DNA of 64,000 nucleotides, from assembly GCF_947492715.1 (NCBI RefSeq), contig NZ_CANLNS010000009.1:1-64000 (forward strand), read 5' to 3'. Shown here piece by piece: positions 1-64,000 of this stretch. Under the pieces are notes generated by a model. That model was not told the DNA's origin, made no database searches, and was given only the letters and a program-made list of their open reading frames with translations. The position numbers and the translations under genes are program-made. The DNA is from an uncultured Psychroserpens sp. (GTDB lineage Bacteria > Bacteroidota > Bacteroidia > Flavobacteriales > Flavobacteriaceae). Each line of letters starts with the position of its first letter. The first letter of the stretch is position 1.

Positions 1-350
1 ATGAGCAAACGAAAGTTTGCCTATGCAATGTATTACCAGCATATCCAATTGGGATCAGCGCAGCTAATCCTTCAAGGTTGTCGAAGCTTGCTTCAGTAAA
101 TTTGTACGATAGTATTATAATTTCTTTATAAGAAAATGTAATAATAGTGATGTTAAATGCGTTAATTTTATGAGATTTTTGATTCTTCAAACAACAAATC
201 CAAAACATTTTATTTAAATTCGTCATTGTAAAGATTTCAAATTGAGTTAAACAACGTTAAACCTCACGACTCAATTGGGATTTTTATTTTTTAATTACAA
301 TTTTTTTATATCTTTAACACTTTAACTAATAAAAATTAAGAACAAGAACG
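1..350. other. Left-edge region without an assignable gene
   Basis: No gene can be supported here. On the minus strand one frame is open from the left edge to about position 214. Its distal part, positions 1-108, has coding-like composition and reads ...SFDNLEGLAALIPIGYAG..., but I do not recognise the family and the proximal part looks like AT-rich spacer. On the plus strand a short frame ends at a TAA at 97-99 and resembles nothing known to me. The rest is AT-rich leader of the exbB gene at 351, with a weak -7-like TATCTTTA at 309-316. Confidence 0.3.
240..292 (+). terminator. Hairpin with T-rich tail upstream of exbB
   Basis: The arms AATTGAGT (240-247) and ACTCAATT (269-276) can pair around a 21-base loop. 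They are followed by GGGA and a T-rich run to about 292. It could end a transcript entering from the left, or attenuate transcription into the exbB operon. The stem is AT-rich and the loop long, so support is weak. Confidence 0.3.
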
Positions 351-1130
351 ATGAAAAGACTATTTTCTATCTTAGCCATAGCATGTATCATGGCTTTCGG
401 TACTGTTAACGCAAGTACAAATGCTTACACAGTAGAAGCTGCAACTACAGCAGTTACCACTTCATTTCAAGACGAAACTCCAGCAGCAGCTGACGAAGAA
501 AAATCTTTTACGCAAGAAGTAAAAGAACGTTTTATTGAAGGTGGTCCATTTTTTATGGGAATTGTATTGCTATGTTTAATTCTAGGATTAGCTATTGCTA
601 TTGAAAGAATTATCTATTTAAATCTTGCAACTACAAATTCGAAGAAATTAACTGCTAATGTTGAAGACGCTCTTAATTCGGGTGGAATTGAAGCAGCAAA
701 AGAAGTTTGTAGAAACACAAAAGGTCCTGTTGCATCTATATTCTATCAAGGATTAGACAGAGCAGATGAAGATATTGATGCTGCTGAAAAAGCTGTTGTA
801 GCTTATGGTGGTGTTCAAATGGGACAATTAGAAAAGAATGTATCTTGGATTTCATTATTTATCGCATTAGCACCAATGCTTGGTTTCATGGGAACTGTAC
901 TTGGTATGATTGATGCCTTTGATAAAATTGAAGCTGCAGGTGACATGAACCCTTCATTAGTAGCAGGTGGTATTAAAGTAGCCTTATTAACAACAGTATT
1001 TGGTCTGATTGTTGCTATTATATTACAAATCTTTTACAATTACATTATCTCGAAAATTGATAGCATCGTTAACGATATGGAAGATGCATCTATCTCACTA
1101 ATGGATTTATTAGTAAGACATAAGAAATAA
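351..1130 (+). CDS. exbB: MotA/TolQ/ExbB family proton-channel protein
   Basis: Inner-membrane subunit of an ExbB-ExbD type channel, which uses the proton gradient to energise TonB-like transport across the outer membrane. At 259 residues it has a cleavable-looking or anchoring N-terminal hydrophobic segment (1-22). Three further membrane spans follow at about 64-90, 163-190 and 207-235. The motif PMLGFMGTVLGMIDAF in the second of these is the family signature with its conserved glycines. It is the first gene of a co-directional set with a four-helix protein (27-base gap) and two ExbD genes (8- and 11-base gaps). The ATG at 351 is the only start that keeps the N-terminal segment. The family call is secure; whether it serves TonB or another trans-envelope process is not decided by sequence. 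Confidence 0.92.
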   Translation: MKRLFSILAIACIMAFGTVNASTNAYTVEAATTAVTTSFQDETPAAADEEKSFTQEVKERFIEGGPFFMGIVLLCLILGLAIAIERIIYLNLATTNSKKLTANVEDALNSGGIEAAKEVCRNTKGPVASIFYQGLDRADEDIDAAEKAVVAYGGVQMGQLEKNVSWISLFIALAPMLGFMGTVLGMIDAFDKIEAAGDMNPSLVAGGIKVALLTTVFGLIVAIILQIFYNYIISKIDSIVNDMEDASISLMDLLVRHKK

Positions 1131-1157
1131 GAAACCAATTATTAAATCGAACATAAT

Positions 1158-1601
1158 ATGAATATTCAAAAAATAATCAAAATTGTTGCTTTAGTAATAG
1201 GTCTAATCGCAGTATTCTTCCTAGTAAGAATTATGATGTTAGGTGATGAAGCTATTGAAACAGTGCCAGATAACCAAGCTGTATTAGGTTGGTTTGCAAA
1301 TTTGGCCTATGTAGTTTTAGGAATTGCGACAGTATCTGCAGTTGTATTTAGTTTAGTAAACTTAGTAAGTAGTCCAGATAAACTTAAAAAATCTTTAATC
1401 TCTGTAGGCGTTTTTGTAGCTGTTTTGGCAGTTGCATGGTTTGCGTCATCTGGAGTTGAAAGAGCATTGGACGACGGTAAAATATTAACTGCTGGTGAAT
1501 CTCAAATGATTGAAGCAGGAATCAAGGCATTTTATATTTTAATTCTATTAGCAGCAGGCTTAATGTTGTTCTTTGGAGTTAAAAAGATGCTAAGTAAATA
1601 A
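1158..1601 (+). CDS. Four-helix integral membrane protein in the ExbB/ExbD operon
   Basis: A 147-residue protein made almost entirely of membrane spans, at about 5-27, 45-68, 76-98 and 120-144, joined by short charged loops. No catalytic motif is visible and I do not recognise a named family. It lies between the ExbB-like gene and the first ExbD-like gene, with gaps of 27 and 8 bases, so it is very probably co-transcribed. A role as an accessory or assembly subunit of the channel is an inference from position only. Confidence 0.75.
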   Translation: MNIQKIIKIVALVIGLIAVFFLVRIMMLGDEAIETVPDNQAVLGWFANLAYVVLGIATVSAVVFSLVNLVSSPDKLKKSLISVGVFVAVLAVAWFASSGVERALDDGKILTAGESQMIEAGIKAFYILILLAAGLMLFFGVKKMLSK

Positions 1602-1609
1602 AACAAATT

Positions 1610-2221
1610 ATGGCAAAACGATCAGCACCAGAAGTTAATGCAGGATCTATGGCAGATATTGCATTCTTACTTCTTATATTTTTCTTGGTAACGACAACGA
1701 TTCCTAAAGATTCTGGAATTAATCGTAAGCTCCCTCCAATTGAGGAAAACGATGAAGATGTTATTATTAAGCAAAAGAATATTTTTACTGTTTTAATTAA
1801 TGGTAAAGATCAATTATTAGTTGAAGATGAACTAATGGAGCTTAAAGATTTAAGAGCAGCGGCTATTGAGTTTTTAGATAATGGAGGTGATGGTTCTTGT
1901 GATTACTGTAATGGAAAGAAAGATCCAGCATCATCAGATAATCCAGATAAGGCCATTATTTCATTAAAGAACGAGAGAGAAACGTCGTATAAACAGTATA
2001 TTTCGGTTCAAAATGAATTGGTAGCGGCTTATAATGAATTACGTAACAGAAGAGCAAAATTAATAGGACCTAGAAGAGGATTTCCAGATATGGATTTTGT
2101 GAAGATGGAAGAGAATTTTAAAGACGCTAAGTTCACTGGTAATAGAGAGAAACTAAAAGAGATTATTGAGGAAATTAGAACAGAATATCCAGAAAAGCTC
2201 TCTGAAGTTTACACTAAATAA
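1610..2221 (+). CDS. exbD: ExbD/TolR family protein with long periplasmic insertion
   Basis: Single-span partner of ExbB. The N-terminal membrane helix contains SMADIAFLLLIFFLV, and Asp16 corresponds to the proton-carrying aspartate of the family. At 203 residues it is clearly longer than typical ExbD (about 140). The extra length lies after residue 85: it starts with a CDYC pair (Cys97, Cys100) and continues as a charged, helical stretch. It follows the four-helix protein by 8 bases and precedes a second ExbD by 11. The insertion could bind metal or form a disulfide in the periplasm, but this is speculation. Confidence 0.88.
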   Translation: MAKRSAPEVNAGSMADIAFLLLIFFLVTTTIPKDSGINRKLPPIEENDEDVIIKQKNIFTVLINGKDQLLVEDELMELKDLRAAAIEFLDNGGDGSCDYCNGKKDPASSDNPDKAIISLKNERETSYKQYISVQNELVAAYNELRNRRAKLIGPRRGFPDMDFVKMEENFKDAKFTGNREKLKEIIEEIRTEYPEKLSEVYTK

Positions 2222-2232
2222 AACACAAGAAA

Positions 2233-2709
2233 ATGTCTAAATTTAAAAATAAAAAAGACGATGCTTTACCAGCGGTAAACACAGCATCTTTGCCAGATAT
2301 TGTTTTTATGTTGTTATTTTTCTTCATGGTTGTAACAGTTATGAGAGAAGATACATTACTCATTGAAAACAAATTGCCATTGGCCGATCAGGTAGAAAAA
2401 TTGGAAAAGAAATATCCAATTAGTTATATCTATGCAGGTAGCCCAACAGCCTCTTTTCAAGAACGATATGGAAAAGAAGCGCGTTTACAACTTAACGATA
2501 AATTTGCTGAAATTGGCGAAATAGAATCTTTTATTAATGCCGAAAGATTGGCTATAAGAGAGGAGTTGAGAGATTACTTAACGGTATCATTAAAAGTTGA
2601 TAGCGAAGCAAATATGGGTATTGTTGGTGATATTAAGCAAGAACTTAGAGAGGCTAATGCCCTTAAAATTAATTATGCAACAGGTTCTGGTAGTGCATTA
2701 GACAACTAA
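2233..2709 (+). CDS. exbD: ExbD/TolR family protein, second copy
   Basis: Second ExbD-type subunit in the same operon, 158 residues, with one membrane helix near the N-terminus (about 20-38). Its SLPDIVFMLLFFFMVV motif carries the conserved Asp22, followed by a soluble periplasmic domain. It lacks the CxxC and most of the insertion of the preceding ExbD, so the two are diverged paralogues rather than a recent duplication. ExbB with two different ExbD proteins is common in Bacteroidota. A strong terminator follows 27 bases after the stop codon and closes the operon. Confidence 0.9.
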   Translation: MSKFKNKKDDALPAVNTASLPDIVFMLLFFFMVVTVMREDTLLIENKLPLADQVEKLEKKYPISYIYAGSPTASFQERYGKEARLQLNDKFAEIGEIESFINAERLAIREELRDYLTVSLKVDSEANMGIVGDIKQELREANALKINYATGSGSALDN

Positions 2710-2736
2710 CTACGAGCCTATTAATTATAAAAAAAA

Positions 2737-2762
2737 GCATCCATTTAATGGATGCTTTTTTT
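2737..2762 (+). terminator. Intrinsic terminator of the exbB-exbD operon
   Basis: Perfect 8-bp stem GCATCCAT / ATGGATGC with a 3-base loop (2737-2755), flanked by an A-run upstream and a T-run downstream. It can act in either orientation, but the only adjacent gene end is exbD. Confidence 0.9.
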
Positions 2763-2799
2763 ATTCCATCTACTCAAAATTTTTTACAGACTATTGAGT

Positions 2800-2807
2800 T
2801 ATATTTG
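2800..2807 (+). promoter_or_regulatory. -7 box of the outer-membrane protein gene at 2812
   Basis: TATATTTG matches the Bacteroidota -7 consensus TAnnTTTG exactly. It ends 4 bases before the ATG at 2812, so transcription would begin at or just inside the start codon, implying a leaderless or nearly leaderless mRNA. No TTG is seen at the expected -33 distance. Confidence 0.5.
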
Positions 2808-2811
2808 TATC

Positions 2812-3528
2812 ATGAAGCAGGTTTTATATTTAATAATTTTACTAATGTGTATGCAGTCACTGGACGCTCAAGAAGTGATTTCAAGTGAAAACGCATCAGA
2901 CTCTATCGTCGATAAGAAATACAGAGAGGATCAATTTTATATTTCTGTAACCTACAACCTGCTTGGAAAAAAACTCGATGGTGTTTCTCAAAATGGATTT
3001 TCGAGCGGATTTCACTTTGGGTTTATTAGGGATATGCCCATTAATGTAAAGCGTAACAAGGCCATAGGTTTGGGCTTAGGTTTATCAACAAACTCCTATA
3101 ATCAAACCCTACTTATTGCTGAAAATAATGGCAGCTTTAATTATTCTATATTAGATGATGACGAGACATCGTTTAGTAAGAATAAATTCACAACCTATCT
3201 CATTGAAGTGCCTTTAGAATTTAGATGGCGAACGTCAACACCAACCAATTACGATTTTTGGAGAATATATGCAGGTATTAAATTTGGCTATGTTGTATAT
3301 AGTTCCTCTAAATTTAATGGAGAACCTAATGATATTCAATTGACTAATATTGATGATTTTAATAGGATTCAATATGGTCTAACACTGAGTGCTGGATATT
3401 CTAATGTGAGTTTTCATTTGTATTACTTACTCAATCCCATTTTTGATTCTAATGCTAAACTCAGCACTACTGGTCAGTCCATTGAGATGAATGCCATTAA
3501 GATTGGACTTATATTTTATATTCTTTAA
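2812..3528 (+). CDS. Secreted outer-membrane beta-barrel protein
   Basis: A 238-residue protein with a clear signal peptide from the ATG at 2812 (MKQVLYLIILLMCMQSLDAQ). The body is rich in alternating hydrophobic and aromatic strands typical of small porin-family barrels, and ends in an aromatic/hydrophobic strand (IKIGLIFYIL). A longer reading from 2752 is possible, but it starts inside the upstream terminator and puts 20 residues before the signal peptide, so I reject it. It resembles PorT-like barrels in general character; I do not claim it is PorT. It is convergent with the next gene, 10 bases apart. Confidence 0.75.
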   Translation: MKQVLYLIILLMCMQSLDAQEVISSENASDSIVDKKYREDQFYISVTYNLLGKKLDGVSQNGFSSGFHFGFIRDMPINVKRNKAIGLGLGLSTNSYNQTLLIAENNGSFNYSILDDDETSFSKNKFTTYLIEVPLEFRWRTSTPTNYDFWRIYAGIKFGYVVYSSSKFNGEPNDIQLTNIDDFNRIQYGLTLSAGYSNVSFHLYYLLNPIFDSNAKLSTTGQSIEMNAIKIGLIFYIL

Positions 3529-3538
3529 AAATGTAAAG

Positions 3539-4177
3539 TTAAATCCAATAATTTAACAAGAGTAATTGTGGTAATAAGCCCACAAAAAAACCTACAATTA
3601 ATTCTGAAGGTGTATGAGCTTTTAGATGTAATCTTGAGGTTGCAATTGCCCCTAAAATGATACACATTAAAGCAATAGTGCCATTAATGTTTATCTTGAA
3701 ATGAATGGCTACAGCAATGGCGAACATAAAAAAACCTGCGGAGGCTATCATATGAATACTAGCTTTGAATTTCAATAAAACAAGAACAAGACAAGTGATT
3801 GTTGAAATAAGAATACCCATAAAAAAGAAGTATAATTCGGGTAATTCATCAAGAGGTAATACTCTAATCAGAACAAGTGCAATGATAAAACTATTAATGA
3901 TAAGCGGAATTCTACGTTCTGAAACATGCTCTAAGTGAAAAGATTCTACCTTCCTGAGTGTTTTTAAGAGGTAAAATAATAGAATAGGTAAAACAATGGT
4001 GAGAATAGTAATAGAAAATACTTTCGCCTTCATTCTAGGTTCAGGAACAAAGCGTGGTGTTTTTGAGAAATAAAATACAACACCCAATAACGGCATCAAT
4101 AATGGATGAAAAATATAAGATATACTTTTTAGAAATTGATCTGAAATGCGTGTCGTAAGCTGTTTACCTTCAATCAT
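3539..4177 (-). CDS. PAP2-superfamily-like integral membrane protein
   Basis: A 212-residue protein with about six membrane spans. Near the C-terminus SRLHLKAHTPSELIVG resembles the SR-x-H motif of type 2 phosphatidic acid phosphatases, but Glu replaces the usual terminal Asp. An upstream ERRIP could stand for the Arg-Pro element. The family hydrolyses lipid phosphates at the membrane; with these substitutions the activity is uncertain. Its ATG overlaps the rpoN stop by four bases (ATGA, 4174-4177), so the two are translationally coupled. Confidence 0.7.
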   Translation of the reverse strand: MIEGKQLTTRISDQFLKSISYIFHPLLMPLLGVVFYFSKTPRFVPEPRMKAKVFSITILTIVLPILLFYLLKTLRKVESFHLEHVSERRIPLIINSFIIALVLIRVLPLDELPELYFFFMGILISTITCLVLVLLKFKASIHMIASAGFFMFAIAVAIHFKININGTIALMCIILGAIATSRLHLKAHTPSELIVGFFVGLLPQLLLLNYWI

Positions 4178-5634
4178 ATTTTCTTACGTAATCTCGCTAC
4201 TGGAATATCTAACTGCTCGCGATATTTAGCAACAGTTCGGCGAGCTATCGGATAGCCTTTTTCCTTAAGAATAGTTGCTAATTTTTCATCGGTTAATGGC
4301 TTTTTCTTGTCTTCCTCTTCAATAACTGTTTCTAGTATTTTTTTAATCTCACGAGTTGATACCTCTTCACCTTGATCATTGGTCATAGATTCACTAAAAA
4401 ATTCTTTAATGAGTTTTGTTCCATAAGGTGTATCTACATATTTACTATTGGCGACACGCGAAACTGTAGATACGTCCATATCAATCTCATCGGCAATGTC
4501 TTTTAAAATCATTGGCTTTAACTTGCGTTCATCGCCTGTAAGGAAGTATTCTTTTTGATAATGCATGATAGCACTCATCGTAACAAAAAGAGTCTGTTGA
4601 CGCTGTTTAATAGCTTCAATAAACCATTTAGCAGCATCCAGTTTTTGTTTGATAAATAATACGGCGTCTTTTTGAGATTTACTTTTGTCTTTAGATTCTT
4701 TATAGCCTTTCATCATGTTGCTATACTCTCGAGACACATGCAGTTCTGGCGCATTTCTGCCATTAAGCGTTAATTCTAGTTCGCCATCTACAATTTTAAT
4801 TGCAAAATCAGGAACGACATGCTCAACTATCTTATTGTTTCCAGCGTAAGAACCACCTGGTTTTGGGTTAAGGCGCTCTATTTCTTCTATTGCATCTCTT
4901 AATTGAACTTCAGTGATGTCAAATTTTTGAAGTAATTTTTTATAATGCTTCTTTGTAAATTGATCAAAGGCTTTATCGATAATAGCGATAGCAAGCTCAA
5001 CATCTGGATGTTTATCTTTTCGGTGTAATTGAATACTTAAACACTCTTGGAGGTTTCTAGCACCAACACCAGCTGGATCTAATTGATGGACCTTAAGCAA
5101 TACTTTTTCAATAGTTTCTTCGGTAGTAAATACATTTTGAGTAAAGGCCAAATCATCCATAATATCGCTCAATGAACGTCTTATATAACCACTTTCATCA
5201 ACACTTCCAACCAAAAACTCTGCTATTTCTCGCTGCTCATCACTAAGCCTAAATGTATTTAGTTGATTTCTCAAATGCTGCGTAAATGATGTTCCTGCAG
5301 CATAAGGGACATTTTTTTCTTCATCATCAACGCTATAATTATTGGCCTGTGTACGATACTCAGGAATGTCATCATCACTCAAATATTCGTCAATGTTGAT
5401 GTCTTCTGTGTTGATGGTTTCGTTGTCATCATACTCATCGCCTGAGTTGTCAAATTCATCAAACTTGTCTTCATCTTTAGAATCTTTCCCTGTATCCAAG
5501 GCAGGATTCTCTTCTAATTCTTGTTTTATACGTTGCTCAAATGCTTGTGTAGGCAGCTGTATCAACTTCATAAGCTGAATTTGTTGTGGGGACAACTTTT
5601 GAGATAATTTAAATTGTAAATATTGTTTGAGCAT
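4174..5634 (-). CDS. rpoN: RNA polymerase sigma-54 factor
   Basis: Sigma-54, which directs RNA polymerase to -24/-12 promoters and needs an AAA+ activator. The 486-residue protein has the glutamine-rich activator-interacting region I (LSQKLSPQQIQLMKLIQLP, about 9-27). An acidic linker follows at about 48-90, then the core-binding domain, the helix-turn-helix and a C-terminal RpoN box (ARRTVAKYREQL, 464-475). All regions are present at the normal length. No activator gene or obvious -24/-12 promoter was recognised in the window. Confidence 0.96.
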   Translation of the reverse strand: MLKQYLQFKLSQKLSPQQIQLMKLIQLPTQAFEQRIKQELEENPALDTGKDSKDEDKFDEFDNSGDEYDDNETINTEDINIDEYLSDDDIPEYRTQANNYSVDDEEKNVPYAAGTSFTQHLRNQLNTFRLSDEQREIAEFLVGSVDESGYIRRSLSDIMDDLAFTQNVFTTEETIEKVLLKVHQLDPAGVGARNLQECLSIQLHRKDKHPDVELAIAIIDKAFDQFTKKHYKKLLQKFDITEVQLRDAIEEIERLNPKPGGSYAGNNKIVEHVVPDFAIKIVDGELELTLNGRNAPELHVSREYSNMMKGYKESKDKSKSQKDAVLFIKQKLDAAKWFIEAIKQRQQTLFVTMSAIMHYQKEYFLTGDERKLKPMILKDIADEIDMDVSTVSRVANSKYVDTPYGTKLIKEFFSESMTNDQGEEVSTREIKKILETVIEEEDKKKPLTDEKLATILKEKGYPIARRTVAKYREQLDIPVARLRKKI

Positions 5635-5715
5635 AATCTAAATTTGGTACAAAGTAAAGTTAAAAAAACTATTGATAATTGCTTGCAAAAACAGTGCCCT
5701 TTTATAATAATTTAA

Positions 5716-5748
5716 AAGACCTACCAGATTTTAAATCTAATAGGTCTT
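5716..5748 (-). terminator. Terminator of asnS
   Basis: Outer arms AAGACCTA (5716-5723) and TAGGTCTT (5741-5748) enclose a second short inverted pair (AGATTT/AAATCT). On the minus strand it is followed by a moderately T-rich stretch. It lies 28 bases after the asnS stop. Confidence 0.7.
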
Positions 5749-5776
5749 ATAAATAAATTTATATACTGTGATTTAA

Positions 5777-7207
5777 TTAAAACTCGGCATTTTGAGGAGT
5801 TCTAGGATAAGGAATAACATCTCTAATATTTCCCATTCCGGTAGTGAACATAACCAAACGCTCAAAACCTAATCCAAATCCAGAATGAACAGCTGTTCCG
5901 TATTTACGCAAGTCTAAATACCACCACAATTCTTCTTCTGGAATATCTAGTGCTTTCATTTTTTCTTTTAAAACCTCCAAACGTTCTTCTCGTTGTGAAC
6001 CTCCAACCATTTCTCCAATCCCTGGGAATAAGATATCCATAGCACGAACCGTTTTTCCATCTTCATTTAAGCGCATATAAAATGCTTTTATATTAGCTGG
6101 ATAATCAAACAAAATTACTGGACATTTGAAGTGTTTTTCAACTAAGAAACGTTCATGCTCACTCTGTAAATCTGCACCCCATTCTTCAATAATATATTTG
6201 AATTTCTTTTTCTTATTGGGTTTACAGTTTCTTAATATATCAATAGCTTCCGTATAGCTAACACGTTTAAAATTATTGTCTACAACAAACTTTATTTTTT
6301 CAATCAAACTCATTTCTGAGCGTTCGGCCTGAGGTTTGGTTTTTTCTTCGTTGAGTAAACGTGTTTCTAAAAACTCAAGGTCTTCTCGATTGTGTTCTAA
6401 AACATAACTCAATACCGATTTCATGAAATCTTCAGCCAAATCCATATTTCCAGCTAAATCCATAAAAGCCACTTCTGGCTCAATCATCCAAAATTCTGCT
6501 AAATGACGAGTAGTATTAGAGTTTTCAGCTCTAAACGTTGGTCCAAAAGTATATACCTTTCCAAGAGACATAGCATAAGTTTCTGCTTCTAATTGCCCAG
6601 AAACTGTTAAGTTAGTTTCCTTTCCAAAGAAATCTTGCTTGTAATCAACATGGCCTTCATCATCCAAAGGAGGATTTTTAGCATCGAGACTGGATACGCT
6701 AAACATTTCACCAGCACCTTCGGCGTCACTTCCAGTAATAATTGGTGTATGCATGTAGTAGAACCCATTCTCATTAAAGTACTTATGTACGGCAAAAGAC
6801 AATGAAGAACGCAAACGCATAACAGCGCTAAATGTATTGGTTCTTGTACGTAAATGTGCATTTTCTCTTAAGAATTCGAAGGTGTGTTTCTTGGGTTGAA
6901 TTGGGTATTCATCAGGATCAGAATCACCTAAAATAACAATAGACGACACTTGTATTTCTACTTTTTGCCCTTTTCCTTGACTTTCAACTAGGTCACCTTT
7001 AATATGAACTGCAGCGCCTGTTGTAATGCGCTTTAATAAGGCTTCATCGGTATTTTCAAAATCAACTACACACTGTATATTATTTATCGTCGAACCGTCA
7101 TTTAAAGCAATAAAACGATTGGCTCTAAATGTTCTAACCCAACCTTTAATTTCTATAGGCTGAAATGTAATATCTTGTGTTAATAGTTGTGAAACTGTAT
7201 AGCTCAT
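5777..7207 (-). CDS. asnS: Asparaginyl-tRNA synthetase
   Basis: Charges tRNA-Asn in the cytoplasm. The 476-residue protein has an N-terminal OB-fold anticodon-binding domain (about 15-110) and a class II catalytic core. Motif 2 is seen as FRAENSNTTRHLAEFWMIEPE, where the TRHLAEF run favours AsnRS over AspRS. Motif 3 is GFGLGFERLVMF near the C-terminus. Length and order are normal. A -7 box lies in the 37-base gap between it and the upstream exporter gene, so it can be transcribed on its own. Confidence 0.96.
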   Translation of the reverse strand: MSYTVSQLLTQDITFQPIEIKGWVRTFRANRFIALNDGSTINNIQCVVDFENTDEALLKRITTGAAVHIKGDLVESQGKGQKVEIQVSSIVILGDSDPDEYPIQPKKHTFEFLRENAHLRTRTNTFSAVMRLRSSLSFAVHKYFNENGFYYMHTPIITGSDAEGAGEMFSVSSLDAKNPPLDDEGHVDYKQDFFGKETNLTVSGQLEAETYAMSLGKVYTFGPTFRAENSNTTRHLAEFWMIEPEVAFMDLAGNMDLAEDFMKSVLSYVLEHNREDLEFLETRLLNEEKTKPQAERSEMSLIEKIKFVVDNNFKRVSYTEAIDILRNCKPNKKKKFKYIIEEWGADLQSEHERFLVEKHFKCPVILFDYPANIKAFYMRLNEDGKTVRAMDILFPGIGEMVGGSQREERLEVLKEKMKALDIPEEELWWYLDLRKYGTAVHSGFGLGFERLVMFTTGMGNIRDVIPYPRTPQNAEF

Positions 7208-7224
7208 TATTCTGAAATTTTATG

Positions 7225-7232
7225 CAAATATA
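7225..7232 (-). promoter_or_regulatory. -7 box of asnS
   Basis: Reads TATATTTG on the minus strand, an exact TAnnTTTG, 17 bases before the asnS ATG. No clear -33 TTG is seen; the upstream gene's coding end occupies that position. Confidence 0.5.
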
Positions 7233-7244
7233 ATTGTTATAGGT

Positions 7245-9644
7245 TTAATTCTCTTCGGAAGTTTCATCTTCCTCTGGGATAATATTTATTGAAGGCTTTC
7301 GCATCACTTCCTTATTAGCAATGCTACGTTCAAGAGATAATAGTAATGACGGAAGTAAAAGTAAATTGGATAGCATAGCAAACAATAAGGTCGCAGATAC
7401 TAAGGCGCCCAGAGCCACAGTGCCTCCAAAACTTGATGTTGTAAATACGATAAAACCAAAGAACAATACTATAGAGGTGTAGAACATGCTCACACCTGTT
7501 TCACGTAATGCTCTATAGACCGATTTGCGTATTTTCCAATGGTTTGCTTGAAGTTCTTGTCTGTACTTCGCTAAAAAATGAATGGTATCATCAACAGATA
7601 TACCAAAGGCAATACTAAATACTAAGATTGTCGATGGTTTAATAGGAACGCCTAAATACCCCATTAATCCAGCTGTTATGACTAGTGGCAGTACGTTAGG
7701 GATTAATGAAACGATAATCATTCTAACAGATCTAAACATATAAGCCATGAATATTGAAATCAAAATAATGGCAAGCGACAACGATATGGCTAGGTTTTTC
7801 ACTAAGTATTTTGTGCCTTTCTGAAATACTAAAGCCTTTCCAGTCATGGTTACATTATAACGATCTTTGGGCTGAAATACCTTATCAATTTTATTCTGAA
7901 GATCTTCCTGAATACGCTCCATTTTATCAGTGCCAATATCTTTCATGAACGTCGTAATTCTGGCATATTGCCCAGTACTGTCTACAAAGTTTTTTAAGAG
8001 ATCAACATCTGAAGATGAGTTTTTAATATAGGAAGAAATAAAAAGTTGTTCTTGACTAGTAGGTAACTGATAGTATTTAGGGTTACCATTAGTGTAAGCT
8101 TGTTTGCTATATTTTACAAGGCTAACTACAGAAATTGGTCGAGATAGTTCTGGAGTTTCATCAATGAGGTCTTCAATTTGCTCCATTTTTTTCAGCGTAC
8201 TCAATTTCATAACCCCTTTTTTACGCTTGGTATCTATCATAATTTCAAGAGGCATAATTCCATTAAATTCCTCTTCAAAAAATCTAATGTCTTTAAAAAA
8301 AGCCTCTTCTTTTGGCATGTCTTCTATAAGACTACCCGAGATTTCTATTTTATATATTCCAATAATACTGGCAATAATAAGTACTAAAGACGTCACATAA
8401 ATGGCAATTTTTTGCTCTCTTACCATACGCTCAATCCAATTTACAAAACCACCAATCCAGCGTTTATTTAAATGTTCGAGGTGACGATCTTTTGGATAAG
8501 GTAAAAACGTATAAATTATTGGAATTACTAAGAGGCATAGTATAAAAATTGCAAGAATACTTAACGATGCAACAATACCAAACTCTTTCAAAAGTTTACT
8601 TTCAGTTAAAATAAAGGTTGCAAATCCAGATGCTGTAGTGACATTAGTCATGAGCGTTGCATTACCAATTTTCGTAATTACACGCTGTAAAGATTTTACC
8701 TTATTACCATGGAGTTTTACTTCATGCTGATATTTGTTAATAAGAAATATACAGTTAGGAATTCCAATAACGATAATTAATGGAGGTATTAATGCAGTAA
8801 GTACTGTAATCTCATAGTTTAGCAATCCTAAAATTCCAAATGTCCACATGACGCCCACGCAAACAACAATTAGCGAAATGAATGTTGCTCTAAAAGATCT
8901 AAAAAAGAAAAAGAAAATAAGTGAGGTAACACCTAACGCAAGCCCAATAAAAAGCCCGATTTCATCTACAATATTTTGAGAATTTAACGTACGTATGTAG
9001 GGCATACCTGAAATTCTTACATCCAGGTCGTTGGCATCTCTAAAGGCTTTGATTTTTTTATCTAGCGTGAGCATGATAAAATCTTTCCTTGCAGCCGTAT
9101 TTACGATGTCTTTTTTTAGATAAATAGCTGTTCTAATGGTTCCAGTCTCAGTATTAAAGAGGAAGTTGTCATAGAACGGATATTTTTCAAAAAGCTCAGT
9201 TTTTAATAGGTTAATTTGTTCTTGAGACGAAACAGAATCTTTGATAAAAGGAACAAGGTCAAACTTTTCGGCCTCATTATTTTTCAGAAGTTTTTGAAGG
9301 TCTTTAATAGACACTACGGTCTCTACTTCGTCATAGGCTTTAAAATCTTCAGAAAGTTGGTTCCAAGCATTTAACTTTTCAACGGTGAAAAGCGTAGAAT
9401 CTTTAACCCCCAGAACAATTAAGTTTCCTTCTTCTCCGAACACATCAAGAAACTTGTTGTAGGTTATATTAACCTCATGGTCATCAGGAAGTAAATTAGC
9501 TTCGGTATAGGTAAAACGCATGTTATTCCACTGCGAACTAAAGAAAATAGTAGCCAGAATAATGGTAATAAGAATACCAATTTTGTTTCGCAAAATTAGT
9601 CGCGCAACAACTTCCCAAAAATCCTTCGTAAACAATTTAAACAT
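7245..9644 (-). CDS. RND superfamily (MMPL-type) exporter
   Basis: A 799-residue inner-membrane protein with the duplicated RND layout: one N-terminal span, a large periplasmic loop (about 40-225), a block of five to six spans, a second loop (about 430-620) and a second block of spans. The second block contains FGISVDDTIHF, whose paired aspartates are typical proton-relay residues of this superfamily. The family (COG1033 type) moves lipids or hydrophobic compounds. The substrate cannot be read from sequence, and no partner adaptor or outer-membrane factor is adjacent. Confidence 0.85.
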   Translation of the reverse strand: MFKLFTKDFWEVVARLILRNKIGILITIILATIFFSSQWNNMRFTYTEANLLPDDHEVNITYNKFLDVFGEEGNLIVLGVKDSTLFTVEKLNAWNQLSEDFKAYDEVETVVSIKDLQKLLKNNEAEKFDLVPFIKDSVSSQEQINLLKTELFEKYPFYDNFLFNTETGTIRTAIYLKKDIVNTAARKDFIMLTLDKKIKAFRDANDLDVRISGMPYIRTLNSQNIVDEIGLFIGLALGVTSLIFFFFFRSFRATFISLIVVCVGVMWTFGILGLLNYEITVLTALIPPLIIVIGIPNCIFLINKYQHEVKLHGNKVKSLQRVITKIGNATLMTNVTTASGFATFILTESKLLKEFGIVASLSILAIFILCLLVIPIIYTFLPYPKDRHLEHLNKRWIGGFVNWIERMVREQKIAIYVTSLVLIIASIIGIYKIEISGSLIEDMPKEEAFFKDIRFFEEEFNGIMPLEIMIDTKRKKGVMKLSTLKKMEQIEDLIDETPELSRPISVVSLVKYSKQAYTNGNPKYYQLPTSQEQLFISSYIKNSSSDVDLLKNFVDSTGQYARITTFMKDIGTDKMERIQEDLQNKIDKVFQPKDRYNVTMTGKALVFQKGTKYLVKNLAISLSLAIILISIFMAYMFRSVRMIIVSLIPNVLPLVITAGLMGYLGVPIKPSTILVFSIAFGISVDDTIHFLAKYRQELQANHWKIRKSVYRALRETGVSMFYTSIVLFFGFIVFTTSSFGGTVALGALVSATLLFAMLSNLLLLPSLLLSLERSIANKEVMRKPSINIIPEEDETSEEN

Positions 9645-9663
9645 GTGCTTTATAAAAGAAGCG

Positions 9664-9671
9664 CAAAGTTA
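9664..9671 (-). promoter_or_regulatory. -7 box of the RND exporter gene
   Basis: Minus-strand TAACTTTG, an exact TAnnTTTG, 19 bases before the ATG at 9644. No TTG at the expected -33 distance. Confidence 0.45.
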
Positions 9672-9816
9672 GGAAAAACCTAGTGATTGTGTGTAAAAAA
9701 TAAGATTTATTAACACTCCTTTTTTTTTTGAAAATATCTAGAAATATTATTCTGGATTTAACATTTCGATATTAGAATAATAGTGTAAATATCTATAACT
9801 TGAAATAAAAATTAAA

Positions 9817-12549
9817 TTGTATAGGGTTTACTTTTATAAATCACGGATTTTAGTGTTGTTTTTACTGTTGCTCACAACGAATTTGTTGGCGCAAACCAGT
9901 AAATCATACACGCATAATTCGTTGGCAGAAAAAGTTTACTTACAACTAGATAATACCGTTTACACCACTGACAAAACCATATGGTTTAAAGCTATTCTCA
10001 TTAATGCTGGAACTCATCAGACAGCTTATTCCAGTGGTGTTTTATACGTTGACTTAATAGATTCAAAACAGCACATTGTTAATTCTAAACTCATTAAAAT
10101 TAAAGATGGTATAGGTAATGGTCATTTTGAATTAGATAGAAGCTATAAGCCAGGAATGTATTTGATTAGAGCTTATACCGAATGGAATAAAAATTTCAAT
10201 TCAGATTTTATTTATGAAAGGGAAATTCAAATATTTTCTGAAAATAAAAACGATAAGTATCATAAGCCAATTGAAAATATTAGACGAGTAGATAGTCATG
10301 CCATCACTCAAAGGTTTAAAGCCAATTTGTATCCAAAGCTAATTGACCCAGAGCATAAGAAAAATTTAATGGTTTTTGTAGCTCAAGATGGTCAAGTAGA
10401 TACGCTTGTTTCAAAGAGAGGTAAAGACGATAGCTATGTTTTAGAATATGAAATTTCAAATCAATCCAAGCATGTAGAGTTAAGTTTTTTAACTGATAAT
10501 AAACGTTCATATACAACGACGTTTTCAACACAATTAGGCTTTATAGATTTACAATTTTTTCCTGAAAGTGGAAACCTTATAAGTGGTTTGTCCAATAGAG
10601 TAGGTTTCAAGGCAATTGGAGCAGACGGTAGAGGTGTTTTTGTTGAAGGACATGTTTTGAATGAAACTAATGAAATTATAACATCCTTTAAGAGCAACAC
10701 GTTGGGAATGGGAAGTTTTATGTTGGACAACGTAGATAGCGCTACACAATATAAGGTGCAACTCAAGTCCGATAATAATGTTTTAGAAAACGTATATTAT
10801 TTACCACCAGCTGTGCAATTAGGTTATCTGATAAACGTGATTTCTAAAAACGATAAAATCTATGTAGCCGCTAAAACTAACATTAAAGGCAACAATTCAA
10901 TAGTTTTGAAAGGAATGTCTCGCGGGTTTGAGTATTTGAAACAAGAGGCTACTTTAATTAATGGTAGTTTTATTTATGTATTTCCAAAGGCATTATTTCC
11001 TGAAGGTATTATTGCTTTTACATTGTTTGATAATACAAATGTACCTGTGGCAGAACGTTTGTTTTTCAATCATGATATAAGTAAACGGCTAATGGTTAAT
11101 GCGACATTTGAACAAAAAAGTAGATACCAGAGAGATAAAATAGATTTAAGTATTTCCACTCAAATACCAGATAAAATTTCTGTTGGTGCCAATGTCTCGG
11201 TGTTAGTTTTAAATAAAGAAAACCTAGATAGTAACCATCAAAATATACGATCTTATTTTTTATTGAGTTCTGATTTGAAAGGCCCTATAGAAAATCCAGG
11301 ATTCTATTTTCAGGATGGGCACATTGAAGATATTGATTTTTTGATGTTAACTCAGGGCTGGCGCAGATACAAATACCATGACGCTATAAGGAAATTGAAT
11401 TATAAACTCGAAAAAAACTTAAATGTTTCTGGAATAGTAACGCCTAAAAACTCCAAAAATAAAAACAGTCCTATTGAATTGATGTTAATGACTTTTGATA
11501 AACAACGCTCGGTTTATACAACAGATGTTGTGGCTCCTGGAAGTTTTGAGTTTCAACTAAATGATATATACGGAAAGGAGCAGGAAATTGTAATTCAAGC
11601 TCTTGATAATACCGAAACAGATAAGAGTGATTATAATATAACTTTAAATAAGAAAACAGAACTTCCAGTTGACTTTGTTATAAATACTATAAGTGGAGTC
11701 AAGGATAGTTTAGTGCAAAAGATTGTAGAAAAAAATAGAGAATTTAAAAGCAAACAAGAACAATACTACTTTAATACGTTTGGCACAACCAAATTAGATG
11801 AAATTGTTATCAATGGCTATAAGATGACACCCATGAGAAAAAAGATGGCTGACAATTATGGAAACCCAAATGCGGTAATTGACGGCAAAGCTCTAAGAGC
11901 AGCAGAAAGCGAACTATCAACAGGTCTTTTTAGTGTGCTTTTTAGTAGTAGTTTCAGAGATAAGATTATTATCACCAGAGGCGTTACAGGAGATCTCAGT
12001 GCAAAAACAGCTAAAGGAGGAAGAGGTCATGTGACCTTATTTGTTGTAGATGGAGAGCCAGTGACCGAAGTCAATATGCCAATGCTTCAATATTTGTTGG
12101 TAGATGAGATTACGAGTGTTGAGGTTATTAATAATGCAAAAAAATTAAAAAAATTATACAGCATTGTCATGTCTGCACCTCCTCCACAAGGTCGTTTTGA
12201 GGGCAGTATTATAGCCATTTATACGCGTTCTGGTAGAGGTTTATTTGGTGCTATTAGAACTTCAGAAGAGAAATTAGAGTTAAATGCGATACCTGTGTTT
12301 TCTATTGAAAAAGAATTTTATGTGCCTAAACACGATTCTAATCATGTCTATGATTTGTCTGTTCCTGATTTTCGATCTACGATATTCTGGGAACCACAGT
12401 TAATAATAGATGATAAAGGAGTCCAAAATCTTAGTTATTATCATTCAGATAATGTAGGAACATTTCAAATTATTATCGAAGCCATTTCTAAAACAGGCGA
12501 AATAGGATATCAGGTCCTTAGTTATACTGTCGAAGAGCGCACTAATTGA
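9817..12549 (+). CDS. Secreted protein with TonB-receptor-type plug domain, no barrel
   Basis: A 910-residue exported protein. The signal peptide ends LLTTNLLAQ at about residue 26. The next ~600 residues are beta-rich repeats of macroglobulin/MG2 character (KVYLQLDNTVYTTDKTIWFKA near 38-58). At about 650-800 comes a plug-like domain (LDEIVINGY, FVVDGEPV, ITSVEVI). The C-terminal part lacks the long barrel of a true TonB-dependent receptor. The only usable start before the signal peptide is TTG at 9817, because an in-frame TAA lies 21 bases upstream. A role in surface presentation is inferred. It ends one base from the convergent gene. Confidence 0.75.
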   Translation: MYRVYFYKSRILVLFLLLLTTNLLAQTSKSYTHNSLAEKVYLQLDNTVYTTDKTIWFKAILINAGTHQTAYSSGVLYVDLIDSKQHIVNSKLIKIKDGIGNGHFELDRSYKPGMYLIRAYTEWNKNFNSDFIYEREIQIFSENKNDKYHKPIENIRRVDSHAITQRFKANLYPKLIDPEHKKNLMVFVAQDGQVDTLVSKRGKDDSYVLEYEISNQSKHVELSFLTDNKRSYTTTFSTQLGFIDLQFFPESGNLISGLSNRVGFKAIGADGRGVFVEGHVLNETNEIITSFKSNTLGMGSFMLDNVDSATQYKVQLKSDNNVLENVYYLPPAVQLGYLINVISKNDKIYVAAKTNIKGNNSIVLKGMSRGFEYLKQEATLINGSFIYVFPKALFPEGIIAFTLFDNTNVPVAERLFFNHDISKRLMVNATFEQKSRYQRDKIDLSISTQIPDKISVGANVSVLVLNKENLDSNHQNIRSYFLLSSDLKGPIENPGFYFQDGHIEDIDFLMLTQGWRRYKYHDAIRKLNYKLEKNLNVSGIVTPKNSKNKNSPIELMLMTFDKQRSVYTTDVVAPGSFEFQLNDIYGKEQEIVIQALDNTETDKSDYNITLNKKTELPVDFVINTISGVKDSLVQKIVEKNREFKSKQEQYYFNTFGTTKLDEIVINGYKMTPMRKKMADNYGNPNAVIDGKALRAAESELSTGLFSVLFSSSFRDKIIITRGVTGDLSAKTAKGGRGHVTLFVVDGEPVTEVNMPMLQYLLVDEITSVEVINNAKKLKKLYSIVMSAPPPQGRFEGSIIAIYTRSGRGLFGAIRTSEEKLELNAIPVFSIEKEFYVPKHDSNHVYDLSVPDFRSTIFWEPQLIIDDKGVQNLSYYHSDNVGTFQIIIEAISKTGEIGYQVLSYTVEERTN

Positions 12550-12550
12550 T

Positions 12551-13828
12551 CTATAGACTCACATTAAAGGTGAACTTGGCTGCAAAATTATCGGCCCATG
12601 ATGGCAGGTGATATCCGCCATAACGATACGCGAAACTTAAACCAAAACCAAAGAGTAGTTTGTTAAGTTCTATTCCTGCTTCAGAGTATCCTTTAGATAA
12701 CGTATTAAATTCGATACTTTCATGACGATTAATGTTTTTCATGTCACCAATAGCAAATCTAGAAATAAGGACGAGTTGTGGTCTATAGCGTTCAGTAATT
12801 TTAAAAGGCCGGACAAAGTGTTTTAGTTGCAGTGTGGTAAAACGATCAGAAAAGAACTCATTAAAATACATCGTTTCAAAACTGTTGATTCCTGCTACCG
12901 AAAAGCGTTGTAGAACGGTTTCTTTGGTAATATTATTTGGGTAGGCATGATATAGATGTGTTAAAGGTGTGTTGCCTAAAGCAAGTCCAGATGTTAAAAT
13001 AGCTTCGGTAAATACCTTGTCGTTAAAAATAAAGCGATGTACTGTTCTAAAATCGGTTTTAAAAAAATTAAAATCTCCTTTAAGAACATTCCTAAAACCT
13101 TGAGTGAATTGAAGTGAAAATTTCGGATAGCCACTTTTAACTTCTTTTACTTGACCATTGTCTTTTTCAAAATCACTAAATGGGCTCCATTGTAAGGATA
13201 CTTTCGCTGTACTTAAATCAAAGGTCTCATAAGATGTATCGTCAATTGTATAGAAATAGTTGTAGGTTGGGTTTATTTTACTAATTGCAAATTGGGTTTC
13301 AGATAACAAATGATTTGAGAACTGATGTTCAACAGAAATAGATTTTGTTATGTGCTTATGGAAGAGGTCAATATTAAGTAATCTTGGTTCAAAAAAGGAG
13401 AAAAAACGTTTATCGGTTAAAAACGTAGAACTGCCCGTTTCTTGAAGGTCATCGATATATGTTAAGTTAATCCATGTATTTGTCGCTTCATTTACTCTAA
13501 ATCCGCCACCAATTTTATACTTGAAACGATGATCTCTAAAACCATAAACAACATAGCTGTTTATGCGATATTTTTTAGAAAAGCCACTATTTGTTTCACC
13601 ACCTAAACCAGTTCTAAATCCTTCATATTGATTAAATTTTATAAGATATTTTAGATCTATGTTGAGGAATTTAGTTGGAAAAAATCCGTTACCTAGTTGC
13701 TTTAAGAATTCTCTTTTATTTAAAGAATCATTTTGAACCTTGGTCGAATCGTTTTCTGGAATTGGATGTTGTGAATATAATGCACAAGTAAAGAGCATAA
13801 ATAAAATTAAGCAATAAGTCTTATGCAT
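12551..13828 (-). CDS. DUF5686-type outer-membrane barrel protein, short form
   Basis: A 425-residue protein with a signal peptide (MHKTYCLILFMLFTCALYSQ) and repeated amphipathic strands ending in FAAKFTFNVSL, as expected for a C-terminal barrel strand. Features such as GFRTGLGGETNSGFSKKYRINSYVVYGFRDHRFKYKIGGG match the barrel half of DUF5686 proteins. Those are usually about twice as long and start with a carboxypeptidase-like regulatory domain that is absent here. No frameshift or remnant of the missing half is visible upstream, so it appears to be a genuine short form. Confidence 0.7.
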   Translation of the reverse strand: MHKTYCLILFMLFTCALYSQHPIPENDSTKVQNDSLNKREFLKQLGNGFFPTKFLNIDLKYLIKFNQYEGFRTGLGGETNSGFSKKYRINSYVVYGFRDHRFKYKIGGGFRVNEATNTWINLTYIDDLQETGSSTFLTDKRFFSFFEPRLLNIDLFHKHITKSISVEHQFSNHLLSETQFAISKINPTYNYFYTIDDTSYETFDLSTAKVSLQWSPFSDFEKDNGQVKEVKSGYPKFSLQFTQGFRNVLKGDFNFFKTDFRTVHRFIFNDKVFTEAILTSGLALGNTPLTHLYHAYPNNITKETVLQRFSVAGINSFETMYFNEFFSDRFTTLQLKHFVRPFKITERYRPQLVLISRFAIGDMKNINRHESIEFNTLSKGYSEAGIELNKLLFGFGLSFAYRYGGYHLPSWADNFAAKFTFNVSL

Positions 13829-13856
13829 GTAATGATGAATAAATTTAAATTAATAA

Positions 13857-13885
13857 AAAAAGCGACGTTAGGTTAGTCGCTTTTT
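13857..13885 (-). terminator. Terminator of frr
   Basis: Arms AAAAAGCGAC and GTCGCTTTTT around a 9-base loop, symmetric in A/T tails. It lies 5 bases after the frr stop on the minus strand and 28 bases before the next gene. Confidence 0.85.
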
Positions 13886-13890
13886 GAGTT

Positions 13891-14448
13891 TTATACTGTC
13901 ATGATTTCATTTTCCTTGACTTCAAACGTATTGTCTGCTTGTTTAACGAATTTGTCTGTCATTTGTTGTATATCAATTTCGGCATTTTTTTTCTGATCTT
14001 CAGAAACATCATCAAGTCCCTTAATCTCATTATTGGCATCTTTACGCGCATTTCTAATACCTACTTTTGCATCTTCAGCTTCTGCTTTTGCTTGTTTTGA
14101 TAATTCACGTCTACGCTCCTCTGTTAAAGGAGGAACATTGATAATGATACTTTCACCATTACTCATTGGGTTAAATCCTAAGTTGGCGATCATAATGCCA
14201 CGTTCAATTTCTTGAAGCATACTTTTCTCCCAAGGTTGAACAGTAATTGTTCTACCATCGGGTGTATTAACATTAGCCACCTGACTTAAAGGTGTTTGTG
14301 CACCATAATAATCTACTGTAACACTTCCCAACATGGCAGGACTTGCTTTTCCAGCTCGAATATTACCAAATTGCTTTTCCAGATGCTTAATAGCATTATC
14401 CATAGCTTCTTGAGCCGTATCTAATATAAATTTTATGTCTTCGTTCAT
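13891..14448 (-). CDS. frr: Ribosome recycling factor
   Basis: Splits post-termination ribosomes together with EF-G. The 185-residue protein shows the standard family pattern: an N-terminal helix with LEKQFGNIRAGKASPAML, the central small domain (YYGAQTPLSQVANVNTPDGRTI), and the C-terminal helical hairpin with PPLTEERRRELSKQAK. It lies 49 bases after pyrH on the same strand, the usual pyrH-frr order, and a terminator follows. Confidence 0.97.
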   Translation of the reverse strand: MNEDIKFILDTAQEAMDNAIKHLEKQFGNIRAGKASPAMLGSVTVDYYGAQTPLSQVANVNTPDGRTITVQPWEKSMLQEIERGIMIANLGFNPMSNGESIIINVPPLTEERRRELSKQAKAEAEDAKVGIRNARKDANNEIKGLDDVSEDQKKNAEIDIQQMTDKFVKQADNTFEVKENEIMTV

Positions 14449-14497
14449 AATTTAAAAACTTTAATCTGTAAAAGGCTTAACAAAAAATGAGCCAAAA

Positions 14498-15205
14498 TTA
14501 TAAATTAACTTTAGTACCAATATTTTCTCCAGAAACTACTTTAAGTAAATTCCCTTTTTTATTCATATCAAAAACGATGATCGGTAATTTGTTTTCCTGA
14601 CTTAATGTAAAAGCTGTTGTGTCCATAACTTTAAGTCCTTTTCTCAATACATCATCAAAGGTAATGTGATCAAACTTTATTGCATCTGCATTTTTTTCTG
14701 GATCGTCATTATAAATACCATCTACGCGAGTTCCTTTTAAAATAACATCAGCTTCAATTTCAATTGCGCGTAAAACAGCTGCCGAATCTGTCGTAAAATA
14801 TGGATTTCCTGTTCCTCCACCAAAAATCACAACACGACCTTTATTGAGGTGACTCATTGCTTTTCTTCTAATAAAAGGCTCAGCAACCTCGTTGATTTTA
14901 ATAGCCGTTTGTAGGCGTGTTTTTACGCCAGCATCCTCCAATGCATTTTGTAAAGCCAAACCATTAATAACGGTAGCAAGCATTCCCATATGATCACCTT
15001 GAACGCGATCCATGCCATTCATTGCGCCAGCAACACCTCTAAAAATATTTCCACCACCAATAACAATGGCAACTTCAACATCTAAGTCTGTTATTTCTTT
15101 GATATCTTTGGCATATTCTGCTAAGCGTTCGGGGTCAATACCATATTGACGAGAGCCCATAAGAGCTTCACCAGATAATTTAAGTAGGATTCTTTTGTAC
15201 TTCAT
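14498..15205 (-). CDS. pyrH: UMP kinase
   Basis: Phosphorylates UMP to UDP in pyrimidine nucleotide synthesis. The 235-residue protein belongs to the amino-acid-kinase fold, with [11 protein letters not shown] at the N-terminus (phosphate binding), [10 protein letters not shown] (about 47-56), and a C-terminal region with [19 protein letters not shown]. It has its own -7 box and is separated from tsf by a strong terminator, so pyrH-frr forms a transcription unit distinct from the ribosomal genes upstream. Confidence 0.97.
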
Positions 15206-15225
15206 TATTTACATTGAAAGTTTAG

Positions 15226-15233
15226 CAAATATA
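15226..15233 (-). promoter_or_regulatory. -7 box of pyrH
   Basis: Minus-strand TATATTTG, an exact match to TAnnTTTG, 20 bases before the pyrH ATG. The predicted leader is about 14 bases. No -33 TTG is visible. Confidence 0.5.
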
Positions 15234-15277
15234 ATCATTATCTTTTTTTAGTAAAGTAGAAACTTATAAATAAAAAA

Positions 15278-15308
15278 AACCACTACTCTGTGTTAAAGTG
15301 TAGTGGTT
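15278..15308 (-). terminator. Terminator of the rpsB-tsf unit
   Basis: A 9-bp stem AACCACTAC / GTAGTGGTT with a 13-base loop and A/T tails on both sides. It lies 33 bases after the tsf stop, and separates tsf from pyrH. Confidence 0.9.
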
Positions 15309-15341
15309 TTTTTATGAGGTTCTTGTTTTTCTAGGAATAAA

Positions 15342-16316
15342 TTATCCTACTGTAGCACGTTTAAATCCAGTAACAGAAACGTCACCATAAGATTCAACAT
15401 ACTGAGCAACAGTTTTCTTTTCGTCTTTAATAAACTTTTGATCTAATAAACATTGTTCTTGATCTAAAGTCGTGTTATCAGAAATAAAACGCTCCATTTT
15501 ACCTGGTAAGATTCTATCCCAGATTTGTTCTGGTTTACCTTCTGCTTTCAATTCTGCTTTTGCAGCTTCTTCAGCTTGTGCTAAAACTTCAGGAGTTAAC
15601 TGAGCCATAGAGATGTACTGTGGTACATTCTTTAAAGTCTTACCTAAACGTCCTAATTCAATATTATCTTTTTCGATAACAGCAATTCTAGCTTCAGTTT
15701 CAGAAGCAACATATGCAGGATCAAAATCTTTATAAGATAATGTTGTAGCTCCCATTGAAGCAACTTGCATAGCAACATCTTTAACTAATACCTCTACATT
15801 GTCAACCTTTGCAGATAATCCTACTAAGGCAGCAATCTTGTTGATATGAACATACTGTCCAACGTAAGGTGCATCTAATTTTTCAAATGCTGTAATGTCT
15901 AATTTCTCTCCAATAACTCCAGTTTGTTCTGTTAACTTTTCTGCAACAGTCATTCCTCCAAAGTCAGCAGCTAAAAATTCTTCTTTAGTATTGTAGTTTA
16001 ATGCAACATCTGCCAATTCGTTAGCTAATGCTACGAAATTTTCGTTTTTTCCAACGAAATCAGTTTCACATCCTAATACGATAGCAACACCTGATGTGTT
16101 GTCTGCATTAATTTTTGCGATTGCAGCACCTTCAGATGAATCTCTATCAGCTCTTTTTTCTGCAACTTTTTGTCCTTTTTTACGAAGTACTTCAATGGCT
16201 TTGTCAAAATCGCCTCCAGCTTCAACTAAGGCTTTTTTACAATCCATCATACCAGCTCCGGTAGCTTGTCTTAATTTATTTACTTCTGCAGCTGTAATTT
16301 TTACAGTATTTTCCAT
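15342..16316 (-). CDS. tsf: Elongation factor Ts
   Basis: Nucleotide exchange factor for EF-Tu. The 324-residue protein has the N-terminal UBA-like module (LRQATGAGMMDCKKALVEAGGDFDKA) and the TDFVGKNENF motif that contacts EF-Tu (CETDFVG, about 79-85). The C-terminal subdomains are somewhat longer than in E. coli (283 residues), as usual in Bacteroidota. It follows rpsB on the minus strand but is separated from it by a 13-bp hairpin that could tune its expression. Confidence 0.97.
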   Translation of the reverse strand: MENTVKITAAEVNKLRQATGAGMMDCKKALVEAGGDFDKAIEVLRKKGQKVAEKRADRDSSEGAAIAKINADNTSGVAIVLGCETDFVGKNENFVALANELADVALNYNTKEEFLAADFGGMTVAEKLTEQTGVIGEKLDITAFEKLDAPYVGQYVHINKIAALVGLSAKVDNVEVLVKDVAMQVASMGATTLSYKDFDPAYVASETEARIAVIEKDNIELGRLGKTLKNVPQYISMAQLTPEVLAQAEEAAKAELKAEGKPEQIWDRILPGKMERFISDNTTLDQEQCLLDQKFIKDEKKTVAQYVESYGDVSVTGFKRATVG

Positions 16317-16335
16317 TGTTTATAAAAATTTAAAA

Positions 16336-16380
16336 AAGTCGTTTAATTTATATTTCCTAATGAAAACAATTAAACGACTT
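16336..16380 (-). terminator. Hairpin between rpsB and tsf
   Basis: Perfect 13-bp arms AAGTCGTTTAATT (16336-16348) and AATTAAACGACTT (16368-16380) with a 19-base loop. On the minus strand a run of T follows directly, so it has the form of an intrinsic terminator placed between two genes normally co-transcribed. No -7 box is found in the gap, so partial read-through is the likely way tsf is expressed. It could also be a processing or attenuation site. Confidence 0.7.
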
Positions 16381-16404
16381 AATTATATTGTGTAATTGTT
16401 TTAT

Positions 16405-17229
16405 TTATTCTTCTTCGTTAGCGGCAACTGGTGCAGCTACTTTTGGTTCGGCTTTTTTCTCAGCCTTTTTCTCAACTTTTACTTCTTTTTTTGCTGCTGG
16501 TGCTTTGTCGTTTTTAGCAGCATCTCTTTCTGCTTTGTCAGATTTTCTTTCAGCTAAACCATCTGCAACTGCCGACGTTACTACTGATAAAATTTTGTTG
16601 ATTGACTTTGACGCATCATCATTAGCAGGAATCAAGTAATCTACTTCACGAGGATCAGAGTTTGTATCTACCATTGCGAAGATTGGAATGTTTAATTTCT
16701 GTGCTTCTTTGATAGCAATGTGCTCACGCTTGATATCTACAACAAATAAAGCACCTGGTAAACGTGTCATGTCAGAGATAGAACCTAAGTTCTTTTCTAA
16801 TTTTGCTCTTTGACGATCTACTTGTAAACGCTCTTTTTTAGATAATGAGTTGAATGTTCCATCTTTCTTCATACGATCAATCATAGCCATTTTTTTAACG
16901 GCTTTTCTAATTGTAACGAAGTTAGTTAACATTCCACCTGGCCATCTTTCTGTAATGTAAGGCATGTTTACAGCGCCTGCTTTTTCAGCAACGATGTCTT
17001 TAGCTTGCTTTTTTGTAGCAACAAATAAGATTTTCTTTCCAGAAGCTGCAATCTTGTGAAGGGCTTCAGAAGTTTCTTCAATTTTTGCTGCTGTTTTGTA
17101 AAGGTTGATGATATGGATACCGTTACGTTCCATATAAATGTAAGGAGCCATGTTTGGATCCCATTTTCTTGTCAAGTGACCAAAGTGTACACCTGCTTCA
17201 AGTAAGTCTTTTACTTCTACTTTTTCCAT
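16405..17229 (-). CDS. rpsB: 30S ribosomal protein S2
   Basis: A 274-residue small-subunit protein. The core (1-225) has [28 protein letters not shown] near the N-terminus, and later [23 protein letters not shown] and [25 protein letters not shown], all diagnostic of S2. The last ~45 residues are a low-complexity Lys/Ala/Glu tail, common in Bacteroidota S2. The leader between rpsI and rpsB is 231 bases and carries several hairpins, suggesting post-transcriptional control. Confidence 0.97.
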
Positions 17230-17255
17230 TTTGTAATAGTTTACGTTCTGTTAAA

Positions 17256-17331
17256 TTAGCAATGGTTGAGTGGTTGCTTTTCGCTCGCCTTAACCATTTA
17301 GATGCTAAACTGTACCTGAACTCGTTTCAGG
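17256..17331 (-). promoter_or_regulatory. Structured 5' leader of rpsB
   Basis: Between rpsI and rpsB the minus-strand RNA can form a hairpin at 17315-17331 (CCTGAA/TTCAGG, 5-base loop). Closer to the gene it can form a larger stem at 17256-17308: TTAGCA plus ATGGTT pair with AACCAT plus TGCTAA, with a 5-base bulge on one side. The latter ends 27 bases before the S2 start codon. Position and shape fit an autoregulatory ribosomal-protein leader, but I cannot match it to a known class. Confidence 0.45.
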
Positions 17332-17375
17332 ATTTTTTTAATTGTTACTGAATAAAAATTCAGCGGTTTTAATTT

Positions 17376-17411
17376 AAAGCTGTTCTGACGATTAACCATC
17401 AGAACAGCTTT
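17376..17411 (-). terminator. Hairpin after rpsI
   Basis: Perfect 13-bp stem AAAGCTGTTCTGA / TCAGAACAGCTTT with a 10-base loop, 50 bases after the rpsI stop. The following minus-strand sequence has only a weak T-tract, so termination may be partial. A second small inverted pair (CTGAA/TTCAG) lies at 17348-17363. Confidence 0.6.
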
Positions 17412-17460
17412 GAGATTTTTATATTCCGAAGAAAATTCAGAATAATAAAAAAGGATAGGA

Positions 17461-17847
17461 TTAACGTTTCGAGAATTGGAACTTTTTCCTTGCTTTCTTC
17501 TGACCGAACTTCTTACGTTCAACCATACGAGGATCTCTAGTTAATAATCCTTCTGGCTTTAATATTAGTCTGTTTTCTGCATCAAGTTCGCACATTGCAC
17601 GAGATAATGCTAAACGGATCGCTTCGGCTTGACCTGTAATGCCACCACCATAAACGTTTACTGTAATATCAAAGTTGCCATCGTTGTTAGTCATAGCTAA
17701 AGGTTGGTTTACTTTATACTGCAATGTTGCAGTAGGAAAATAAACCGCCATGTCTTTTTTGTTTACCGTGATCTTGCCTTTTCCTTTAGCAAGGTACACA
17801 CGAGCAACAGCCGTCTTTCTACGACCGATTTTGTGAATTACTTCCAT
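17461..17847 (-). CDS. rpsI: 30S ribosomal protein S9
   Basis: A 128-residue small-subunit protein. IGRRKTAVARVYLAKGKGKITVN at the N-terminus and the basic C-terminal tail, ending ...KKFQFSKR, are the S9 signatures; the terminal Ser-Lys-Arg reaches the P site in ribosomes. Its ATG shares one base with the rplM stop codon (TAATG), so the two are translationally coupled. Confidence 0.98.
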   Translation of the reverse strand: MEVIHKIGRRKTAVARVYLAKGKGKITVNKKDMAVYFPTATLQYKVNQPLAMTNNDGNFDITVNVYGGGITGQAEAIRLALSRAMCELDAENRLILKPEGLLTRDPRMVERKKFGQKKARKKFQFSKR

Positions 17848-18302
17848 TAGTTAACTTTGTTTAAGTCGATTGCTTTTGGCTTTTGAGCTTCATGTTTGTG
17901 CTCAGAACCAACAACAACATTTAAATTACGGAATAAATCTGCACCTAATTTGTTTTTAGGGAGCATTCCTTTTACTGATTTTTCCACGATTCTTGCAGGA
18001 TCTTTTCCAAACAATTCATTCGCAGTTAAACTTCTTTGACCACCTGGATACCCTGTGTGACGAATGTACGTTTTGTCATTCCACTTGTTTCCTGATAAGT
18101 TGATTTTTTCAGCGTTGATAACAATTACGTTATCTCCACAATCAACATGTGGTGTGAAGTTAGGCTTGTGTTTACCTCTTAAAAGTATTGCTACTTTAGA
18201 AGCTAAACGACCTAGCGTTTGATTCTCAGCGTCAACTAAAACCCACTCTTTATTAACAGTAGCTTTGTTTGCTGAAATCGTTTTGTAGCTTAATGTGTCC
18301 AC
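17847..18302 (-). CDS. rplM: 50S ribosomal protein L13
   Basis: A 151-residue large-subunit protein with the typical L13 sequence: [38 protein letters not shown], then the HTGYPGG motif and [11 protein letters not shown]. It is first in the rplM-rpsI pair and is preceded by a promoter that has both consensus boxes. Confidence 0.98.
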
Positions 18303-18349
18303 ACTTATTAATTTTGTTATTAAACATTCCTCTCTTAAAAAAGAGTTTG

Positions 18350-18380
18350 CAAATTTACGATTAAATATTTGATTACCAAA
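18350..18380 (-). promoter_or_regulatory. Promoter of rplM-rpsI
   Basis: On the minus strand TTTG (18377-18380), 19 bases, then TAAATTTG (18350-18357). Both elements match the Bacteroidota -33/-7 consensus at an optimal spacing. The leader of about 40 bases contains a small CTCTT/AAGAG hairpin. Confidence 0.8.
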
Positions 18381-18397
18381 TCCTATTTAGCCAATAT

Positions 18398-18429
18398 TTT
18401 GAGAGGGATTAAAAATAGTTTTATTTTTG
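18398..18429 (+). promoter_or_regulatory. Promoter of the DUF5916 gene
   Basis: TTTG (18398-18401), 20 bases, TATTTTTG (18422-18429). It is back to back with the rplM promoter. The predicted leader to the ATG at 18540 is about 105 bases. Confidence 0.7.
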
Positions 18430-18539
18430 TATTGGCTTGATAGATACCTTATTCGTTAAAATTTTCTGAAACCTGATGATTTAATGCAACAAAGGCTTTA
18501 AATTGAAGTCTTTAGAATAAAGACTAATCAATCAAATCA

Positions 18540-21200
18540 ATGAAAATCTCTACACTAATCACTGCATGTTTCATTTGCAGTTCACTAACCATTTTTGCTC
18601 AAAACGAACCATCCAATACCAAAAGAGTCTATACAACCTCGGCTATTAAAGATTTAGACGCACCTACTATTGATGGTGTTTTAGATGAAGACGCTTGGAA
18701 TATTGTAGAATGGACTTCAGACTATACAGAATTTCAGCCCGATGTTGGAACACCACCAACAGAGCAAACAAAAATGAAAATCATTTATGATGATAAAAAC
18801 CTCTATGTCGCATTTAAATGCTATCAAGCCGATCCTAGTACCATAGAAAAACGTATGGGACGCCGTGATGATTTCCCAGGAGATTGGGTTGAAATCAATC
18901 TTGGAAGTTATAATGATGATCGAACGGGTTTTTCGTTTACCATTTCAGCATCTGGGGTAAAAGGTGATGAATTTATATCTGATAATGGAAATTTTGATGG
19001 CAGTTGGAATCCTATATGGTATGCTGATACAAAAATTGATGATGATGGTTGGACTGCCGAAATACGAATTCCTTTAAGTCAGTTGCGTTTTGGAGATCTT
19101 GAAGATCAGGTTTGGGGCTTACAATCAACGCGACGTTATTTTAATAATGAAGAGCGATCAACATGGCAACCTCTACCTGCAAACCCTCCAGGATGGGTAA
19201 GTGAGTTTGGTGAACTACGTGGACTTGTGGGTTTAAAACCTCAAAAACAATTGGAAATTCAACCCTATACTGTTGTGCAATTAGATACCTATCAAGCCGA
19301 AGCAGGAAATCCTTTTAGAGACGGAAGTGATACCAAACTTACGGGCGGATTGGATGCCAAAATTGGTATTACAAACGACCTTACGGTTGATTTGACAATT
19401 AATCCAGATTTCGGACAAGTAGATGCAGATCCTGGAGCCATTGCATTAGATGGTTTTGAGATTTTCTTTCAGGAACGACGACCATTTTTTGTAGAGAATA
19501 AAAATGTTTTTGATTTTAGAGTGGGAGGCGGAAGAGATAATGTATTCTTCTCAAGACGTATTGGCCGAACACCTCAAGGCTTTACAACGGCCGATGGTAG
19601 TTTGGGTGAATATGAGGACATACCAAATTTTACAACAATTCTTGGTGCAGCAAAATTTAGCGGTAAGACGAAAAATGGTTGGGCTATTGGCCTTTTAGAA
19701 AGTATTACAGCTAAAGAGTATGCCGAGATTGAACTAGATGATCGTGAGGATGTTATCAATAGCTTGCCCGAAGTTGGTGAACGACGTGAGGAACTCGTCG
19801 AACCATTTACTAATTATTTAGTGGCAAGAGCGCAGAAAGATTTTAATAATCGTAACTCTTATATAGGTGCCATTGTAACATCTACAAACAGAAAGTTGGA
19901 AGGGAATTTAGATTTCCTGAGAAAAAGCGCTTATACAGGAGGTGTCGATTTTAGACATAACTGGAAAAACCGCAGGTACTATATTCAAGGGAATCTTACA
20001 TTGAGTAATGTTAATGGAAGTAAAGAAGCCATCACTAATACGCAAACGTCATTAACACATTTGTTTCAACGATCTGATGCCAGTCATGTGGATGTTGATC
20101 TTAACAAAACCTCATTAACAGGTTCAGGTGGACGACTGGAGTTTGGACAACGAGGTAGCGATAAATGGCGTTATACTATTGGCGGAAATTGGAAGTCTCC
20201 AGAATTAGAACTCAATGATATTGGGTTTTTAAGACAAGCAGATATCATCTCTCAATATGCTAATGTGAGACGCTTATTTAATAAGCCTACAAGTTGGTTT
20301 AGGAGAGCCAATATTGGTTTAGAACAATTTACTCAATATGATTTTGAAGGGAATTATAACAGGGTTCAGTATGAAATGAGCGGAAATATTAACTTCATAA
20401 ATAACTGGTTTGCCGATTTTGGTGCTGCTCATAAACCGAGAATATACAGTAATACAGTATTGAGAGGAGGTCCAAGATGGCGATGGAATGAAGAGAATTT
20501 CTGGTATATGTTTATTGGAACCGATCAACGCAAGAAGCTAAGTACGACTGTTGGTTATGTGAACTCTAGAGCAAAACAAAACAACTTTTCATTGGATCGC
20601 TATGAATTAAGATTTAGATACCAGCCTTTAAATTCATTGAGTATGTCTTTAAATTTTCAGTATGAGGAAAATCCGAATAGAACCCAATATGTCACTCAAT
20701 CTGATTTTAACGGAACACCTCGATATATCTTAGGTGAAATTGATAACGAAAGTTTGAGTGCTACCTTGAGAGTTAACTATAATATCAATCCTAATTTGAC
20801 CATTCAGTATTATGGACAGCCGTTTATATTTAAAGCGAAGTATTCTAACTTTAATTTTGTGAATAATCCAACAGCCGAAAACATTAACGATCGTGTTACT
20901 TGGTATGATTCTAATCAAATTTCTCAAGAAGACGGTTCGTATGTTGTGGATGAAGATGCTAATGGAACTGCAGATTATAGTTTTGGTGACCCTAACTTTG
21001 CGTTCGTACAATTTAGATCTAACCTTGTTGTGCGCTGGGAATACATACCAGGTTCAGAGGTTTTCTTAGTATGGTCTCAAGGTATTAACGGACTAGGCGA
21101 CGTTAATAATTCATTTGGTAGTATAATTGACAATCAAATTTTCAATCAGAAACCAGAAAATACGTTCTTAATAAAAGCGACTTACCGTTTTGTGTTGTAG
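18540..21200 (+). CDS. DUF5916 outer-membrane protein with CBM9-like domain
   Basis: An 886-residue exported protein with a signal peptide (MKISTLITACFICSSLTIFAQ). Residues about 35-230 form a carbohydrate-binding family 9-like domain (PTIDGVLDEDAWNIVEW, DDKNLYVAFKCY, WTAEIRIPLSQLRF). The rest is a DUF5916-type barrel, with DLTINPDFGQVDADPGAIALDGFEIFFQERRPFF and a C-terminal strand ending KATYRFVL. The family is widespread in marine Bacteroidota. Binding of glycans at the cell surface is plausible from the first domain, but its ligand is unknown. It converges with the next gene, 5 bases apart. Confidence 0.85.
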   Translation: MKISTLITACFICSSLTIFAQNEPSNTKRVYTTSAIKDLDAPTIDGVLDEDAWNIVEWTSDYTEFQPDVGTPPTEQTKMKIIYDDKNLYVAFKCYQADPSTIEKRMGRRDDFPGDWVEINLGSYNDDRTGFSFTISASGVKGDEFISDNGNFDGSWNPIWYADTKIDDDGWTAEIRIPLSQLRFGDLEDQVWGLQSTRRYFNNEERSTWQPLPANPPGWVSEFGELRGLVGLKPQKQLEIQPYTVVQLDTYQAEAGNPFRDGSDTKLTGGLDAKIGITNDLTVDLTINPDFGQVDADPGAIALDGFEIFFQERRPFFVENKNVFDFRVGGGRDNVFFSRRIGRTPQGFTTADGSLGEYEDIPNFTTILGAAKFSGKTKNGWAIGLLESITAKEYAEIELDDREDVINSLPEVGERREELVEPFTNYLVARAQKDFNNRNSYIGAIVTSTNRKLEGNLDFLRKSAYTGGVDFRHNWKNRRYYIQGNLTLSNVNGSKEAITNTQTSLTHLFQRSDASHVDVDLNKTSLTGSGGRLEFGQRGSDKWRYTIGGNWKSPELELNDIGFLRQADIISQYANVRRLFNKPTSWFRRANIGLEQFTQYDFEGNYNRVQYEMSGNINFINNWFADFGAAHKPRIYSNTVLRGGPRWRWNEENFWYMFIGTDQRKKLSTTVGYVNSRAKQNNFSLDRYELRFRYQPLNSLSMSLNFQYEENPNRTQYVTQSDFNGTPRYILGEIDNESLSATLRVNYNINPNLTIQYYGQPFIFKAKYSNFNFVNNPTAENINDRVTWYDSNQISQEDGSYVVDEDANGTADYSFGDPNFAFVQFRSNLVVRWEYIPGSEVFLVWSQGINGLGDVNNSFGSIIDNQIFNQKPENTFLIKATYRFVL

Positions 21201-21205
21201 AAAGG

Positions 21206-21904
21206 TTACCGAATTCGGGCTTGTAGTTCTGAGATTATGTTTGCATATACGCGAAGCACACGATCCCATTCTCTAAATAGTTGGTCACTCTTTACACTTG
21301 TTAATGGTAATCCAGATTGCTCACTTACGAGTTTTACTTTAAATACTGTTGGGTTGTCTCCAGTTTGTTTTACGATAACACGTGTTCTGATAGAGTTTTG
21401 CAGGAATGTTTGTAAAGACCAAGCCGTGCGCACATATCCTGTTTCTTTATCGGTCATTTCGATGACATCAAAATGAGATAATATAATTTGATTGATTAAT
21501 TTCCACGCTTTATCTTTTGAAGTTGAATTACATACTAGTTCGATATCAACATTAGCAATATCTGTTTGAATAGAGGCGTTATAAGCGTCATCCACTCTTA
21601 ACTCTAGATAATATGATTTAGGTGGACGTGGCATGTTTTTACGATTGCAGAATTCAATTTTTTCAGTCAGAAAACCTATTTTTTTTACAATAACCGTAAT
21701 ACAATCTTTTGAGGGTACTACAAGTTCCATACTACCTTTGCCTAAAAGTTTGCCGTTCACATGTATTTCTGCATCTGTTTCAGAACAACCGAAATCGATT
21801 TTCTTTTTACCAAAAAGAGCAGTGCCATTTTTATGTGAACTTGCGTAATTAGACGATATTCCGAAGGAAAAACATAATAGAAAGAGTAAAGATTGTTTAG
21901 TCAT
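21206..21904 (-). CDS. Secreted protein with PEGA-like domain
   Basis: A 232-residue protein with a signal peptide (about 1-22). Residues 40-90 look like a PEGA-type surface domain (AEIHVNGKLLGKGSMELVVPSKDCITVIVKKIGF). The remainder is an unrecognised domain with DKETGYVRTAWSLQTFLQNSIRTRVIVKQT, which recalls envelope-assembly lipoprotein domains in pattern only. A palindrome lies 63-80 bases upstream of its start, at the same distance from a -7-like box as in the operon at 24715. This suggests control by the adjacent two-component system. Confidence 0.65.
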   Translation of the reverse strand: MTKQSLLFLLCFSFGISSNYASSHKNGTALFGKKKIDFGCSETDAEIHVNGKLLGKGSMELVVPSKDCITVIVKKIGFLTEKIEFCNRKNMPRPPKSYYLELRVDDAYNASIQTDIANVDIELVCNSTSKDKAWKLINQIILSHFDVIEMTDKETGYVRTAWSLQTFLQNSIRTRVIVKQTGDNPTVFKVKLVSEQSGLPLTSVKSDQLFREWDRVLRVYANIISELQARIR

Positions 21905-21966
21905 GACTATAGGATTTTATGGTTGATTATTGTCAACCAAATTATAATCTATAAGTCTGAGATGAA

Positions 21967-21984
21967 ATACCTAATTGTAGGTAT
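21967..21984 (-). promoter_or_regulatory. Candidate operator of the NarL-type regulator (copy 1)
   Basis: ATACCTA-ATTG-TAGGTAT: perfect 7-bp arms with a 4-base spacer. It contains two TACCTAA-like heptamers (one mismatch) arranged 7-2-7, the layout known for NarL-family binding. It lies between the regulator's stop and the start of the PEGA-like gene. Its centre is about 38 bases upstream of the end of a minus-strand -7-like element (TA, three bases, TTTG, ending at 21938). Confidence 0.6.
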
Positions 21985-21990
21985 GCGCTT

Positions 21991-22620
21991 TTATAAATTT
22001 TTTAAAGCGTAATTTACCAAACCAGTATTGCTCTTTATGCCTAGTTTTTTATGTATGTTTTTTCGATGAGTGTCTATAGTGTATTTGCTCAGTTTTAAAT
22101 GTTTTGCCATTTGCAACGATGTTCTTCCTTTTACAATGAGCTCTAGAATCTCGGTCTCACGCTTAGTTAATAGTTGGTCATTTGGAATTAAATTTTCCTT
22201 ATGAAACCAATCTTGAATGTCTTTTGGTAGATTCTTACTAAAGAAATAATGGCCTTTCATAACAGTATGAATGGCTAAATGGAGCTCAGATTTATCTATA
22301 TTTTTTGTTACGTAGCCTTTAGCTCCAGCTTCTAACATTTCAATTACATCAATAGTTTGATCAAACATGCTTAGAGCCAGAACTTTAAGTTTTGAATAAT
22401 CTTTAGAGACCGTTTTGGTTAAACTAATACCATCCATAATTGGCATTCTAATATCAGTAAGAATGATATCTGGTAGAATACCATGCTTTAAAAGTTTTAA
22501 AACCTCAAGTCCATTGTTAGCCTCTGCAATAATGTCTATGTCAAAAGATTTTGATAGAATAGACTTTATACCATCTATAAAAAGTTGATGATCATCTGCT
22601 ATGATAATTTTAATAGTCAT
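21991..22620 (-). CDS. NarL/LuxR-family response regulator
   Basis: A 209-residue DNA-binding response regulator. The receiver domain (1-120) has the acidic pair Asp9-Asp10, the phospho-acceptor Asp56 in DIILTDIRMP, and a lysine in the YVTKN loop. The C-terminal LuxR-type helix-turn-helix (about 147-209) reads LLTKRETEILELIVKG and KLSKYTIDTHRKNIHKKLGI. Its start overlaps the kinase stop by four bases (ATGA), so the pair is coupled. Its likely DNA targets are the palindromes at 21967 and 24641. Confidence 0.93.
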   Translation of the reverse strand: MTIKIIIADDHQLFIDGIKSILSKSFDIDIIAEANNGLEVLKLLKHGILPDIILTDIRMPIMDGISLTKTVSKDYSKLKVLALSMFDQTIDVIEMLEAGAKGYVTKNIDKSELHLAIHTVMKGHYFFSKNLPKDIQDWFHKENLIPNDQLLTKRETEILELIVKGRTSLQMAKHLKLSKYTIDTHRKNIHKKLGIKSNTGLVNYALKNL

Positions 22621-24539
22621 AACGGAATGTTTAAAATAACTGTTGTACCGTTTCCTTCAGAGGTGTCTATTACAAATTCACCTTCAATTTTTTCAATGCG
22701 TTGTTCAATATTTATGAGTCCGATTCCAGATTTAGAAGCGTTGAGATTAAACCCTTTACCGTTATCTTCAACCATAATGGTTAGCATATTGTCTTGTTCA
22801 GAGAATTGGATGATAGCCTCATTAGCTTTCGAATGTTTGATGATGTTAGTTAATAGCTCTTGAATAATTCTAAAGATTTGAATTTCTAAAGTGTTTTCAA
22901 TGCGTTTGTTTACATCAATATTTATAACTTTTATGTCAATTTTTTTTGACTTTGAAATTTGTTTTGCGATAACTTTTGTCGAAGGAATCAATCCTTTATT
23001 TATTTGTGCACCGAAATTCTTATTTTTTGAAATATTTCGAATTTCATTATAAGTATCGTTCATTAATTTTTTAAGTCTATTGTAAAACCCTGAAAAATCC
23101 TCCTTGTCATCATAGCTCTCAAGATATAATTTAAGCGTTGCAACTTTACTCCCTAAATTGTCGTGTAAATCGGCAGCCATTTTTGATCGTTCTAATTCTT
23201 GAGCATCTAATATGGCGTCAATACCTTCTAGTTCTTGAGATTTTAAAAGTTGGTTGAAATCTTGTTCCTGAATCGTTAAGTTTTGCCCCATAATAATACG
23301 TTTACGTTTAGAATTTTTCTGTAAAAAGTAAATGAGTAATAGCATGAATACTAATGCCGATAAAGCAGCTATTAGAAAATTTCTATTTTGTTTTCTTTTG
23401 TAATTGGCTTCAAGATTATCAGTTTGGAGTTGCAAAATCTCTTTTTCTTTCTTTTCCGTTTCATATTTGGTTTGAACTTCCATAAAGTTTTTCTGACTTT
23501 CAGAATTCAGGATGCTATCATTTAGCAGGTTCGATTTTTCCGAATATTCTAGTGCCTTGTTCATTTGCCCCAAACCTTTATATGCCTCTCGCAAGTTGTT
23601 ATATACAAAAACCAGTTGTTTGCCTTTAATTTGTCGAGCTGCTTTATTAAAATAACTTATGGCTGTTGGATAGTCCTTATTTTTTAAATGGATATAGCCC
23701 AAGTTACTTTGTGCTATTTCAATACCAGATTTAAGGTTGAGTTCATTTTTAAGTGCTAAAGTTTTTTCAAGATATTGCTTCGCTTTTTCTGAGTCTTTGT
23801 TTAGATAAAGATCACCAAGGTTATTATATATAATTGATAATGATCGCTTATCACCAAGTTTGGTTGCTAATTGCTCGGCTTTAGCGTTGTAATCAATAGC
23901 TTTTAAAGTGTCACCATTCTTATAATACTGTGTGGCTAAATTAGGCAATGTAATGAGCCTAAATTGTGTCTGTTTTAAATTTTCAAAAATCTGAAGTGCC
24001 TTTTCACTGTACTCAATAGCTTTTGGAAAAAGCTCTAACTCGGCAAAAGCACTTGCAATGTTACTATAGCATTTTGCTGCATTTAAAGAATCATTGGTTT
24101 TTTCAAAAAAACTGGCACTCTCTGTTAATATAGATACGGTTTTATTATAATCACCTTGACGCAGTTTAATGGCGCCAAGACTAATATTTACAACAGCTAC
24201 GCGCTTGTCATCATTTAATTTTTGAAGCAGTCTTTTAGTGGTTTCAAAATAGTATACAGCAGAATCTAACTGTGCTGTAAAAAACTGAAAACGTCCTAGT
24301 TGATTGTTAGTTTCTGCTAATAGAGAATCGTTTAGTTTGTATTGAAAAGCCTTTTGAGCAAATACTTTTCCTTTATTAAGATCTATACGTTCATGAAGTT
24401 TTGCGAGTATTAAATTGGCTTTGGCAACTTCATAAGCATTATGTGAAGATTGGGTAATCGTTTTAAGACTGTCAATTTCTGTGTTTTGAGCACTTAGAAA
24501 GAAAGACATAACATAAATTATGACGACTAGGTTTTTCAT
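22617..24539 (-). CDS. TPR-containing sensor histidine kinase
   Basis: A 640-residue kinase with an N-terminal signal or anchor segment. About seven TPR repeats follow (40-345), probably periplasmic, then a short coiled coil and one membrane span near 380-400 (LIAALSALVFMLLLIYFL). The HisKA_3 dimerisation domain has the phospho-acceptor His459 in AADLHDNLGSKV. The ATPase domain (about 545-640) has the N box QELLTNIIKHSKA and the G box VEDNGKGF plus SGIGLINIEQRI. All catalytic motifs are intact. Operon mate of the response regulator; the TPR part presumably senses a protein or peptide signal. Confidence 0.93.
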   Translation of the reverse strand: MKNLVVIIYVMSFFLSAQNTEIDSLKTITQSSHNAYEVAKANLILAKLHERIDLNKGKVFAQKAFQYKLNDSLLAETNNQLGRFQFFTAQLDSAVYYFETTKRLLQKLNDDKRVAVVNISLGAIKLRQGDYNKTVSILTESASFFEKTNDSLNAAKCYSNIASAFAELELFPKAIEYSEKALQIFENLKQTQFRLITLPNLATQYYKNGDTLKAIDYNAKAEQLATKLGDKRSLSIIYNNLGDLYLNKDSEKAKQYLEKTLALKNELNLKSGIEIAQSNLGYIHLKNKDYPTAISYFNKAARQIKGKQLVFVYNNLREAYKGLGQMNKALEYSEKSNLLNDSILNSESQKNFMEVQTKYETEKKEKEILQLQTDNLEANYKRKQNRNFLIAALSALVFMLLLIYFLQKNSKRKRIIMGQNLTIQEQDFNQLLKSQELEGIDAILDAQELERSKMAADLHDNLGSKVATLKLYLESYDDKEDFSGFYNRLKKLMNDTYNEIRNISKNKNFGAQINKGLIPSTKVIAKQISKSKKIDIKVINIDVNKRIENTLEIQIFRIIQELLTNIIKHSKANEAIIQFSEQDNMLTIMVEDNGKGFNLNASKSGIGLINIEQRIEKIEGEFVIDTSEGNGTTVILNIPL

Positions 24540-24640
24540 GAATCAATTAATAGCTGTTTTAAAGTTACTAAATATTTTATGTATGATTGAGACCTGCTCT
24601 TGGCTATTGTTTCAAAAGTAGGTACTCATGATTCAAATTT

Positions 24641-24662
24641 ATATACCTAACATTAGGTATAT
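24641..24662 (+). promoter_or_regulatory. Candidate operator of the NarL-type regulator (copy 2)
   Basis: A perfect palindrome with 10-bp arms and a 2-base centre, containing TACCTAA-CA-TTAGGTA, a 7-2-7 arrangement of TACCTAA heptamers. It lies between the divergent kinase gene and the lipoprotein operon. Its centre is about 38 bases from the end of the -7 box at 24683-24690, a position suited to activation. A further half-site (TAGGTA) occurs at 24619-24624. A minus-strand TAAATTTG at 24634-24641 abuts it, so it may also affect the kinase promoter. Confidence 0.65.
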
Positions 24663-24682
24663 GAAATACAGATGTCTGCCTA

Positions 24683-24690
24683 TAACTTTG
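24683..24690 (+). promoter_or_regulatory. -7 box of the lipoprotein operon
   Basis: TAACTTTG, an exact TAnnTTTG, 24 bases before the ATG at 24715. No -33 TTG is present at the usual spacing; the palindrome at 24641-24662 lies directly upstream instead, which fits an activator-dependent promoter. Confidence 0.55.
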
Positions 24691-24714
24691 TTTTGAACCT
24701 TAAACTAAACACTC

Positions 24715-25191
24715 ATGAAAATTAAACTTTTAATGTTGTTGCCATTATTTATACTCCTTCAAGTAGGTGGGTGTAGCGATGATGACAGCGCTGACGATAC
24801 AGGTAATAATTTTATCAATTTTCTTGGAACTACCAATGATGGGAATGGCGGTTGTAATGTACAATCTGATGATGGTCTTGATGTTAGCTGCACATATACA
24901 GCATTTTATCAAAGAGATGGTCTGTCGTATACAATTGCAGTAACTCATAATGGTGAATGCAGAACGGCAACGTTTAATATGAGAGACAATTTAGATCAAC
25001 CGAGTCACGCTTATTTCCTTTTACAAGTAGCATCAAATGGCGTCGCAATAGATAATTATTTAGGTTTCTCAGGAACTGTAGACCTTGTTGATACTGGGGT
25101 AAGTTCGAGCATAAGATTTAATGGTACAGTCGTCAATACTGTCACTGGAGAAGAAGAGGCTATAGAAGGCTTTGTGCAATGTCCAATATAA
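24715..25191 (+). CDS. Putative lipoprotein, unknown function
   Basis: A 158-residue protein with a lipoprotein signal ending VGGC; Cys20 is followed by SDDD, an acidic run resembling the Bacteroidota surface-lipoprotein export signal. The mature part is small and beta-rich, with several cysteines (GGCNVQ, VSCTYT, GECRTATF, VQCPI), possibly disulfide-bonded. No named family is recognised. It is the first of three co-directional genes whose promoter carries the candidate NarL-type operator. Confidence 0.7.
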   Translation: MKIKLLMLLPLFILLQVGGCSDDDSADDTGNNFINFLGTTNDGNGGCNVQSDDGLDVSCTYTAFYQRDGLSYTIAVTHNGECRTATFNMRDNLDQPSHAYFLLQVASNGVAIDNYLGFSGTVDLVDTGVSSSIRFNGTVVNTVTGEEEAIEGFVQCPI

Positions 25192-25201
25192 AGAAATTAC
25201 T

Positions 25202-25774
25202 ATGAAAGCTATTAAATGTGTTATAATGATATGTTCGTTTTTTTGCATGGTATCATGTGAAGATGAGATTAGAGATTTGCTTGACGATCCAGAAATAGAT
25301 ATTAACGCAAGTTTTGTGATACCTATTACTGTGGATGTAGAGGGTTTAAATAACCCTAATCAGCAAATAACCTTTAGTGAATTAGGGGTCTATGACCTTT
25401 TAAGTAATCCACAAATTGCTGAAGAAGTTGGAGAGGCTGATCGTATAGAACGAGTTGTCGTTAATTCTATCACTTACGAGTTTAAGAATTTTAGTGGCAA
25501 TGTAGATGCTGATGTTGGGGGCTTATTGTTGTTTATCGTGAATTCTGAAGCAGAGTCATTTAATTTGCAAACCGTAAATGCCGCCGAATCTGATTTGTTT
25601 GAGACTGTATATAATTTGCCAGGAAATTTTGAAATAATAAGTGACAAAATAACCGAAACCAAAACTGTTTTTTTTAATTATAATGGAAACGCAACGCACA
25701 ATCCGGTTGCTTTTACATTACAAGTAATTATTAATGCTACAGTTACATTAAGATTAAATATTAATGATTTATAA
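25202..25774 (+). CDS. Putative lipoprotein, unknown function
   Basis: A 190-residue protein. I start it at the ATG at 25202, which gives a normal lipoprotein signal ending MVSC with Cys19 followed by EDE. A reading from 25172 would overlap the previous gene and push the signal inward. The mature part is beta-rich, with conserved-looking NASFVIPITVDVEGLN and no catalytic motif; it may be an adhesin-like or structural domain. It lies 10 bases after the preceding lipoprotein gene and one base before the next gene. Confidence 0.7.
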   Translation: MKAIKCVIMICSFFCMVSCEDEIRDLLDDPEIDINASFVIPITVDVEGLNNPNQQITFSELGVYDLLSNPQIAEEVGEADRIERVVVNSITYEFKNFSGNVDADVGGLLLFIVNSEAESFNLQTVNAAESDLFETVYNLPGNFEIISDKITETKTVFFNYNGNATHNPVAFTLQVIINATVTLRLNINDL

Positions 25775-25775
25775 G

Positions 25776-26657
25776 ATGAAGACACTAAATTTATTTTCCT
25801 TCTTTTTCTGTTTTGTAATATATTACAATAATGCGCAGTCTGATTTTTTAGGACTTGTTAGTATTGATCATGGCATTGCTCATTATAGTTACTATGATTC
25901 AGATAAGAGAGCCCCAAAATTGATAAAGGTTGATGCCCAAGGAGGTGTCATAGAAACTTATTTAAAGCTAGACGATGGCTGTATTGAAAACTACCGTTTT
26001 ACATGGAAGTTCAATAAAAATGTGAGTAAGTTGGTTCTTGGTGAAGAAGTATTAGGAACTATATCTGGACAGCGCATGTCTGGGAGTTGTTATAATAATA
26101 CGGCCTACATAACGATATCTGGTTCAAATAATGGATCTACTTTATTAGGTAATACACGTCCGGCTTATGGCAGCCTATCTGCGTATGCCAGTAGGGCTCA
26201 TGCCATAAATCGCAATAACAATAACCAGAGCAACCCACTTAGCATCGAAATAAAAAGATCCAGTGTGCCCGATGAAGGTTACTTTACAATTAGAATTGCT
26301 TCAACTACAGATGCGAGTAATAAAGATGTATTTGATTATGAGATTAGATATAATTACAAAAAGAACTTTACACAAACTAATGAAAATAGAACTGTAAATT
26401 GCTTTGGACTTTATGATTTTGGGGTCACCATTGGTATGTTGGAATATGGTTCACTTAAAAATGACAAACCTTCATTTTTAGTAGGTATTATAGATAATTC
26501 AATTGCTTTGGCTAAAGGCGTTGGATGTATAGATACAAGTTATTTGGAAAGTTTAAAGTCTAGACTGTCTGTAGCATCAAGTTCGAAATTGTTTTATGCT
26601 GAAATTAGCAGTTACCGACAAAGGTTACCAGCTGAAATTTTATCTAATTGTAATTAA
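25776..26657 (+). CDS. Secreted protein of unknown function
   Basis: A 293-residue protein starting at the ATG at 25776, one base after the preceding stop, with a signal peptide ending NNAQ at about residue 21. The body contains a motif-rich Ser/Asn/Gly region (RMSGSCYNNTAYITISGSNNGSTLLGN) and paired cysteines, including SNCN at the C-terminus. I do not recognise a family. It is the third gene of the operon beginning at 24715, so it probably shares regulation by the adjacent two-component system. Confidence 0.65.
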   Translation: MKTLNLFSFFFCFVIYYNNAQSDFLGLVSIDHGIAHYSYYDSDKRAPKLIKVDAQGGVIETYLKLDDGCIENYRFTWKFNKNVSKLVLGEEVLGTISGQRMSGSCYNNTAYITISGSNNGSTLLGNTRPAYGSLSAYASRAHAINRNNNNQSNPLSIEIKRSSVPDEGYFTIRIASTTDASNKDVFDYEIRYNYKKNFTQTNENRTVNCFGLYDFGVTIGMLEYGSLKNDKPSFLVGIIDNSIALAKGVGCIDTSYLESLKSRLSVASSSKLFYAEISSYRQRLPAEILSNCN

Positions 26658-26693
26658 ATAATAAATAGGAAAGTAAGTTTGTTTTTAATACTA

Positions 26694-27365
26694 TTAGCTA
26701 TATTTCTTAATTGCAAAATGCCATTGAAGTAGTTTGAACAAATCAATATTAATATAAAGCTTACGAGGTTTAGAGTTCAATTTTTCCTTAAACCGAATAG
26801 CAGATTTATTAAAGTAATTGCTTACACTATATTTTGTAGTAATGTTGCGTTCTTCTAGATGTCTATAACATGCATATCGTAAATAAGGCGCTAAGTTTCT
26901 TCCTCTAAAAGATGTTAACGTAAACATATTTAAAAGGTAGGCCTCATTAGATTTTAATTTGAATACGCGCTTTTTTATTTCAAAATCATTTAATTCAATG
27001 AACATATAAGCTGCAATCTGATCGTTGTGAACAAGTCCTACACATTCTTGTCCATCTGCAAAACTTTGATGGATCTTGTTTTCAGAGATAGAATCAGCCT
27101 CTGCAATAACAACAGTAAGATCTTGTTTCTCTAAACGCTTGAAAGTGAATTTTTCATCGGTTCTCAGTTTAGGTTCTTCTGTATGAATAACTTCCTCTTG
27201 GACCCAATAATAAGGCATAATATCTATACCAATTTTAGCAAAAGCATGCCTTACACCTTGAAGAAATAGCCCGTTCTTAACCAAGTCGGCTATAACTTTA
27301 AAACTATAAGGAGATTTCTTTTTCGTCGAGTCCATGACTGCTGTATTATTTGTAATGACGTCCAT
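26694..27365 (-). CDS. GNAT-family N-acetyltransferase
   Basis: A 223-residue protein whose C-terminal two thirds show the GNAT fold: a strand with AYLLNMFTLTSFRGRNLAPYLRYACYRHLEERN, where the R-G-R-N-L run is the acetyl-CoA-binding motif A. The substrate is unknown. The longest reading overlaps the upstream BKACE gene by 20 bases. An in-frame ATG at 27335 (MDSTKKKSPYSF) would leave an 11-base gap and is equally plausible. The close pairing suggests a common pathway with the BKACE enzyme. Confidence 0.75.
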   Translation of the reverse strand: MDVITNNTAVMDSTKKKSPYSFKVIADLVKNGLFLQGVRHAFAKIGIDIMPYYWVQEEVIHTEEPKLRTDEKFTFKRLEKQDLTVVIAEADSISENKIHQSFADGQECVGLVHNDQIAAYMFIELNDFEIKKRVFKLKSNEAYLLNMFTLTSFRGRNLAPYLRYACYRHLEERNITTKYSVSNYFNKSAIRFKEKLNSKPRKLYINIDLFKLLQWHFAIKKYS

Positions 27366-28215
27366 AGCTTCCGTTTCCAGGTTCTAAATTCATTTTAACT
27401 CTAAACTCTTCAGGAGACATAATCTCGCGTTCATTGGCTTTTGCAATAACATGTATGCGCTCCAATAATTCAGAGTTTGTAGCAAGCCTTGTTCTGGCTG
27501 TATCATACCATATGTTATCTTCAATACCAACTCTAACACCGCCACCTACGGCAATAGCAAGTGAATTCATTTTAAGCTGGCTATTTCCTATTCCTGCCAA
27601 GCTCCAATGCGAATTACTTGGAAGGTCATTAATCATAACACCAGTATGTAGTATATCGGCTTGAGCACAAGCTATATTTCCAAATAGTAAGTTGAAATAA
27701 TAAGGTGCCTGTAATAAATTTTTACGTTCTAGATATTTAGCATAATTAATCATACCTGCATCAAAAACTTCCAATTCAGGAACTATACCGCGTTCTTTCA
27801 TTACTCGCGCTAAATCCTGAACCATTTGAGGTGAGTTTATACTTGCTGTTGCATTAAAGTTTAATGAACTCAAGGTTAAACTTCCCATATCTGGTTTTAG
27901 GTCTCCATCAAGAAATAAAGCGTCAGATCGTTGTTCAAGTTCTTTAAAATCTCGTCCGCTTAAGGATACACATAATACAAGATTAGGCGCATATTTACGA
28001 ATTCCAGAAATGATTTCGGCGTAGATTTCCTTTTCATAAGTTGGCTTTCCAGTAATGGCATCTCTGGCGTGCAGGTGTACCATGGTAATCCCAATCTCAT
28101 TAGCTTTGTGAACATCTTCAATAATTTCGGAAGCAGTTACAGGAACGTGAGGCGTCATGTCCTTAGTAGGAATCATGCCAGTTGGCGTGAAATTGATAAT
28201 TAACTTATCATCCAT
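27346..28215 (-). CDS. Beta-keto acid cleavage enzyme (BKACE, DUF849)
   Basis: A zinc-dependent TIM-barrel enzyme of 289 residues. The family condenses a beta-keto acid with acetyl-CoA, giving acetoacetate and a new CoA ester; the founding member is the lysine-fermentation enzyme Kce. Metal-binding HLH (His47, His49) is visible in MVHLHARDAITGKP. A Ser/Arg-rich segment follows (LCVSLSGRD), and GGVRVGIEDN near the C-terminus carries the family's conserved glutamate. The substrate cannot be predicted; no other lysine-fermentation genes are nearby. Confidence 0.88.
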   Translation of the reverse strand: MDDKLIINFTPTGMIPTKDMTPHVPVTASEIIEDVHKANEIGITMVHLHARDAITGKPTYEKEIYAEIISGIRKYAPNLVLCVSLSGRDFKELEQRSDALFLDGDLKPDMGSLTLSSLNFNATASINSPQMVQDLARVMKERGIVPELEVFDAGMINYAKYLERKNLLQAPYYFNLLFGNIACAQADILHTGVMINDLPSNSHWSLAGIGNSQLKMNSLAIAVGGGVRVGIEDNIWYDTARTRLATNSELLERIHVIAKANEREIMSPEEFRVKMNLEPGNGSYGRHYK

Positions 28216-28426
28216 TGTAGTAGGTTTTTGTTTAGTGGCTTCGAATATATGTTAATTCTTTAAAAAAGACCTAAATCATAGATTTTCAGTTGAAATTATC
28301 GGTTGAAATCCTGATTTCATGCTGCTTTTTCTAAAAAAAACAGCAATTTTTCCATTTTTATTCAATAGATAATTTTGCCTAAACCTGCGATAATTCATCT
28401 GTTGTAAATAGAATTTTATGACTTAA

Positions 28427-28459
28427 TTGTTTTACAACGTTGGGCTTTTAGTAGTTTTG
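28427..28459 (+). promoter_or_regulatory. Promoter of the ABC-F gene
   Basis: TTG (28427-28429), 22 bases, TAGTTTTG (28452-28459), 19 bases before the ATG at 28479. Confidence 0.6.
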
Positions 28460-28478
28460 CAGCTTTAAAATTTACATT

Positions 28479-30110
28479 ATGATTTCAGTAGATAATTTGG
28501 CAGTAGAATTTAGTGGACATACACTTTTTAGCGATGTGTCTTTTACCATTAACGAGAATGATAAAATTGCGTTAATGGGAAAAAATGGAGCAGGAAAATC
28601 TACCATGATGAAAATTATTGCTGGTGTTCAAAAAGCAACTCGCGGAAATGTAAGAACACCAAAAGAGGCTATTATTGCCTATTTGCCTCAGCATTTATTA
28701 ACGGAAGATAATACAACTGTTTTTGATGAAGCTTCAAAAGCATTTAGTCATGTGTTTGAGATGCGTGATGAAATGGAAGCCTTAAATAAAGCCTTAGAGA
28801 CAAGAACCGATTATGAGTCTGATGAATACATGAAAATTATTGAGCGTGTGTCTGATTTGGGTGAAAAGTATTATGCTTTAGAAGATGTAAATTATGATGC
28901 CGAAGTTGAAAAAGCACTTAAAGGTTTAGGCTTTAAACAAGCAGATTTTATACGGCAAACCAACGAATTCTCTGGAGGCTGGCGAATGCGAATTGAACTT
29001 GCAAAAATATTACTTCAAAAACCAGATTTGATTTTATTAGATGAGCCAACCAATCATATTGATATTGAATCGGTGATTTGGTTGGAAGATTTTTTGGTGA
29101 ATAAAGCCAATGCCGTCGTCGTGATTTCACACGATAGAGCCTTTATTGATAATATCACTAATAGAACTATTGAAGTGACTATGGGACGTATTTATGATTA
29201 TAAAGCGAAGTATACCCATTACTTGCAATTACGTGAAGATCGTAGAGCGCATCAAATTAAAGCCTACCAAGAACAACAGAAATTTATTGCTGATAACATG
29301 CAATTTATTGAGCGATTTAAAGGCACATATTCGAAAACGAATCAGGTCTCGTCGCGTGAACGTATGCTTGAAAAATTAGAAATTATCGAGATTGATGATA
29401 TTGACACATCAGCTTTAAAATTACGTTTTCCGCCAACGCAACGTTCTGGAGATTATCCCGTAACGGTTAAAGAGGTGTCTAAATCTTATGGTGAACATGT
29501 GGTGTTTAAAGACGCAAACATGTCTATTGCAAGAGGTGAGAAAGTATGTTTTGTAGGACGAAATGGAGAAGGCAAATCGACGATGATTAAAGCCATTTTG
29601 GGAGAAATTGATGTGAATGGAACATGCGCTTTGGGACACAATGTTAAGGTTGGTTATTTTGCCCAAAACCAAGCAGCTTTATTAGATGAAAATTTATCTA
29701 TTTTTCAAACCGTTGATGAGGTTGCGAAGGGCGATGTAAGAACGCAAATCAAAAATATTCTTGGTCGTTTTATGTTTAAAGGCGATGATATTGATAAAAA
29801 AGTAAGTGTACTGTCTGGTGGCGAAAAAACCAGATTGGCAATGGTAAAACTTTTGTTAGAACCAGTGAACTTACTTATTCTTGATGAGCCTACAAATCAC
29901 CTCGATTTAAAATCTAAAGACGTACTTAAGGAAGCACTTCAAAATTTTGATGGTACGTTAATACTAGTTTCTCACGATCGGGATTTTTTACAAGGCCTTT
30001 CTAAAAAGGTATTTGAATTTAAAAATCAACGTGTTATTGAGCATTTTGAAACCATCGATGATTTCTTATCAAGGAATCGTGTTGAGAGTTTGAAAGGTCT
30101 AGATTTGTAG
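28479..30110 (+). CDS. ABC-F family ATP-binding protein
   Basis: A soluble translation-associated ABC-F ATPase of 543 residues with two nucleotide-binding domains and no membrane part. The first has Walker A GKNGAGKST, signature FSGGWRMRIELA and Walker B LILLDEPTNHID. The second has GRNGEGKST, LSGGEKTRLAM and LLILDEPTNHLD. The linker between them (about 240-310) is charged and helical, as expected for the P-site tRNA interaction motif. Such proteins act on stalled or early-elongating ribosomes. No resistance context is present, so a housekeeping role is likely. Confidence 0.93.
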   Translation: MISVDNLAVEFSGHTLFSDVSFTINENDKIALMGKNGAGKSTMMKIIAGVQKATRGNVRTPKEAIIAYLPQHLLTEDNTTVFDEASKAFSHVFEMRDEMEALNKALETRTDYESDEYMKIIERVSDLGEKYYALEDVNYDAEVEKALKGLGFKQADFIRQTNEFSGGWRMRIELAKILLQKPDLILLDEPTNHIDIESVIWLEDFLVNKANAVVVISHDRAFIDNITNRTIEVTMGRIYDYKAKYTHYLQLREDRRAHQIKAYQEQQKFIADNMQFIERFKGTYSKTNQVSSRERMLEKLEIIEIDDIDTSALKLRFPPTQRSGDYPVTVKEVSKSYGEHVVFKDANMSIARGEKVCFVGRNGEGKSTMIKAILGEIDVNGTCALGHNVKVGYFAQNQAALLDENLSIFQTVDEVAKGDVRTQIKNILGRFMFKGDDIDKKVSVLSGGEKTRLAMVKLLLEPVNLLILDEPTNHLDLKSKDVLKEALQNFDGTLILVSHDRDFLQGLSKKVFEFKNQRVIEHFETIDDFLSRNRVESLKGLDL

Positions 30111-30639
30111 GTTCTGATATTTTATTTCTGGAGTTTTTACATAATTAAGTTCAAACTTATATTCATGTTCATTTTGCCTTGATGCACTATTTATTTTAGA
30201 ATGTCTGGTAGACATTTTAAACTAAATACAAAACCAAAAATTCAAGCTAATCTGAGGTGTTAATACATTCATTTTGTCTTGAAACAAAAAGAACCAAAAA
30301 ATCAAGTCAATCTGAGGAAATTCCTACGGAACATTCGCTTTCGGAATTTCGTGCTTAAAGCTTTGCTTTGCATCTTCATTCCTTCCCTCATTATTTCTGC
30401 ATTTCAAGATTCCGACTTTGTCGGAAATTGGGACTTGAATCTTCACTAAGTTTTTCTCAATGATGATTTTTGCTTACTGCTTTGCTTGCGTTAGGGATAG
30501 AGGCATCTGTTGAAGCTCTTTTTTGTTGTTGCATTGAGCAACAAAAAAAGCGACTGCCGAAAGCGCGACCCTTGGGTAACGCCCAAAATAATTGTCTTAT
30601 CAAACAAAGGCATCTATTTTTACCTATTTTTGCAATGTT
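30111..30639. repeat. Gene-free spacer with degenerate repeats and hairpins
   Basis: No credible gene. Two 26-base copies at 30232-30257 and 30292-30317 share AACCAAAAA and TCTGAGG and differ at a few positions. A TCCGAC/GTCGGA hairpin lies at about 30409-30423, within a larger AAGATTC/GAATCTT pair. A block at 30488-30584, starting GCGTTAGGGAT and ending GGGTAACGCCC, has a central hairpin (GTTGC/GCAAC, 30528-30542, flanked by a T-run and an A-run). From general knowledge such blocks recur between genes in Flavobacteriaceae, so this looks like a dispersed palindromic repeat. Frames inside it are low-complexity and not coding. Confidence 0.55.
30625..30632 (+). promoter_or_regulatory. -7 box of the YgiQ-type gene
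   Basis: TATTTTTG, an exact TAnnTTTG, only 7 bases before the ATG at 30640, so the transcript would begin at the start codon. This supports 30640 over the TTG at 30592 as the start. No -33 TTG at normal spacing. Confidence 0.5.
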
Positions 30640-32601
30640 ATGCAAGACGAGTTGAGACTTTCAAGTTGGTTACCTACCACAAATAAAGAGGTTAAAATCC
30701 GCGGATGGGATGCACTAGATGTTATCTTATTTAGTGGTGATGCTTATGTGGATCACCCAACATTTGGTCCTGCCGTTATTGGACGTTTGCTAGAAAGCCT
30801 TGGCTTGCGTGTTGCTATTGTTCCACAACCTAGTGTGACGGATAATCTTCAGGATTTTACAAAACTTGGTGCGCCCAAATTATTTTTTGGGGTCACAGGA
30901 GGGTGTATGGATCCTATGATTAGTAACTATAATGCGAATAAGAAACGTCGTGATAAAGATGCCTATACACCAAATGGTGATATTGGATTTCGTCCAGATT
31001 ATGCCACAACAGTATATTCTAAAATTCTAAAAGAAAAATGGCCTGATGTTCCAGTGTTGCTTGGCGGCATTGAAGCGTCTTTACGTCGTGTCACACATTA
31101 TGATTATTGGAGTGATACCTTAATGCCAACCATTTTAGAAAGTTCTAAAGCCGATATGTTGGTTTATGGAATGGGAGAGCAACCCTTGCGAGAGGTTGTG
31201 CGTTTGCTACAAAAGGGTGTGCCGTTTTCTAGTATTACAACTATTAAGCAAACAGCCGTACTTTTAAATAAAAATGCTAAAATCCCCAAGAATAGTAATT
31301 GGGAAGATGTTGAAATTGCATCGCATGAAGTTTGTTTAAGTGATAAGAAAAAATACGCGGCTAATTTTAAGGTTATAGAACAGGAATCAAATAAATTGGC
31401 TGCGCGACGCATTTTTCAAAATGTGGGCGATAAGACCTTAATGATTAATCCGCCGTATCCAACGATGACCGAAGACGAAATCGATGCGTCTTTTGAGTTG
31501 CCTTATACACGTTTACCACATCCAAAATATAAGAAGCGCGGACCAATTCCTGCGTTTGAAATGATCAAGTTTTCGATTAATATACATCGTGGTTGTTTTG
31601 GTGGTTGTAGTTTTTGCACCATTTCGGCACATCAAGGAAAATTTATAGCCTCCCGAAGTCAGGAATCTGTTTTGCGAGAGGTTGATATTGTTGCCAATAT
31701 GCCTGATTTTAAAGGTTATTTGTCTGATATTGGTGGCCCAAGTGCCAACATGTATAAAATGAAAGGTAAAATACAGTCTATCTGCGACAAGTGCGTGGCG
31801 CCTAGTTGTATTTCTCCTGTGATTTGTAGTAATTTAGATACGTCTCATAAACCGCTAACCGATTTATATCAAGCCGTTGACAAGCATCCTAAAGTTAAGA
31901 AGTCGTTTATAGGTTCTGGAATTCGCCATGATATGTTAGTGCCAGAATTCAACAAAAATGCAGATCCAAAAGAACTTGATGATTATACCGAAGAGGTCAT
32001 GACCAAGCATGTGTCTGGGCGATTAAAGGTCGCACCTGAGCATACCAGTGATCCTGTATTGAAACTCATGAGGAAGCCTTCGTTTAAGTATTTCCATAAG
32101 TTTAAAGAGCGCTTTGATAGGATTAATATCAAGAAAGGTCTGAAGCTGCAACTCATCCCTTATTTTATTTCTAATCATCCTGCTTGTGAAGTGGAAGATA
32201 TGGCCAATCTTGCTGCCGAAACCAAAGATATGGGCTTTCAGTTGGAGCAAGTGCAAGGCTTTACGCCTACGCCTATGACAGTTGCAACTGTTATCTATTA
32301 TAGCGGGTATCATCCTTATACTTTAAAAAAGGTAAATACGCCAAAATCACGTAAGGAAAAAGATGAGCAACACCGTTTTTTCTTTTGGTACAAGGACGAA
32401 AACAAAGCGTGGATTAGAAAGACCTTAAATAAACTGGGTCGCCAAGATTTACTCAATGTACTACTGCCTAAAAAGGACGAAAAATGGCGTAAAAACAAGC
32501 CTACAGGTGAAACTAAAAATACCTTTAATGATGCTGTGCCTTTTAACCAACGGAAAAATAAGGTGAAGTATAAAGGGAAGAAAAAAAGAAGAAGGAAATA
32601 G
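30640..32601 (+). CDS. YgiQ-family radical SAM protein
   Basis: A 653-residue radical SAM enzyme of unknown reaction. An N-terminal domain begins WDALDVILFSGDAYVDHPTFG, the usual YgiQ opening. The [4Fe-4S]-binding CxxxCxxC is in HRGCFGGCSFCTI (Cys319, Cys323, Cys326). Two further cysteine pairs (CDKCVAPSC) follow, and then a DUF3362-type, very basic C-terminus (KYKGKKKRRRK). I start it at the ATG at 30640; a longer reading from TTG 30592 would run through the promoter. Its stop codon directly abuts the restriction island on the other strand. Confidence 0.88.
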   Translation: MQDELRLSSWLPTTNKEVKIRGWDALDVILFSGDAYVDHPTFGPAVIGRLLESLGLRVAIVPQPSVTDNLQDFTKLGAPKLFFGVTGGCMDPMISNYNANKKRRDKDAYTPNGDIGFRPDYATTVYSKILKEKWPDVPVLLGGIEASLRRVTHYDYWSDTLMPTILESSKADMLVYGMGEQPLREVVRLLQKGVPFSSITTIKQTAVLLNKNAKIPKNSNWEDVEIASHEVCLSDKKKYAANFKVIEQESNKLAARRIFQNVGDKTLMINPPYPTMTEDEIDASFELPYTRLPHPKYKKRGPIPAFEMIKFSINIHRGCFGGCSFCTISAHQGKFIASRSQESVLREVDIVANMPDFKGYLSDIGGPSANMYKMKGKIQSICDKCVAPSCISPVICSNLDTSHKPLTDLYQAVDKHPKVKKSFIGSGIRHDMLVPEFNKNADPKELDDYTEEVMTKHVSGRLKVAPEHTSDPVLKLMRKPSFKYFHKFKERFDRINIKKGLKLQLIPYFISNHPACEVEDMANLAAETKDMGFQLEQVQGFTPTPMTVATVIYYSGYHPYTLKKVNTPKSRKEKDEQHRFFFWYKDENKAWIRKTLNKLGRQDLLNVLLPKKDEKWRKNKPTGETKNTFNDAVPFNQRKNKVKYKGKKKRRRK

Positions 32602-34908
32602 TTATTTTTTTACTTTCATCAAATCTGGTAAATTAGTTGTAAATGGTATTGACGATGCCCTTCCAGATTTATAATTATTTAGGTCTTTAAAATTCCAAGA
32701 AAGATTTTCAAATTCTTTATCAGAACATTTTTTTACAGAAATTACTAGGTAGTTTTCTTGTCTAGGATTTGGATAATTCAATCGTTTTAAAGTAGCATTA
32801 TTTGTTACTCTGTATTCAGGTTTTTGTATTGTATAAAGTCTTGAAGAAGAATTATCATTTTCCATATGAAGTAATAAATATTTTGCATTTAAAGTTTTCT
32901 TATTCAATTTCAATGCACCTCTATTGCTATCCATTCTAAAGTTATAGAGAGATTTATCATTAATCCATTTCAAATGATTTTCAGATTTACAATATCCAAC
33001 CAAAACATAAGCTTCATCTGGAATTAGCTTTTTACCATTAACAAATTCAGGAAGAGGCTCATTTAATGGCATTGACTTTCCATCTTTTGTTATTTCATAA
33101 GTTTTTGAAGCAATGTTTTCTCTTTGAGATGATCTATTTAATAAATGATTAATGATTTTGTCAATAAAATCACTCAACTCTTTTGAGCCATTATTAGTTG
33201 AACTTGGTCTTATAGCAAAAGCTCCTAAACCAGGAATTATTTCATGAAACCCTTTTTTTATATATTTATTGTTATTGCCGGGATATAAAATATATGCTCC
33301 TCCAGTTCTTCTTATTGCATCTTTATAAGCGTGCATTTTGAATAGATCTACGTTTTTGTATTCACCTTTTCTTTCAGATTCTTCTTCATCAATTCTTGAT
33401 TCTTCTAATTTTCCTGAATAATTTACCTTGTATTTTGCATCAAAATGAATATGAACAATTAACTCTTCTGCTTCAGCATTTTTTTCTGTAATATCTTTTG
33501 GCCAAAAGGACAAAGTGTAATCTGGATACATATTTTTAGTATAACTACCTTGTTCTTTTGAAGCATGTTTTTTGTTTCCTTTAAATGTTTGATTATAAGA
33601 AAATTTAACATTCAACTTTCTGTTTTCAAAATCACAGATACCACTTAATGCTGTATGTGTTCCCGATTTAATGATAAAATTAAGACCGTTATCAGTTTTT
33701 TCAATTAAGTTCTGATAAAGTTCTCCATTGTGCTCTATATTACTGAGGTTAAATTTGGTTCTGAATAAGTCGTACAGCAAAAAAAACAACCAATATTCAT
33801 ATAATTTGGAAATATCTCTTTTGCCAGCATCATAAACATCGTTTCCGCCTGTCCAAGTGAGTTTAGCCGCTAAGTCAAATTTTAACCAGGATTTTAATAA
33901 TTCTCTATAGCCACTTTTTCTTTGAAGCACAGGACTATTAAAATTTAAACTTGTAGGTCTAGAAATTTGTTTAAAGAAGGAATTATTTAATTGTTGTTCT
34001 AAGGTGTTAGATAAATGTTTTGCTTCTTTGTTTGCTCTTGTTTCATTTTTAAATCTGCTTAAACAGTTTTCACTGAAATGAAGATAAGTTTGTAACGCAT
34101 ATTTAATAAACTGGTTTTCCGCATTATCTATGATTTCAACTTTTTTATTATTGACGATATGTGAAGGTATATTTTGAAGAGGGTTTTTGTACAATGGATG
34201 AGAGTTAGGCACAGGAATTCGATTTCCTCTATTCACTAACTGTTTGATGGTGTTTTTTGTAAATTTTTTTACACTTCTTATATCGGCTAACTCGTCATTA
34301 TCTGTCCAATCAGTTTTTGGATTACTTATTATTTTTTGAATGGCTTCTTCAAATTCTTTATTTCCAATGATGGAATTTATAAAACAAAATTGTTGGTATA
34401 AACTTTCACTCTCTTTATTAAAATCAGTCTCAAAATGTTGTTGTATTGGTGAATTAACCTGTAATAATAATTCAGTGCATTTTTCTGTTATGCTTTCTAG
34501 CATAAACCTATAATTTTCCCTGTAACTTTTATCTAGATTATCTGAGTTAAATTTAGTTGCTAAAACCTCTAAATAAATATATTCTCTGGTTAGATGTTTT
34601 TCTTTATGATGCAGGTTTAGTTTTAGAGTTCCAACATAATAACTTGGGTTAATTCTTCCGGAATGTTTTTCTCTATTAGATTGCGTTATTATACTCTTAT
34701 TATCGCAGCTTAATCTATAGCCTTTTTTATTGAAAGCGTACTCATAACTTTGGCTTTCTAAAATTTGAAAAGGCGCTTCTCCAAATGTATTGGCTTCGAG
34801 TTCTTCAATTTTGTAAAGTTTACTATAACCCTCAGGAAATATGTTTAATTCTAAATCTTTAGAAATATGGTTTAAAGGAATAGATATGTGTTTTACCTCT
34901 GCCATCAA
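32602..34908 (-). CDS. DUF2357 / McrC-like PD-(D/E)XK nuclease subunit
   Basis: A 768-residue protein of the DUF2357 type, which accompanies McrB-like ATPases and is the likely DNA-cleaving subunit. The first ~350 residues are helical and strand-rich with no known motif. The nuclease core follows: YPDYTLSF (Asp463) and, 27 residues on, HIHFDAKYK (Asp490, Lys492), forming a PD-(D/E)XK-like site with Asp in place of Glu. After it comes TGGAYILYPG. The C-terminal ~170 residues (DEAYVLVGYCKSENHLKWI) may be a separate binding domain. It is last in a tight operon, 2 bases after the McrB-like gene, and its stop touches that of ygiQ. Composition is more AT-rich than the flanking genes. Confidence 0.8.
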   Translation of the reverse strand: MMAEVKHISIPLNHISKDLELNIFPEGYSKLYKIEELEANTFGEAPFQILESQSYEYAFNKKGYRLSCDNKSIITQSNREKHSGRINPSYYVGTLKLNLHHKEKHLTREYIYLEVLATKFNSDNLDKSYRENYRFMLESITEKCTELLLQVNSPIQQHFETDFNKESESLYQQFCFINSIIGNKEFEEAIQKIISNPKTDWTDNDELADIRSVKKFTKNTIKQLVNRGNRIPVPNSHPLYKNPLQNIPSHIVNNKKVEIIDNAENQFIKYALQTYLHFSENCLSRFKNETRANKEAKHLSNTLEQQLNNSFFKQISRPTSLNFNSPVLQRKSGYRELLKSWLKFDLAAKLTWTGGNDVYDAGKRDISKLYEYWLFFLLYDLFRTKFNLSNIEHNGELYQNLIEKTDNGLNFIIKSGTHTALSGICDFENRKLNVKFSYNQTFKGNKKHASKEQGSYTKNMYPDYTLSFWPKDITEKNAEAEELIVHIHFDAKYKVNYSGKLEESRIDEEESERKGEYKNVDLFKMHAYKDAIRRTGGAYILYPGNNNKYIKKGFHEIIPGLGAFAIRPSSTNNGSKELSDFIDKIINHLLNRSSQRENIASKTYEITKDGKSMPLNEPLPEFVNGKKLIPDEAYVLVGYCKSENHLKWINDKSLYNFRMDSNRGALKLNKKTLNAKYLLLHMENDNSSSRLYTIQKPEYRVTNNATLKRLNYPNPRQENYLVISVKKCSDKEFENLSWNFKDLNNYKSGRASSIPFTTNLPDLMKVKK

Positions 34909-34910
34909 TT

Positions 34911-37013
34911 TTAAGCTTCTGCATAACTGGCAAATCCATTTTCTACAGCATTATTATACATACGCATTATCTTTTCAAAAGATAATTTGTATTTGATGTT
35001 GTCATCGGTTTCAAAATTTATTTTATCATAATTATTAAAGTAATTATCATCAAATTTATCATCTACTTCAACCAAACAAAACTTAGCTAATGGTTTAAGA
35101 ATACGAGTAAGTTTTGTTCTTGAACCATGAAGTTTTGGTAACATTTTTTGCATAATTGTAATGTCTATTTTGTCATTTTCAGCAGTTAACCCAAACGTTT
35201 CTAGTTTGAAAATTAATTTTGAGATTTCAAAAGCAGTTCTGTAACCAAACTCTGCACCAGATTTTTGAAGCTCTTTGAAAAACTTATGTATCTCTATTTG
35301 TTGGCCCTCTGTCAATTGGTAGTCTTCATTTTTAGTTGCGATAGTTACAAAATCAGAAGCCATATTAGTACCTTTCCCTTCTAAATTTTTTAAGTCAACA
35401 CTTTTTGGCTCCTTTAAGAAATCTGCTATATTTCCTTCTTTTACTCTAAACTCTATAGTGTTTGCCCTATCTAACACTTTAGGGCTAAACATATATGTAG
35501 TCTCATCAATGTTAACAGTACCAACTATAAATAAGTTAGGTGGTAATTTTATGGTTTTAGGAATATCGTTGACTTTATCATGGATTTTGTGTAACGGAAT
35601 TACATTTTTAGATTCCATGGCACTTAAAAAGTCTGCAAAATAGCGCTCTACATGACTTAAATTCATTTCGTCTAGAATTAAAAAATAGGGTCTGGTTTCG
35701 TCAATTTTTGCTCTTAATAATAAATCTAAAGCATCGTTATCTGGCTTTACATATTCATCATTTTTTAGGGCATTTGGATATCCTAAAAGCGGTTCTCTAT
35801 TTGTCCAATCTGCACCTACAGGTATTAACGCATATTGGTTTTCATTTTCGCAAATCCACTTTGCAAAGGCTTCTGCCAATTTTGTTTTACCAGAACCAGA
35901 GAGACCACTTAATAACACAAACGGTTTTGTTGCTAAAGAGGCAATGTATCTGGTGATTTGTTTAGTATTATAATTGAGACCTGTAATTTTACATGCTTCT
36001 TGAAAACTATTAGCATCAAATTTTAGCGCTTCTAAATTATCGAAAAATAAACTATCAGTTGATTTAATCTTCTCAATAAATTCGTTCAGAAATCTTAAGT
36101 AATTATTCTTTCCTAAAACTGCTTCTGGAGCACCTCTACTTGTAGCTTGGCTATATCTTATCCATTCTTGGTTATTTGAATTTAATACCAAATCCCCAAT
36201 TTTATTCAATGATTTTTCAAGATTCCCATAGTCAATTGTAAATAGACTATTATGAAAATATGCTTTATTCCAGAAATTTAAGACTACTTCAGTTACTAAT
36301 CCATCATATGATTTTTTGTAATTTGGTTCTTGATTTATCCAATTAATAAATGACTGTTTGATATTAAATTTTGGAGTTTTAAAGCTAGCATTACTAAATT
36401 TTTTTGGGAGTTGTTCTATAAACTTTTTCGTAGATTCTTTATCTGAGAATTTAGAATAAAAATTTTCAGATGCATTTTCATAGAGTTGATTTTGACTATT
36501 TAAATTAGCTAATTCTTTTATTTCAGAAGGTAATAGGTTGTTTAAATTTATATAATCTAATAAACTTAAACCAATAGAGGTTTTAAGCTCATACAATCCT
36601 GCTTGATTAGGAGTTCCTTTGGTTAAACCGCCTAAATTATTTATAAATTGTGGAAAGTAATAAAGATCAGCTTTAGTAATGGGGGAGTTTAAACCTATTA
36701 CCTTTATATTTACTTCTTTTCTCTCTTTTATCGTATTTTCAATAAGTCCTATAGCGTGTATACCATTTTTATAGTTATTATATTTTGGCAAATTATTTTG
36801 CTTAAAATACTTGCTTTTGTTAGAATAATCTCCTCCTATGTGAAGAGCTATTATATCTCCTGTCTTTGCTAAATCAAGATTATTGGGAATGTTATACAAA
36901 GTGTGTTTTTGTAAAATTCCATCGGATAGTTTTTTTAATAAATTGTAAAAGTTTAACTCATTAACATTTTTTGGACAACTTATTTTAGCATAGAAGAAAC
37001 TGGTTTTATTCAT
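34911..37013 (-). CDS. McrB-like AAA+ ATPase with putative modified-base reader domain
   Basis: A 700-residue motor subunit. The AAA+ module (about 355-640) has Walker A LSGLSGSGKTKLAEAF (Lys376), Walker B YFLILDEMNLSHVERYFADF, and a sensor-1 region LFIVGTVNIDETTYMFSPKVLDRA. The MNxxD stretch that gives McrB its GTP preference is here VNIDE, so the nucleotide is uncertain. The N-terminal ~130 residues (KTGDIIALHIGG, then GIHAIGLIENT) resemble an EVE/PUA-like base-reading fold in pattern. The gene sits 2 bases from both neighbours in the operon. An McrBC-type translocating nuclease with the DUF2357 protein is the most likely role. Confidence 0.82.
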   Translation of the reverse strand: MNKTSFFYAKISCPKNVNELNFYNLLKKLSDGILQKHTLYNIPNNLDLAKTGDIIALHIGGDYSNKSKYFKQNNLPKYNNYKNGIHAIGLIENTIKERKEVNIKVIGLNSPITKADLYYFPQFINNLGGLTKGTPNQAGLYELKTSIGLSLLDYINLNNLLPSEIKELANLNSQNQLYENASENFYSKFSDKESTKKFIEQLPKKFSNASFKTPKFNIKQSFINWINQEPNYKKSYDGLVTEVVLNFWNKAYFHNSLFTIDYGNLEKSLNKIGDLVLNSNNQEWIRYSQATSRGAPEAVLGKNNYLRFLNEFIEKIKSTDSLFFDNLEALKFDANSFQEACKITGLNYNTKQITRYIASLATKPFVLLSGLSGSGKTKLAEAFAKWICENENQYALIPVGADWTNREPLLGYPNALKNDEYVKPDNDALDLLLRAKIDETRPYFLILDEMNLSHVERYFADFLSAMESKNVIPLHKIHDKVNDIPKTIKLPPNLFIVGTVNIDETTYMFSPKVLDRANTIEFRVKEGNIADFLKEPKSVDLKNLEGKGTNMASDFVTIATKNEDYQLTEGQQIEIHKFFKELQKSGAEFGYRTAFEISKLIFKLETFGLTAENDKIDITIMQKMLPKLHGSRTKLTRILKPLAKFCLVEVDDKFDDNYFNNYDKINFETDDNIKYKLSFEKIMRMYNNAVENGFASYAEA

Positions 37014-37015
37014 TT

Positions 37016-38203
37016 TTATAAATATTTTCTATCGACGGGTAGTTCATTATTCCAAAATTCTGCATATGAATCAGTTTTCATTATGTCAATTTTGTAATTA
37101 TTTTCATCTTCTTTAATAATAATTACGCTGTCATATCCTAAATCATTTAGCATTTCAATTGTTGCAATTTCCCCCTCTTTAAGCTGCAATGCTTTTCTTA
37201 GTAACCATTCGCCAAGACCTTTATTGGATTTGGTCATCAATCCTTTGCCTTTGTTTATTTTCTTTCCACCAATTTCAATCTTTGATGTTTGGCACATACT
37301 TGCTTTGAAAGTTTTTCTATTAGGAAGATGTAAATTGAAATGATTTTTGTCACTCTTGATTGAAGGGAAAAAATTTGGAAATTTATGGTGTATTTTAGCA
37401 GGAACTGGAATGTAAATTTCGTTTTTATTTCTCTTTCTACCTTTGGCGTGCCATTGATTTAAACCACTTTTTTCGTATATGTACTTTACTCCGTTCTTTA
37501 TTCCATAAAGAGGTAGAATAATATAATCTTTTCCCTTAATAAGAGAATCAGTTATTTCTTCAGGAAATAGATCTAGTAATAGGCTGTAAGGGTCTTCAAT
37601 TATGTCAATCTTTAATTTGTAAGCGTGCTCAGGAATTATAAATTTTCTATAAAGAGTACTTTTGGAATAGTTATAAGTATAAAAATTCTTGCCATCATAA
37701 AATTGTAAGCTAGACTTATTTTCTTTTACAGATTCAATATTTCGAATATCAATATGATTGTAATCTGTTTCAAAGAGAATTAGTTCTTTTTCCCTTCTGG
37801 CTACAATGTGGTAGATTGAAGATTTTATATCATATAGTCTTTTGGCTAAATTAATTCTATCATTTCTATATTTTCCTAACTTTATTGCAAGTTCCTTTCC
37901 TTTGTAATTCTTTAAACGCTCAGATAGTTTATTAAATTCTGCAATTTTTTCAGTTTTAGTATTGGTTTTTGATATAAAAGTTTTTAGACCAATTCCAACT
38001 GAATTATAATCAGCATCAAATGCAACGTCAGATCTGGATAGGTTATTTGCAACAAAACTTCTGCAAAATATGTTTTCGGCTACTCTGTAATTTATTAACG
38101 GTATTGAATTATCACTAAAAAGACCAGAAAGCTTAGAAACTGCAGAAAGTAATTTTAAATATTCTCCGTTATTTTCAATATCTATTTCTGCAAATGATTT
38201 CAT
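37016..38203 (-). CDS. Putative restriction subunit with B3-like C-terminal DNA-binding domain
   Basis: A 395-residue protein. Residues about 225-385 match, from memory, the C-terminal domain of NgoFVII-type restriction enzymes, related to the B3/EcoRII-N DNA-binding fold. The segments are SGLNQWHAKGRKRNKNEIYI, VPAKIHHKFPNFFP, a LPNRKTFKASMCQ strand pair and LGEWLLRKALQLKEGEIATIEMLNDLGYDSV. The N-terminal half has LSRSDVAFDADYNSVGIGLK, where Asp63/Asp65 and Lys74 could form a degenerate nuclease site, but no phospholipase D motif. It overlaps the methyltransferase stop by four bases (ATGA). It probably supplies sequence recognition for the system; whether it cuts DNA itself is open. Confidence 0.65.
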   Translation of the reverse strand: MKSFAEIDIENNGEYLKLLSAVSKLSGLFSDNSIPLINYRVAENIFCRSFVANNLSRSDVAFDADYNSVGIGLKTFISKTNTKTEKIAEFNKLSERLKNYKGKELAIKLGKYRNDRINLAKRLYDIKSSIYHIVARREKELILFETDYNHIDIRNIESVKENKSSLQFYDGKNFYTYNYSKSTLYRKFIIPEHAYKLKIDIIEDPYSLLLDLFPEEITDSLIKGKDYIILPLYGIKNGVKYIYEKSGLNQWHAKGRKRNKNEIYIPVPAKIHHKFPNFFPSIKSDKNHFNLHLPNRKTFKASMCQTSKIEIGGKKINKGKGLMTKSNKGLGEWLLRKALQLKEGEIATIEMLNDLGYDSVIIIKEDENNYKIDIMKTDSYAEFWNNELPVDRKYL

Positions 38204-39420
38204 ACAATTTTTATTATCTCTTTAGCAATTCTTTCTATAACTGTTGTTGTTACAGAGTTTCCAGCTTGCATGTAAAGTTTACTGTTTGCAAGATTTGGTA
38301 GAATATAATTTTCCGGATAACCTTGGAAAGAGAAACACTCTCTTGGAGTTAGTTTCCGGATACCATAATTGTCTTTTATTAGCGGTACGTTATGACCTCC
38401 TGTTCCCATGTTTGCAGTTAATGTAGGACAAACATTACTCTTATTTTCTCTCACATAAACTCTCCTCCATTGATAAACCGTATCTTTTGAGGTCATAGTT
38501 TTCTCTAATTCAGGGTAATATTGGTGAGTTTTTGGATAATAATATTTTTCTTCTTGTTTACCTTTTTCCAGAATATCATGAATTGTTTTAGTGAGCTCGA
38601 TTTCTTCCGGAAATTTAAATTTAGTATGTTTTTTAACTTGCTTAGGGTCAAATGCTACAATGAATATACGTTCTCTGTTCTGTGGTATATTGGCGTGAGT
38701 CATAGAATTTAATACTTCAGAATAAACTTTGTATTTTAATTTTTTCTCTAAAATTTCAACAATAGTTTTAAATGTTTTCCCTTTATCATGTGAAACTAAA
38801 TTTTTCACATTCTCAAGAAAAACTACTTTAGGTCTATGCTTTTCTATTATGTTTTCAACATCAAAAAACAATGTTCCTCTAGTATCAGCAAAACCTTTTC
38901 TGTAGCCTGCAATTGAAAAAGCTTGACATGGAAATCCAGCACATAAAACATCAAACTTTTTTGGTATAAAACTTTTAGTCCTTTCTTTGGTGATATCACC
39001 GAATGGAATTTCGCCAAAATTTTCTCGATAAGTTTTTTTTGCCGCATTGTCCCATTCACTGGTGTAAACACATTTTCCGCCAACATTTTGTAATGCTAAC
39101 CTAAAACCACCGATACCAGCAAATAAATCTATAAATTTAAATGAATAATTTTCAGGTGTTGGAAATGGCACATTTTTCACTTCAAACAATAACTGTTGCA
39201 GAGCCTCTTCTTTTTCTATAGGAGAGTTCTCGTCTAATTTATATTGTAGAAAGTTTTTGAAAGCTTTTATAGCCTCTTTTTTGTAATGTTTTGAAACTCC
39301 ATTGTCTAAATTATGTAAATAGTGAGTTATAAGTGCTTGTCCTTCGGGTTCAACTAGTCTTATTTTATAGTTTTTACCTTCAAATTCTTGAATGCTTACG
39401 CTCTGTTTTTCCTTAATCAA
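38200..39420 (-). CDS. DNA (cytosine-5-)-methyltransferase
   Basis: Transfers a methyl group from SAM to C5 of cytosine at a specific site. In the 406 residues the motifs are complete. Motif I is IDLFAGIGGFRLAL (about 97-110), and motif IV is AGFPCQAFSIAG with catalytic Cys165. Motif VI is ENVKNL, motif VIII NIPQNRERIFI, and motif X QAGNSVTTTVIERIA. The target-recognition region between VIII and IX has RRVYVRENKSNVCPTLTANM. An ~90-residue N-terminal extension precedes the catalytic domain. It is first of the tight four-gene operon and has its own -7 box, so protective methylation can precede restriction. The recognition site cannot be read from sequence. Confidence 0.95.
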   Translation of the reverse strand: MIKEKQSVSIQEFEGKNYKIRLVEPEGQALITHYLHNLDNGVSKHYKKEAIKAFKNFLQYKLDENSPIEKEEALQQLLFEVKNVPFPTPENYSFKFIDLFAGIGGFRLALQNVGGKCVYTSEWDNAAKKTYRENFGEIPFGDITKERTKSFIPKKFDVLCAGFPCQAFSIAGYRKGFADTRGTLFFDVENIIEKHRPKVVFLENVKNLVSHDKGKTFKTIVEILEKKLKYKVYSEVLNSMTHANIPQNRERIFIVAFDPKQVKKHTKFKFPEEIELTKTIHDILEKGKQEEKYYYPKTHQYYPELEKTMTSKDTVYQWRRVYVRENKSNVCPTLTANMGTGGHNVPLIKDNYGIRKLTPRECFSFQGYPENYILPNLANSKLYMQAGNSVTTTVIERIAKEIIKIV

Positions 39421-39442
39421 AATCCAAAAAATGTATATTAAA

Positions 39443-39450
39443 CAAATGTA
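39443..39450 (-). promoter_or_regulatory. -7 box of the methyltransferase gene
   Basis: Minus-strand TACATTTG, an exact TAnnTTTG, 22 bases before the methyltransferase ATG, in the 55-base gap after the small upstream gene. No -33 TTG is visible. Confidence 0.45.
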
Positions 39451-39475
39451 GTATTTTTTTAAAACACATTATATT

Positions 39476-40009
39476 TTATTTATTAACTGCGACTGTATCG
39501 ATATGTTTAAGATGCTTAAAGCCAATGAAGCTCATATTGTTTACAGTAGAAGATTTTTCAATATGTGTTCTTTCTAAGTTTTCACGAACGACGTCTTTTG
39601 TTGCTAAACCACAAATTGTGAAAGTAATATGATCTTTTTTAATCACAAAAAACACAGGTCTTTTTATATTGTCAATGTTTATTAAAGGCAGAGAACCGAA
39701 TTCAAATACATGAACATCTACTAAATCTCCATTTAAGTTAATTTTTGGTTGAAAATCTTTTAAGTTGATGGTAGTAAAATCAACTATGGGAAGATTTAAA
39801 TGTTTTTGAATAGAAATTAAGCCACCAACATTCATCATTGTTTTCTCAAAAAAAGCTTGTCCTTCATATCTGTCTCTTAATTGATTAAGGTTATCTAACC
39901 CTAAATGTTTCATGACAGATTCCCTAATCAAAATCTCATCGTTTCTTGTAAATCTTATTTGAGGGTAAGTTCTTAAGAACTCACCAATATATTTTAAAAA
40001 TAATTTCAT
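39476..40009 (-). CDS. Unrecognised protein at the head of the restriction island
   Basis: A 177-residue soluble protein on the same strand as the restriction genes, 55 bases upstream of the methyltransferase. The N-terminal third is helical. The rest alternates strands, with DVHVFEFGSLPLINIDNI, RPVFFVIKKDHITFTICGLATKDVV and a closing SFIGFKHLKHI. I do not recognise it. The strand pattern loosely recalls small nuclease-fold proteins, but no D...ExK set is visible. It has no helix-turn-helix like a controller protein. It may be part of the system, for example a regulator or accessory subunit, or an older neighbour. Confidence 0.55.
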   Translation of the reverse strand: MKLFLKYIGEFLRTYPQIRFTRNDEILIRESVMKHLGLDNLNQLRDRYEGQAFFEKTMMNVGGLISIQKHLNLPIVDFTTINLKDFQPKINLNGDLVDVHVFEFGSLPLINIDNIKRPVFFVIKKDHITFTICGLATKDVVRENLERTHIEKSSTVNNMSFIGFKHLKHIDTVAVNK

Positions 40010-40042
40010 TCTTCTTCTTTAATTTCTAGAAAAACAAATCTA

Positions 40043-40075
40043 CAAAAATATAGAGCTTAATTAATATTATCTCAA
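40043..40075 (-). promoter_or_regulatory. Promoter upstream of the restriction island
   Basis: On the minus strand TTG (40073-40075), 22 bases, TATTTTTG (40043-40050). A second exact -7 match, TAGATTTG, overlaps the downstream side at 40035-40042. Either would give a 20-30-base leader to the ATG at 40009. Confidence 0.5.
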
Positions 40076-40153
40076 CCTATTATTTCCGAACGAGATTACA
40101 TAGTTTAAATAAGTAGTTAATAAGTGTTTTGGAACTTGTAAGAAAAATATTAC

Positions 40154-43012
40154 TTAATGCGCCTCCAACCAATTATCTCCAATATCCATATCGACTTCTA
40201 GAGGAACGTCTAATTTGTAAGCGCTTTCCATTTCGGTTTTAATAAGTGTTTTAAGCGATTCTAACTCAGGTTTATAGGCGTCAAATACGAGTTCATCATG
40301 TACCTGAAGCAGCATTTTCGATTTGTAATCTCCTGCTCTAAGTTTCTCATGAATATTAATCATCGCTATTTTAATAATATCGGCTGCACTTCCTTGAATC
40401 GGAGCGTTTACGGCATTACGCTCTGCTGCACCTCTAACCACTGCATTACGTGAGTTGATATCTTTTAAATAACGACGACGACCTAAAACCGTTTGTACAT
40501 AACCGTTATCCCTTGCAAAATCAACCTGCTCGCTCATATAAGCACGTAATTTTGGATAGGTTTCGTAATAGGTGTCAATGAGTTCTTTAGATTCAGAACG
40601 CGAGAGATTCGTTTGATTGCTCAATCCAAAAGCAGACACACCATAGATAATTCCGAAATTCACGGTTTTAGCATTACTACGCTGTTCTCTGGTCACTTCG
40701 GAAAGCGGAACATTAAATACTTTTGAAGCGGTTGAGGCATGAATATCTTCGCCTTGTTTAAAGGCTTCAATCATCGTTTCTTCTTTGCTAAGCGCTGCGA
40801 TAATACGCAGTTCTATCTGAGAGTAATCGGCTGCAAGTAAGGTGTAATCCTCATTTCTAGGAATAAAGGCCTTTCGCACTTGTCGTCCGCGTTCAGTACG
40901 AATTGGAATGTTTTGCAAATTCGGATTGTTACTACTTAGACGTCCTGTAGCGGCAACAGTTTGCATATAATCGGTGTGCACTCTGCCTGTAGACGCATCA
41001 ACCTGTAATGGTAAAGCATCGACATAAGTGCTTTTTAATTTTGATAAGCCTCTAAAGTCTAGAATATTTTGAATAATCTCATGATCTTTCGCTAGGTAAC
41101 TTAATACATCTTCAGACGTAGAATATTGTCCAGTTTTTGTCTTTTTAGGTTTGTCTACCAATTTCATTTTTTCAAATAAAATCACACCTAATTGTTTTGG
41201 TGATGCAATATTGAATTCTTCACCTGCGGCCTCATAAATTTTCTTTTCGAGATTAGCAATATCTGTGTTGAGTTGTTCAGACAGGGAGTTCAAGAATTCT
41301 TTATCTAGGTTAATGCCTTCCAATTCCATGGTTGCCAAAACTCGAACTAGAGGCAACTCAATGTCATCAAATAATGTTTTGGTATTGGCTTCGCCCAATT
41401 CTTTTTCAAAATGCTCTTTAAGCTGTAGGGTTATGTCGGCATCTTCAACGGCGTATTCCGTTTGCTTTTCTAAAGGAACGTCGCGCATTGATAGTTGGTT
41501 TTTTCCTTTTTTTCCCAGTAACTCTGTAATAGATATAGGCGTATAATTAAGATAAGTTTCAGCCAATACATCCATATTATGTCGCATGTCTGGATTGATG
41601 AGGTAATGCGCTAACATCGTATCAAAGAGTTTGCCTTTAACATCAACATCATATTTGGCTAAAACTTTAATGTCATATTTTAAATTTTGCCCAATTTTTT
41701 GAATAGCTTCATTTTCAAAAAACGGACGTAAGATTTCTATGAGTTCTTGTGCTTCGTTTTTATCTTCCGGAAAAGGGATGTAAAAGCCCTTTCCAACTTC
41801 CCATGAAAATGCAATGCCAACGAGCTCTGCAGTTAATGGGTTAAGACCAGTTGTTTCGGTATCAAAGCATACAGAGGTCTGGTTCAGTAAATTTTTAACA
41901 AACAGCTTTGTTGCCATACCAGGAGCAATACTTTGATAAAAATGTGCAGTGGTTGCTGATGTTTTTCTTGTGTATTCTGAAACCGCTTCGGTGCTGTTAG
42001 TATCATCTCCTCCAAATAAAGAAAATTGCCCTGCTCCAGCATTAGCAGAGGTTTTAGGCTTTGGTGTTGCTTTAGACTTCTCAACTGCGCTCGAAGTGAC
42101 AGAGTTAGGTTTAGTTGACGTTTCTTCTTCCGTAGAAAATGTTTTTAGGAAATTATCAGTTAACCTTCTAAATTCTAAATTCTGAAATATCTCTTTTACT
42201 TTTTCGATATCTGGATGGTCCAGTTCAAAATCCTTAGCATTGAATTCTACTGGAACGTCGAGCATAATGGTTGCTAGCTTCTTTGATAATAAACCCAATT
42301 CACCATTAGCTTCAACTTTTTCTTTCATTTTACCTTTGAGCTGATCTGTATTAGCGAGCAAGCCTTCCATACTACCAAACTGATTGATAAACTTCTTAGC
42401 CGTTTTTTCACCAACACCAGGAAGTCCTGGGATATTGTCACTAGCATCTCCCATCATGCCTAAAAAGTCAATCACTTGCATAGGATCTGTCACTTCAAAT
42501 TTTTTCTGCACTTCAGGAATGCCCCAAGTTTCATAACCGCCTCCAAAAACAGGTCTGTACATAAAAATGTTCTCGGTTACTAACTGTGCAAAATCCTTAT
42601 CTGGCGTCACCATATACGTTTTATAACCTTCTTTTTCAGCCTGTCTTGATAGGGTTCCAATAACATCATCTGCTTCGTAGCCTTCTTTCACCATGATTGG
42701 AATATGCATGGCTTTAAGAATCTCGTAGATATATGGAACTGCTGTTTTAATGCCTTCTGGTGTTTCATCACGATTGGCTTTATAGGCCTCGTACATTTCT
42801 ATACGGTCTGCACTTCCTCCTTTGTCAAAGCAAACAGCTAGGTGATCAGGTCGTTCACGTTTAATCACATCCAATAAGGAATTCATAAAACCCATTATGG
42901 CCGAGGTGTCTTCACCTTTTGAGTTAATTCTTGGATTTTTTATGAAAGCGTAATACCCACGAAAAATTAGGGCATAAGCATCAACTAAAAAAAGACGTTT
43001 CTGATCTGACAT
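40154..43012 (-). CDS. polA: DNA polymerase I
   Basis: Repair and Okazaki-fragment polymerase, 952 residues, with all three domains. The N-terminal 5'-3' exonuclease/flap domain (1-290) has LVDAYALIFRGYYAF and GVGEKTAKKFI. A short Ser/Thr/Lys linker (about 295-350) follows. The 3'-5' exonuclease has an intact CFDTETTGL (DxE) motif. The polymerase domain has motif A AADYSQIELRI, motif B RSNAKTVNFGIIYG and motif C QVHDELVF. Proofreading residues are present, unlike in some family members. The ATG at 43012 is preceded by a 265-base divergent region shared with the isoaspartyl peptidase gene. Confidence 0.96.
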   Translation of the reverse strand: MSDQKRLFLVDAYALIFRGYYAFIKNPRINSKGEDTSAIMGFMNSLLDVIKRERPDHLAVCFDKGGSADRIEMYEAYKANRDETPEGIKTAVPYIYEILKAMHIPIMVKEGYEADDVIGTLSRQAEKEGYKTYMVTPDKDFAQLVTENIFMYRPVFGGGYETWGIPEVQKKFEVTDPMQVIDFLGMMGDASDNIPGLPGVGEKTAKKFINQFGSMEGLLANTDQLKGKMKEKVEANGELGLLSKKLATIMLDVPVEFNAKDFELDHPDIEKVKEIFQNLEFRRLTDNFLKTFSTEEETSTKPNSVTSSAVEKSKATPKPKTSANAGAGQFSLFGGDDTNSTEAVSEYTRKTSATTAHFYQSIAPGMATKLFVKNLLNQTSVCFDTETTGLNPLTAELVGIAFSWEVGKGFYIPFPEDKNEAQELIEILRPFFENEAIQKIGQNLKYDIKVLAKYDVDVKGKLFDTMLAHYLINPDMRHNMDVLAETYLNYTPISITELLGKKGKNQLSMRDVPLEKQTEYAVEDADITLQLKEHFEKELGEANTKTLFDDIELPLVRVLATMELEGINLDKEFLNSLSEQLNTDIANLEKKIYEAAGEEFNIASPKQLGVILFEKMKLVDKPKKTKTGQYSTSEDVLSYLAKDHEIIQNILDFRGLSKLKSTYVDALPLQVDASTGRVHTDYMQTVAATGRLSSNNPNLQNIPIRTERGRQVRKAFIPRNEDYTLLAADYSQIELRIIAALSKEETMIEAFKQGEDIHASTASKVFNVPLSEVTREQRSNAKTVNFGIIYGVSAFGLSNQTNLSRSESKELIDTYYETYPKLRAYMSEQVDFARDNGYVQTVLGRRRYLKDINSRNAVVRGAAERNAVNAPIQGSAADIIKIAMINIHEKLRAGDYKSKMLLQVHDELVFDAYKPELESLKTLIKTEMESAYKLDVPLEVDMDIGDNWLEAH

Positions 43013-43277
43013 GTTATATCATATTTTATTTAAGTAAACTTCGTAAAACGCTCTTTTTTCATTTCTGCCTCAAAATAAAAAAGAAAAGTAGCTATGGCTA
43101 TGTTTAATTTTTATTTTTTCACATATTCTAAAAAAATCATCATTTTACGTATAAGTTGACCTAAACAAAAAATGATATTGAGCTTTTTTTGAAGTTTATA
43201 AAGCTACAAAAACTTATGCGTTTATATGGAACAAATTAAACTACAATTTGTAATTTTCCGCAGTAAAAAATATTACA

Positions 43278-44207
43278 ATGAAAAATTTCTCAATAGCCAT
43301 TCATGGAGGCGCAGGAACATTAGTAAAAGGACTAATGACTCAAGAATTGGAGTTGCAGTATAAAGAAGCATTACAATTGGCTTTAAACAAAGGATACACT
43401 GTTTTAAATGATGGTGGCAATGCCATTGATGCGGTTGAAATCGCTGTAAAGTCATTAGAAGATTCACCATTGTTTAATGCTGGAAAAGGTTCGGTTTTTA
43501 CCGCAGAAGGAACGCATGAAATGGATGCGAGTATCATGGAAGGAAAAACCTTAAACGCTGGAGCTGTGTCTTTGGTAACTGGTATTAAAAACCCCGTGTC
43601 CTTGGCACGTGATGTTATGGATAAAAGCTACCATGTGTTTTTAGCAGGTGAAGGTGCTATGGCTTTTGCGAAGCAGCATAACTACGACCTTGAAGAGGCT
43701 AGCTATTTTTATGATGAGGTACGTTACCAACAATGGCAAGGGATAAAAGATAGTGAGAACTTTCAACTAGATCATAGTGTAAAAAAGGATGGAAAGTTTG
43801 GAACGGTTGGAGCCGTAGCTTGCGATCAAGATGGAAATATCGCAGCAGCAACATCTACAGGAGGCATGACCAATAAAAAATGGGGACGCGTTGGTGATAG
43901 CCCAATGATTGGTGCTGGTAATTATGCTAACAATAAAACCTGCGCAGTATCATGTACTGGAAGTGGCGAGTTCTTTATTCGAGGTGTTGTGGCTTATGAT
44001 GTATCATGCTTAATGGAACACAAAGGATTGAGTTTGCAAGAAGCATCGGAAGAAGTTATAAATAAACGTGTTCTTGATATTAAAGGTGATGGAGGCTTAA
44101 TTGCTGTAGATGCCGAAGGAAACATTGCTATGCCTTTTAATACTGAAGGGATGTATCGTGCCTGTAAGACATCAAAAGGCGACGAACTTATTGCAATTTA
44201 TAAGTAG
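43278..44207 (+). CDS. Isoaspartyl peptidase / L-asparaginase (Ntn hydrolase)
   Basis: A 309-residue plant-type asparaginase that matures by self-cleavage before the nucleophile Thr176, in FGTVGAVACD. The family hydrolyses beta-aspartyl dipeptides. The N-terminal AIHGGAGT and GGNAIDAVEIAV, and the later GRVGDSPMIGAGNYAN and CTGSGEFFIR, are family hallmarks. There is no signal peptide, so it acts in the cytoplasm. Cyanophycinase and cyanophycin synthetase lie 1.5-2.5 kb away. Hydrolysis of beta-Asp-Arg released by cyanophycinase is a natural role, though general isoaspartate clearance is also possible. It overlaps the convergent gene by 20 bases. Confidence 0.92.
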   Translation: MKNFSIAIHGGAGTLVKGLMTQELELQYKEALQLALNKGYTVLNDGGNAIDAVEIAVKSLEDSPLFNAGKGSVFTAEGTHEMDASIMEGKTLNAGAVSLVTGIKNPVSLARDVMDKSYHVFLAGEGAMAFAKQHNYDLEEASYFYDEVRYQQWQGIKDSENFQLDHSVKKDGKFGTVGAVACDQDGNIAAATSTGGMTNKKWGRVGDSPMIGAGNYANNKTCAVSCTGSGEFFIRGVVAYDVSCLMEHKGLSLQEASEEVINKRVLDIKGDGGLIAVDAEGNIAMPFNTEGMYRACKTSKGDELIAIYK

Positions 44208-45306
44208 GGGTCTTTTTGAATAATTTAGACCAGTTGATTGGTAAAAAGTAAACAATCATTATCCAAACAAAAATAGCGTTCAAAACGAACAAAGTTGTTC
44301 TATGATTATATAATAGGATATAAAGAATAACATCAATCGCAAAGAGAAGCATAAAAAAGTTTGGCGTATTCAATAATACAAACTTTAATGCCTTGTGATT
44401 AAACAGAACCTGATCTTTATGTTTTAATTGTAGCCAAAAGTGCTGCCCTTCATTATTCGGTGCCCACGTTTGTTTTTTGTCCATATCCAAAACCCTAAAA
44501 AACTGCTTTAATACGTTTGCGCTTTTTTGTCTATACACAATATTTAATTGCGCTTTTGTAATACTATTAAAAGCTAATAAAGTAATTACTAGCGATTCTA
44601 GGAAATGACCAAATCTAAAAGAGGTTAAAGTGAACAAGGTGGTGTGAAATACAATGATAAACCAAACTGTTAATCTTCGCGTTTTTTTGAAAAGTATAAA
44701 AATGGCTATAGAAAACTCAGTAAACATGGCAATATAAGACAATAGTTTTGCCAATACCATTTTTGGAAAGAGTTGAGACATGTATAAATATGGAGGGTTT
44801 TCTCTTGCTGTTCCTAACCAGTTATCCATAAAAGCACCAGACCACCAATCCGGTTCAAGAAATTTATTTATTGAAGCGCCAAAATAGACTAAGCTCAATT
44901 GAAGCACAAAAAGATATGGAGGATCCTTGTCGTTACTTAGCCCGGCTAAAATTAATGCACAAGCACAAATAAAGTTATGGTTAAAAAAAAGAGGTTTTGA
45001 GGCTAAAATGCTTAAAATAATGACACAACCATTAATGAGGCTAGCTGTTCTAACGTTAATATTGAATAACAATGCAAATGCGCTAAGGCCAAATATGATT
45101 TTTAATGAATAATTAAAGACGTTAGGATAAGTATTGAACATATCTAATCCTGGTATAAAAGGAATAAACGGATCTGATATTTTAAAAAACATGTGATGCG
45201 CAATTAATAATAGCAGCAGTAGTTTACACATGAGTAATACGTTAGAATGCATTTTAGTGCCTTCAAACTGAAATAGTCTTAATATGAACGTTTTTAAGTA
45301 GGTCAT
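44188..45306 (-). CDS. HTTM-like multi-span membrane protein
   Basis: A 372-residue protein with about eight to nine membrane spans. LQLSLVYFGASINKFLEPDWWSG followed by a FIIVFHTTLFTLTSFRFGHFLESLV segment resembles the horizontally transferred transmembrane (HTTM) domain of vitamin-K-dependent carboxylase-like proteins, without the soluble carboxylase part. Function unknown. Its start overlaps the preceding small gene by four bases (ATGA), so they are coupled. Its 3' end overlaps the convergent isoaspartyl peptidase gene by 20 bases. Confidence 0.65.
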   Translation of the reverse strand: MTYLKTFILRLFQFEGTKMHSNVLLMCKLLLLLLIAHHMFFKISDPFIPFIPGLDMFNTYPNVFNYSLKIIFGLSAFALLFNINVRTASLINGCVIILSILASKPLFFNHNFICACALILAGLSNDKDPPYLFVLQLSLVYFGASINKFLEPDWWSGAFMDNWLGTARENPPYLYMSQLFPKMVLAKLLSYIAMFTEFSIAIFILFKKTRRLTVWFIIVFHTTLFTLTSFRFGHFLESLVITLLAFNSITKAQLNIVYRQKSANVLKQFFRVLDMDKKQTWAPNNEGQHFWLQLKHKDQVLFNHKALKFVLLNTPNFFMLLFAIDVILYILLYNHRTTLFVLNAIFVWIMIVYFLPINWSKLFKKTPTYKLQ

Positions 45307-45644
45307 CGTTTATATATCCATTCCTTTTCGTCGTGGCCGTTCGTTGAGTATTTTACAATAACTTGGGCATTATCTGTTTTGCCATAGGTGTCTTCATATT
45401 GAGAAATAAGAGAAAATATATTGTCAATTGAGCGTTGTTCCCAACCTTTCATTTTATACCTATAGCGAGCTTCCGCTTCTTGTTGTGAAAGGGTCTTTCC
45501 GTTAATGGTAACAAAGGTTTCAAATTTCGTATGGCTATCGTAAGGTGCCCAGCAGAAAAAACGTTCAGGTATGAAACGAGCATGAACAACAGCTCCCACC
45601 TGAAGTAAGAGAAATAGGATTCCGAAGTAAAACCTAGTCTTCAT
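45303..45644 (-). CDS. Small exported protein paired with the HTTM-like gene
   Basis: A 113-residue protein with an N-terminal hydrophobic segment (FYFGILFLLLQVGAVVHA), either a signal peptide or a membrane anchor. A soluble part of ~90 residues follows, with RFIPERFFCWAPYDSHTKFETFVTINGK and a basic C-terminus. Family not recognised. Its translational coupling to the HTTM-like gene suggests the two work together. Confidence 0.65.
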   Translation of the reverse strand: MKTRFYFGILFLLLQVGAVVHARFIPERFFCWAPYDSHTKFETFVTINGKTLSQQEAEARYRYKMKGWEQRSIDNIFSLISQYEDTYGKTDNAQVIVKYSTNGHDEKEWIYKR

Positions 45645-45685
45645 AGGTTTAAAGCTAAAAGAATTTGGTGGCTATGTCAAAAAAA

Positions 45686-46549
45686 CTAGATAAAAGGAGC
45701 TTCAATAGGAAGAACCGTTACCTTTCTGTTTTTAATGTCATATTGATCGCCATTAGATAATACATGAACGGTAAGATTAGCCATGGTCATGGGAGTACCT
45801 TCTTGTAAAACTTTTTCATTGTTATGTGTAAGCTGGCTCCCATCAAAAACAATCACCATTCCAGAGCCAATAATAGTACAGTCATTTCCATTTTTAATAA
45901 TAAGACCAGTGTCTTCTGCCAATCCTAAACCAACCAAATTTGGAAATTTAGCAATCGCTTCACTTTGTCTTCCAAAACGTCCACGTTTAATAAAGTGTGT
46001 ATCAATAATTAAACTAGGAATTAAACTTAAACCTTGATACATGTTAACAGCGCCTTTTACAAAAGCCTCAGAAGCACTACCACCTGCAATCATTTCATTG
46101 GACATAGCCATTGCACCAGCACTCGTTCCTGCGATTACAAAGCCTTCTTCATTTTTATAACGTTCTAAAAGGATGTCGTGAATAATTGTGCCTCCAATTT
46201 TATCGGTAATTTTAGATTGATTACCTCCTGAAAACATAACGCAATCTGCAGATTTTATGAGATCAATAGATTCTTGCTTTTCAGAGTCTTCTTTACTTCT
46301 AATATCCAAAACACTTACATTTTTGCAACCTAAGGTTTCAAAGGCCGATAAATAATTATCGCCAACTTCTTCAGGAATACTGGACGCTGTAGGTATAACA
46401 ACAATTTTTGAGTTTACACCACCAGACTCTCTCACAACATGGTATAATATACCTTCGTCAATGAATTCTAGCGTGTACATTTCGTTGTGTTCTAGACCTT
46501 TGTCTTCGTTTCCTCCTATAGGAATAAGTGTCCCTTTTATCTTCTGCAT
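45686..46549 (-). CDS. cphB: Cyanophycinase
   Basis: A serine peptidase (S51 family) of 287 residues that degrades cyanophycin, the Asp-Arg storage polymer, to beta-Asp-Arg dipeptides. The nucleophile is Ser143 in VIAGTSAGAMAMS, the family's GTSAGA motif. An N-terminal GTLIPIGGNED and a SGGNQSKI loop are also typical. No signal peptide is present, so it is intracellular. It is divergent from the synthetase gene across 97 bases, with a -7 box for each direction less clear on the plus side. Confidence 0.93.
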   Translation of the reverse strand: MQKIKGTLIPIGGNEDKGLEHNEMYTLEFIDEGILYHVVRESGGVNSKIVVIPTASSIPEEVGDNYLSAFETLGCKNVSVLDIRSKEDSEKQESIDLIKSADCVMFSGGNQSKITDKIGGTIIHDILLERYKNEEGFVIAGTSAGAMAMSNEMIAGGSASEAFVKGAVNMYQGLSLIPSLIIDTHFIKRGRFGRQSEAIAKFPNLVGLGLAEDTGLIIKNGNDCTIIGSGMVIVFDGSQLTHNNEKVLQEGTPMTMANLTVHVLSNGDQYDIKNRKVTVLPIEAPFI

Positions 46550-46578
46550 AAAAATCTTCCTGTATATTGAATATTGGG

Positions 46579-46586
46579 CAAAAATA
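46579..46586 (-). promoter_or_regulatory. -7 box of cphB
   Basis: Minus-strand TATTTTTG, an exact TAnnTTTG, 29 bases before the cphB ATG in the divergent cphB-cphA region. No -33 TTG is evident. On the plus strand only a weaker TATATTTA near 46611 is seen for cphA. Confidence 0.45.
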
Positions 46587-46646
46587 AACTAATTTTTTTA
46601 TTGAAAAATGTTATATTTATAATCTTTCACTTAAAAAATCAACCAA

Positions 46647-49286
46647 ATGGATATACGTAGTATAAATGCAATGCGAGGACCAAACTATTGGTCAATTAGA
46701 CGACATAAATTAATTGTAATGGTTTTAGACCTTCAAGAAATGGAAGAATTACCTTCCAATAAAGTTGATGGTTTTTATGATCGTCTTAAAGCTATGTTTC
46801 CTGGCATGTATGAGCATCGTTGTTCTGTTGGAGAACCTGGAGGATTTTTTCAACGTGTAGAAGAAGGCACATGGATGGGGCATATTATAGAACATATTGC
46901 TCTAGAAATCCAGACATTAGCTGGTATGGATGTAGGCTTTGGAAGAACAAGGGGTTATGGCGAGGAAGGAGTCTACAATGTTGTTTTTGCGTATATGGAG
47001 GAGTCTGTAGGACGCTATGCAGCAAAGGCTTCTGTGAGAATATGTGAAGCCTTAATAAGTGGAGAAGCATATGATTTGTCTGATGATATTCAAGAGATGC
47101 GCGAATTGCGTGAAGCCGACCGCCTTGGACCAAGTACTGGTTCTATTGTAGAGGAAGCAGAAGCTAGAGGAATTCCATGGATTAGATTAAACAAATACTC
47201 TTTATGTCAACTAGGATATGGCGCTAACCAAAAGCGAATTCAGGCCACTGTAACGAGTGAAACAAGCAGTATAGGCGTTGAACTAGCCTGTGATAAAGAA
47301 GATACAAAATACTTGTTGGAACAAGCCGAAGTGGAAGTACCTCGTGGAGATATTATTCGACGAGAACGTAGTTTAGAGGAGGCTTGTCGATATGTTGGCT
47401 ATCCTTTGGTAATTAAACCAATAGACGGAAACCATGGACGAGGGATAACAGTCGATATTCAAAACTATGATGATGCATTGGTTGCTTTTAGACACGCAAA
47501 AGACAGTTCTAAAAGTGGTGCTATTATTATTGAAAAATTCATTATTGGAGAAGATTATAGGCTACTGGTTATTAATAATAAACTTGTTGCGGCCGCAATT
47601 AGAACACCTGCCCATGTTGTGGGTAATGGAAAATCTACAGTTCAAGAACTTATCGATGAGGTAAATAGTGATCCACGTCGCGGTTATGGTCATGAAAAAG
47701 TATTAACACAAATTACTACGAACGAGCTTACACGAAAACTTATTAAAGATGCTGGTTATACATTAGATTCGGTTATTGCTGAAGGCGAACGACTTATTCT
47801 AAAAGACACGGCAAATCTAAGTACAGGAGGAACGGCAGAAGATGTAACTGATATTGTGCATCCTGCAAATGTATCAATGGCAGAGCGTATTTCTAAAATC
47901 ATAGATTTAGATATTTGCGGTATCGATATCATGACAACAGATATTTCAAAACCTTTATCTGAAACTGGTGGAGCTGTTCTTGAAGTGAATGCAGGACCTG
48001 GTTTTAGAATGCATTTAGCACCAACCACTGGGTTACCTCGAAATGTTGCGGCTCCAGTAATTGACAAACTATTTCCTCAGAAAGGAGATACTGGTCGTAT
48101 CCCTATTATTGCAACGTCTGGAACAAATGGAAAAACAACCACAACACGCCTAATTGCGCATATTGCAAAAATGAAAGGGTATCGCGTAGGTTATACAACA
48201 AGTGATGGTGTTTATATTCAAAACAGGTTGTTAATGACAGGAGATTGTACTGGACCAGCAAGTGCCGAATTTGTTCTCAAAGATCCTACCGTTAACTTTG
48301 CTGTTTTAGAATGCGCTAGAGGCGGATTATTACGAGCAGGATTAGGATTTAAAAAATGTGATGTAGCCGTGGTAACTAACGTTGCGGCAGATCATTTAGG
48401 CTTAAAAGGAATTCATACGATAGAACAATTAGCTAAGGTAAAAGCTGTTGTTCCTGAAACCGTATTACCAGATGGTTATGCCATCTTAAATGCCGATGAT
48501 GATTTAGTCTATGATATGCGTCGTAATGTGGATTGTAATGTTGCTTTGTTTTCAATGGATGAAACTAACCCAAGAGTAAAAGCATTACAACGTCTTAATG
48601 GTATTACAGCTGTTTATGAAAATGGCTTTGTAACTATTTGTAGAGGCGAATGGAAGATGCGTTTAATGAAAGCCGAGCACATTCCTTTAACTTATGGTGG
48701 TAAAGCAAAATTTATGATACAAAATGTCTTAGCGGCTGTTCTAGCAGCCCATGTACAAGGCATTAGTATAGAAGATATGAAAGCAGCCTTAGAAACTTTT
48801 ATTCCTTCGGCTTCACAAACACCTGGACGTCTTAACTTATTTAAGTTTAATAATTTCACGATTCTGTTAGATTATGCTCATAACCCAGCAGGAATGAGAG
48901 CACTTCAAAAGTTTACAGACGAATTAGAGGCCACTGTAAAAGTGGGTATTATTGCCGGTATTGGTGATAGACGTGTTGAAGATAATAACGAAATGGGAGC
49001 TATTGCTGCTGAAATGTTTGACGAAATTATAATCCGTCAGGATAAACGTTTAAGGGGAAAAACTGAAGAAGAACTTATAAAGATGCTTGATGATGGAATT
49101 AAAATGAAAGATCCTAATAAGAAAACCATGATTATTCCTTCAGAAAAAGAAGCGATTACATATGCTGTAAAAAATGCTGTTAAGGGGTCTTTAATTATTT
49201 TATGTAGTGATGTTATTCCAGATGCCTTAGACTTGGTTAAAAAGTTTAAAGAACAAGAGGCTAAAGGAGAATTAAACTTCGCTTAG
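46647..49286 (+). CDS. cphA: Cyanophycin synthetase
   Basis: Builds cyanophycin by adding Asp to the backbone and Arg to the side chain, using ATP. The 879-residue protein has the full three-part layout. The N-terminal domain (1-160) is followed by a central ATP-grasp domain (about 215-475) with YPLVIKPIDGNHGRGITV and EVNAGPGFRMH. The C-terminal Mur-ligase-like domain starts with the P-loop GTNGKTTT (492-499) and has YAHNPAGM and GIGDRRVEDN. The length and presence of both ATP sites identify CphA1 rather than the dipeptide ligase CphA2. A terminator follows 30 bases downstream. Confidence 0.95.
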   Translation: MDIRSINAMRGPNYWSIRRHKLIVMVLDLQEMEELPSNKVDGFYDRLKAMFPGMYEHRCSVGEPGGFFQRVEEGTWMGHIIEHIALEIQTLAGMDVGFGRTRGYGEEGVYNVVFAYMEESVGRYAAKASVRICEALISGEAYDLSDDIQEMRELREADRLGPSTGSIVEEAEARGIPWIRLNKYSLCQLGYGANQKRIQATVTSETSSIGVELACDKEDTKYLLEQAEVEVPRGDIIRRERSLEEACRYVGYPLVIKPIDGNHGRGITVDIQNYDDALVAFRHAKDSSKSGAIIIEKFIIGEDYRLLVINNKLVAAAIRTPAHVVGNGKSTVQELIDEVNSDPRRGYGHEKVLTQITTNELTRKLIKDAGYTLDSVIAEGERLILKDTANLSTGGTAEDVTDIVHPANVSMAERISKIIDLDICGIDIMTTDISKPLSETGGAVLEVNAGPGFRMHLAPTTGLPRNVAAPVIDKLFPQKGDTGRIPIIATSGTNGKTTTTRLIAHIAKMKGYRVGYTTSDGVYIQNRLLMTGDCTGPASAEFVLKDPTVNFAVLECARGGLLRAGLGFKKCDVAVVTNVAADHLGLKGIHTIEQLAKVKAVVPETVLPDGYAILNADDDLVYDMRRNVDCNVALFSMDETNPRVKALQRLNGITAVYENGFVTICRGEWKMRLMKAEHIPLTYGGKAKFMIQNVLAAVLAAHVQGISIEDMKAALETFIPSASQTPGRLNLFKFNNFTILLDYAHNPAGMRALQKFTDELEATVKVGIIAGIGDRRVEDNNEMGAIAAEMFDEIIIRQDKRLRGKTEEELIKMLDDGIKMKDPNKKTMIIPSEKEAITYAVKNAVKGSLIILCSDVIPDALDLVKKFKEQEAKGELNFA

Positions 49287-49316
49287 AAAGGATATATTTA
49301 GATATGAAAACAAAAA

Positions 49317-49344
49317 AATCCGAAACGTTAGTTTCGGATTTTTT
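49317..49344 (+). terminator. Terminator of cphA
   Basis: A 10-bp stem AATCCGAAAC / GTTTCGGATT with loop GTTA and a following T-run. It is symmetric, so it can also serve the convergent small gene ending at 49363. Confidence 0.92.
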
Positions 49345-49362
49345 AAATGTCTTTAAAACGAA

Positions 49363-49635
49363 TTAGCAAAGTTTTACAGTTTTTACTTTAATCTGTAAAC
49401 TTTTTCTATATGCTTTTATACTAATTATATCTGAACTTTTCTTTCTGTTTATTTTTAATAGTTGAGCTTTAACTGCAGAAGCAGCTCTTGTCTCTTTTTT
49501 TATTTCTTGAGTTTTACCTTTATTTTCGATCACAGTTTCAACAGTATCATTATTTTTGATATCTACATTAGTATCCTGACCTACAGAAAGTAGAGGTAAC
49601 ATTGTAAAGGCTAATATGGTTAATACTTTTTTCAT
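49363..49635 (-). CDS. Small exported protein of unknown function
   Basis: A 90-residue protein with a signal peptide (MKKVLTILAFTMLPLLSVGQ). A charged mature part follows (NNDTVETVIENKGKTQEIKKETRAASAV) with a basic, strand-like C-terminus. No family recognised. A minus-strand TTTCTTTG (one mismatch to the -7 consensus) lies about 40 bases upstream of the start. The 173-base region to the next gene also holds an ACGGTT/AACCGT inverted pair. Confidence 0.6.
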   Translation of the reverse strand: MKKVLTILAFTMLPLLSVGQDTNVDIKNNDTVETVIENKGKTQEIKKETRAASAVKAQLLKINRKKSSDIISIKAYRKSLQIKVKTVKLC

Positions 49636-49808
49636 AATCGTCGAGGGTTTTTAATTTTAAACTCAGGTCAAAGAAACACAAGAAATGTAGTGATTATGAA
49701 TATTTTAGATAAAACGGTTGATTTTTAGTTAAGATGAAACCGTTCGTAAAAAACATCGACGAAATGCACAAAAACGGCTCGCAGCCCAATAAAAACGTTT
49801 AGGATTAA

Positions 49809-51221
49809 ATGACAGATTATTCAGATAACAGGTACTTTGAGTTGTTTAACAAACAAAAAGCTCATCAATTTACATTAGGAAATACCAATTATAAGGAGCG
49901 CATTAGAAAACTTAAAGCATTAAAGCGTGCTATTGAAAAAACCTACAGGCAAGACTTAAGAGATGCTATGTTTAAGGATTTTAAAAAACCACAAACTGAA
50001 GTTGACCTTACAGAGATTTATTTAGTAATTAAAGAAATAAAGTATGCGTGTTCAAACTTAAAGTCGTGGTTAAAGAAACAGCGCGTAGATACACCATTAA
50101 CCTTATTAGGGACCTCTTCTTATATTACTTATGAGCCAAAAGGTGTATGTTTAATAATATCACCTTGGAACTATCCTGTAACCTTAACCTTTGGCCCATT
50201 GGTATCTGCCATTGCGGCTGGCAATACAGTTATTTTAAAACCTTCTGAGATGACTCCAAACACATCTGCAGTAATGCGCGAGATTGTTGAAAGTATCTTC
50301 TGGGAAAGCGAAGTAGCGCTTATTGAAGGTGAGGTAGATGTTGCTCAGGATCTTTTAAAATTGCCTTTTAATCATATATTCTTTACTGGATCTCCAGCCG
50401 TTGGAAAGATTGTAATGTCGGCCGCTTCAAAACATTTATCCTCAGTAACTTTGGAGTTAGGAGGGAAATCGCCTACTATTATTCATGAATCTACAAATAT
50501 CAATGCAGCGATTAAGAATATCGTATGGGGAAAGTTTCTCAATAACGGACAAACTTGTATCGCTCCTGATTATGTAATGGTTCATGAATCAATTGAAGAT
50601 GAATTTATAAATGCCTTTAAGGCTAAGGCACTAGCTTATTATTCAGAAAACCCAAAATCATCAGAATCATTTAGTCGTATTGTCAATAAGAAACATTTTG
50701 ACCGTCTTGTTGCAAGTATTGAAAATGCTAAATCGTTTAATGCTACAATTGAACTGGGTGGTGATTATGATGAAAATACAAATTATATTGCACCAACGCT
50801 AGTGTCTAATGTAGATGAGGGAGCACAGTTGCTACAGGATGAGATCTTTGGACCAGTACTTCCCATAAAAACATATAAATCAACCGAAGAGGTTATCAAT
50901 TATATCAATTCAAAAGAAAAACCCTTGGCATTATATATTTATGCTAAAAATCGAAAGTTCATTAATACAATAATTAAAAACACCAGAGCAGGTAGCACAT
51001 GTGTTAATAGTAATGCACTCCAGTATTCTAACCATTATTTACCTTTCGGTGGTTCTAATAATAGTGGTATTGGAAAAGCCCATGGTTTTTTTGGTTTTCA
51101 AGAATTTTCTAATGCACGTTCTGTCTTAAAAAGACATACCGCAGGGCCTTTGTACTTACTATTTCCGCCTTATAATACATTGAAGGAAAAAATAGCCAAC
51201 TTAGCTGTTAAGTGGTTTTAA
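49809..51221 (+). CDS. Aldehyde dehydrogenase, class 3 type
   Basis: A 470-residue NAD(P)-dependent aldehyde dehydrogenase. The catalytic Cys250 lies in NNGQTCIAPDYV and the general-base glutamate in VTLELGGKSP. FTGSPAVGKIV marks the cofactor site and SPWNYPVTLTFGPLVSAIAAGN the oxyanion region. The length and hydrophobic C-terminal tail (LYLLFPPYNTLKEKIANLAVKWF) fit the class 3/fatty-aldehyde dehydrogenase subgroup, which is often membrane-associated. It overlaps the convergent asparaginase-family gene by four bases. Substrate not predictable. Confidence 0.93.
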   Translation: MTDYSDNRYFELFNKQKAHQFTLGNTNYKERIRKLKALKRAIEKTYRQDLRDAMFKDFKKPQTEVDLTEIYLVIKEIKYACSNLKSWLKKQRVDTPLTLLGTSSYITYEPKGVCLIISPWNYPVTLTFGPLVSAIAAGNTVILKPSEMTPNTSAVMREIVESIFWESEVALIEGEVDVAQDLLKLPFNHIFFTGSPAVGKIVMSAASKHLSSVTLELGGKSPTIIHESTNINAAIKNIVWGKFLNNGQTCIAPDYVMVHESIEDEFINAFKAKALAYYSENPKSSESFSRIVNKKHFDRLVASIENAKSFNATIELGGDYDENTNYIAPTLVSNVDEGAQLLQDEIFGPVLPIKTYKSTEEVINYINSKEKPLALYIYAKNRKFINTIIKNTRAGSTCVNSNALQYSNHYLPFGGSNNSGIGKAHGFFGFQEFSNARSVLKRHTAGPLYLLFPPYNTLKEKIANLAVKWF

Positions 51222-52231
51222 GCCTTGTTAAAATAGTCAGATTGGATTTGTTCATTCACGCCATCTTGAAATTTAGTCATGCTAAACCATTGATGTATTG
51301 AATAACTTCCTGTTTCTCCTTTTTTATTTACAGCAATATATCCGACTTGGAAATTTTTATAATTGCTATTAGGTTTATTTACAATCCTACTTATAGCCTC
51401 TTCGCAAGCCTCTTGAGGTGACTTTCCTTGTCTCATAAGTTCTACCACTAAAAAACTTCCAACAGTTTTCACGACTTCTTCACCTAAGCCTGTAGCAACA
51501 CAAGCACCAATTTCATTGTCTACAAATAAACCAGAGCCAATAATTGGAGAATCACCAACACGTCCACCTAATTTATAAGCAAGTCCGCTAGTGGTACAAG
51601 CACCAGAAATGTCACCATTTTTGTCTATGGCCAACATGCCAATAGTATCGTGGTTTTCGATATTGATAATTGGTTTGTATTCGCTTTTTACTTTCCATTC
51701 TTCCCATGCCTTTTTTGAAGCATCTGTTAGTAGATCTTCAGCTTCAAAACCTTTAGACAGGGCAAACTGCTTAGCACCTTCACCCGCAAGCATAACATGT
51801 GGTGTGTCTTCCATAACCTTCCTAGCCACAGAAACCGCATGTGTAATGTCTTTGAGATATACTACAGAACCACAATTTCCATGTTTATCCATAATACATG
51901 CATCTAAAGTGACATTACCATCACGATCGGGTAAGCCTCCTTTTCCAACAGATTGTCCTTTTTCATTCGCCTCTTCAACCCGACAACCTTGTTCAACAGC
52001 ATCTAGAGCAGTACCTCCGGCTTCTAGGACTTCCATTGCTTTTGCTGTGGCATCAATAACATGCCATGTTGCAATAACTAAAGGTAATGAACCGTTAGAA
52101 CCGTCTGTTGTTGCAGGTGCAACTGTTTTTTTATCTTCCGAAGTTTTTTCGACACAACCTATTAAAGTATTTCCTACTGCGAGTCCAACACCTGTTAATG
52201 ACGCATTTTTAATAAAGTTTCTTCGTTTCAT
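51218..52231 (-). CDS. N4-(beta-N-acetylglucosaminyl)-L-asparaginase, exported
   Basis: A 337-residue Ntn hydrolase that splits the GlcNAc-Asn link of glycoproteins after protein digestion. The self-processing nucleophile is Thr196 in NHDTIGMLAID. TWHVIDATAKAMEVLEAGGTALDAVEQGC and GRVGDSPIIGSGLFVDN are typical of glycosylasparaginase. The N-terminus MKRRNFIKNASLTGVGLAVGN is a twin-arginine signal followed by LIGC (Cys26), so it is probably a Tat-exported lipoprotein. It is operonic with a sugar permease and a GH92 mannosidase, which supports a role in N-glycan use. Confidence 0.9.
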   Translation of the reverse strand: MKRRNFIKNASLTGVGLAVGNTLIGCVEKTSEDKKTVAPATTDGSNGSLPLVIATWHVIDATAKAMEVLEAGGTALDAVEQGCRVEEANEKGQSVGKGGLPDRDGNVTLDACIMDKHGNCGSVVYLKDITHAVSVARKVMEDTPHVMLAGEGAKQFALSKGFEAEDLLTDASKKAWEEWKVKSEYKPIINIENHDTIGMLAIDKNGDISGACTTSGLAYKLGGRVGDSPIIGSGLFVDNEIGACVATGLGEEVVKTVGSFLVVELMRQGKSPQEACEEAISRIVNKPNSNYKNFQVGYIAVNKKGETGSYSIHQWFSMTKFQDGVNEQIQSDYFNKA

Positions 52232-53565
52232 GAGACTATTTTTTTAGAATTTTTATAACCATACCATAAGATATAGGTATAGCAAATTATGATAAAGAAC
52301 AAGGCGTACTTAAAGCCTATTTCATCAGTTAAATAACCATATAAGGGAGGAATTAATGCACCTCCAACAATAGCTGTACAAAGTAATCCAGAGCCTTTAG
52401 GTTTAAGTGCACCAATACCATCAATAGCTAGCGTAAAAATGGTTGGAAACATGATAGAGTTAAACAGTCCAACAGCTAAAATACTCCACATACTTACTAA
52501 TCCCGTGGTGCTTATTGAAATGAGAATAAGGACTATGGCCAACGCAGCAAAAACACCTAGAACTTTTCCTGGTTTCATAATTTTTGTGAGATAGGAACCT
52601 ACAAAGCGTCCAATCATTGCGCCAGACCAGTAAAACGTAACAAATACACCGACAATAGCTTTATTGTCGTTATCTGTTAGTCCAGAGTTTAAGATGCCTT
52701 CAGCTATAGATTTCATTACACTATTTTCTTTAATGACTTCAACCAAATTCATATCTAAAAAATAGTTCACGAGGTAACTACCTATTGCTACTTCTGCACC
52801 AACATAAAAGAAAATACCAAGTACGCCTAACATGAGGTTTTTGTTTTTAAAGGCATCTGCATAAGTTCCAGAGGATGTTTCACTTATTAGTTTGGGGAGT
52901 TTCGCAAAAAAGAAAATACCAGCTATAAAAATGATAAACAAGGCGAGTCCGAGAAATGGTTTTTGAACGGCCGAAGCCTCGCTAGCTAAGTAGGTTTCTT
53001 TTGCAGTTTCTGTTAATGCTGCAATTTCGTCTTTTGTTTTTATTGTATCACTCAAAATAAATAAGGCTCCAATTGCGGGAGCAATCGCTGTTCCCAGAGA
53101 ATTAAAGGCCTGTGATAAATTTAAACGACTTGATGCTCCTTTTTCTGAACCTAAAACCGCAACATAAGGATTTGCTGCCACTTGAAGAATGGTCATTCCT
53201 CCAGCTAAAATAAAGTATGCCAACATAAAGACTCCAAACGTTCTGTAGGAAGCAGCAGGATAAAACAGCAAACAACCTAAAGCCATTGTAAATAGTCCCA
53301 ATATAATACCACGTTTATATCCAATTTTAGATAAGATATAACTGGCAGGTATTGAGAGTAAAAAGTAAGCGCCAAAGAAAGCGAATTGAACCATTCCTGC
53401 CTGGAAATACGTAAGTGTAAATAGTTCTCTTAGGCGTGGAATTAAAGAATCTACTAATACCGTTATAAATCCCCAAAGGAAAAATAGTGTCGTTAGTAAA
53501 ATAAAAGATGATCGATATGATTTTTGTTGGTTCATAAATTGGCTCTTATTTAATTGAAATTTCAT
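52228..53565 (-). CDS. FucP/NagP-like sugar MFS transporter
   Basis: A 12-span major-facilitator permease of up to 445 residues. The segment FILAGGMTILQVAANPYVAVLG with RLNLSQAFNSLG matches the FucP/NagP group, which imports fucose, GlcNAc, glucose or mannose. The longest start (53565) overlaps the GH92 stop by 20 bases. An in-frame ATG at 53535 (MNQQKSYRSSFILL) gives a 10-base gap and a more usual N-terminus. Its stop overlaps the next start by four bases. Import of mannose or GlcNAc released outside is the likely job here. Confidence 0.88.
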   Translation of the reverse strand: MKFQLNKSQFMNQQKSYRSSFILLTTLFFLWGFITVLVDSLIPRLRELFTLTYFQAGMVQFAFFGAYFLLSIPASYILSKIGYKRGIILGLFTMALGCLLFYPAASYRTFGVFMLAYFILAGGMTILQVAANPYVAVLGSEKGASSRLNLSQAFNSLGTAIAPAIGALFILSDTIKTKDEIAALTETAKETYLASEASAVQKPFLGLALFIIFIAGIFFFAKLPKLISETSSGTYADAFKNKNLMLGVLGIFFYVGAEVAIGSYLVNYFLDMNLVEVIKENSVMKSIAEGILNSGLTDNDNKAIVGVFVTFYWSGAMIGRFVGSYLTKIMKPGKVLGVFAALAIVLILISISTTGLVSMWSILAVGLFNSIMFPTIFTLAIDGIGALKPKGSGLLCTAIVGGALIPPLYGYLTDEIGFKYALFFIIICYTYILWYGYKNSKKIVS

Positions 53566-56494
53566 CTACAAATAGCCAACTTCGGCCATCGTGTGGGTAA
53601 CCTAAATGCCATTTGGGAAGTTCTCCTAATTTTTTAGCAATCACTCTGATATAGCGATATTTTTTCGATGTGTTACTGAAATCTAATTGTTGTATTGAAA
53701 CATCCTCTGAAGGTTGTGCAGCATCAATAACCCGTTTAGGCGCAAAAGGTTTAAATAGTTTTCCATCATTGGACACTAGGCAACGGACTTCAGTAGGATA
53801 GAAAATCCATGAGCGCTGGTCTTGTAAAAAACCAACTGAAATTGTATTGATATCCCTAGAACTGCCTAAGTCAACGGTTGCAATAAGATCTTCATCAAAA
53901 TAACCTTGCCACGTTCCTGTTCTAAAATCTTGAGTTCCCCTAATACCATCTATAAGAGCGTCGTTGCCTCCAGCATTATATTGATTGGCATATGTTGTTC
54001 CAAGATGTATAGATACATTTGGATCTATTTTGTAGAATTTTGTTTCAATAAGTGCGCTTTTGATGTTGTTTTTTTCTGAGTATACAACCATTGTAGTGGG
54101 ATCCGAAATTTTAAACGGATCACTATACTTAATATAATCACCTTCGTTGAGCTTGTAATAAATAATAGCATCTGAATCTGCATTTTGCAATACAACTTCA
54201 GTATCTCCTTTAAAAGCTACATCTCCTTTGGCGATAAATGGAGCAGGAACAATCACGTGCTCCTTAATTTGGGTTTTAGGCTCCTGGCCATCTCTACTTC
54301 CCCAAACAGCAGGATTGTCGGTCATTTTGAATTCTAAAGTGCCTCCATCCATAATGTCATTATGAGAAATGAACGTCTTATCAAGGGCTTTTCCGTTAAG
54401 GTATGCATATTCAATATAGATGTTTCTATCACTTAAATTATCTGCAACAATAGTAAATTGTTTTCCGTTTTCTAAGTTGATAGTTGCTTTATCAAACAGC
54501 GGAGTGCCAATGATATAATCATTGCTAGAAGGTGTTACAGGATAGAATCCCATTGATGAAAAAACGTACCAAGCACTCATTTGTCCACAGTCTTCATTAC
54601 CCGAAATACCATCAGGTTCATTGGTGTAGAGTTCTGTTAAAATTTGATGAACCTTCTCTTGGGTTTTATGTGGTTTGTTTACAAAATTATAAAGGTAAGC
54701 CATGTGATGGCTAGGCTCATTTCCGTGAGCATATTGCCCTATTAACCCTGTTATATCGGCTTGGTTACGACCAGAGGTTTCGCCTTTAGCGGTAAACAGG
54801 TCATCTAATTGTATTTCTAATTTATCTTTTCCACCTAACAAGGTCATAAACCCAGATATGTCTTGAGGGACATAAAAACTGTATTGCCATGAGTTGGCTT
54901 CGGTATAGTTGAAGTTAACTTCATAAGGATCAAAAGGGGCAAACCATGTATTACGAAAACGTCCGCGCATAAATTTACTTTCAGGGTCGTAAATGTTCTT
55001 ATAGTATTGCGCTCTTTTCGAATACAATTCATAATCATCAGTTTTCCCCATGGCTTTAGCCATTTGTGCAATGGTCCAGTCATCGTAGGCGTACTCTAAT
55101 GTTTTGGAAACTGATTCACTTTCTTCTTCCACAGGAATGAACCCGAGTGCTTTGTATGATTTAAGTCCGAGTTTATCTCTAGTAGCCGAATGTTTCATTG
55201 CTTCTAAGGCCTTTTCAGTATCATAATTGGTTATGCCTTTTAAGTAGGCATCGGAAATCACAGGAACAGCATGATAGCCAATCATACAACCTGTATAACA
55301 AGCCGATAGATCCCAAATAGGCATTATACCACCTTCATCATATTTGGCTAAGAACGTATTTATAAAGTCATTGGTGCGCTCTTGTTCGATAATAGTATAT
55401 AAGGGATGAGCAGCTCTATAAGTGTCCCAAAGAGAGAATACTGTATAGTATTCAAAATCTCCCGTTTCATGAATTTCTAAGTCCATACCTCGATAACGCC
55501 CATCTACATCTTGATAAAGGTTTGGAGCAATCATAGTGTGATATAACGACGTATAAAAATTGGTTTTATAATCATTGTTTTGAGATTCAACAACAAGTTT
55601 ATCGAGCTGATTTTCCCAGGCGTTCTGGGCATCGGTTTTAATGTGGTCAAATGTCTTATTGCCAATTTCTTGTTTTAAGTTGTTGAGAGCTCCATCATTA
55701 TCAACCGCCGAAATACCTATCTTAACATAAATTGGGTCATTGTTGGGGTTGTTGAAAGCAATGGCAGCTTGTTTACTCTGATATTTATAATTTTTAGAAA
55801 CCAAGGCGCCTTGATCTTGATAGGTGATGTTTTTTATAGGTTTTGAAAACTCAATTGTATAAAATAATCTTTGATCTGTTGCCCATGCTTTTGAGTGTCT
55901 AAAACCAGAAATAGTAGAGTCGTTTATTTTCTGAATTTTATAATCTAGGAGCTCATCTCGATGATCGAGTTCAAGAATTACATATTGATTTTCGGATGAT
56001 GGAAATTGGTATTTGTGCATACCACTGCGTTTTGAAACCGTAAGTTCAACATCAATATTGGTAGAATCTAAGTGTACCTTGTAATATCCCGGCTGGGCAA
56101 TTTCATTATCGTGAGAAAAATGAGCACGATAACCAGGTTTTCCGTCACTACCGTTATTAAAATTAATGCTTGTGGTTGGCATTAATAAAATGTCGCCGTA
56201 ATCACTAACACCAGTACCGCTGAGGTGTGTATGAGAGAAACCATAAATGTAATTATCACTATAGTGATAACCCGAACAACCATCCCATCCATCGAGTCTA
56301 GTATCAGGGCTTAATTGCATCATGCCAAACGGCATTGTGGCTCCTGGATATGTGTGTCCATGACCACCTGTACCAATAAAGGGGTTAACATATTCAATTA
56401 GAGGTTTGTCTTTTTTGGCAATTTCGATTTGAGGTTTCGTTTCACAGCTAATTAGGAAAAAAGTTAGTAAAACGACGAAAAAAAGATGTTTCAT
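53546..56494 (-). CDS. GH92 alpha-mannosidase lipoprotein with C-terminal F5/8-type domain
   Basis: A 982-residue exo-alpha-mannosidase of family GH92, calcium-dependent, removing terminal mannose from N-glycans. The lipoprotein signal ends LISC (Cys17). The catalytic part (about 33-730) shows YVNPFIGTGGHGHTYPGATMPFGM at its start, GFSHTHLSGTG, and GISGNEDCGQMSAWYVFSSMGFYPV near its end. After a beta-rich linker, the C-terminus (about 830-982) has the discoidin/F5-8 type C pattern (ATVDLGSSRDINTISVGF, YRYIRVIAKKLG), probably for glycan binding. It leads the operon with the permease and glycosylasparaginase. Confidence 0.93.
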   Translation of the reverse strand: MKHLFFVVLLTFFLISCETKPQIEIAKKDKPLIEYVNPFIGTGGHGHTYPGATMPFGMMQLSPDTRLDGWDGCSGYHYSDNYIYGFSHTHLSGTGVSDYGDILLMPTTSINFNNGSDGKPGYRAHFSHDNEIAQPGYYKVHLDSTNIDVELTVSKRSGMHKYQFPSSENQYVILELDHRDELLDYKIQKINDSTISGFRHSKAWATDQRLFYTIEFSKPIKNITYQDQGALVSKNYKYQSKQAAIAFNNPNNDPIYVKIGISAVDNDGALNNLKQEIGNKTFDHIKTDAQNAWENQLDKLVVESQNNDYKTNFYTSLYHTMIAPNLYQDVDGRYRGMDLEIHETGDFEYYTVFSLWDTYRAAHPLYTIIEQERTNDFINTFLAKYDEGGIMPIWDLSACYTGCMIGYHAVPVISDAYLKGITNYDTEKALEAMKHSATRDKLGLKSYKALGFIPVEEESESVSKTLEYAYDDWTIAQMAKAMGKTDDYELYSKRAQYYKNIYDPESKFMRGRFRNTWFAPFDPYEVNFNYTEANSWQYSFYVPQDISGFMTLLGGKDKLEIQLDDLFTAKGETSGRNQADITGLIGQYAHGNEPSHHMAYLYNFVNKPHKTQEKVHQILTELYTNEPDGISGNEDCGQMSAWYVFSSMGFYPVTPSSNDYIIGTPLFDKATINLENGKQFTIVADNLSDRNIYIEYAYLNGKALDKTFISHNDIMDGGTLEFKMTDNPAVWGSRDGQEPKTQIKEHVIVPAPFIAKGDVAFKGDTEVVLQNADSDAIIYYKLNEGDYIKYSDPFKISDPTTMVVYSEKNNIKSALIETKFYKIDPNVSIHLGTTYANQYNAGGNDALIDGIRGTQDFRTGTWQGYFDEDLIATVDLGSSRDINTISVGFLQDQRSWIFYPTEVRCLVSNDGKLFKPFAPKRVIDAAQPSEDVSIQQLDFSNTSKKYRYIRVIAKKLGELPKWHLGYPHDGRSWLFVDEISIK

Positions 56495-56583
56495 GGACGG
56501 TGTTTTTAATCGAAACGGAAGATACTAAATCTTAACGTATCGTTAAATATAATTTATCAACTAAGTTGCTTTTTAAAATGAGT

Positions 56584-56591
56584 TATCTTTG
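56584..56591 (+). promoter_or_regulatory. -7 box of the metallophosphoesterase gene
   Basis: TATCTTTG, an exact TAnnTTTG. The alternative TTG start codon at 56589 lies inside this box, so translation most likely starts at the ATG at 56607. A TTG at 56566-56568 is 15 bases upstream, slightly short for a -33 element. Confidence 0.55.
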
Positions 56592-56606
56592 AAAAAACTT
56601 CATTAT

Positions 56607-57833
56607 ATGGTACGTTGGATTATATTTATCTTAATCTATAGTCTTTTTTCATTTTACGGATTTCAAGCGGTTAAAACAGTAACCAAGGTAAGTTGGTTGC
56701 ATTATTTATTTATAGCTATTGCGATTGTTATTGCTGGAAATTTTATTTACCAGTTTTCAATTGGCTCAGAAGGTCGTGTACTTAACCCTTCAAAGAGTTA
56801 TGCTTTTGGGTTTTTATTAGCTTTTATGTCGTTAAACTTGGTTATTGTTCCAATTCTTTTAGGAGAAGATATTGTTAGAGGAGCGTTAGGTTTATATGAT
56901 AAGTTAGTAACGAAAGATTCATTTTATTTACCATCTCGAAGAAAGTTTATTAGTCAAATTGCTTTGGGCTTGGCTGCCATTCCATTTAGTTCCCTTCTTT
57001 ACGGAATGTATAAAGGGAAGTATCGTTTTAGAGTTTTGAATTACACTTTACATTTTGAGGATTTACCAGAAGCCTTTGATGGGTATCGCATTACACAGAT
57101 AAGCGATATTCATTCAGGTAGTTTCGATAATCACGAAAAAATTGAATATGGTGTCAATCTTATTAATGAGCAAGAATCGGATGTTATTATGTTTACAGGA
57201 GACATGGTTAACAATAAAGCGTCTGAAATGGAACCATGGAAAAATGTTTTTGGTACTTTAAAAGCAAAGGATGGTGTGTTTTCTGTATTAGGGAATCACG
57301 ATTATGGAGATTATGTGAGGTGGCCTTCCGAGGCAGACAAAGTTAAAAACCTTAATGATTTAAAAACAATTCAAAGAGAAATGGGCTATGATTTATTGCT
57401 CAATGAGTCTCGTTTTTTAGAGAGAGACGGACAGCGAATTGCCATAGTTGGTGTGGAAAATTGGGGAAAAGGTGGATTTAAAAAGGCAGGAGATTTGAAA
57501 AAGGCTTCTCAAAACGTTGCTGCAGATGATTTTAAAATTCTTATGAGCCATGACCCCAGCCATTGGGAGGAAGAAGTTATTAAGGACGATTATCACTATC
57601 ATTTGACATTAAGCGGACATACACATGGTATGCAATTTGGAATTGAAATCCCAGGCTGGATTAAATGGAGTCCTGTAAAATGGCGTTATAAGTATTGGGC
57701 AGGAATTTATGAAGAGTTGGGTCAGTATATAAATGTGAATAGAGGGTTTGGATATTTAGGATATCCTGGTCGTGTTGGAATTTGGCCAGAAGTAACAGTT
57801 ATTACACTTAAAAAGGGAGTAAATAACGCTTAA
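56607..57833 (+). CDS. Membrane-anchored metallophosphoesterase
   Basis: A 408-residue protein with three to four N-terminal membrane spans (about 1-115), a short Arg-rich segment (LPSRRKFISQIALG), and a calcineurin-like phosphoesterase domain. All metal-binding motifs are present: ITQISDIHSGS, MFTGDMVN, LGNHDYG, MSHDPSH and LSGHTHGMQFG. This resembles YaeI/YkuE-type enzymes acting on lipid or membrane substrates; a lipid pyrophosphatase role is possible but unproven. The start at 56607 is chosen because a longer reading would begin within the promoter. Confidence 0.88.
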   Translation: MVRWIIFILIYSLFSFYGFQAVKTVTKVSWLHYLFIAIAIVIAGNFIYQFSIGSEGRVLNPSKSYAFGFLLAFMSLNLVIVPILLGEDIVRGALGLYDKLVTKDSFYLPSRRKFISQIALGLAAIPFSSLLYGMYKGKYRFRVLNYTLHFEDLPEAFDGYRITQISDIHSGSFDNHEKIEYGVNLINEQESDVIMFTGDMVNNKASEMEPWKNVFGTLKAKDGVFSVLGNHDYGDYVRWPSEADKVKNLNDLKTIQREMGYDLLLNESRFLERDGQRIAIVGVENWGKGGFKKAGDLKKASQNVAADDFKILMSHDPSHWEEEVIKDDYHYHLTLSGHTHGMQFGIEIPGWIKWSPVKWRYKYWAGIYEELGQYINVNRGFGYLGYPGRVGIWPEVTVITLKKGVNNA

Positions 57834-57892
57834 TAGTATGGAAATGTTATATTTACTTTGAAAATGCGTATTTTTATAAATATGTCATAGTG

Positions 57893-57945
57893 AACCTACT
57901 GGGTAATACTATTTAAAGTATTACCAAAAATTTTATGTAGGTTTG
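57893..57945 (+). promoter_or_regulatory. Nested inverted repeat overlapping a -7 box
   Basis: Inner arms GGTAATACT / AGTATTACC (57902-57925) sit within outer arms AACCTAC (57893-57899) and GTAGGTT (57937-57943). The outer right arm overlaps TAGGTTTG (57938-57945), an exact -7 box, 32 bases before the thioredoxin-like gene. It could be an operator, or a weak terminator for the upstream gene; its T-tract is poor. Confidence 0.45.
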
Positions 57946-57977
57946 TATATGCATATCAGATTTAAAAGTTTAAATGT

Positions 57978-58274
57978 ATGTCAAAATTTGGGGAACTTAT
58001 AGACGTGGATATTCCAGTTCTGTTAGATTTTTTCACAGAATGGAATGAGCAATCTACTGCAATGCATCCAGTAATGAGAGATGTAGCAGCTGCTCTTGGT
58101 GATAAAGCAAAGGTCATCAAAATCGATGTTGATAAAAATAAAGAGTTAGCCGAAGCCTTGCGTGTTAAAGGTTTGCCAACACTCATCATTTATAAAAATG
58201 GTGAGATGAAATGGAGGCATAGTGGTGAGCAAGATGCCAATACCTTAATAGGAATCGTTCAAGAATATATCTAA
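57978..58274 (+). CDS. Thioredoxin-fold protein lacking the CxxC active site
   Basis: A 98-residue protein with the complete thioredoxin fold: VLLDFFTEWNEQ, then VIKIDVDKNKELAEALRVKGLPTLIIYKNGE, with the cis-proline at Pro67. Where thioredoxins have W-C-G-P-C it reads W-N-E-Q-S (22-26). The whole protein contains no cysteine, so it cannot be a disulfide reductase. It may act as a binding or scaffold protein. It is a single gene, preceded by a structured region with a -7 box. Confidence 0.88.
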   Translation: MSKFGELIDVDIPVLLDFFTEWNEQSTAMHPVMRDVAAALGDKAKVIKIDVDKNKELAEALRVKGLPTLIIYKNGEMKWRHSGEQDANTLIGIVQEYI

Positions 58275-58275
58275 T

Positions 58276-58911
58276 CTAGAGCGCTTTAAATTCAAACCCT
58301 TTTTTACTGAAAAGTTCTAATACTTTAGGAAGTGTATAAGTCATGTTTTTAGATGCCTTTACGCTGTCGTGAAATACAATGATACTACCAGCTTTGCTTT
58401 TGGATAACACATTTTCAAGACATTGTTCTTCAGAAAGGCTTTGATCCCAATCAAAAGATAGAACATCCCACATAACTATTTTATATCCTAGGTTAATTAT
58501 TTTTTTACCTTGTTTGGGCTTAATTTGTCCATAGGGAGGCCGAAACAATTTTATGTCATCTTTTTTTAGGGTATCAATAATGGTCTGTGTAAGGCGGACT
58601 TCACTTAGATAGTCTTTGGTTTTGGTTGTCCAGCCCTTAACATGTTGATGTGTATGGTTTCCTATGGTATGACCATCGTCAATGATTTTCTGGAATATGC
58701 CAGGGTATTTTTCAATATTAGAACCTATACAGAAAAATGTGGCTTTCGCGTTATAACGCTTAAGTGTTTGTAAAGTCCAATCGGTAATTTCAGGAGTTGG
58801 ACCATCATCAAAAGTGAGGTACAACTCCTTACTACTGGTAGTAATATCCCAAAGATAATTTGGGAACATTTTTTTAGCAACAATAGGTGTTTTTACTGGA
58901 GCTATTTTCAT
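58276..58911 (-). CDS. Polysaccharide deacetylase (NodB domain)
   Basis: A 211-residue carbohydrate esterase family 4 enzyme. The catalytic and metal motifs are present: LTFDDGPTPEITDWTL (catalytic base and first metal Asp), HTIGNHTHQH (metal His pair) and RPPYGQIKP. The family removes N-acetyl groups from chitin-like or peptidoglycan glycans. No signal peptide is evident, though a few N-terminal residues precede the domain. It follows the DUF2723 gene by 11 bases on the same strand, so the pair is probably co-transcribed in envelope glycan modification. Confidence 0.9.
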   Translation of the reverse strand: MKIAPVKTPIVAKKMFPNYLWDITTSSKELYLTFDDGPTPEITDWTLQTLKRYNAKATFFCIGSNIEKYPGIFQKIIDDGHTIGNHTHQHVKGWTTKTKDYLSEVRLTQTIIDTLKKDDIKLFRPPYGQIKPKQGKKIINLGYKIVMWDVLSFDWDQSLSEEQCLENVLSKSKAGSIIVFHDSVKASKNMTYTLPKVLELFSKKGFEFKAL

Positions 58912-58922
58912 TTAATTCTTTA

Positions 58923-61900
58923 TTACAAACCTAGGATACTATCAATGGTATCTTTAGCAATGTCTCTGTCTTCTCTTACAGGTTCTGTTTCTGGTTCTTC
59001 ATCACCAGTAAAGTGTTTAAATAATTTCAAGTAATTATTAAACTTCTCTGTCTCCTGCAGTGCAAATTCTTTATCATTATAGATAACTAAAACATCAACT
59101 AGGTTGCGATACCATTCAATATCAGATACAATTTCATCCAAATATCGAGTTTGGTTTTCAATAGAAAGCTCACTCCAATACGTTAATTTTTCCTGATATT
59201 TTCTGGTTACATCTGTATAAAGTTTTCTGGCTTTATCTGTTTTGCCTATTTCATAATAACCTGTAATGTAAGGCTCAAGTAGAGTGTAAAAGCCAAATTT
59301 GTTTACAGGCATTTTTTCCATGGCTAAATCAGCTACTTTTTCAGCTTTATCAAATTGATTTTCATTTATAAGCTGTTCCATTAATCTAGCTAGGTTGCCT
59401 CTATAGGTAATTCCATTTTTTCGAGTTTCGACATCATGATAGATTTTATCGCTACCGCTATTTCCCCAATCCCATGACATTACTTTTTCATACATTAAAT
59501 CTGAATCTACTCGACCCATATCAAATGGATTTGCTCTATCTACTGGTGTTTTAATTGGAACCAATTTATAACACAAACCATCTAATTGAAGGTAGTCTTT
59601 CATCCAAATATAATCTTCATCGCTAAAAGCACCACCTGTAAAATATATTGGTCGTTTCCAGTCATTGTTAGCAATGATGTCAAGCATTAATAGACGGTTT
59701 TTATATAAAGCTCCGGCTGTAATTTTAAGATCTATGTATGGTACTATTTCGTCTTCGTCTTTTGGTTTTACAATACCGCTTTCTAAAACGTTGTCTTTGT
59801 TAACAGGTACTCTAATGTTTGAAGTAGGTAAATAATTTGAATTTTGCAATTGAGCTGGATAACCGTTAGGGTTTTCACCACGACTTTGCATTGCATATTT
59901 CAACTTATATCTTGGATCATCATTAGAAATGAAATTTATAAAGTCTTTAATGAGCATGGTGTCTCTGGTGAGTTCATATTTCATTATAACATCACGTGTT
60001 CCAAACCTATACTGATCATGCGTTAATTGCGATGGTATTGGATCACTATCATAAGCTTTTCGTTTCATTTGATCTATATACCAATCGGTTTGGAATAAAC
60101 TTGTATTGACAACACGTACATCTGTTCTAACACCTTCTATTTCTTGTAAATACCAAAGTGGGAAACTATCATTATCACCAATAGTAAACAAAATCGAGTT
60201 TGGTGCACAAGATTCTAAATACTTCCTTGCCATTGCTTGTGCTGTGCATTTTGCCGATCTATCGTGATCATCCCAGTTTTCGGCTGCTAAAATGCCAGGA
60301 ACTAGAAATAGACAAACTAAGGTGATAGCAGGTGCCAAAAATTTAGAGTTGGCATATTTCCGAAGCAAATCAAAAATGGCATAAACTCCAAAGCCTATCC
60401 AGATAGCAAATACATAGAAAGAACCTACTACGGAATAATCCCTCTCACGAGGTTCAAATGGTCTTACATTGGTGTAAAATTGAATGGCTATTCCTGTGAA
60501 TAAGAAGAAAACAAGGAGTACCCAAAAGCGTTTAGGATCTCTAGTAAGTACAAATAAAAACCCTATGACCCCTAAGATTAAAGGTAGCATGTAGTATGTG
60601 TTTCGAGACTTGTTATTGGCAACGTCACTAGGCAGATTGTCTTGAGACATCCCTAAACGCCATGAACTCTCGTCAATAAAATCTATACCACTAATCCAGT
60701 TGCCATGTAAATCGTCATATTTACCTTGAATGTCGTCCTGTCTACCAGCAAAATTCCACATAAAATAGCGCCAATACATATAGCCTAATTGGTAGTCTAA
60801 CATGTAATAAAGGTTGTCACCAAAGGAAGGCTTCTGTATGTCCAGATAATCACGTCCAAATTGTCTGAGGAAGCTATGATAATCTTCATAATCAATTTTT
60901 CCCTGAGCAACTTCGCTCCTAAATTCATTTACGACGCGGCGCACGTCATTATCCATTTGAAATTCAGGTTTGATTCTAAAATCCAATAAGCCTGTAAACA
61001 TCATATAATTTTCGGCATGCTCTGTGCTCCACATTCTTGGTAACCATGCGGCCTGATCAGAATTATAATTTTGTTTCGTGTTTTCCCATTCATTTACAAT
61101 GACATATTCTCCTTTTTCATAATCTTTTTCATATTTCGGCTTGTCGTCTATGTAAGGGTTGTTGCTATCTAAACCTGTGTACTGATCTGTAAATAATGGT
61201 CCATAAAACAAATGTGTTTCTGGATACTGCTCTAAGTTGTAATAGGCGAGCAATTCTCTTGCGCTCGAAGGATCATTCTCATTAATAATCACATTGGCAT
61301 TAGCCCGAATAGGTAACATGGTCCATGATGAGAAGCCAATAAAAATAAAAATTAAGCAAAGCGTTAATGTGTTTGCATATTTATAGCCTTTGTCACGCGT
61401 ATATTTTAATCCGAAATAGAAAGCTGCGATTAAAATTAAGGCTGCGATAATTGTTCCAGAGTGGAAAGGTAATCCAATACTATTTACAATAGTGACTTCC
61501 ATCCAGCCAAAGAAACGAAGCGCATTAGGTAATAATAACTTAAATATAAATAAGAGAATGGCGGCTGAAATTACATTGGCTAGAATAAAATTTGTAACTG
61601 TAATTGTTTTATAGTTCTTAAAGAAATAGATAAGTCCTAGAGCAGGAATAGTTAATAATCCCATGAAGTGAACCCCAAAAGATAAACCGATAACAAAAGC
61701 AATTAATATTAACCATCTATGACCTCTTGGTTCATGCATGTCTCTTTCCCATCTCAGTCCTAAGTAAAACAGTATAGACATAATTAGGGTAGCCATAGCA
61801 TATACTTCTGTTTCCACGGCATTAAACCAAAACGAATCGGTGAATGTAAATGCCAAACTTCCAACAAGAGCGCTTCCTAAGATAGCTACAGATGCATTTT

Positions 61901-62246
61901 TTGATAATTTTTCGTCTTCATTTTTGGCCAGTTTACGCAATAACATTGTAATGGTCCAAAACATAAAAAGAATTGTGAATGCACTTGAAACAGCGCTCAT
62001 CATATTGAGCATGGCGCCTATTTGGGCAGGTTCAAGGGCAAACATTGAGAAAAAAGCGCCTAGCATTTGAAATAGTGGTGCGCCAGGAGGATGACCTACT
62101 TGCAATTTAGAAGAGGTAAGTATATATTCGCCGGCATCCCAAAAGCTCACGGTTGGCTCTATAGTTAAGGCATAGGTAATTAAAGCTACGGTAAAAGCTA
62201 ACCATCCTAAAATGGTATTCCATTTCTTGAAGTTGAAATGTGTCAT
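58923..62246 (-). CDS. DUF2723 multi-span membrane protein
   Basis: An 1107-residue protein characteristic of Bacteroidota. The N-terminal half has roughly twelve membrane spans, with LEPTVSFWDAGEYILTSSKLQVGHPPGAPLFQ near the start. That acidic loop after the first span resembles protein O-mannosyltransferase (PMT/GT-C) enzymes. A soluble region (about 650-950) includes LFTIGDNDSFPLWYLQE, and the C-terminal ~150 residues are helical and TPR-like. A GT-C glycosyltransferase acting at the outer face of the inner membrane is plausible; substrate unknown. A polysaccharide deacetylase gene follows 11 bases downstream. Confidence 0.85.
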   Translation of the reverse strand: MTHFNFKKWNTILGWLAFTVALITYALTIEPTVSFWDAGEYILTSSKLQVGHPPGAPLFQMLGAFFSMFALEPAQIGAMLNMMSAVSSAFTILFMFWTITMLLRKLAKNEDEKLSKNASVAILGSALVGSLAFTFTDSFWFNAVETEVYAMATLIMSILFYLGLRWERDMHEPRGHRWLILIAFVIGLSFGVHFMGLLTIPALGLIYFFKNYKTITVTNFILANVISAAILLFIFKLLLPNALRFFGWMEVTIVNSIGLPFHSGTIIAALILIAAFYFGLKYTRDKGYKYANTLTLCLIFIFIGFSSWTMLPIRANANVIINENDPSSARELLAYYNLEQYPETHLFYGPLFTDQYTGLDSNNPYIDDKPKYEKDYEKGEYVIVNEWENTKQNYNSDQAAWLPRMWSTEHAENYMMFTGLLDFRIKPEFQMDNDVRRVVNEFRSEVAQGKIDYEDYHSFLRQFGRDYLDIQKPSFGDNLYYMLDYQLGYMYWRYFMWNFAGRQDDIQGKYDDLHGNWISGIDFIDESSWRLGMSQDNLPSDVANNKSRNTYYMLPLILGVIGFLFVLTRDPKRFWVLLVFFLFTGIAIQFYTNVRPFEPRERDYSVVGSFYVFAIWIGFGVYAIFDLLRKYANSKFLAPAITLVCLFLVPGILAAENWDDHDRSAKCTAQAMARKYLESCAPNSILFTIGDNDSFPLWYLQEIEGVRTDVRVVNTSLFQTDWYIDQMKRKAYDSDPIPSQLTHDQYRFGTRDVIMKYELTRDTMLIKDFINFISNDDPRYKLKYAMQSRGENPNGYPAQLQNSNYLPTSNIRVPVNKDNVLESGIVKPKDEDEIVPYIDLKITAGALYKNRLLMLDIIANNDWKRPIYFTGGAFSDEDYIWMKDYLQLDGLCYKLVPIKTPVDRANPFDMGRVDSDLMYEKVMSWDWGNSGSDKIYHDVETRKNGITYRGNLARLMEQLINENQFDKAEKVADLAMEKMPVNKFGFYTLLEPYITGYYEIGKTDKARKLYTDVTRKYQEKLTYWSELSIENQTRYLDEIVSDIEWYRNLVDVLVIYNDKEFALQETEKFNNYLKLFKHFTGDEEPETEPVREDRDIAKDTIDSILGL

Positions 62247-62348
62247 AAAAATAGTCTATTTAATGCGAGCGAATTTACTAATAAATATGATAAACGCTAT
62301 AGATTTTAAGTAAACGTTACCATTTTTTAATTATTTTATAAAAAATTA

Positions 62349-62379
62349 TTTGTACAAATAAAACTTTGTAGTAAATTTG
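62349..62379 (+). promoter_or_regulatory. Promoter of tRNA-Gln
   Basis: TTTG (62349-62352), 19 bases, TAAATTTG (62372-62379): both consensus elements at optimal spacing, 17 bases upstream of the mature tRNA. Confidence 0.8.
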
Positions 62380-62396
62380 CATCCTCTTTAAGAGAT

Positions 62397-62469
62397 TGGC
62401 CTATGGTGTAACTGGCAACACATTGGTTTTTGGTACCAAAGAGTCTAGGTTCGATCCCTAGTGGGCCAA
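62397..62469 (+). tRNA. tRNA-Gln (anticodon TTG)
   Basis: A full cloverleaf of 73 bases. The acceptor stem is TGGCCTA with TGGGCCA, including one G-T pair. There is a short D arm, and an anticodon stem TTGGT/ACCAA with loop TTTTGGT, giving anticodon TTG for CAA codons. The T stem is CTAGG/CCTAG around TTCGATC. The discriminator is A, and CCA is not encoded. A promoter and a terminator frame it, so it is a single-gene unit. Confidence 0.96.
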
Positions 62470-62472
62470 CAA

Positions 62473-62505
62473 AAAAGTCTTCCTATAAATGGAAGACTTT
62501 TTTTA
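62473..62505 (+). terminator. Terminator of tRNA-Gln
   Basis: An 11-bp stem AAAAGTCTTCC / GGAAGACTTTT with a 7-base loop and a T-run. It lies immediately after the tRNA and is symmetric enough to also serve the convergent stress-protein gene ending at 62522. Confidence 0.9.
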
Positions 62506-62521
62506 TTTAACGGTATAACGA

Positions 62522-63346
62522 TTAAATCTTAAAGGTAATTACTGGTCTTTTAGCATGGTTAACAAGGTCCTCACTAATACTTCCATTAAAGAAATGTGCA
62601 ATTCCTTGTCGGCCATGAGTACTTATTCCTATCAAATCGGCATCAATTTGTTTTGAAAAGTTAAGTACACCCTTTTCCACAGATTCGTCATTATAAATAT
62701 TTATAGTGTAGTTTTTGAAGCTGTAATCTTCAATAAAATTAATGATGCGGTCATTTGCTTTTTTTGTGGTTGTAAAATTACTAGCAGTATTTACCATTAA
62801 TAAGTGAACTTGAGCCCCAAAAGCTGTTGCAAACTCTGTAGCTTGTCTATAGGTTTCTTTGTTATCGTTTTTAAAATCTGACGCAAACACAATATCATCA
62901 ACACTAAAATCATCATGACTATTTTTTATAACTAAAACGGGTACATCAGAGTTTCGTACTGCTTTTTCGGCATTAGATCCAACAAACATCTCCTTAATAC
63001 CACTTGCGCCATGAGAACCCATAGTAATCATTGTAATACCATGTTCTTTGCAAATTTCAGAAATACCATTAAAAGAACCATCAGGCTTAACGATTTCATG
63101 CACAGTTAAATCATCGAGGTATTCACTATTCATGATGTCTTCAAATTTTTGATGAGCCATTTTCATAAAAAACATTACCTCAGGGACTTCTGCTTGCGTA
63201 CTCACGGCATCAATTTCCTGCATTGGAATCTCTAACATGTGTAATAAATAGATTTCACTACCATGTTTTTTTGCTATTTGAGAGGCAACTTTTAGAGCGT
63301 TTTCTGCTTCTTGTGAAAAATCTGTTGGAACTAGTATTTTTTTCAT
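62522..63346 (-). CDS. Universal stress protein, tandem domains
   Basis: A 274-residue cytoplasmic protein with two UspA domains. The first (1-145) has KKILVPTDFSQEAENALKVA and the ATP-binding-type motif MGSHGASGIKEMFVGSNAEKA. The second (about 150-274) ends with STHGRQGIAHFFNGSISEDL. Both keep the G-x2-G-x9-G pattern of ATP-binding Usp proteins. Expected to respond to stress or growth arrest; partners unknown. Confidence 0.92.
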   Translation of the reverse strand: MKKILVPTDFSQEAENALKVASQIAKKHGSEIYLLHMLEIPMQEIDAVSTQAEVPEVMFFMKMAHQKFEDIMNSEYLDDLTVHEIVKPDGSFNGISEICKEHGITMITMGSHGASGIKEMFVGSNAEKAVRNSDVPVLVIKNSHDDFSVDDIVFASDFKNDNKETYRQATEFATAFGAQVHLLMVNTASNFTTTKKANDRIINFIEDYSFKNYTINIYNDESVEKGVLNFSKQIDADLIGISTHGRQGIAHFFNGSISEDLVNHAKRPVITFKI

Positions 63347-63404
63347 TTTTGATGTGTTGATTTGTATTACATAAAATTAATAATAAAAATCGACATATCG
63401 GCAG

Positions 63405-63436
63405 TTGTAAAAATCAATAAAAATGTTGTATATTTG
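63405..63436 (+). promoter_or_regulatory. Promoter of rimP-nusA
   Basis: TTG (63405-63407), 21 bases, TATATTTG (63429-63436). The predicted start near 63443 gives a leader of about 57 bases that contains the hairpin at 63465. Confidence 0.65.
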
Positions 63437-63464
63437 CAGCGTTGTTTGAAGAAAAAAGAATAAT

Positions 63465-63490
63465 GAGCGGACGGGAAGTCCGCTCTTTTT
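63465..63490 (+). promoter_or_regulatory. Terminator-like attenuator hairpin in the rimP leader
   Basis: A GC-rich perfect 8-bp stem, GAGCGGAC (63465-63472) and GTCCGCTC (63478-63485), with loop GGGAA, followed at once by five T. It sits between the rimP promoter and the ATG at 63500, where an intrinsic terminator would block the operon unless read through. It therefore looks like a transcription attenuator, a control reported for rimP/nusA operons in other bacteria. Confidence 0.7.
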
Positions 63491-63499
63491 ATACTAAAA

Positions 63500-63964
63500 A
63501 TGTTCAGAGAGACTGTAAAAAATTTATTAGACGAAGGATTAAAACAACGAGAAGACTTGTTTTTAATTGATTTTGATGTGTTAACAGATAACACTATTAA
63601 AATAGTAATTGACGGAGATAACGGGGTTTTAGTTGAAGATTGCATGTTTATAAGCCGCGCTATAGAGCATAACTTAGATCGTGAAGAACAGGATTTTTCG
63701 TTGGAGGTATTATCAGCAGGTGCAGCTGCACCATTTACTAATAAACGACAGTATAAAAAAAACCTAGGTAGAATGCTTAGCGTGAAAACAACAACGAACG
63801 AAACCATAGAAGGAAAACTTACTCAGGTTAATGAGGATAAGATTCTTTTAGAATGGAAGGCAAGAGAACCTAAGCCAGTTGGTAAAGGAAAAGTAACCGT
63901 AAAAAAACAAGCAGAGATTTCGTATGATACGATTTCAAAAGCTCAAGTTGTAATAAAATTTTAA
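63500..63964 (+). CDS. rimP: Ribosome maturation factor RimP
   Basis: A 154-residue 30S assembly factor. The N-terminal domain has DNTIKIVIDGDNGVLVEDCMFISRAIE and SLEVLSAGAAAPFTNKRQYKKNLGR, matching the family's SPG-like turn in Bacteroidota form. The C-terminal SH3-like domain has GKLTQVNEDKILLEW. It is followed 9 bases later by nusA, the usual rimP-nusA order. A frame on the opposite strand covering it is a shadow. Confidence 0.95.
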   Translation: MFRETVKNLLDEGLKQREDLFLIDFDVLTDNTIKIVIDGDNGVLVEDCMFISRAIEHNLDREEQDFSLEVLSAGAAAPFTNKRQYKKNLGRMLSVKTTTNETIEGKLTQVNEDKILLEWKAREPKPVGKGKVTVKKQAEISYDTISKAQVVIKF

Positions 63965-63973
63965 TTCATAGTT

Positions 63974-64000
63974 ATGGAAAATATTGCGTTAATTGATTCT
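63974..64000 (+). CDS. nusA: Transcription factor NusA, N-terminal fragment
   Basis: Only nine codons are in the window (MENIALIDS), cut by the right edge. They match the usual Bacteroidota NusA start, and the position directly after rimP is the standard one, so the call rests mostly on synteny. Confidence 0.75.

Follow-up and report, generated by a model that had tools for sequence, protein, structure and literature searches.

In PcaRCI of Pectobacterium carotovorum, a Dcm-homologous methylase is accompanied by an McrB-like AAA+ protein and a DUF2357/PD-(D/E)XK protein, and the system is reported to restrict unmethylated DNA (PMC8989522). LlaJI is composed of methylases, an McrB-like R1 and a PD-(D/E)XK R2, of which R1 binds a specific site and has an N-terminal part unlike that of McrB (PMC1459862). 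For the NxD branch of McrBC systems, a methyltransferase linkage of many members is stated and deferred to a later paper (PMC11090510). Published work describes the EVE fold, for which most links are to modified bases, as a sensor of such bases (PMC7641849). The locus described here lies in the window, the whole stretch of 64,000 nucleotides from an uncultured Psychroserpens sp. that was analysed, and combines a methylase and McrB- and McrC-like subunits with a predicted type II endonuclease and a head gene, hd.

Layout of the operon and its insertion site

The block had been predicted from the sequence as five genes on one strand with a 4-nt overlap and two 2-nt gaps, which the open reading frame coordinates bear out (Table 1): 55 nt separate hd from the methylase gene, the methylase and endonuclease (R) genes overlap by 4 nt, and 2 nt each lie between R and McrB and between McrB and McrC. 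The YgiQ-like gene runs towards the block and ends with a stop codon that abuts that of McrC; the flank on the other side is presumably polA. A higher AT content than in the neighbours and an origin as an acquired defence block were also rightly anticipated, as GC amounts to 27-30% in 2-kb windows wholly within the block versus 31-39% elsewhere, and polA and the YgiQ-like gene are directly adjacent at empty sites of same-genus genomes. Different same-genus genomes carry different systems in this gap. Two further genomes (L079 and L090) also have the methylase, R, McrB and McrC genes in a single co-directional row, and because of this recurrence the four-gene row is more than chance.

Table 1. 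Features of the five-gene block and its flanks, in coordinates of the window.
Feature	Coordinates	Strand	Basis
hd, 177-aa head ORF	39476-40009	-	ORF list
C5-cytosine methyltransferase (type II M), 406 aa	38200-39420	-	PF00145 2.4e-93; PADLOC MTase_II 9.4e-134
Putative type II restriction endonuclease R, 395 aa	37016-38203	-	PADLOC REase_II PDLC03479 2.2e-159, residues 1-385
R residues 1-200, predicted PD-(D/E)XK nuclease domain	37604-38203	-	AF2 model, invariant columns
R residues 218-378, predicted NgoAVII-type B3 DNA-recognition domain	37070-37552	-	AF2 model vs 4rd5
McrB-like protein (reader + AAA+ motor), NxD branch, 700 aa	34911-37013	-	
McrB reader half, residues 1-336, in exchangeable front	36006-37013	-	no blastn match to L215
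McrB AAA+ motor, residues 337-700	34911-36005	-	GLSGSGKT, LILDEMN, NID-E
McrC-like nuclease, 768 aa, C-terminal extension (residues about 600-768)	32602-34908	-	DUF2357, PDDEXK_7
McrC PD-(D/E)XK catalytic domain, residues 368-546	33271-33807	-	PF04411 1.5e-23
Left flank, presumed YgiQ-like radical SAM gene	30592-32601	+	
Right flank, presumed DNA polymerase I gene (polA), edge of variable site	40154-43012	-	

The methylase and R as a predicted type II pair

The AF2 model of the N-terminal domain of R (pLDDT 88.9) resembles restriction endonucleases (3ndh, Z 8.4; HinP1I, 7.5; SwaI, 6.4; EcoRV, 6.2), and E43, D63 and K74, invariant in 30 aligned rows, would be its catalytic residues. Pfam finds no B3 domain in R; it is seen in the predicted structure instead, which aligns with the B3 domain of R.NgoAVII (4rd5) at Z 13.9 and rmsd 2.4 over 131 aligned residues with 21% identity. 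R gave no PF09565 or PLD match up to E 1, the positive control being a true NgoAVII/CglI-type member (L149) that scores 2.1e-29 with PF09565.

Relatives of R were counted in 44 loci of named genomes. A C5-methylase match lies in the locus for 43 of them, mostly adjoining; for 40 the flanks examined yielded no McrBC-type gene; the McrB/McrC family of the window is absent from all 44; and M and R alone recur in more than five. Profiles of close McrBC relatives gave one weak McrB match among these loci, in L042. A search for other McrBC branches, made with L043's own genes and Pfam, placed McrBC-type genes near four of the M-R relatives in no fixed order: an McrC-like gene (PF10117) in L004, an AAA_5 gene in L015, AAA_5 with a weak PDDEXK_7 in L042, and AAA_5 with PF10117 in L043. 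L002, the sister of L079 on both the M and R trees, has the M-R pair without McrBC. On these trees the label 'McrBC-linked' requires three changes for three rows, no better than shuffles, so that one gain with losses is not distinguishable from several gains.

The C5 methylase is a separate protein (DNA_methylase family), the adjacent endonuclease has a predicted nuclease fold, and in most relatives the pair stands alone. Predicted fold and context make R the type II endonuclease cognate to the C5 methylase, and, judged from sequence, the two make up a two-gene type II system without further subunits. Because R is the predicted cognate endonuclease and usually occurs without McrBC, the operon is read as an McrBC module joined to a type II system and not as one five-subunit enzyme. 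The original prediction had cast the B3 protein as a separate recognition subunit of the motor, a role that is rejected, since a nuclease domain is predicted within this protein itself, which is mostly paired with the methylase alone (40/44 relatives without a detected McrBC-type gene).

The head protein hd is, by its genomic company, a companion of C5-methylase RM systems: homologues adjoin a C5 methylase in L094, L097 and a Mucilaginibacter plasmid, and in L095 one gene lies between. Weak matches (20 bits each) occur in L090, between endonuclease and McrB, and in L096, with no methylase match nearby. For hd itself, no match was obtained in Pfam to E 1, in PADLOC or NCBIfam to E 0.1, or among solved structures at E < 0.5, and hhalign gives 0.2% against the nuclease domain of R. 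Its two-sequence AF2 model (pLDDT 67.5) reaches a best Z of 5.2, which is not significant, with many nuclease rows at Z 4-5, under the tool's own yardstick, a weak hint that the fold is possibly PD-(D/E)XK-like.

The McrB-McrC module and its reader

A C5 methylase paired with McrB and a DUF2357-type McrC, in a logic akin to LlaJI, had been proposed for this block and is upheld: as in the LlaJI/PcaRCI type, methylase, McrB-like motor and McrC-like nuclease share the operon and the reader is without PF12102. The expected profile matches were obtained for the methylase (DNA_methylase, 2.4e-93) and for McrC (DUF2357, 3.7e-34, in addition to PDDEXK_7, 1.5e-23), whereas AAA_5 in McrB stayed below the cut-off (5.6e-4) and Pfam gave no B3. 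McrB has Walker A, Walker B and the McrB-type NID-E sensor motif, and the NxD motif followed by E is present in all 28 aligned McrB rows that cover it, a 29th row being incomplete; on these motifs McrB-McrC is assigned to the published NxD branch. An alignment of 27 McrC sequences, the window's among them, shows P462-D463 and D490-A491-K492 conserved in 95% of the sequences or more.

Set against McrBC (type IV) proper, the module has the McrB-like AAA+ domain with the Nx(xx)D motif and an McrC with DUF2357 and PD-(D/E)XK, but the PF12102 reader is absent and a C5 methylase is present in the operon. The window McrB gave no match up to E 1 to PF12102, the E. coli-type 5mC reader, which is consistent with avoidance of self-cutting. 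Weak evidence points to an EVE/PUA-like fold for its first ~165 residues: hhalign gives a 74% probability (P 2.8e-5) against the EVE profile, one of four reader fragments matches EVE at 0.0025, and the full-length McrB of L088 reaches 0.015, below the cut-off. Pfam yields no match for the reader of the window, its profile none among solved structures, and hhalign gives 0.3% against the B3 profile of the endonuclease, these profiles being shallow. A search for relatives of McrB and its reader in viral contigs returned none.

Probable exchange of the front half

Three Bacteroidota loci, including the window, combine M-R and McrB-McrC in this order, with neighbouring genes 2-12 nt apart or slightly overlapping throughout; L079 has the order of the window, and L090 has a 178-aa gene inserted between the R relative and McrB. 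L215, of the same genus and inserted at the same site after polA, has a different front, consisting of an HTH gene, a C5 methylase similar to that of the window in the core only (34%), an endonuclease that is MutH by Pfam name and presumably related to Sau3AI, and a different McrB reader, with 366 nt between endonuclease and McrB. The blastn match of L215 to the window (81.8% over 3404 nt) is confined to window positions 36005 to 32607, with none between 36005 and the polA stop, and protein identity amounts to 79% for the McrB AAA part and 84% for McrC. L203, of the same genus and at the same site, has an HTH-M-R set of the L215 type without McrBC. The similarity between L215 and the window starts just before the McrB P-loop, and in the pairs L137/L132, L128/L131 and L085/L139 nucleotide similarity starts 8-39 residues before it, the methylase-linked member being without PF12102 and its near-sister having it. 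The comparison supports an exchangeable front that would extend to about McrB residue 336, and an architecture in which methylase, endonuclease and McrB reader are exchanged as a cassette before a constant motor-nuclease backbone is considered highly probable on these alignments.

In L086, L088, L089, L128, L135 and L137, McrB-McrC directly follow the methylase (gene row read from the methylase onwards) with nothing between, so McrBC would be the natural restriction partner there; the McrB reader of L088 is kin of the window's. C5-methylase linkage is found in 12 of 30 loci of this McrBC family. PF12102 occurs in none of the 12 McrBs with a co-directional upstream C5 methylase versus 8 of the 14 without (Fisher p = 0.0022, the test taking loci as independent), and leaving out L138, whose upstream side ends at a contig edge, gives 8/13 unlinked and p 0.0016. 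This count leaves out L140, whose reader is cut to 35 aa by the end of its contig, L123, a 366-aa sequence where a contig begins, and the pair L141 and L114, which are pieces of a single genome. McrB matches below 200 bits were not classed, L210 and L215 were obtained through the polA site and not through the McrB searches, Pfam limits were E 1 for the window and 0.05 or 0.01 for relatives, and 'no methylase' denotes no C5-profile match at 1e-5 within about 6.5 kb, for the C5 class only. A kinship-aware comparison is limited to four sister pairs; each of them differs in the direction expected, with L088/L084 weakly supported (86/63). When readers were classed by single-linkage BLAST, with L210 left out, p was about 6e-6, but because that criterion is loose the PF12102 count is relied on. 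L082 has PF12102 beside a divergent C5 methylase, and the L135 reader is partly like an unlinked reader. Co-occurrence of the four genes elsewhere, on which the original prediction had been made to depend, holds in part: methylase linkage of the McrBC family is common, but the M-R pair usually occurs without McrBC.

McrBC as a possible second restriction arm

In the likeliest reading, given a probability of about 0.5, McrBC is a second arm under the operon methylase, as in PcaRCI and LlaJI. The first part would be the self-sufficient type II system, whose methylase would mark a short, perhaps GCNGC/GCSGC-like, site and whose PD-(D/E)XK-B3 endonuclease would cut that site when unmarked. In the second part, the McrB AAA+ ring would load at the reader-bound site and translocate, and McrC would cut. 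McrBC would answer to the operon's methylase and attack unmarked DNA, and one mark would protect against two different cutters; the earlier proposal that the motor cuts unmodified sites is no more than plausible, with PcaRCI as a published precedent.

Several observations weigh against this reading. The three composites share 71-86% identity in the methylase TRD, 53-67% in the R B3 domain and 52-62% in the motor, but only 24-42% in the McrB reader, and the L088 reader is 35% identical to that of L079, as close as the window's, though the L088 methylase TRD is unlike (16-22%); since the reader diverges while the TRD is kept, and is close in L088 where the TRD is unlike, it does not track methylase specificity. 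L002 keeps the M-R pair without McrBC. Both L082 and L135 depart from the rule of reader and linkage, the window shows no avoidance of GCNGC (103 occurrences vs 84.8 expected), and the co-exchange of neighbours by one recombination is no proof in itself of function. The EVE-like character of the reader also counts against it, this fold being published as a sensor of modified bases (PMC7641849), and leads to the main rival, which is possible and distinctly less probable: the type II arm would cut unmodified DNA, and an EVE-like McrBC would sense a cytosine modification of foreign origin, such as that of hydroxymethylated phage DNA, and not the operon's own mark, catching modification escapees. 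Apart from the EVE matches given above, it is favoured by the fast divergence of the reader beside a conserved methylase, which fits the 'fast-evolving EVE domains' and the RM-plus-EVE logic in the published account (PMC7641849). However, the EVE assignment comes from four sequences, the window reader having no Pfam match, and L088 combines a same-family reader with a methylase whose sole adjacent endonuclease is a Vsr-like gene, leaving none else to complement.

It is unlikely that two unrelated systems are merely stacked at a hotspot, with incidental tight spacing and a reader that simply does not read the methylase's mark. The varying content of the polA-YgiQ gap, the occurrence of the M-R pair and of McrBC each alone, the unordered other-branch McrBC-type genes near 4/44 M-R relatives and the 366-nt gap of L215 agree with stacking, but the close spacing in the three composites, the methylase linkage of 12/30 McrBs and the association of reader class with that linkage argue against it. 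A single multisubunit enzyme resembling BsuMI, which is a multi-component enzyme, with the B3 protein as recognition for the McrB motor and the DUF2357 nuclease, is very improbable. The 2-nt operon gaps and the requirement of R.NgoAVII, the nearest solved B3 relative, for a separate ATPase (PMC4267653) would fit such an enzyme, but a nuclease domain is predicted in the B3 protein itself, only the methylase recurs beside it in more than five of 44 loci, McrB has its own N-terminal reader region, and in L215 an almost identical backbone follows a MutH/Sau3AI-like endonuclease.

Tentatively, and at somewhat less than even odds, the constant McrB motor-McrC backbone would accept entire front cassettes of methylase, type II endonuclease and matching reader, unrelated in specificity, by recombination just before the P-loop, turning a methyl-cutting type IV system into a methyl-respecting one in one step, and one methylase would then guard against two mechanistically different nucleases. 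Exchange of methylase and reader by one crossover suggests a route for McrBC between type IV logic (cut methylated) and RM logic (spare methylated), and because the crossover brings both together the lethal intermediate would be skipped. RM versus type IV behaviour among database McrBC relatives would be predictable from the reader together with the preceding gene, and the window and L215, with constant backbone and different cassette, are a natural pair for testing which part of McrB sets the target.

Comparison with known systems

PcaRCI is like the window in that similarity to McrB is confined to the C-terminal motor and the McrC-like subunit has large extensions, but its published description, by which and not by sequence the two are likened, includes no type II endonuclease or head gene (PMC8989522). 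For LlaJI, structure comparison places the N-terminal domain of the H. pylori R1 protein (LlaJI.R1, 6c5d) among the B3 folds, whereas the McrB reader of the window has no B3-profile match and leans EVE-like, and its B3 domain lies in the separate endonuclease. The NxD McrBC branch shares the sensor motif followed by E and the methyltransferase linkage, but in-operon type II endonucleases and exchange of methylase plus reader are not part of its account as published (PMC11090510). In NgoAVII/CglI systems too, a C5 methylase precedes an R-protein that carries a B3 domain (PMC4267653), the one in R of the window aligning with that of R.NgoAVII at Z 13.9, and an hd homologue stands before an M-R-Z1 operon of the NgoAVII/CglI type on the Mucilaginibacter plasmid; R of the window has a predicted PD-(D/E)XK and not a PLD (HxK) nuclease domain, and McrB-McrC stand in place of the Z1/SF2 ATPase. 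The RM system of the MutH/Sau3AI type differs in its endonuclease family and has a methylase alike in the core only, but in L215 it holds the place of the window's pair before a nearly identical McrBC.

Genomic site and organization of the operon

In the window, the gap between polA and a convergent YgiQ-like gene, as we take these two flanks to be, is occupied by five minus-strand genes encoding a head protein (Hd), a C5 methylase, an endonuclease, McrB and McrC, and the stop of the YgiQ-like gene abuts that of mcrC. The methylase and endonuclease genes overlap by 4 nt and the next two gaps are 2 nt and 2 nt, exactly the junctions of the original prediction, and hd is located 55 nt upstream of the methylase gene. 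The AT-richness described for the block was also observed, with 27-30% GC vs 31-39% in the remaining 2-kb segments. Within the window's genus, the polA-YgiQ gap serves as a defence site of variable content, and is reduced to 9 and 11 nt in the empty genomes G852 and G849, respectively. Of the 22 genomes of this genus that have polA, counting the window's, a few have an empty gap (window 32601-40154; L203-L222) and several have C5 methylases or McrBC in it. In locus L126 of another genus, McrBC also follows polA, with no methylase match.

Coordinates of flanking genes and of features in compared loci
Feature	Locus	Positions	Remark
polA	window	40154-43012	block flank
YgiQ-like gene	window	30592-32601	convergent with block
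Endonuclease	window	37016-38203	insertion in B3 domain
Hd-associated RM system	L149	5971-10560	Mucilaginibacter plasmid NZ_CP155082.1
Other-branch McrBC-type gene near endonuclease relative	L004	11308-12093	
Other-branch McrBC-type gene near endonuclease relative	L015	2-1462	
Other-branch McrBC-type genes near endonuclease relative	L042	13312-16481	
Other-branch McrBC-type genes near endonuclease relative	L043	4517-8052	
Endonuclease, apparently broken	L042	6966-10591	two separated ORFs
McrC, apparently broken	L086	6365-8656	two ORFs
Adenine-methylase row	L150	1-7674	Chlorohelix plasmid

The methylase-endonuclease pair

The third gene product had been predicted to be a separate B3-type recognition protein. 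The B3 domain was retained, since residues 218-376 of an AlphaFold model (30 sequences, pLDDT 88.9, pTM 0.57) match that of R.NgoAVII (Z 13.9, rmsd 2.4, 131 residues). The separate recognition role was not, as the N-terminal part (about residues 1-195) aligns with PD-(D/E)XK restriction enzymes (3ndh, Z 8.4; HinP1I, 7.5; SwaI, 6.4; EcoRV, 6.2) and residues 1-385 match a PADLOC type II enzyme (2.2e-159). E43, D63 and K74 are invariant across the alignment, and the modelled fold identifies the product as a predicted endonuclease, not a recognition subunit. The B3 domain of the window's enzyme has about 11 inserted residues (about residues 307-317) that the other alignment rows lack.

A scan of named genomes, which may omit records near the window genome, revealed 44 endonuclease relatives in many phyla. 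All of these loci except L024 (43/44) have a C5-methylase match, the methylase gene usually overlapping or adjoining that of the endonuclease. Queries with the window McrB and McrC matched in none of the 44, McrBC-type genes of other branches lie within about 5.5 kb in four, and no gene other than the pair itself recurs in more than five; at least 5 kb of downstream sequence was covered for 35. In most places, therefore, the methylase and the predicted endonuclease make up a two-gene type II system. Within the family, 4 of 269 genomes contain the endonuclease, the window's included, and the other three have no McrBC of the window's family in the available sequence, which for L229 covers 1.5 kb downstream only. 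In L043, the McrB-like protein is of the canonical MNTADRS type and is similar to the L215 reader at its N-terminus (27%); a PF10117 McrC-like gene comes next. Besides the split L042 gene, the L224 endonuclease match has an internal stop.

Hd homologues repeatedly accompany C5-methylase RM systems (L149, L094, L095 and L097), and Hd may be an undescribed RM accessory. Endonucleases beside it differ widely, from a Bsp6I-like enzyme to an NgoFVII PLD-B3 protein with a Z1 ATPase. From the NgoAVII B3 match and the Bsp6I-like endonuclease beside the hd-methylase pair in L094, together with the specificities of NgoAVII and Bsp6I, our guess is a site perhaps of the GCNGC/GCSGC kind. PMC4267653 gives a GCSGC methylase and GCCGC cleavage for NgoAVII. 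GCNGC avoidance was not observed in the window (103 found vs 84.8 expected).

The McrBC module and its reader

The window McrB contains Walker motifs, and its sensor reads NID-E, as in the 28 of 29 aligned rows that extend over this position (the 29th is truncated); it thus belongs to the published NxD branch. McrC retains its catalytic residues. Methyltransferase association of this branch is already noted, and promised for a later paper, in PMC11090510. We gathered close McrB relatives (>200 bits) in 395 genomes of the phylum, 397 of the family and 128 of another order, sets that overlap, and added two further loci from the polA site. A co-directional upstream C5 methylase was found in 12 of the resulting 30 loci (window, L079, L085, L086, L088, L089, L090, L128, L130, L135, L137 and L215), a divergent one in three (L080-L082) and none in 14, with one cut off (L140). 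The window's methylase-endonuclease pair precedes McrBC in three composites (window, L079 and L090); an HNH endonuclease lies between methylase and McrB in L085 and a MutH/Sau3AI-like one takes that position in L215.

In L085, L088, L089 and L137, a Vsr-like repair nuclease is encoded either ahead of the methylase or in its vicinity, and such nucleases also occur near L081, L082 and L090; no match was obtained in window 26000-46000 or L079. In L080 and L082, the divergent C5 methylase beside McrBC is followed by a HATPase_c_3 protein and then by other large proteins, perhaps forming a further composite defence system. McrC is apparently broken in L086. L150 has an N-6 methylase, an EVE-annotated McrB-like protein and a DUF2357 protein in a row, an adenine-methylase counterpart of methylase-linked McrBC.

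PF12102, presumably equivalent to DUF3578, scores above cut-off in 0/12 linked, 8/14 unlinked and 1/3 divergent loci (linked vs unlinked, Fisher p = 0.0022, with loci treated as independent of kinship), and four McrB sister pairs all point in the same direction. Methylase linkage and reader class go together. DUF3578 is the specificity module of E. coli McrB, according to PMC7641849. A profile of the window, L079, L090 and L088 readers matches EVE with 74% probability (P 2.8e-5) and does not match B3 (0.3%); by Pfam, EVE reached 0.0025 in one of the four, and 0.015 for full-length L088, below the curated cut-off. Among the three composites, readers are 24-42% identical vs 71-86% for methylase TRDs and 53-67% for endonuclease B3 domains, and hence the reader does not follow the methylase's site. 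Both this divergence and the EVE-like reader argue for the less probable of the two readings considered for McrBC, in which it is a modification-sensing backup to the methylase-endonuclease half.

Different fronts on related motors

L215, from the window's genus and directly after polA, shares 81.8% identity over 3404 nt with window 36005 to 32607, corresponding to McrB residue 337 to the McrC end, with no blastn match from 36005 to the polA stop. Upstream of 36005, the only protein match is the methylase core (34%); the L215 front is made up of an HTH gene, another C5 methylase, an endonuclease of 461 aa (PF02976, 4.7e-40; PADLOC REase_II, 1.3e-104) and a reader that is unlike the window's and about 400 residues long. 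In the same gap of the same genus, L203 lacks McrBC and has counterparts of the L215 HTH (76%), methylase (89%) and endonuclease (83.5%) genes, and L210 contains McrBC with a PF12102 reader and no methylase match. Three further pairs (L137/L132, L128/L131 and L085/L139) have 77-82% nucleotide identity over 3.2-3.4 kb and unlike fronts, similarity starting 8-39 residues before the P-loop; L128/L131 additionally have 212 nt in common upstream of the differing stretch. These comparisons make it very probable that fronts are exchanged as cassettes ahead of the motor and McrC. In the motor tree, linked and unlinked members are interleaved, and the L090 motor lies on another branch than those of the window and L079, with its methylase, endonuclease and reader kin to theirs.

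Proposed mechanism and comparison with known systems

Neither a type II pair joined in an operon to methylase-linked McrBC nor front-cassette exchange is described in the accessible parts of the open-access literature, including PMC11090510, PMC8989522, PMC1459862, PMC11779793, PMC7641849 and PMC4267653; methylase-linked McrBC is already known. The mechanism of the endonuclease-methylase half needs little inference. McrBC would act as a second restriction arm under the operon's own methylase, a reading to which we assign a probability of about 0.5, because a 5mC reader is absent, because McrB-McrC directly follows the methylase in operons such as L088 and L089 (Vsr-methylase-McrB-McrC), and because PcaRCI and LlaJI provide precedents.
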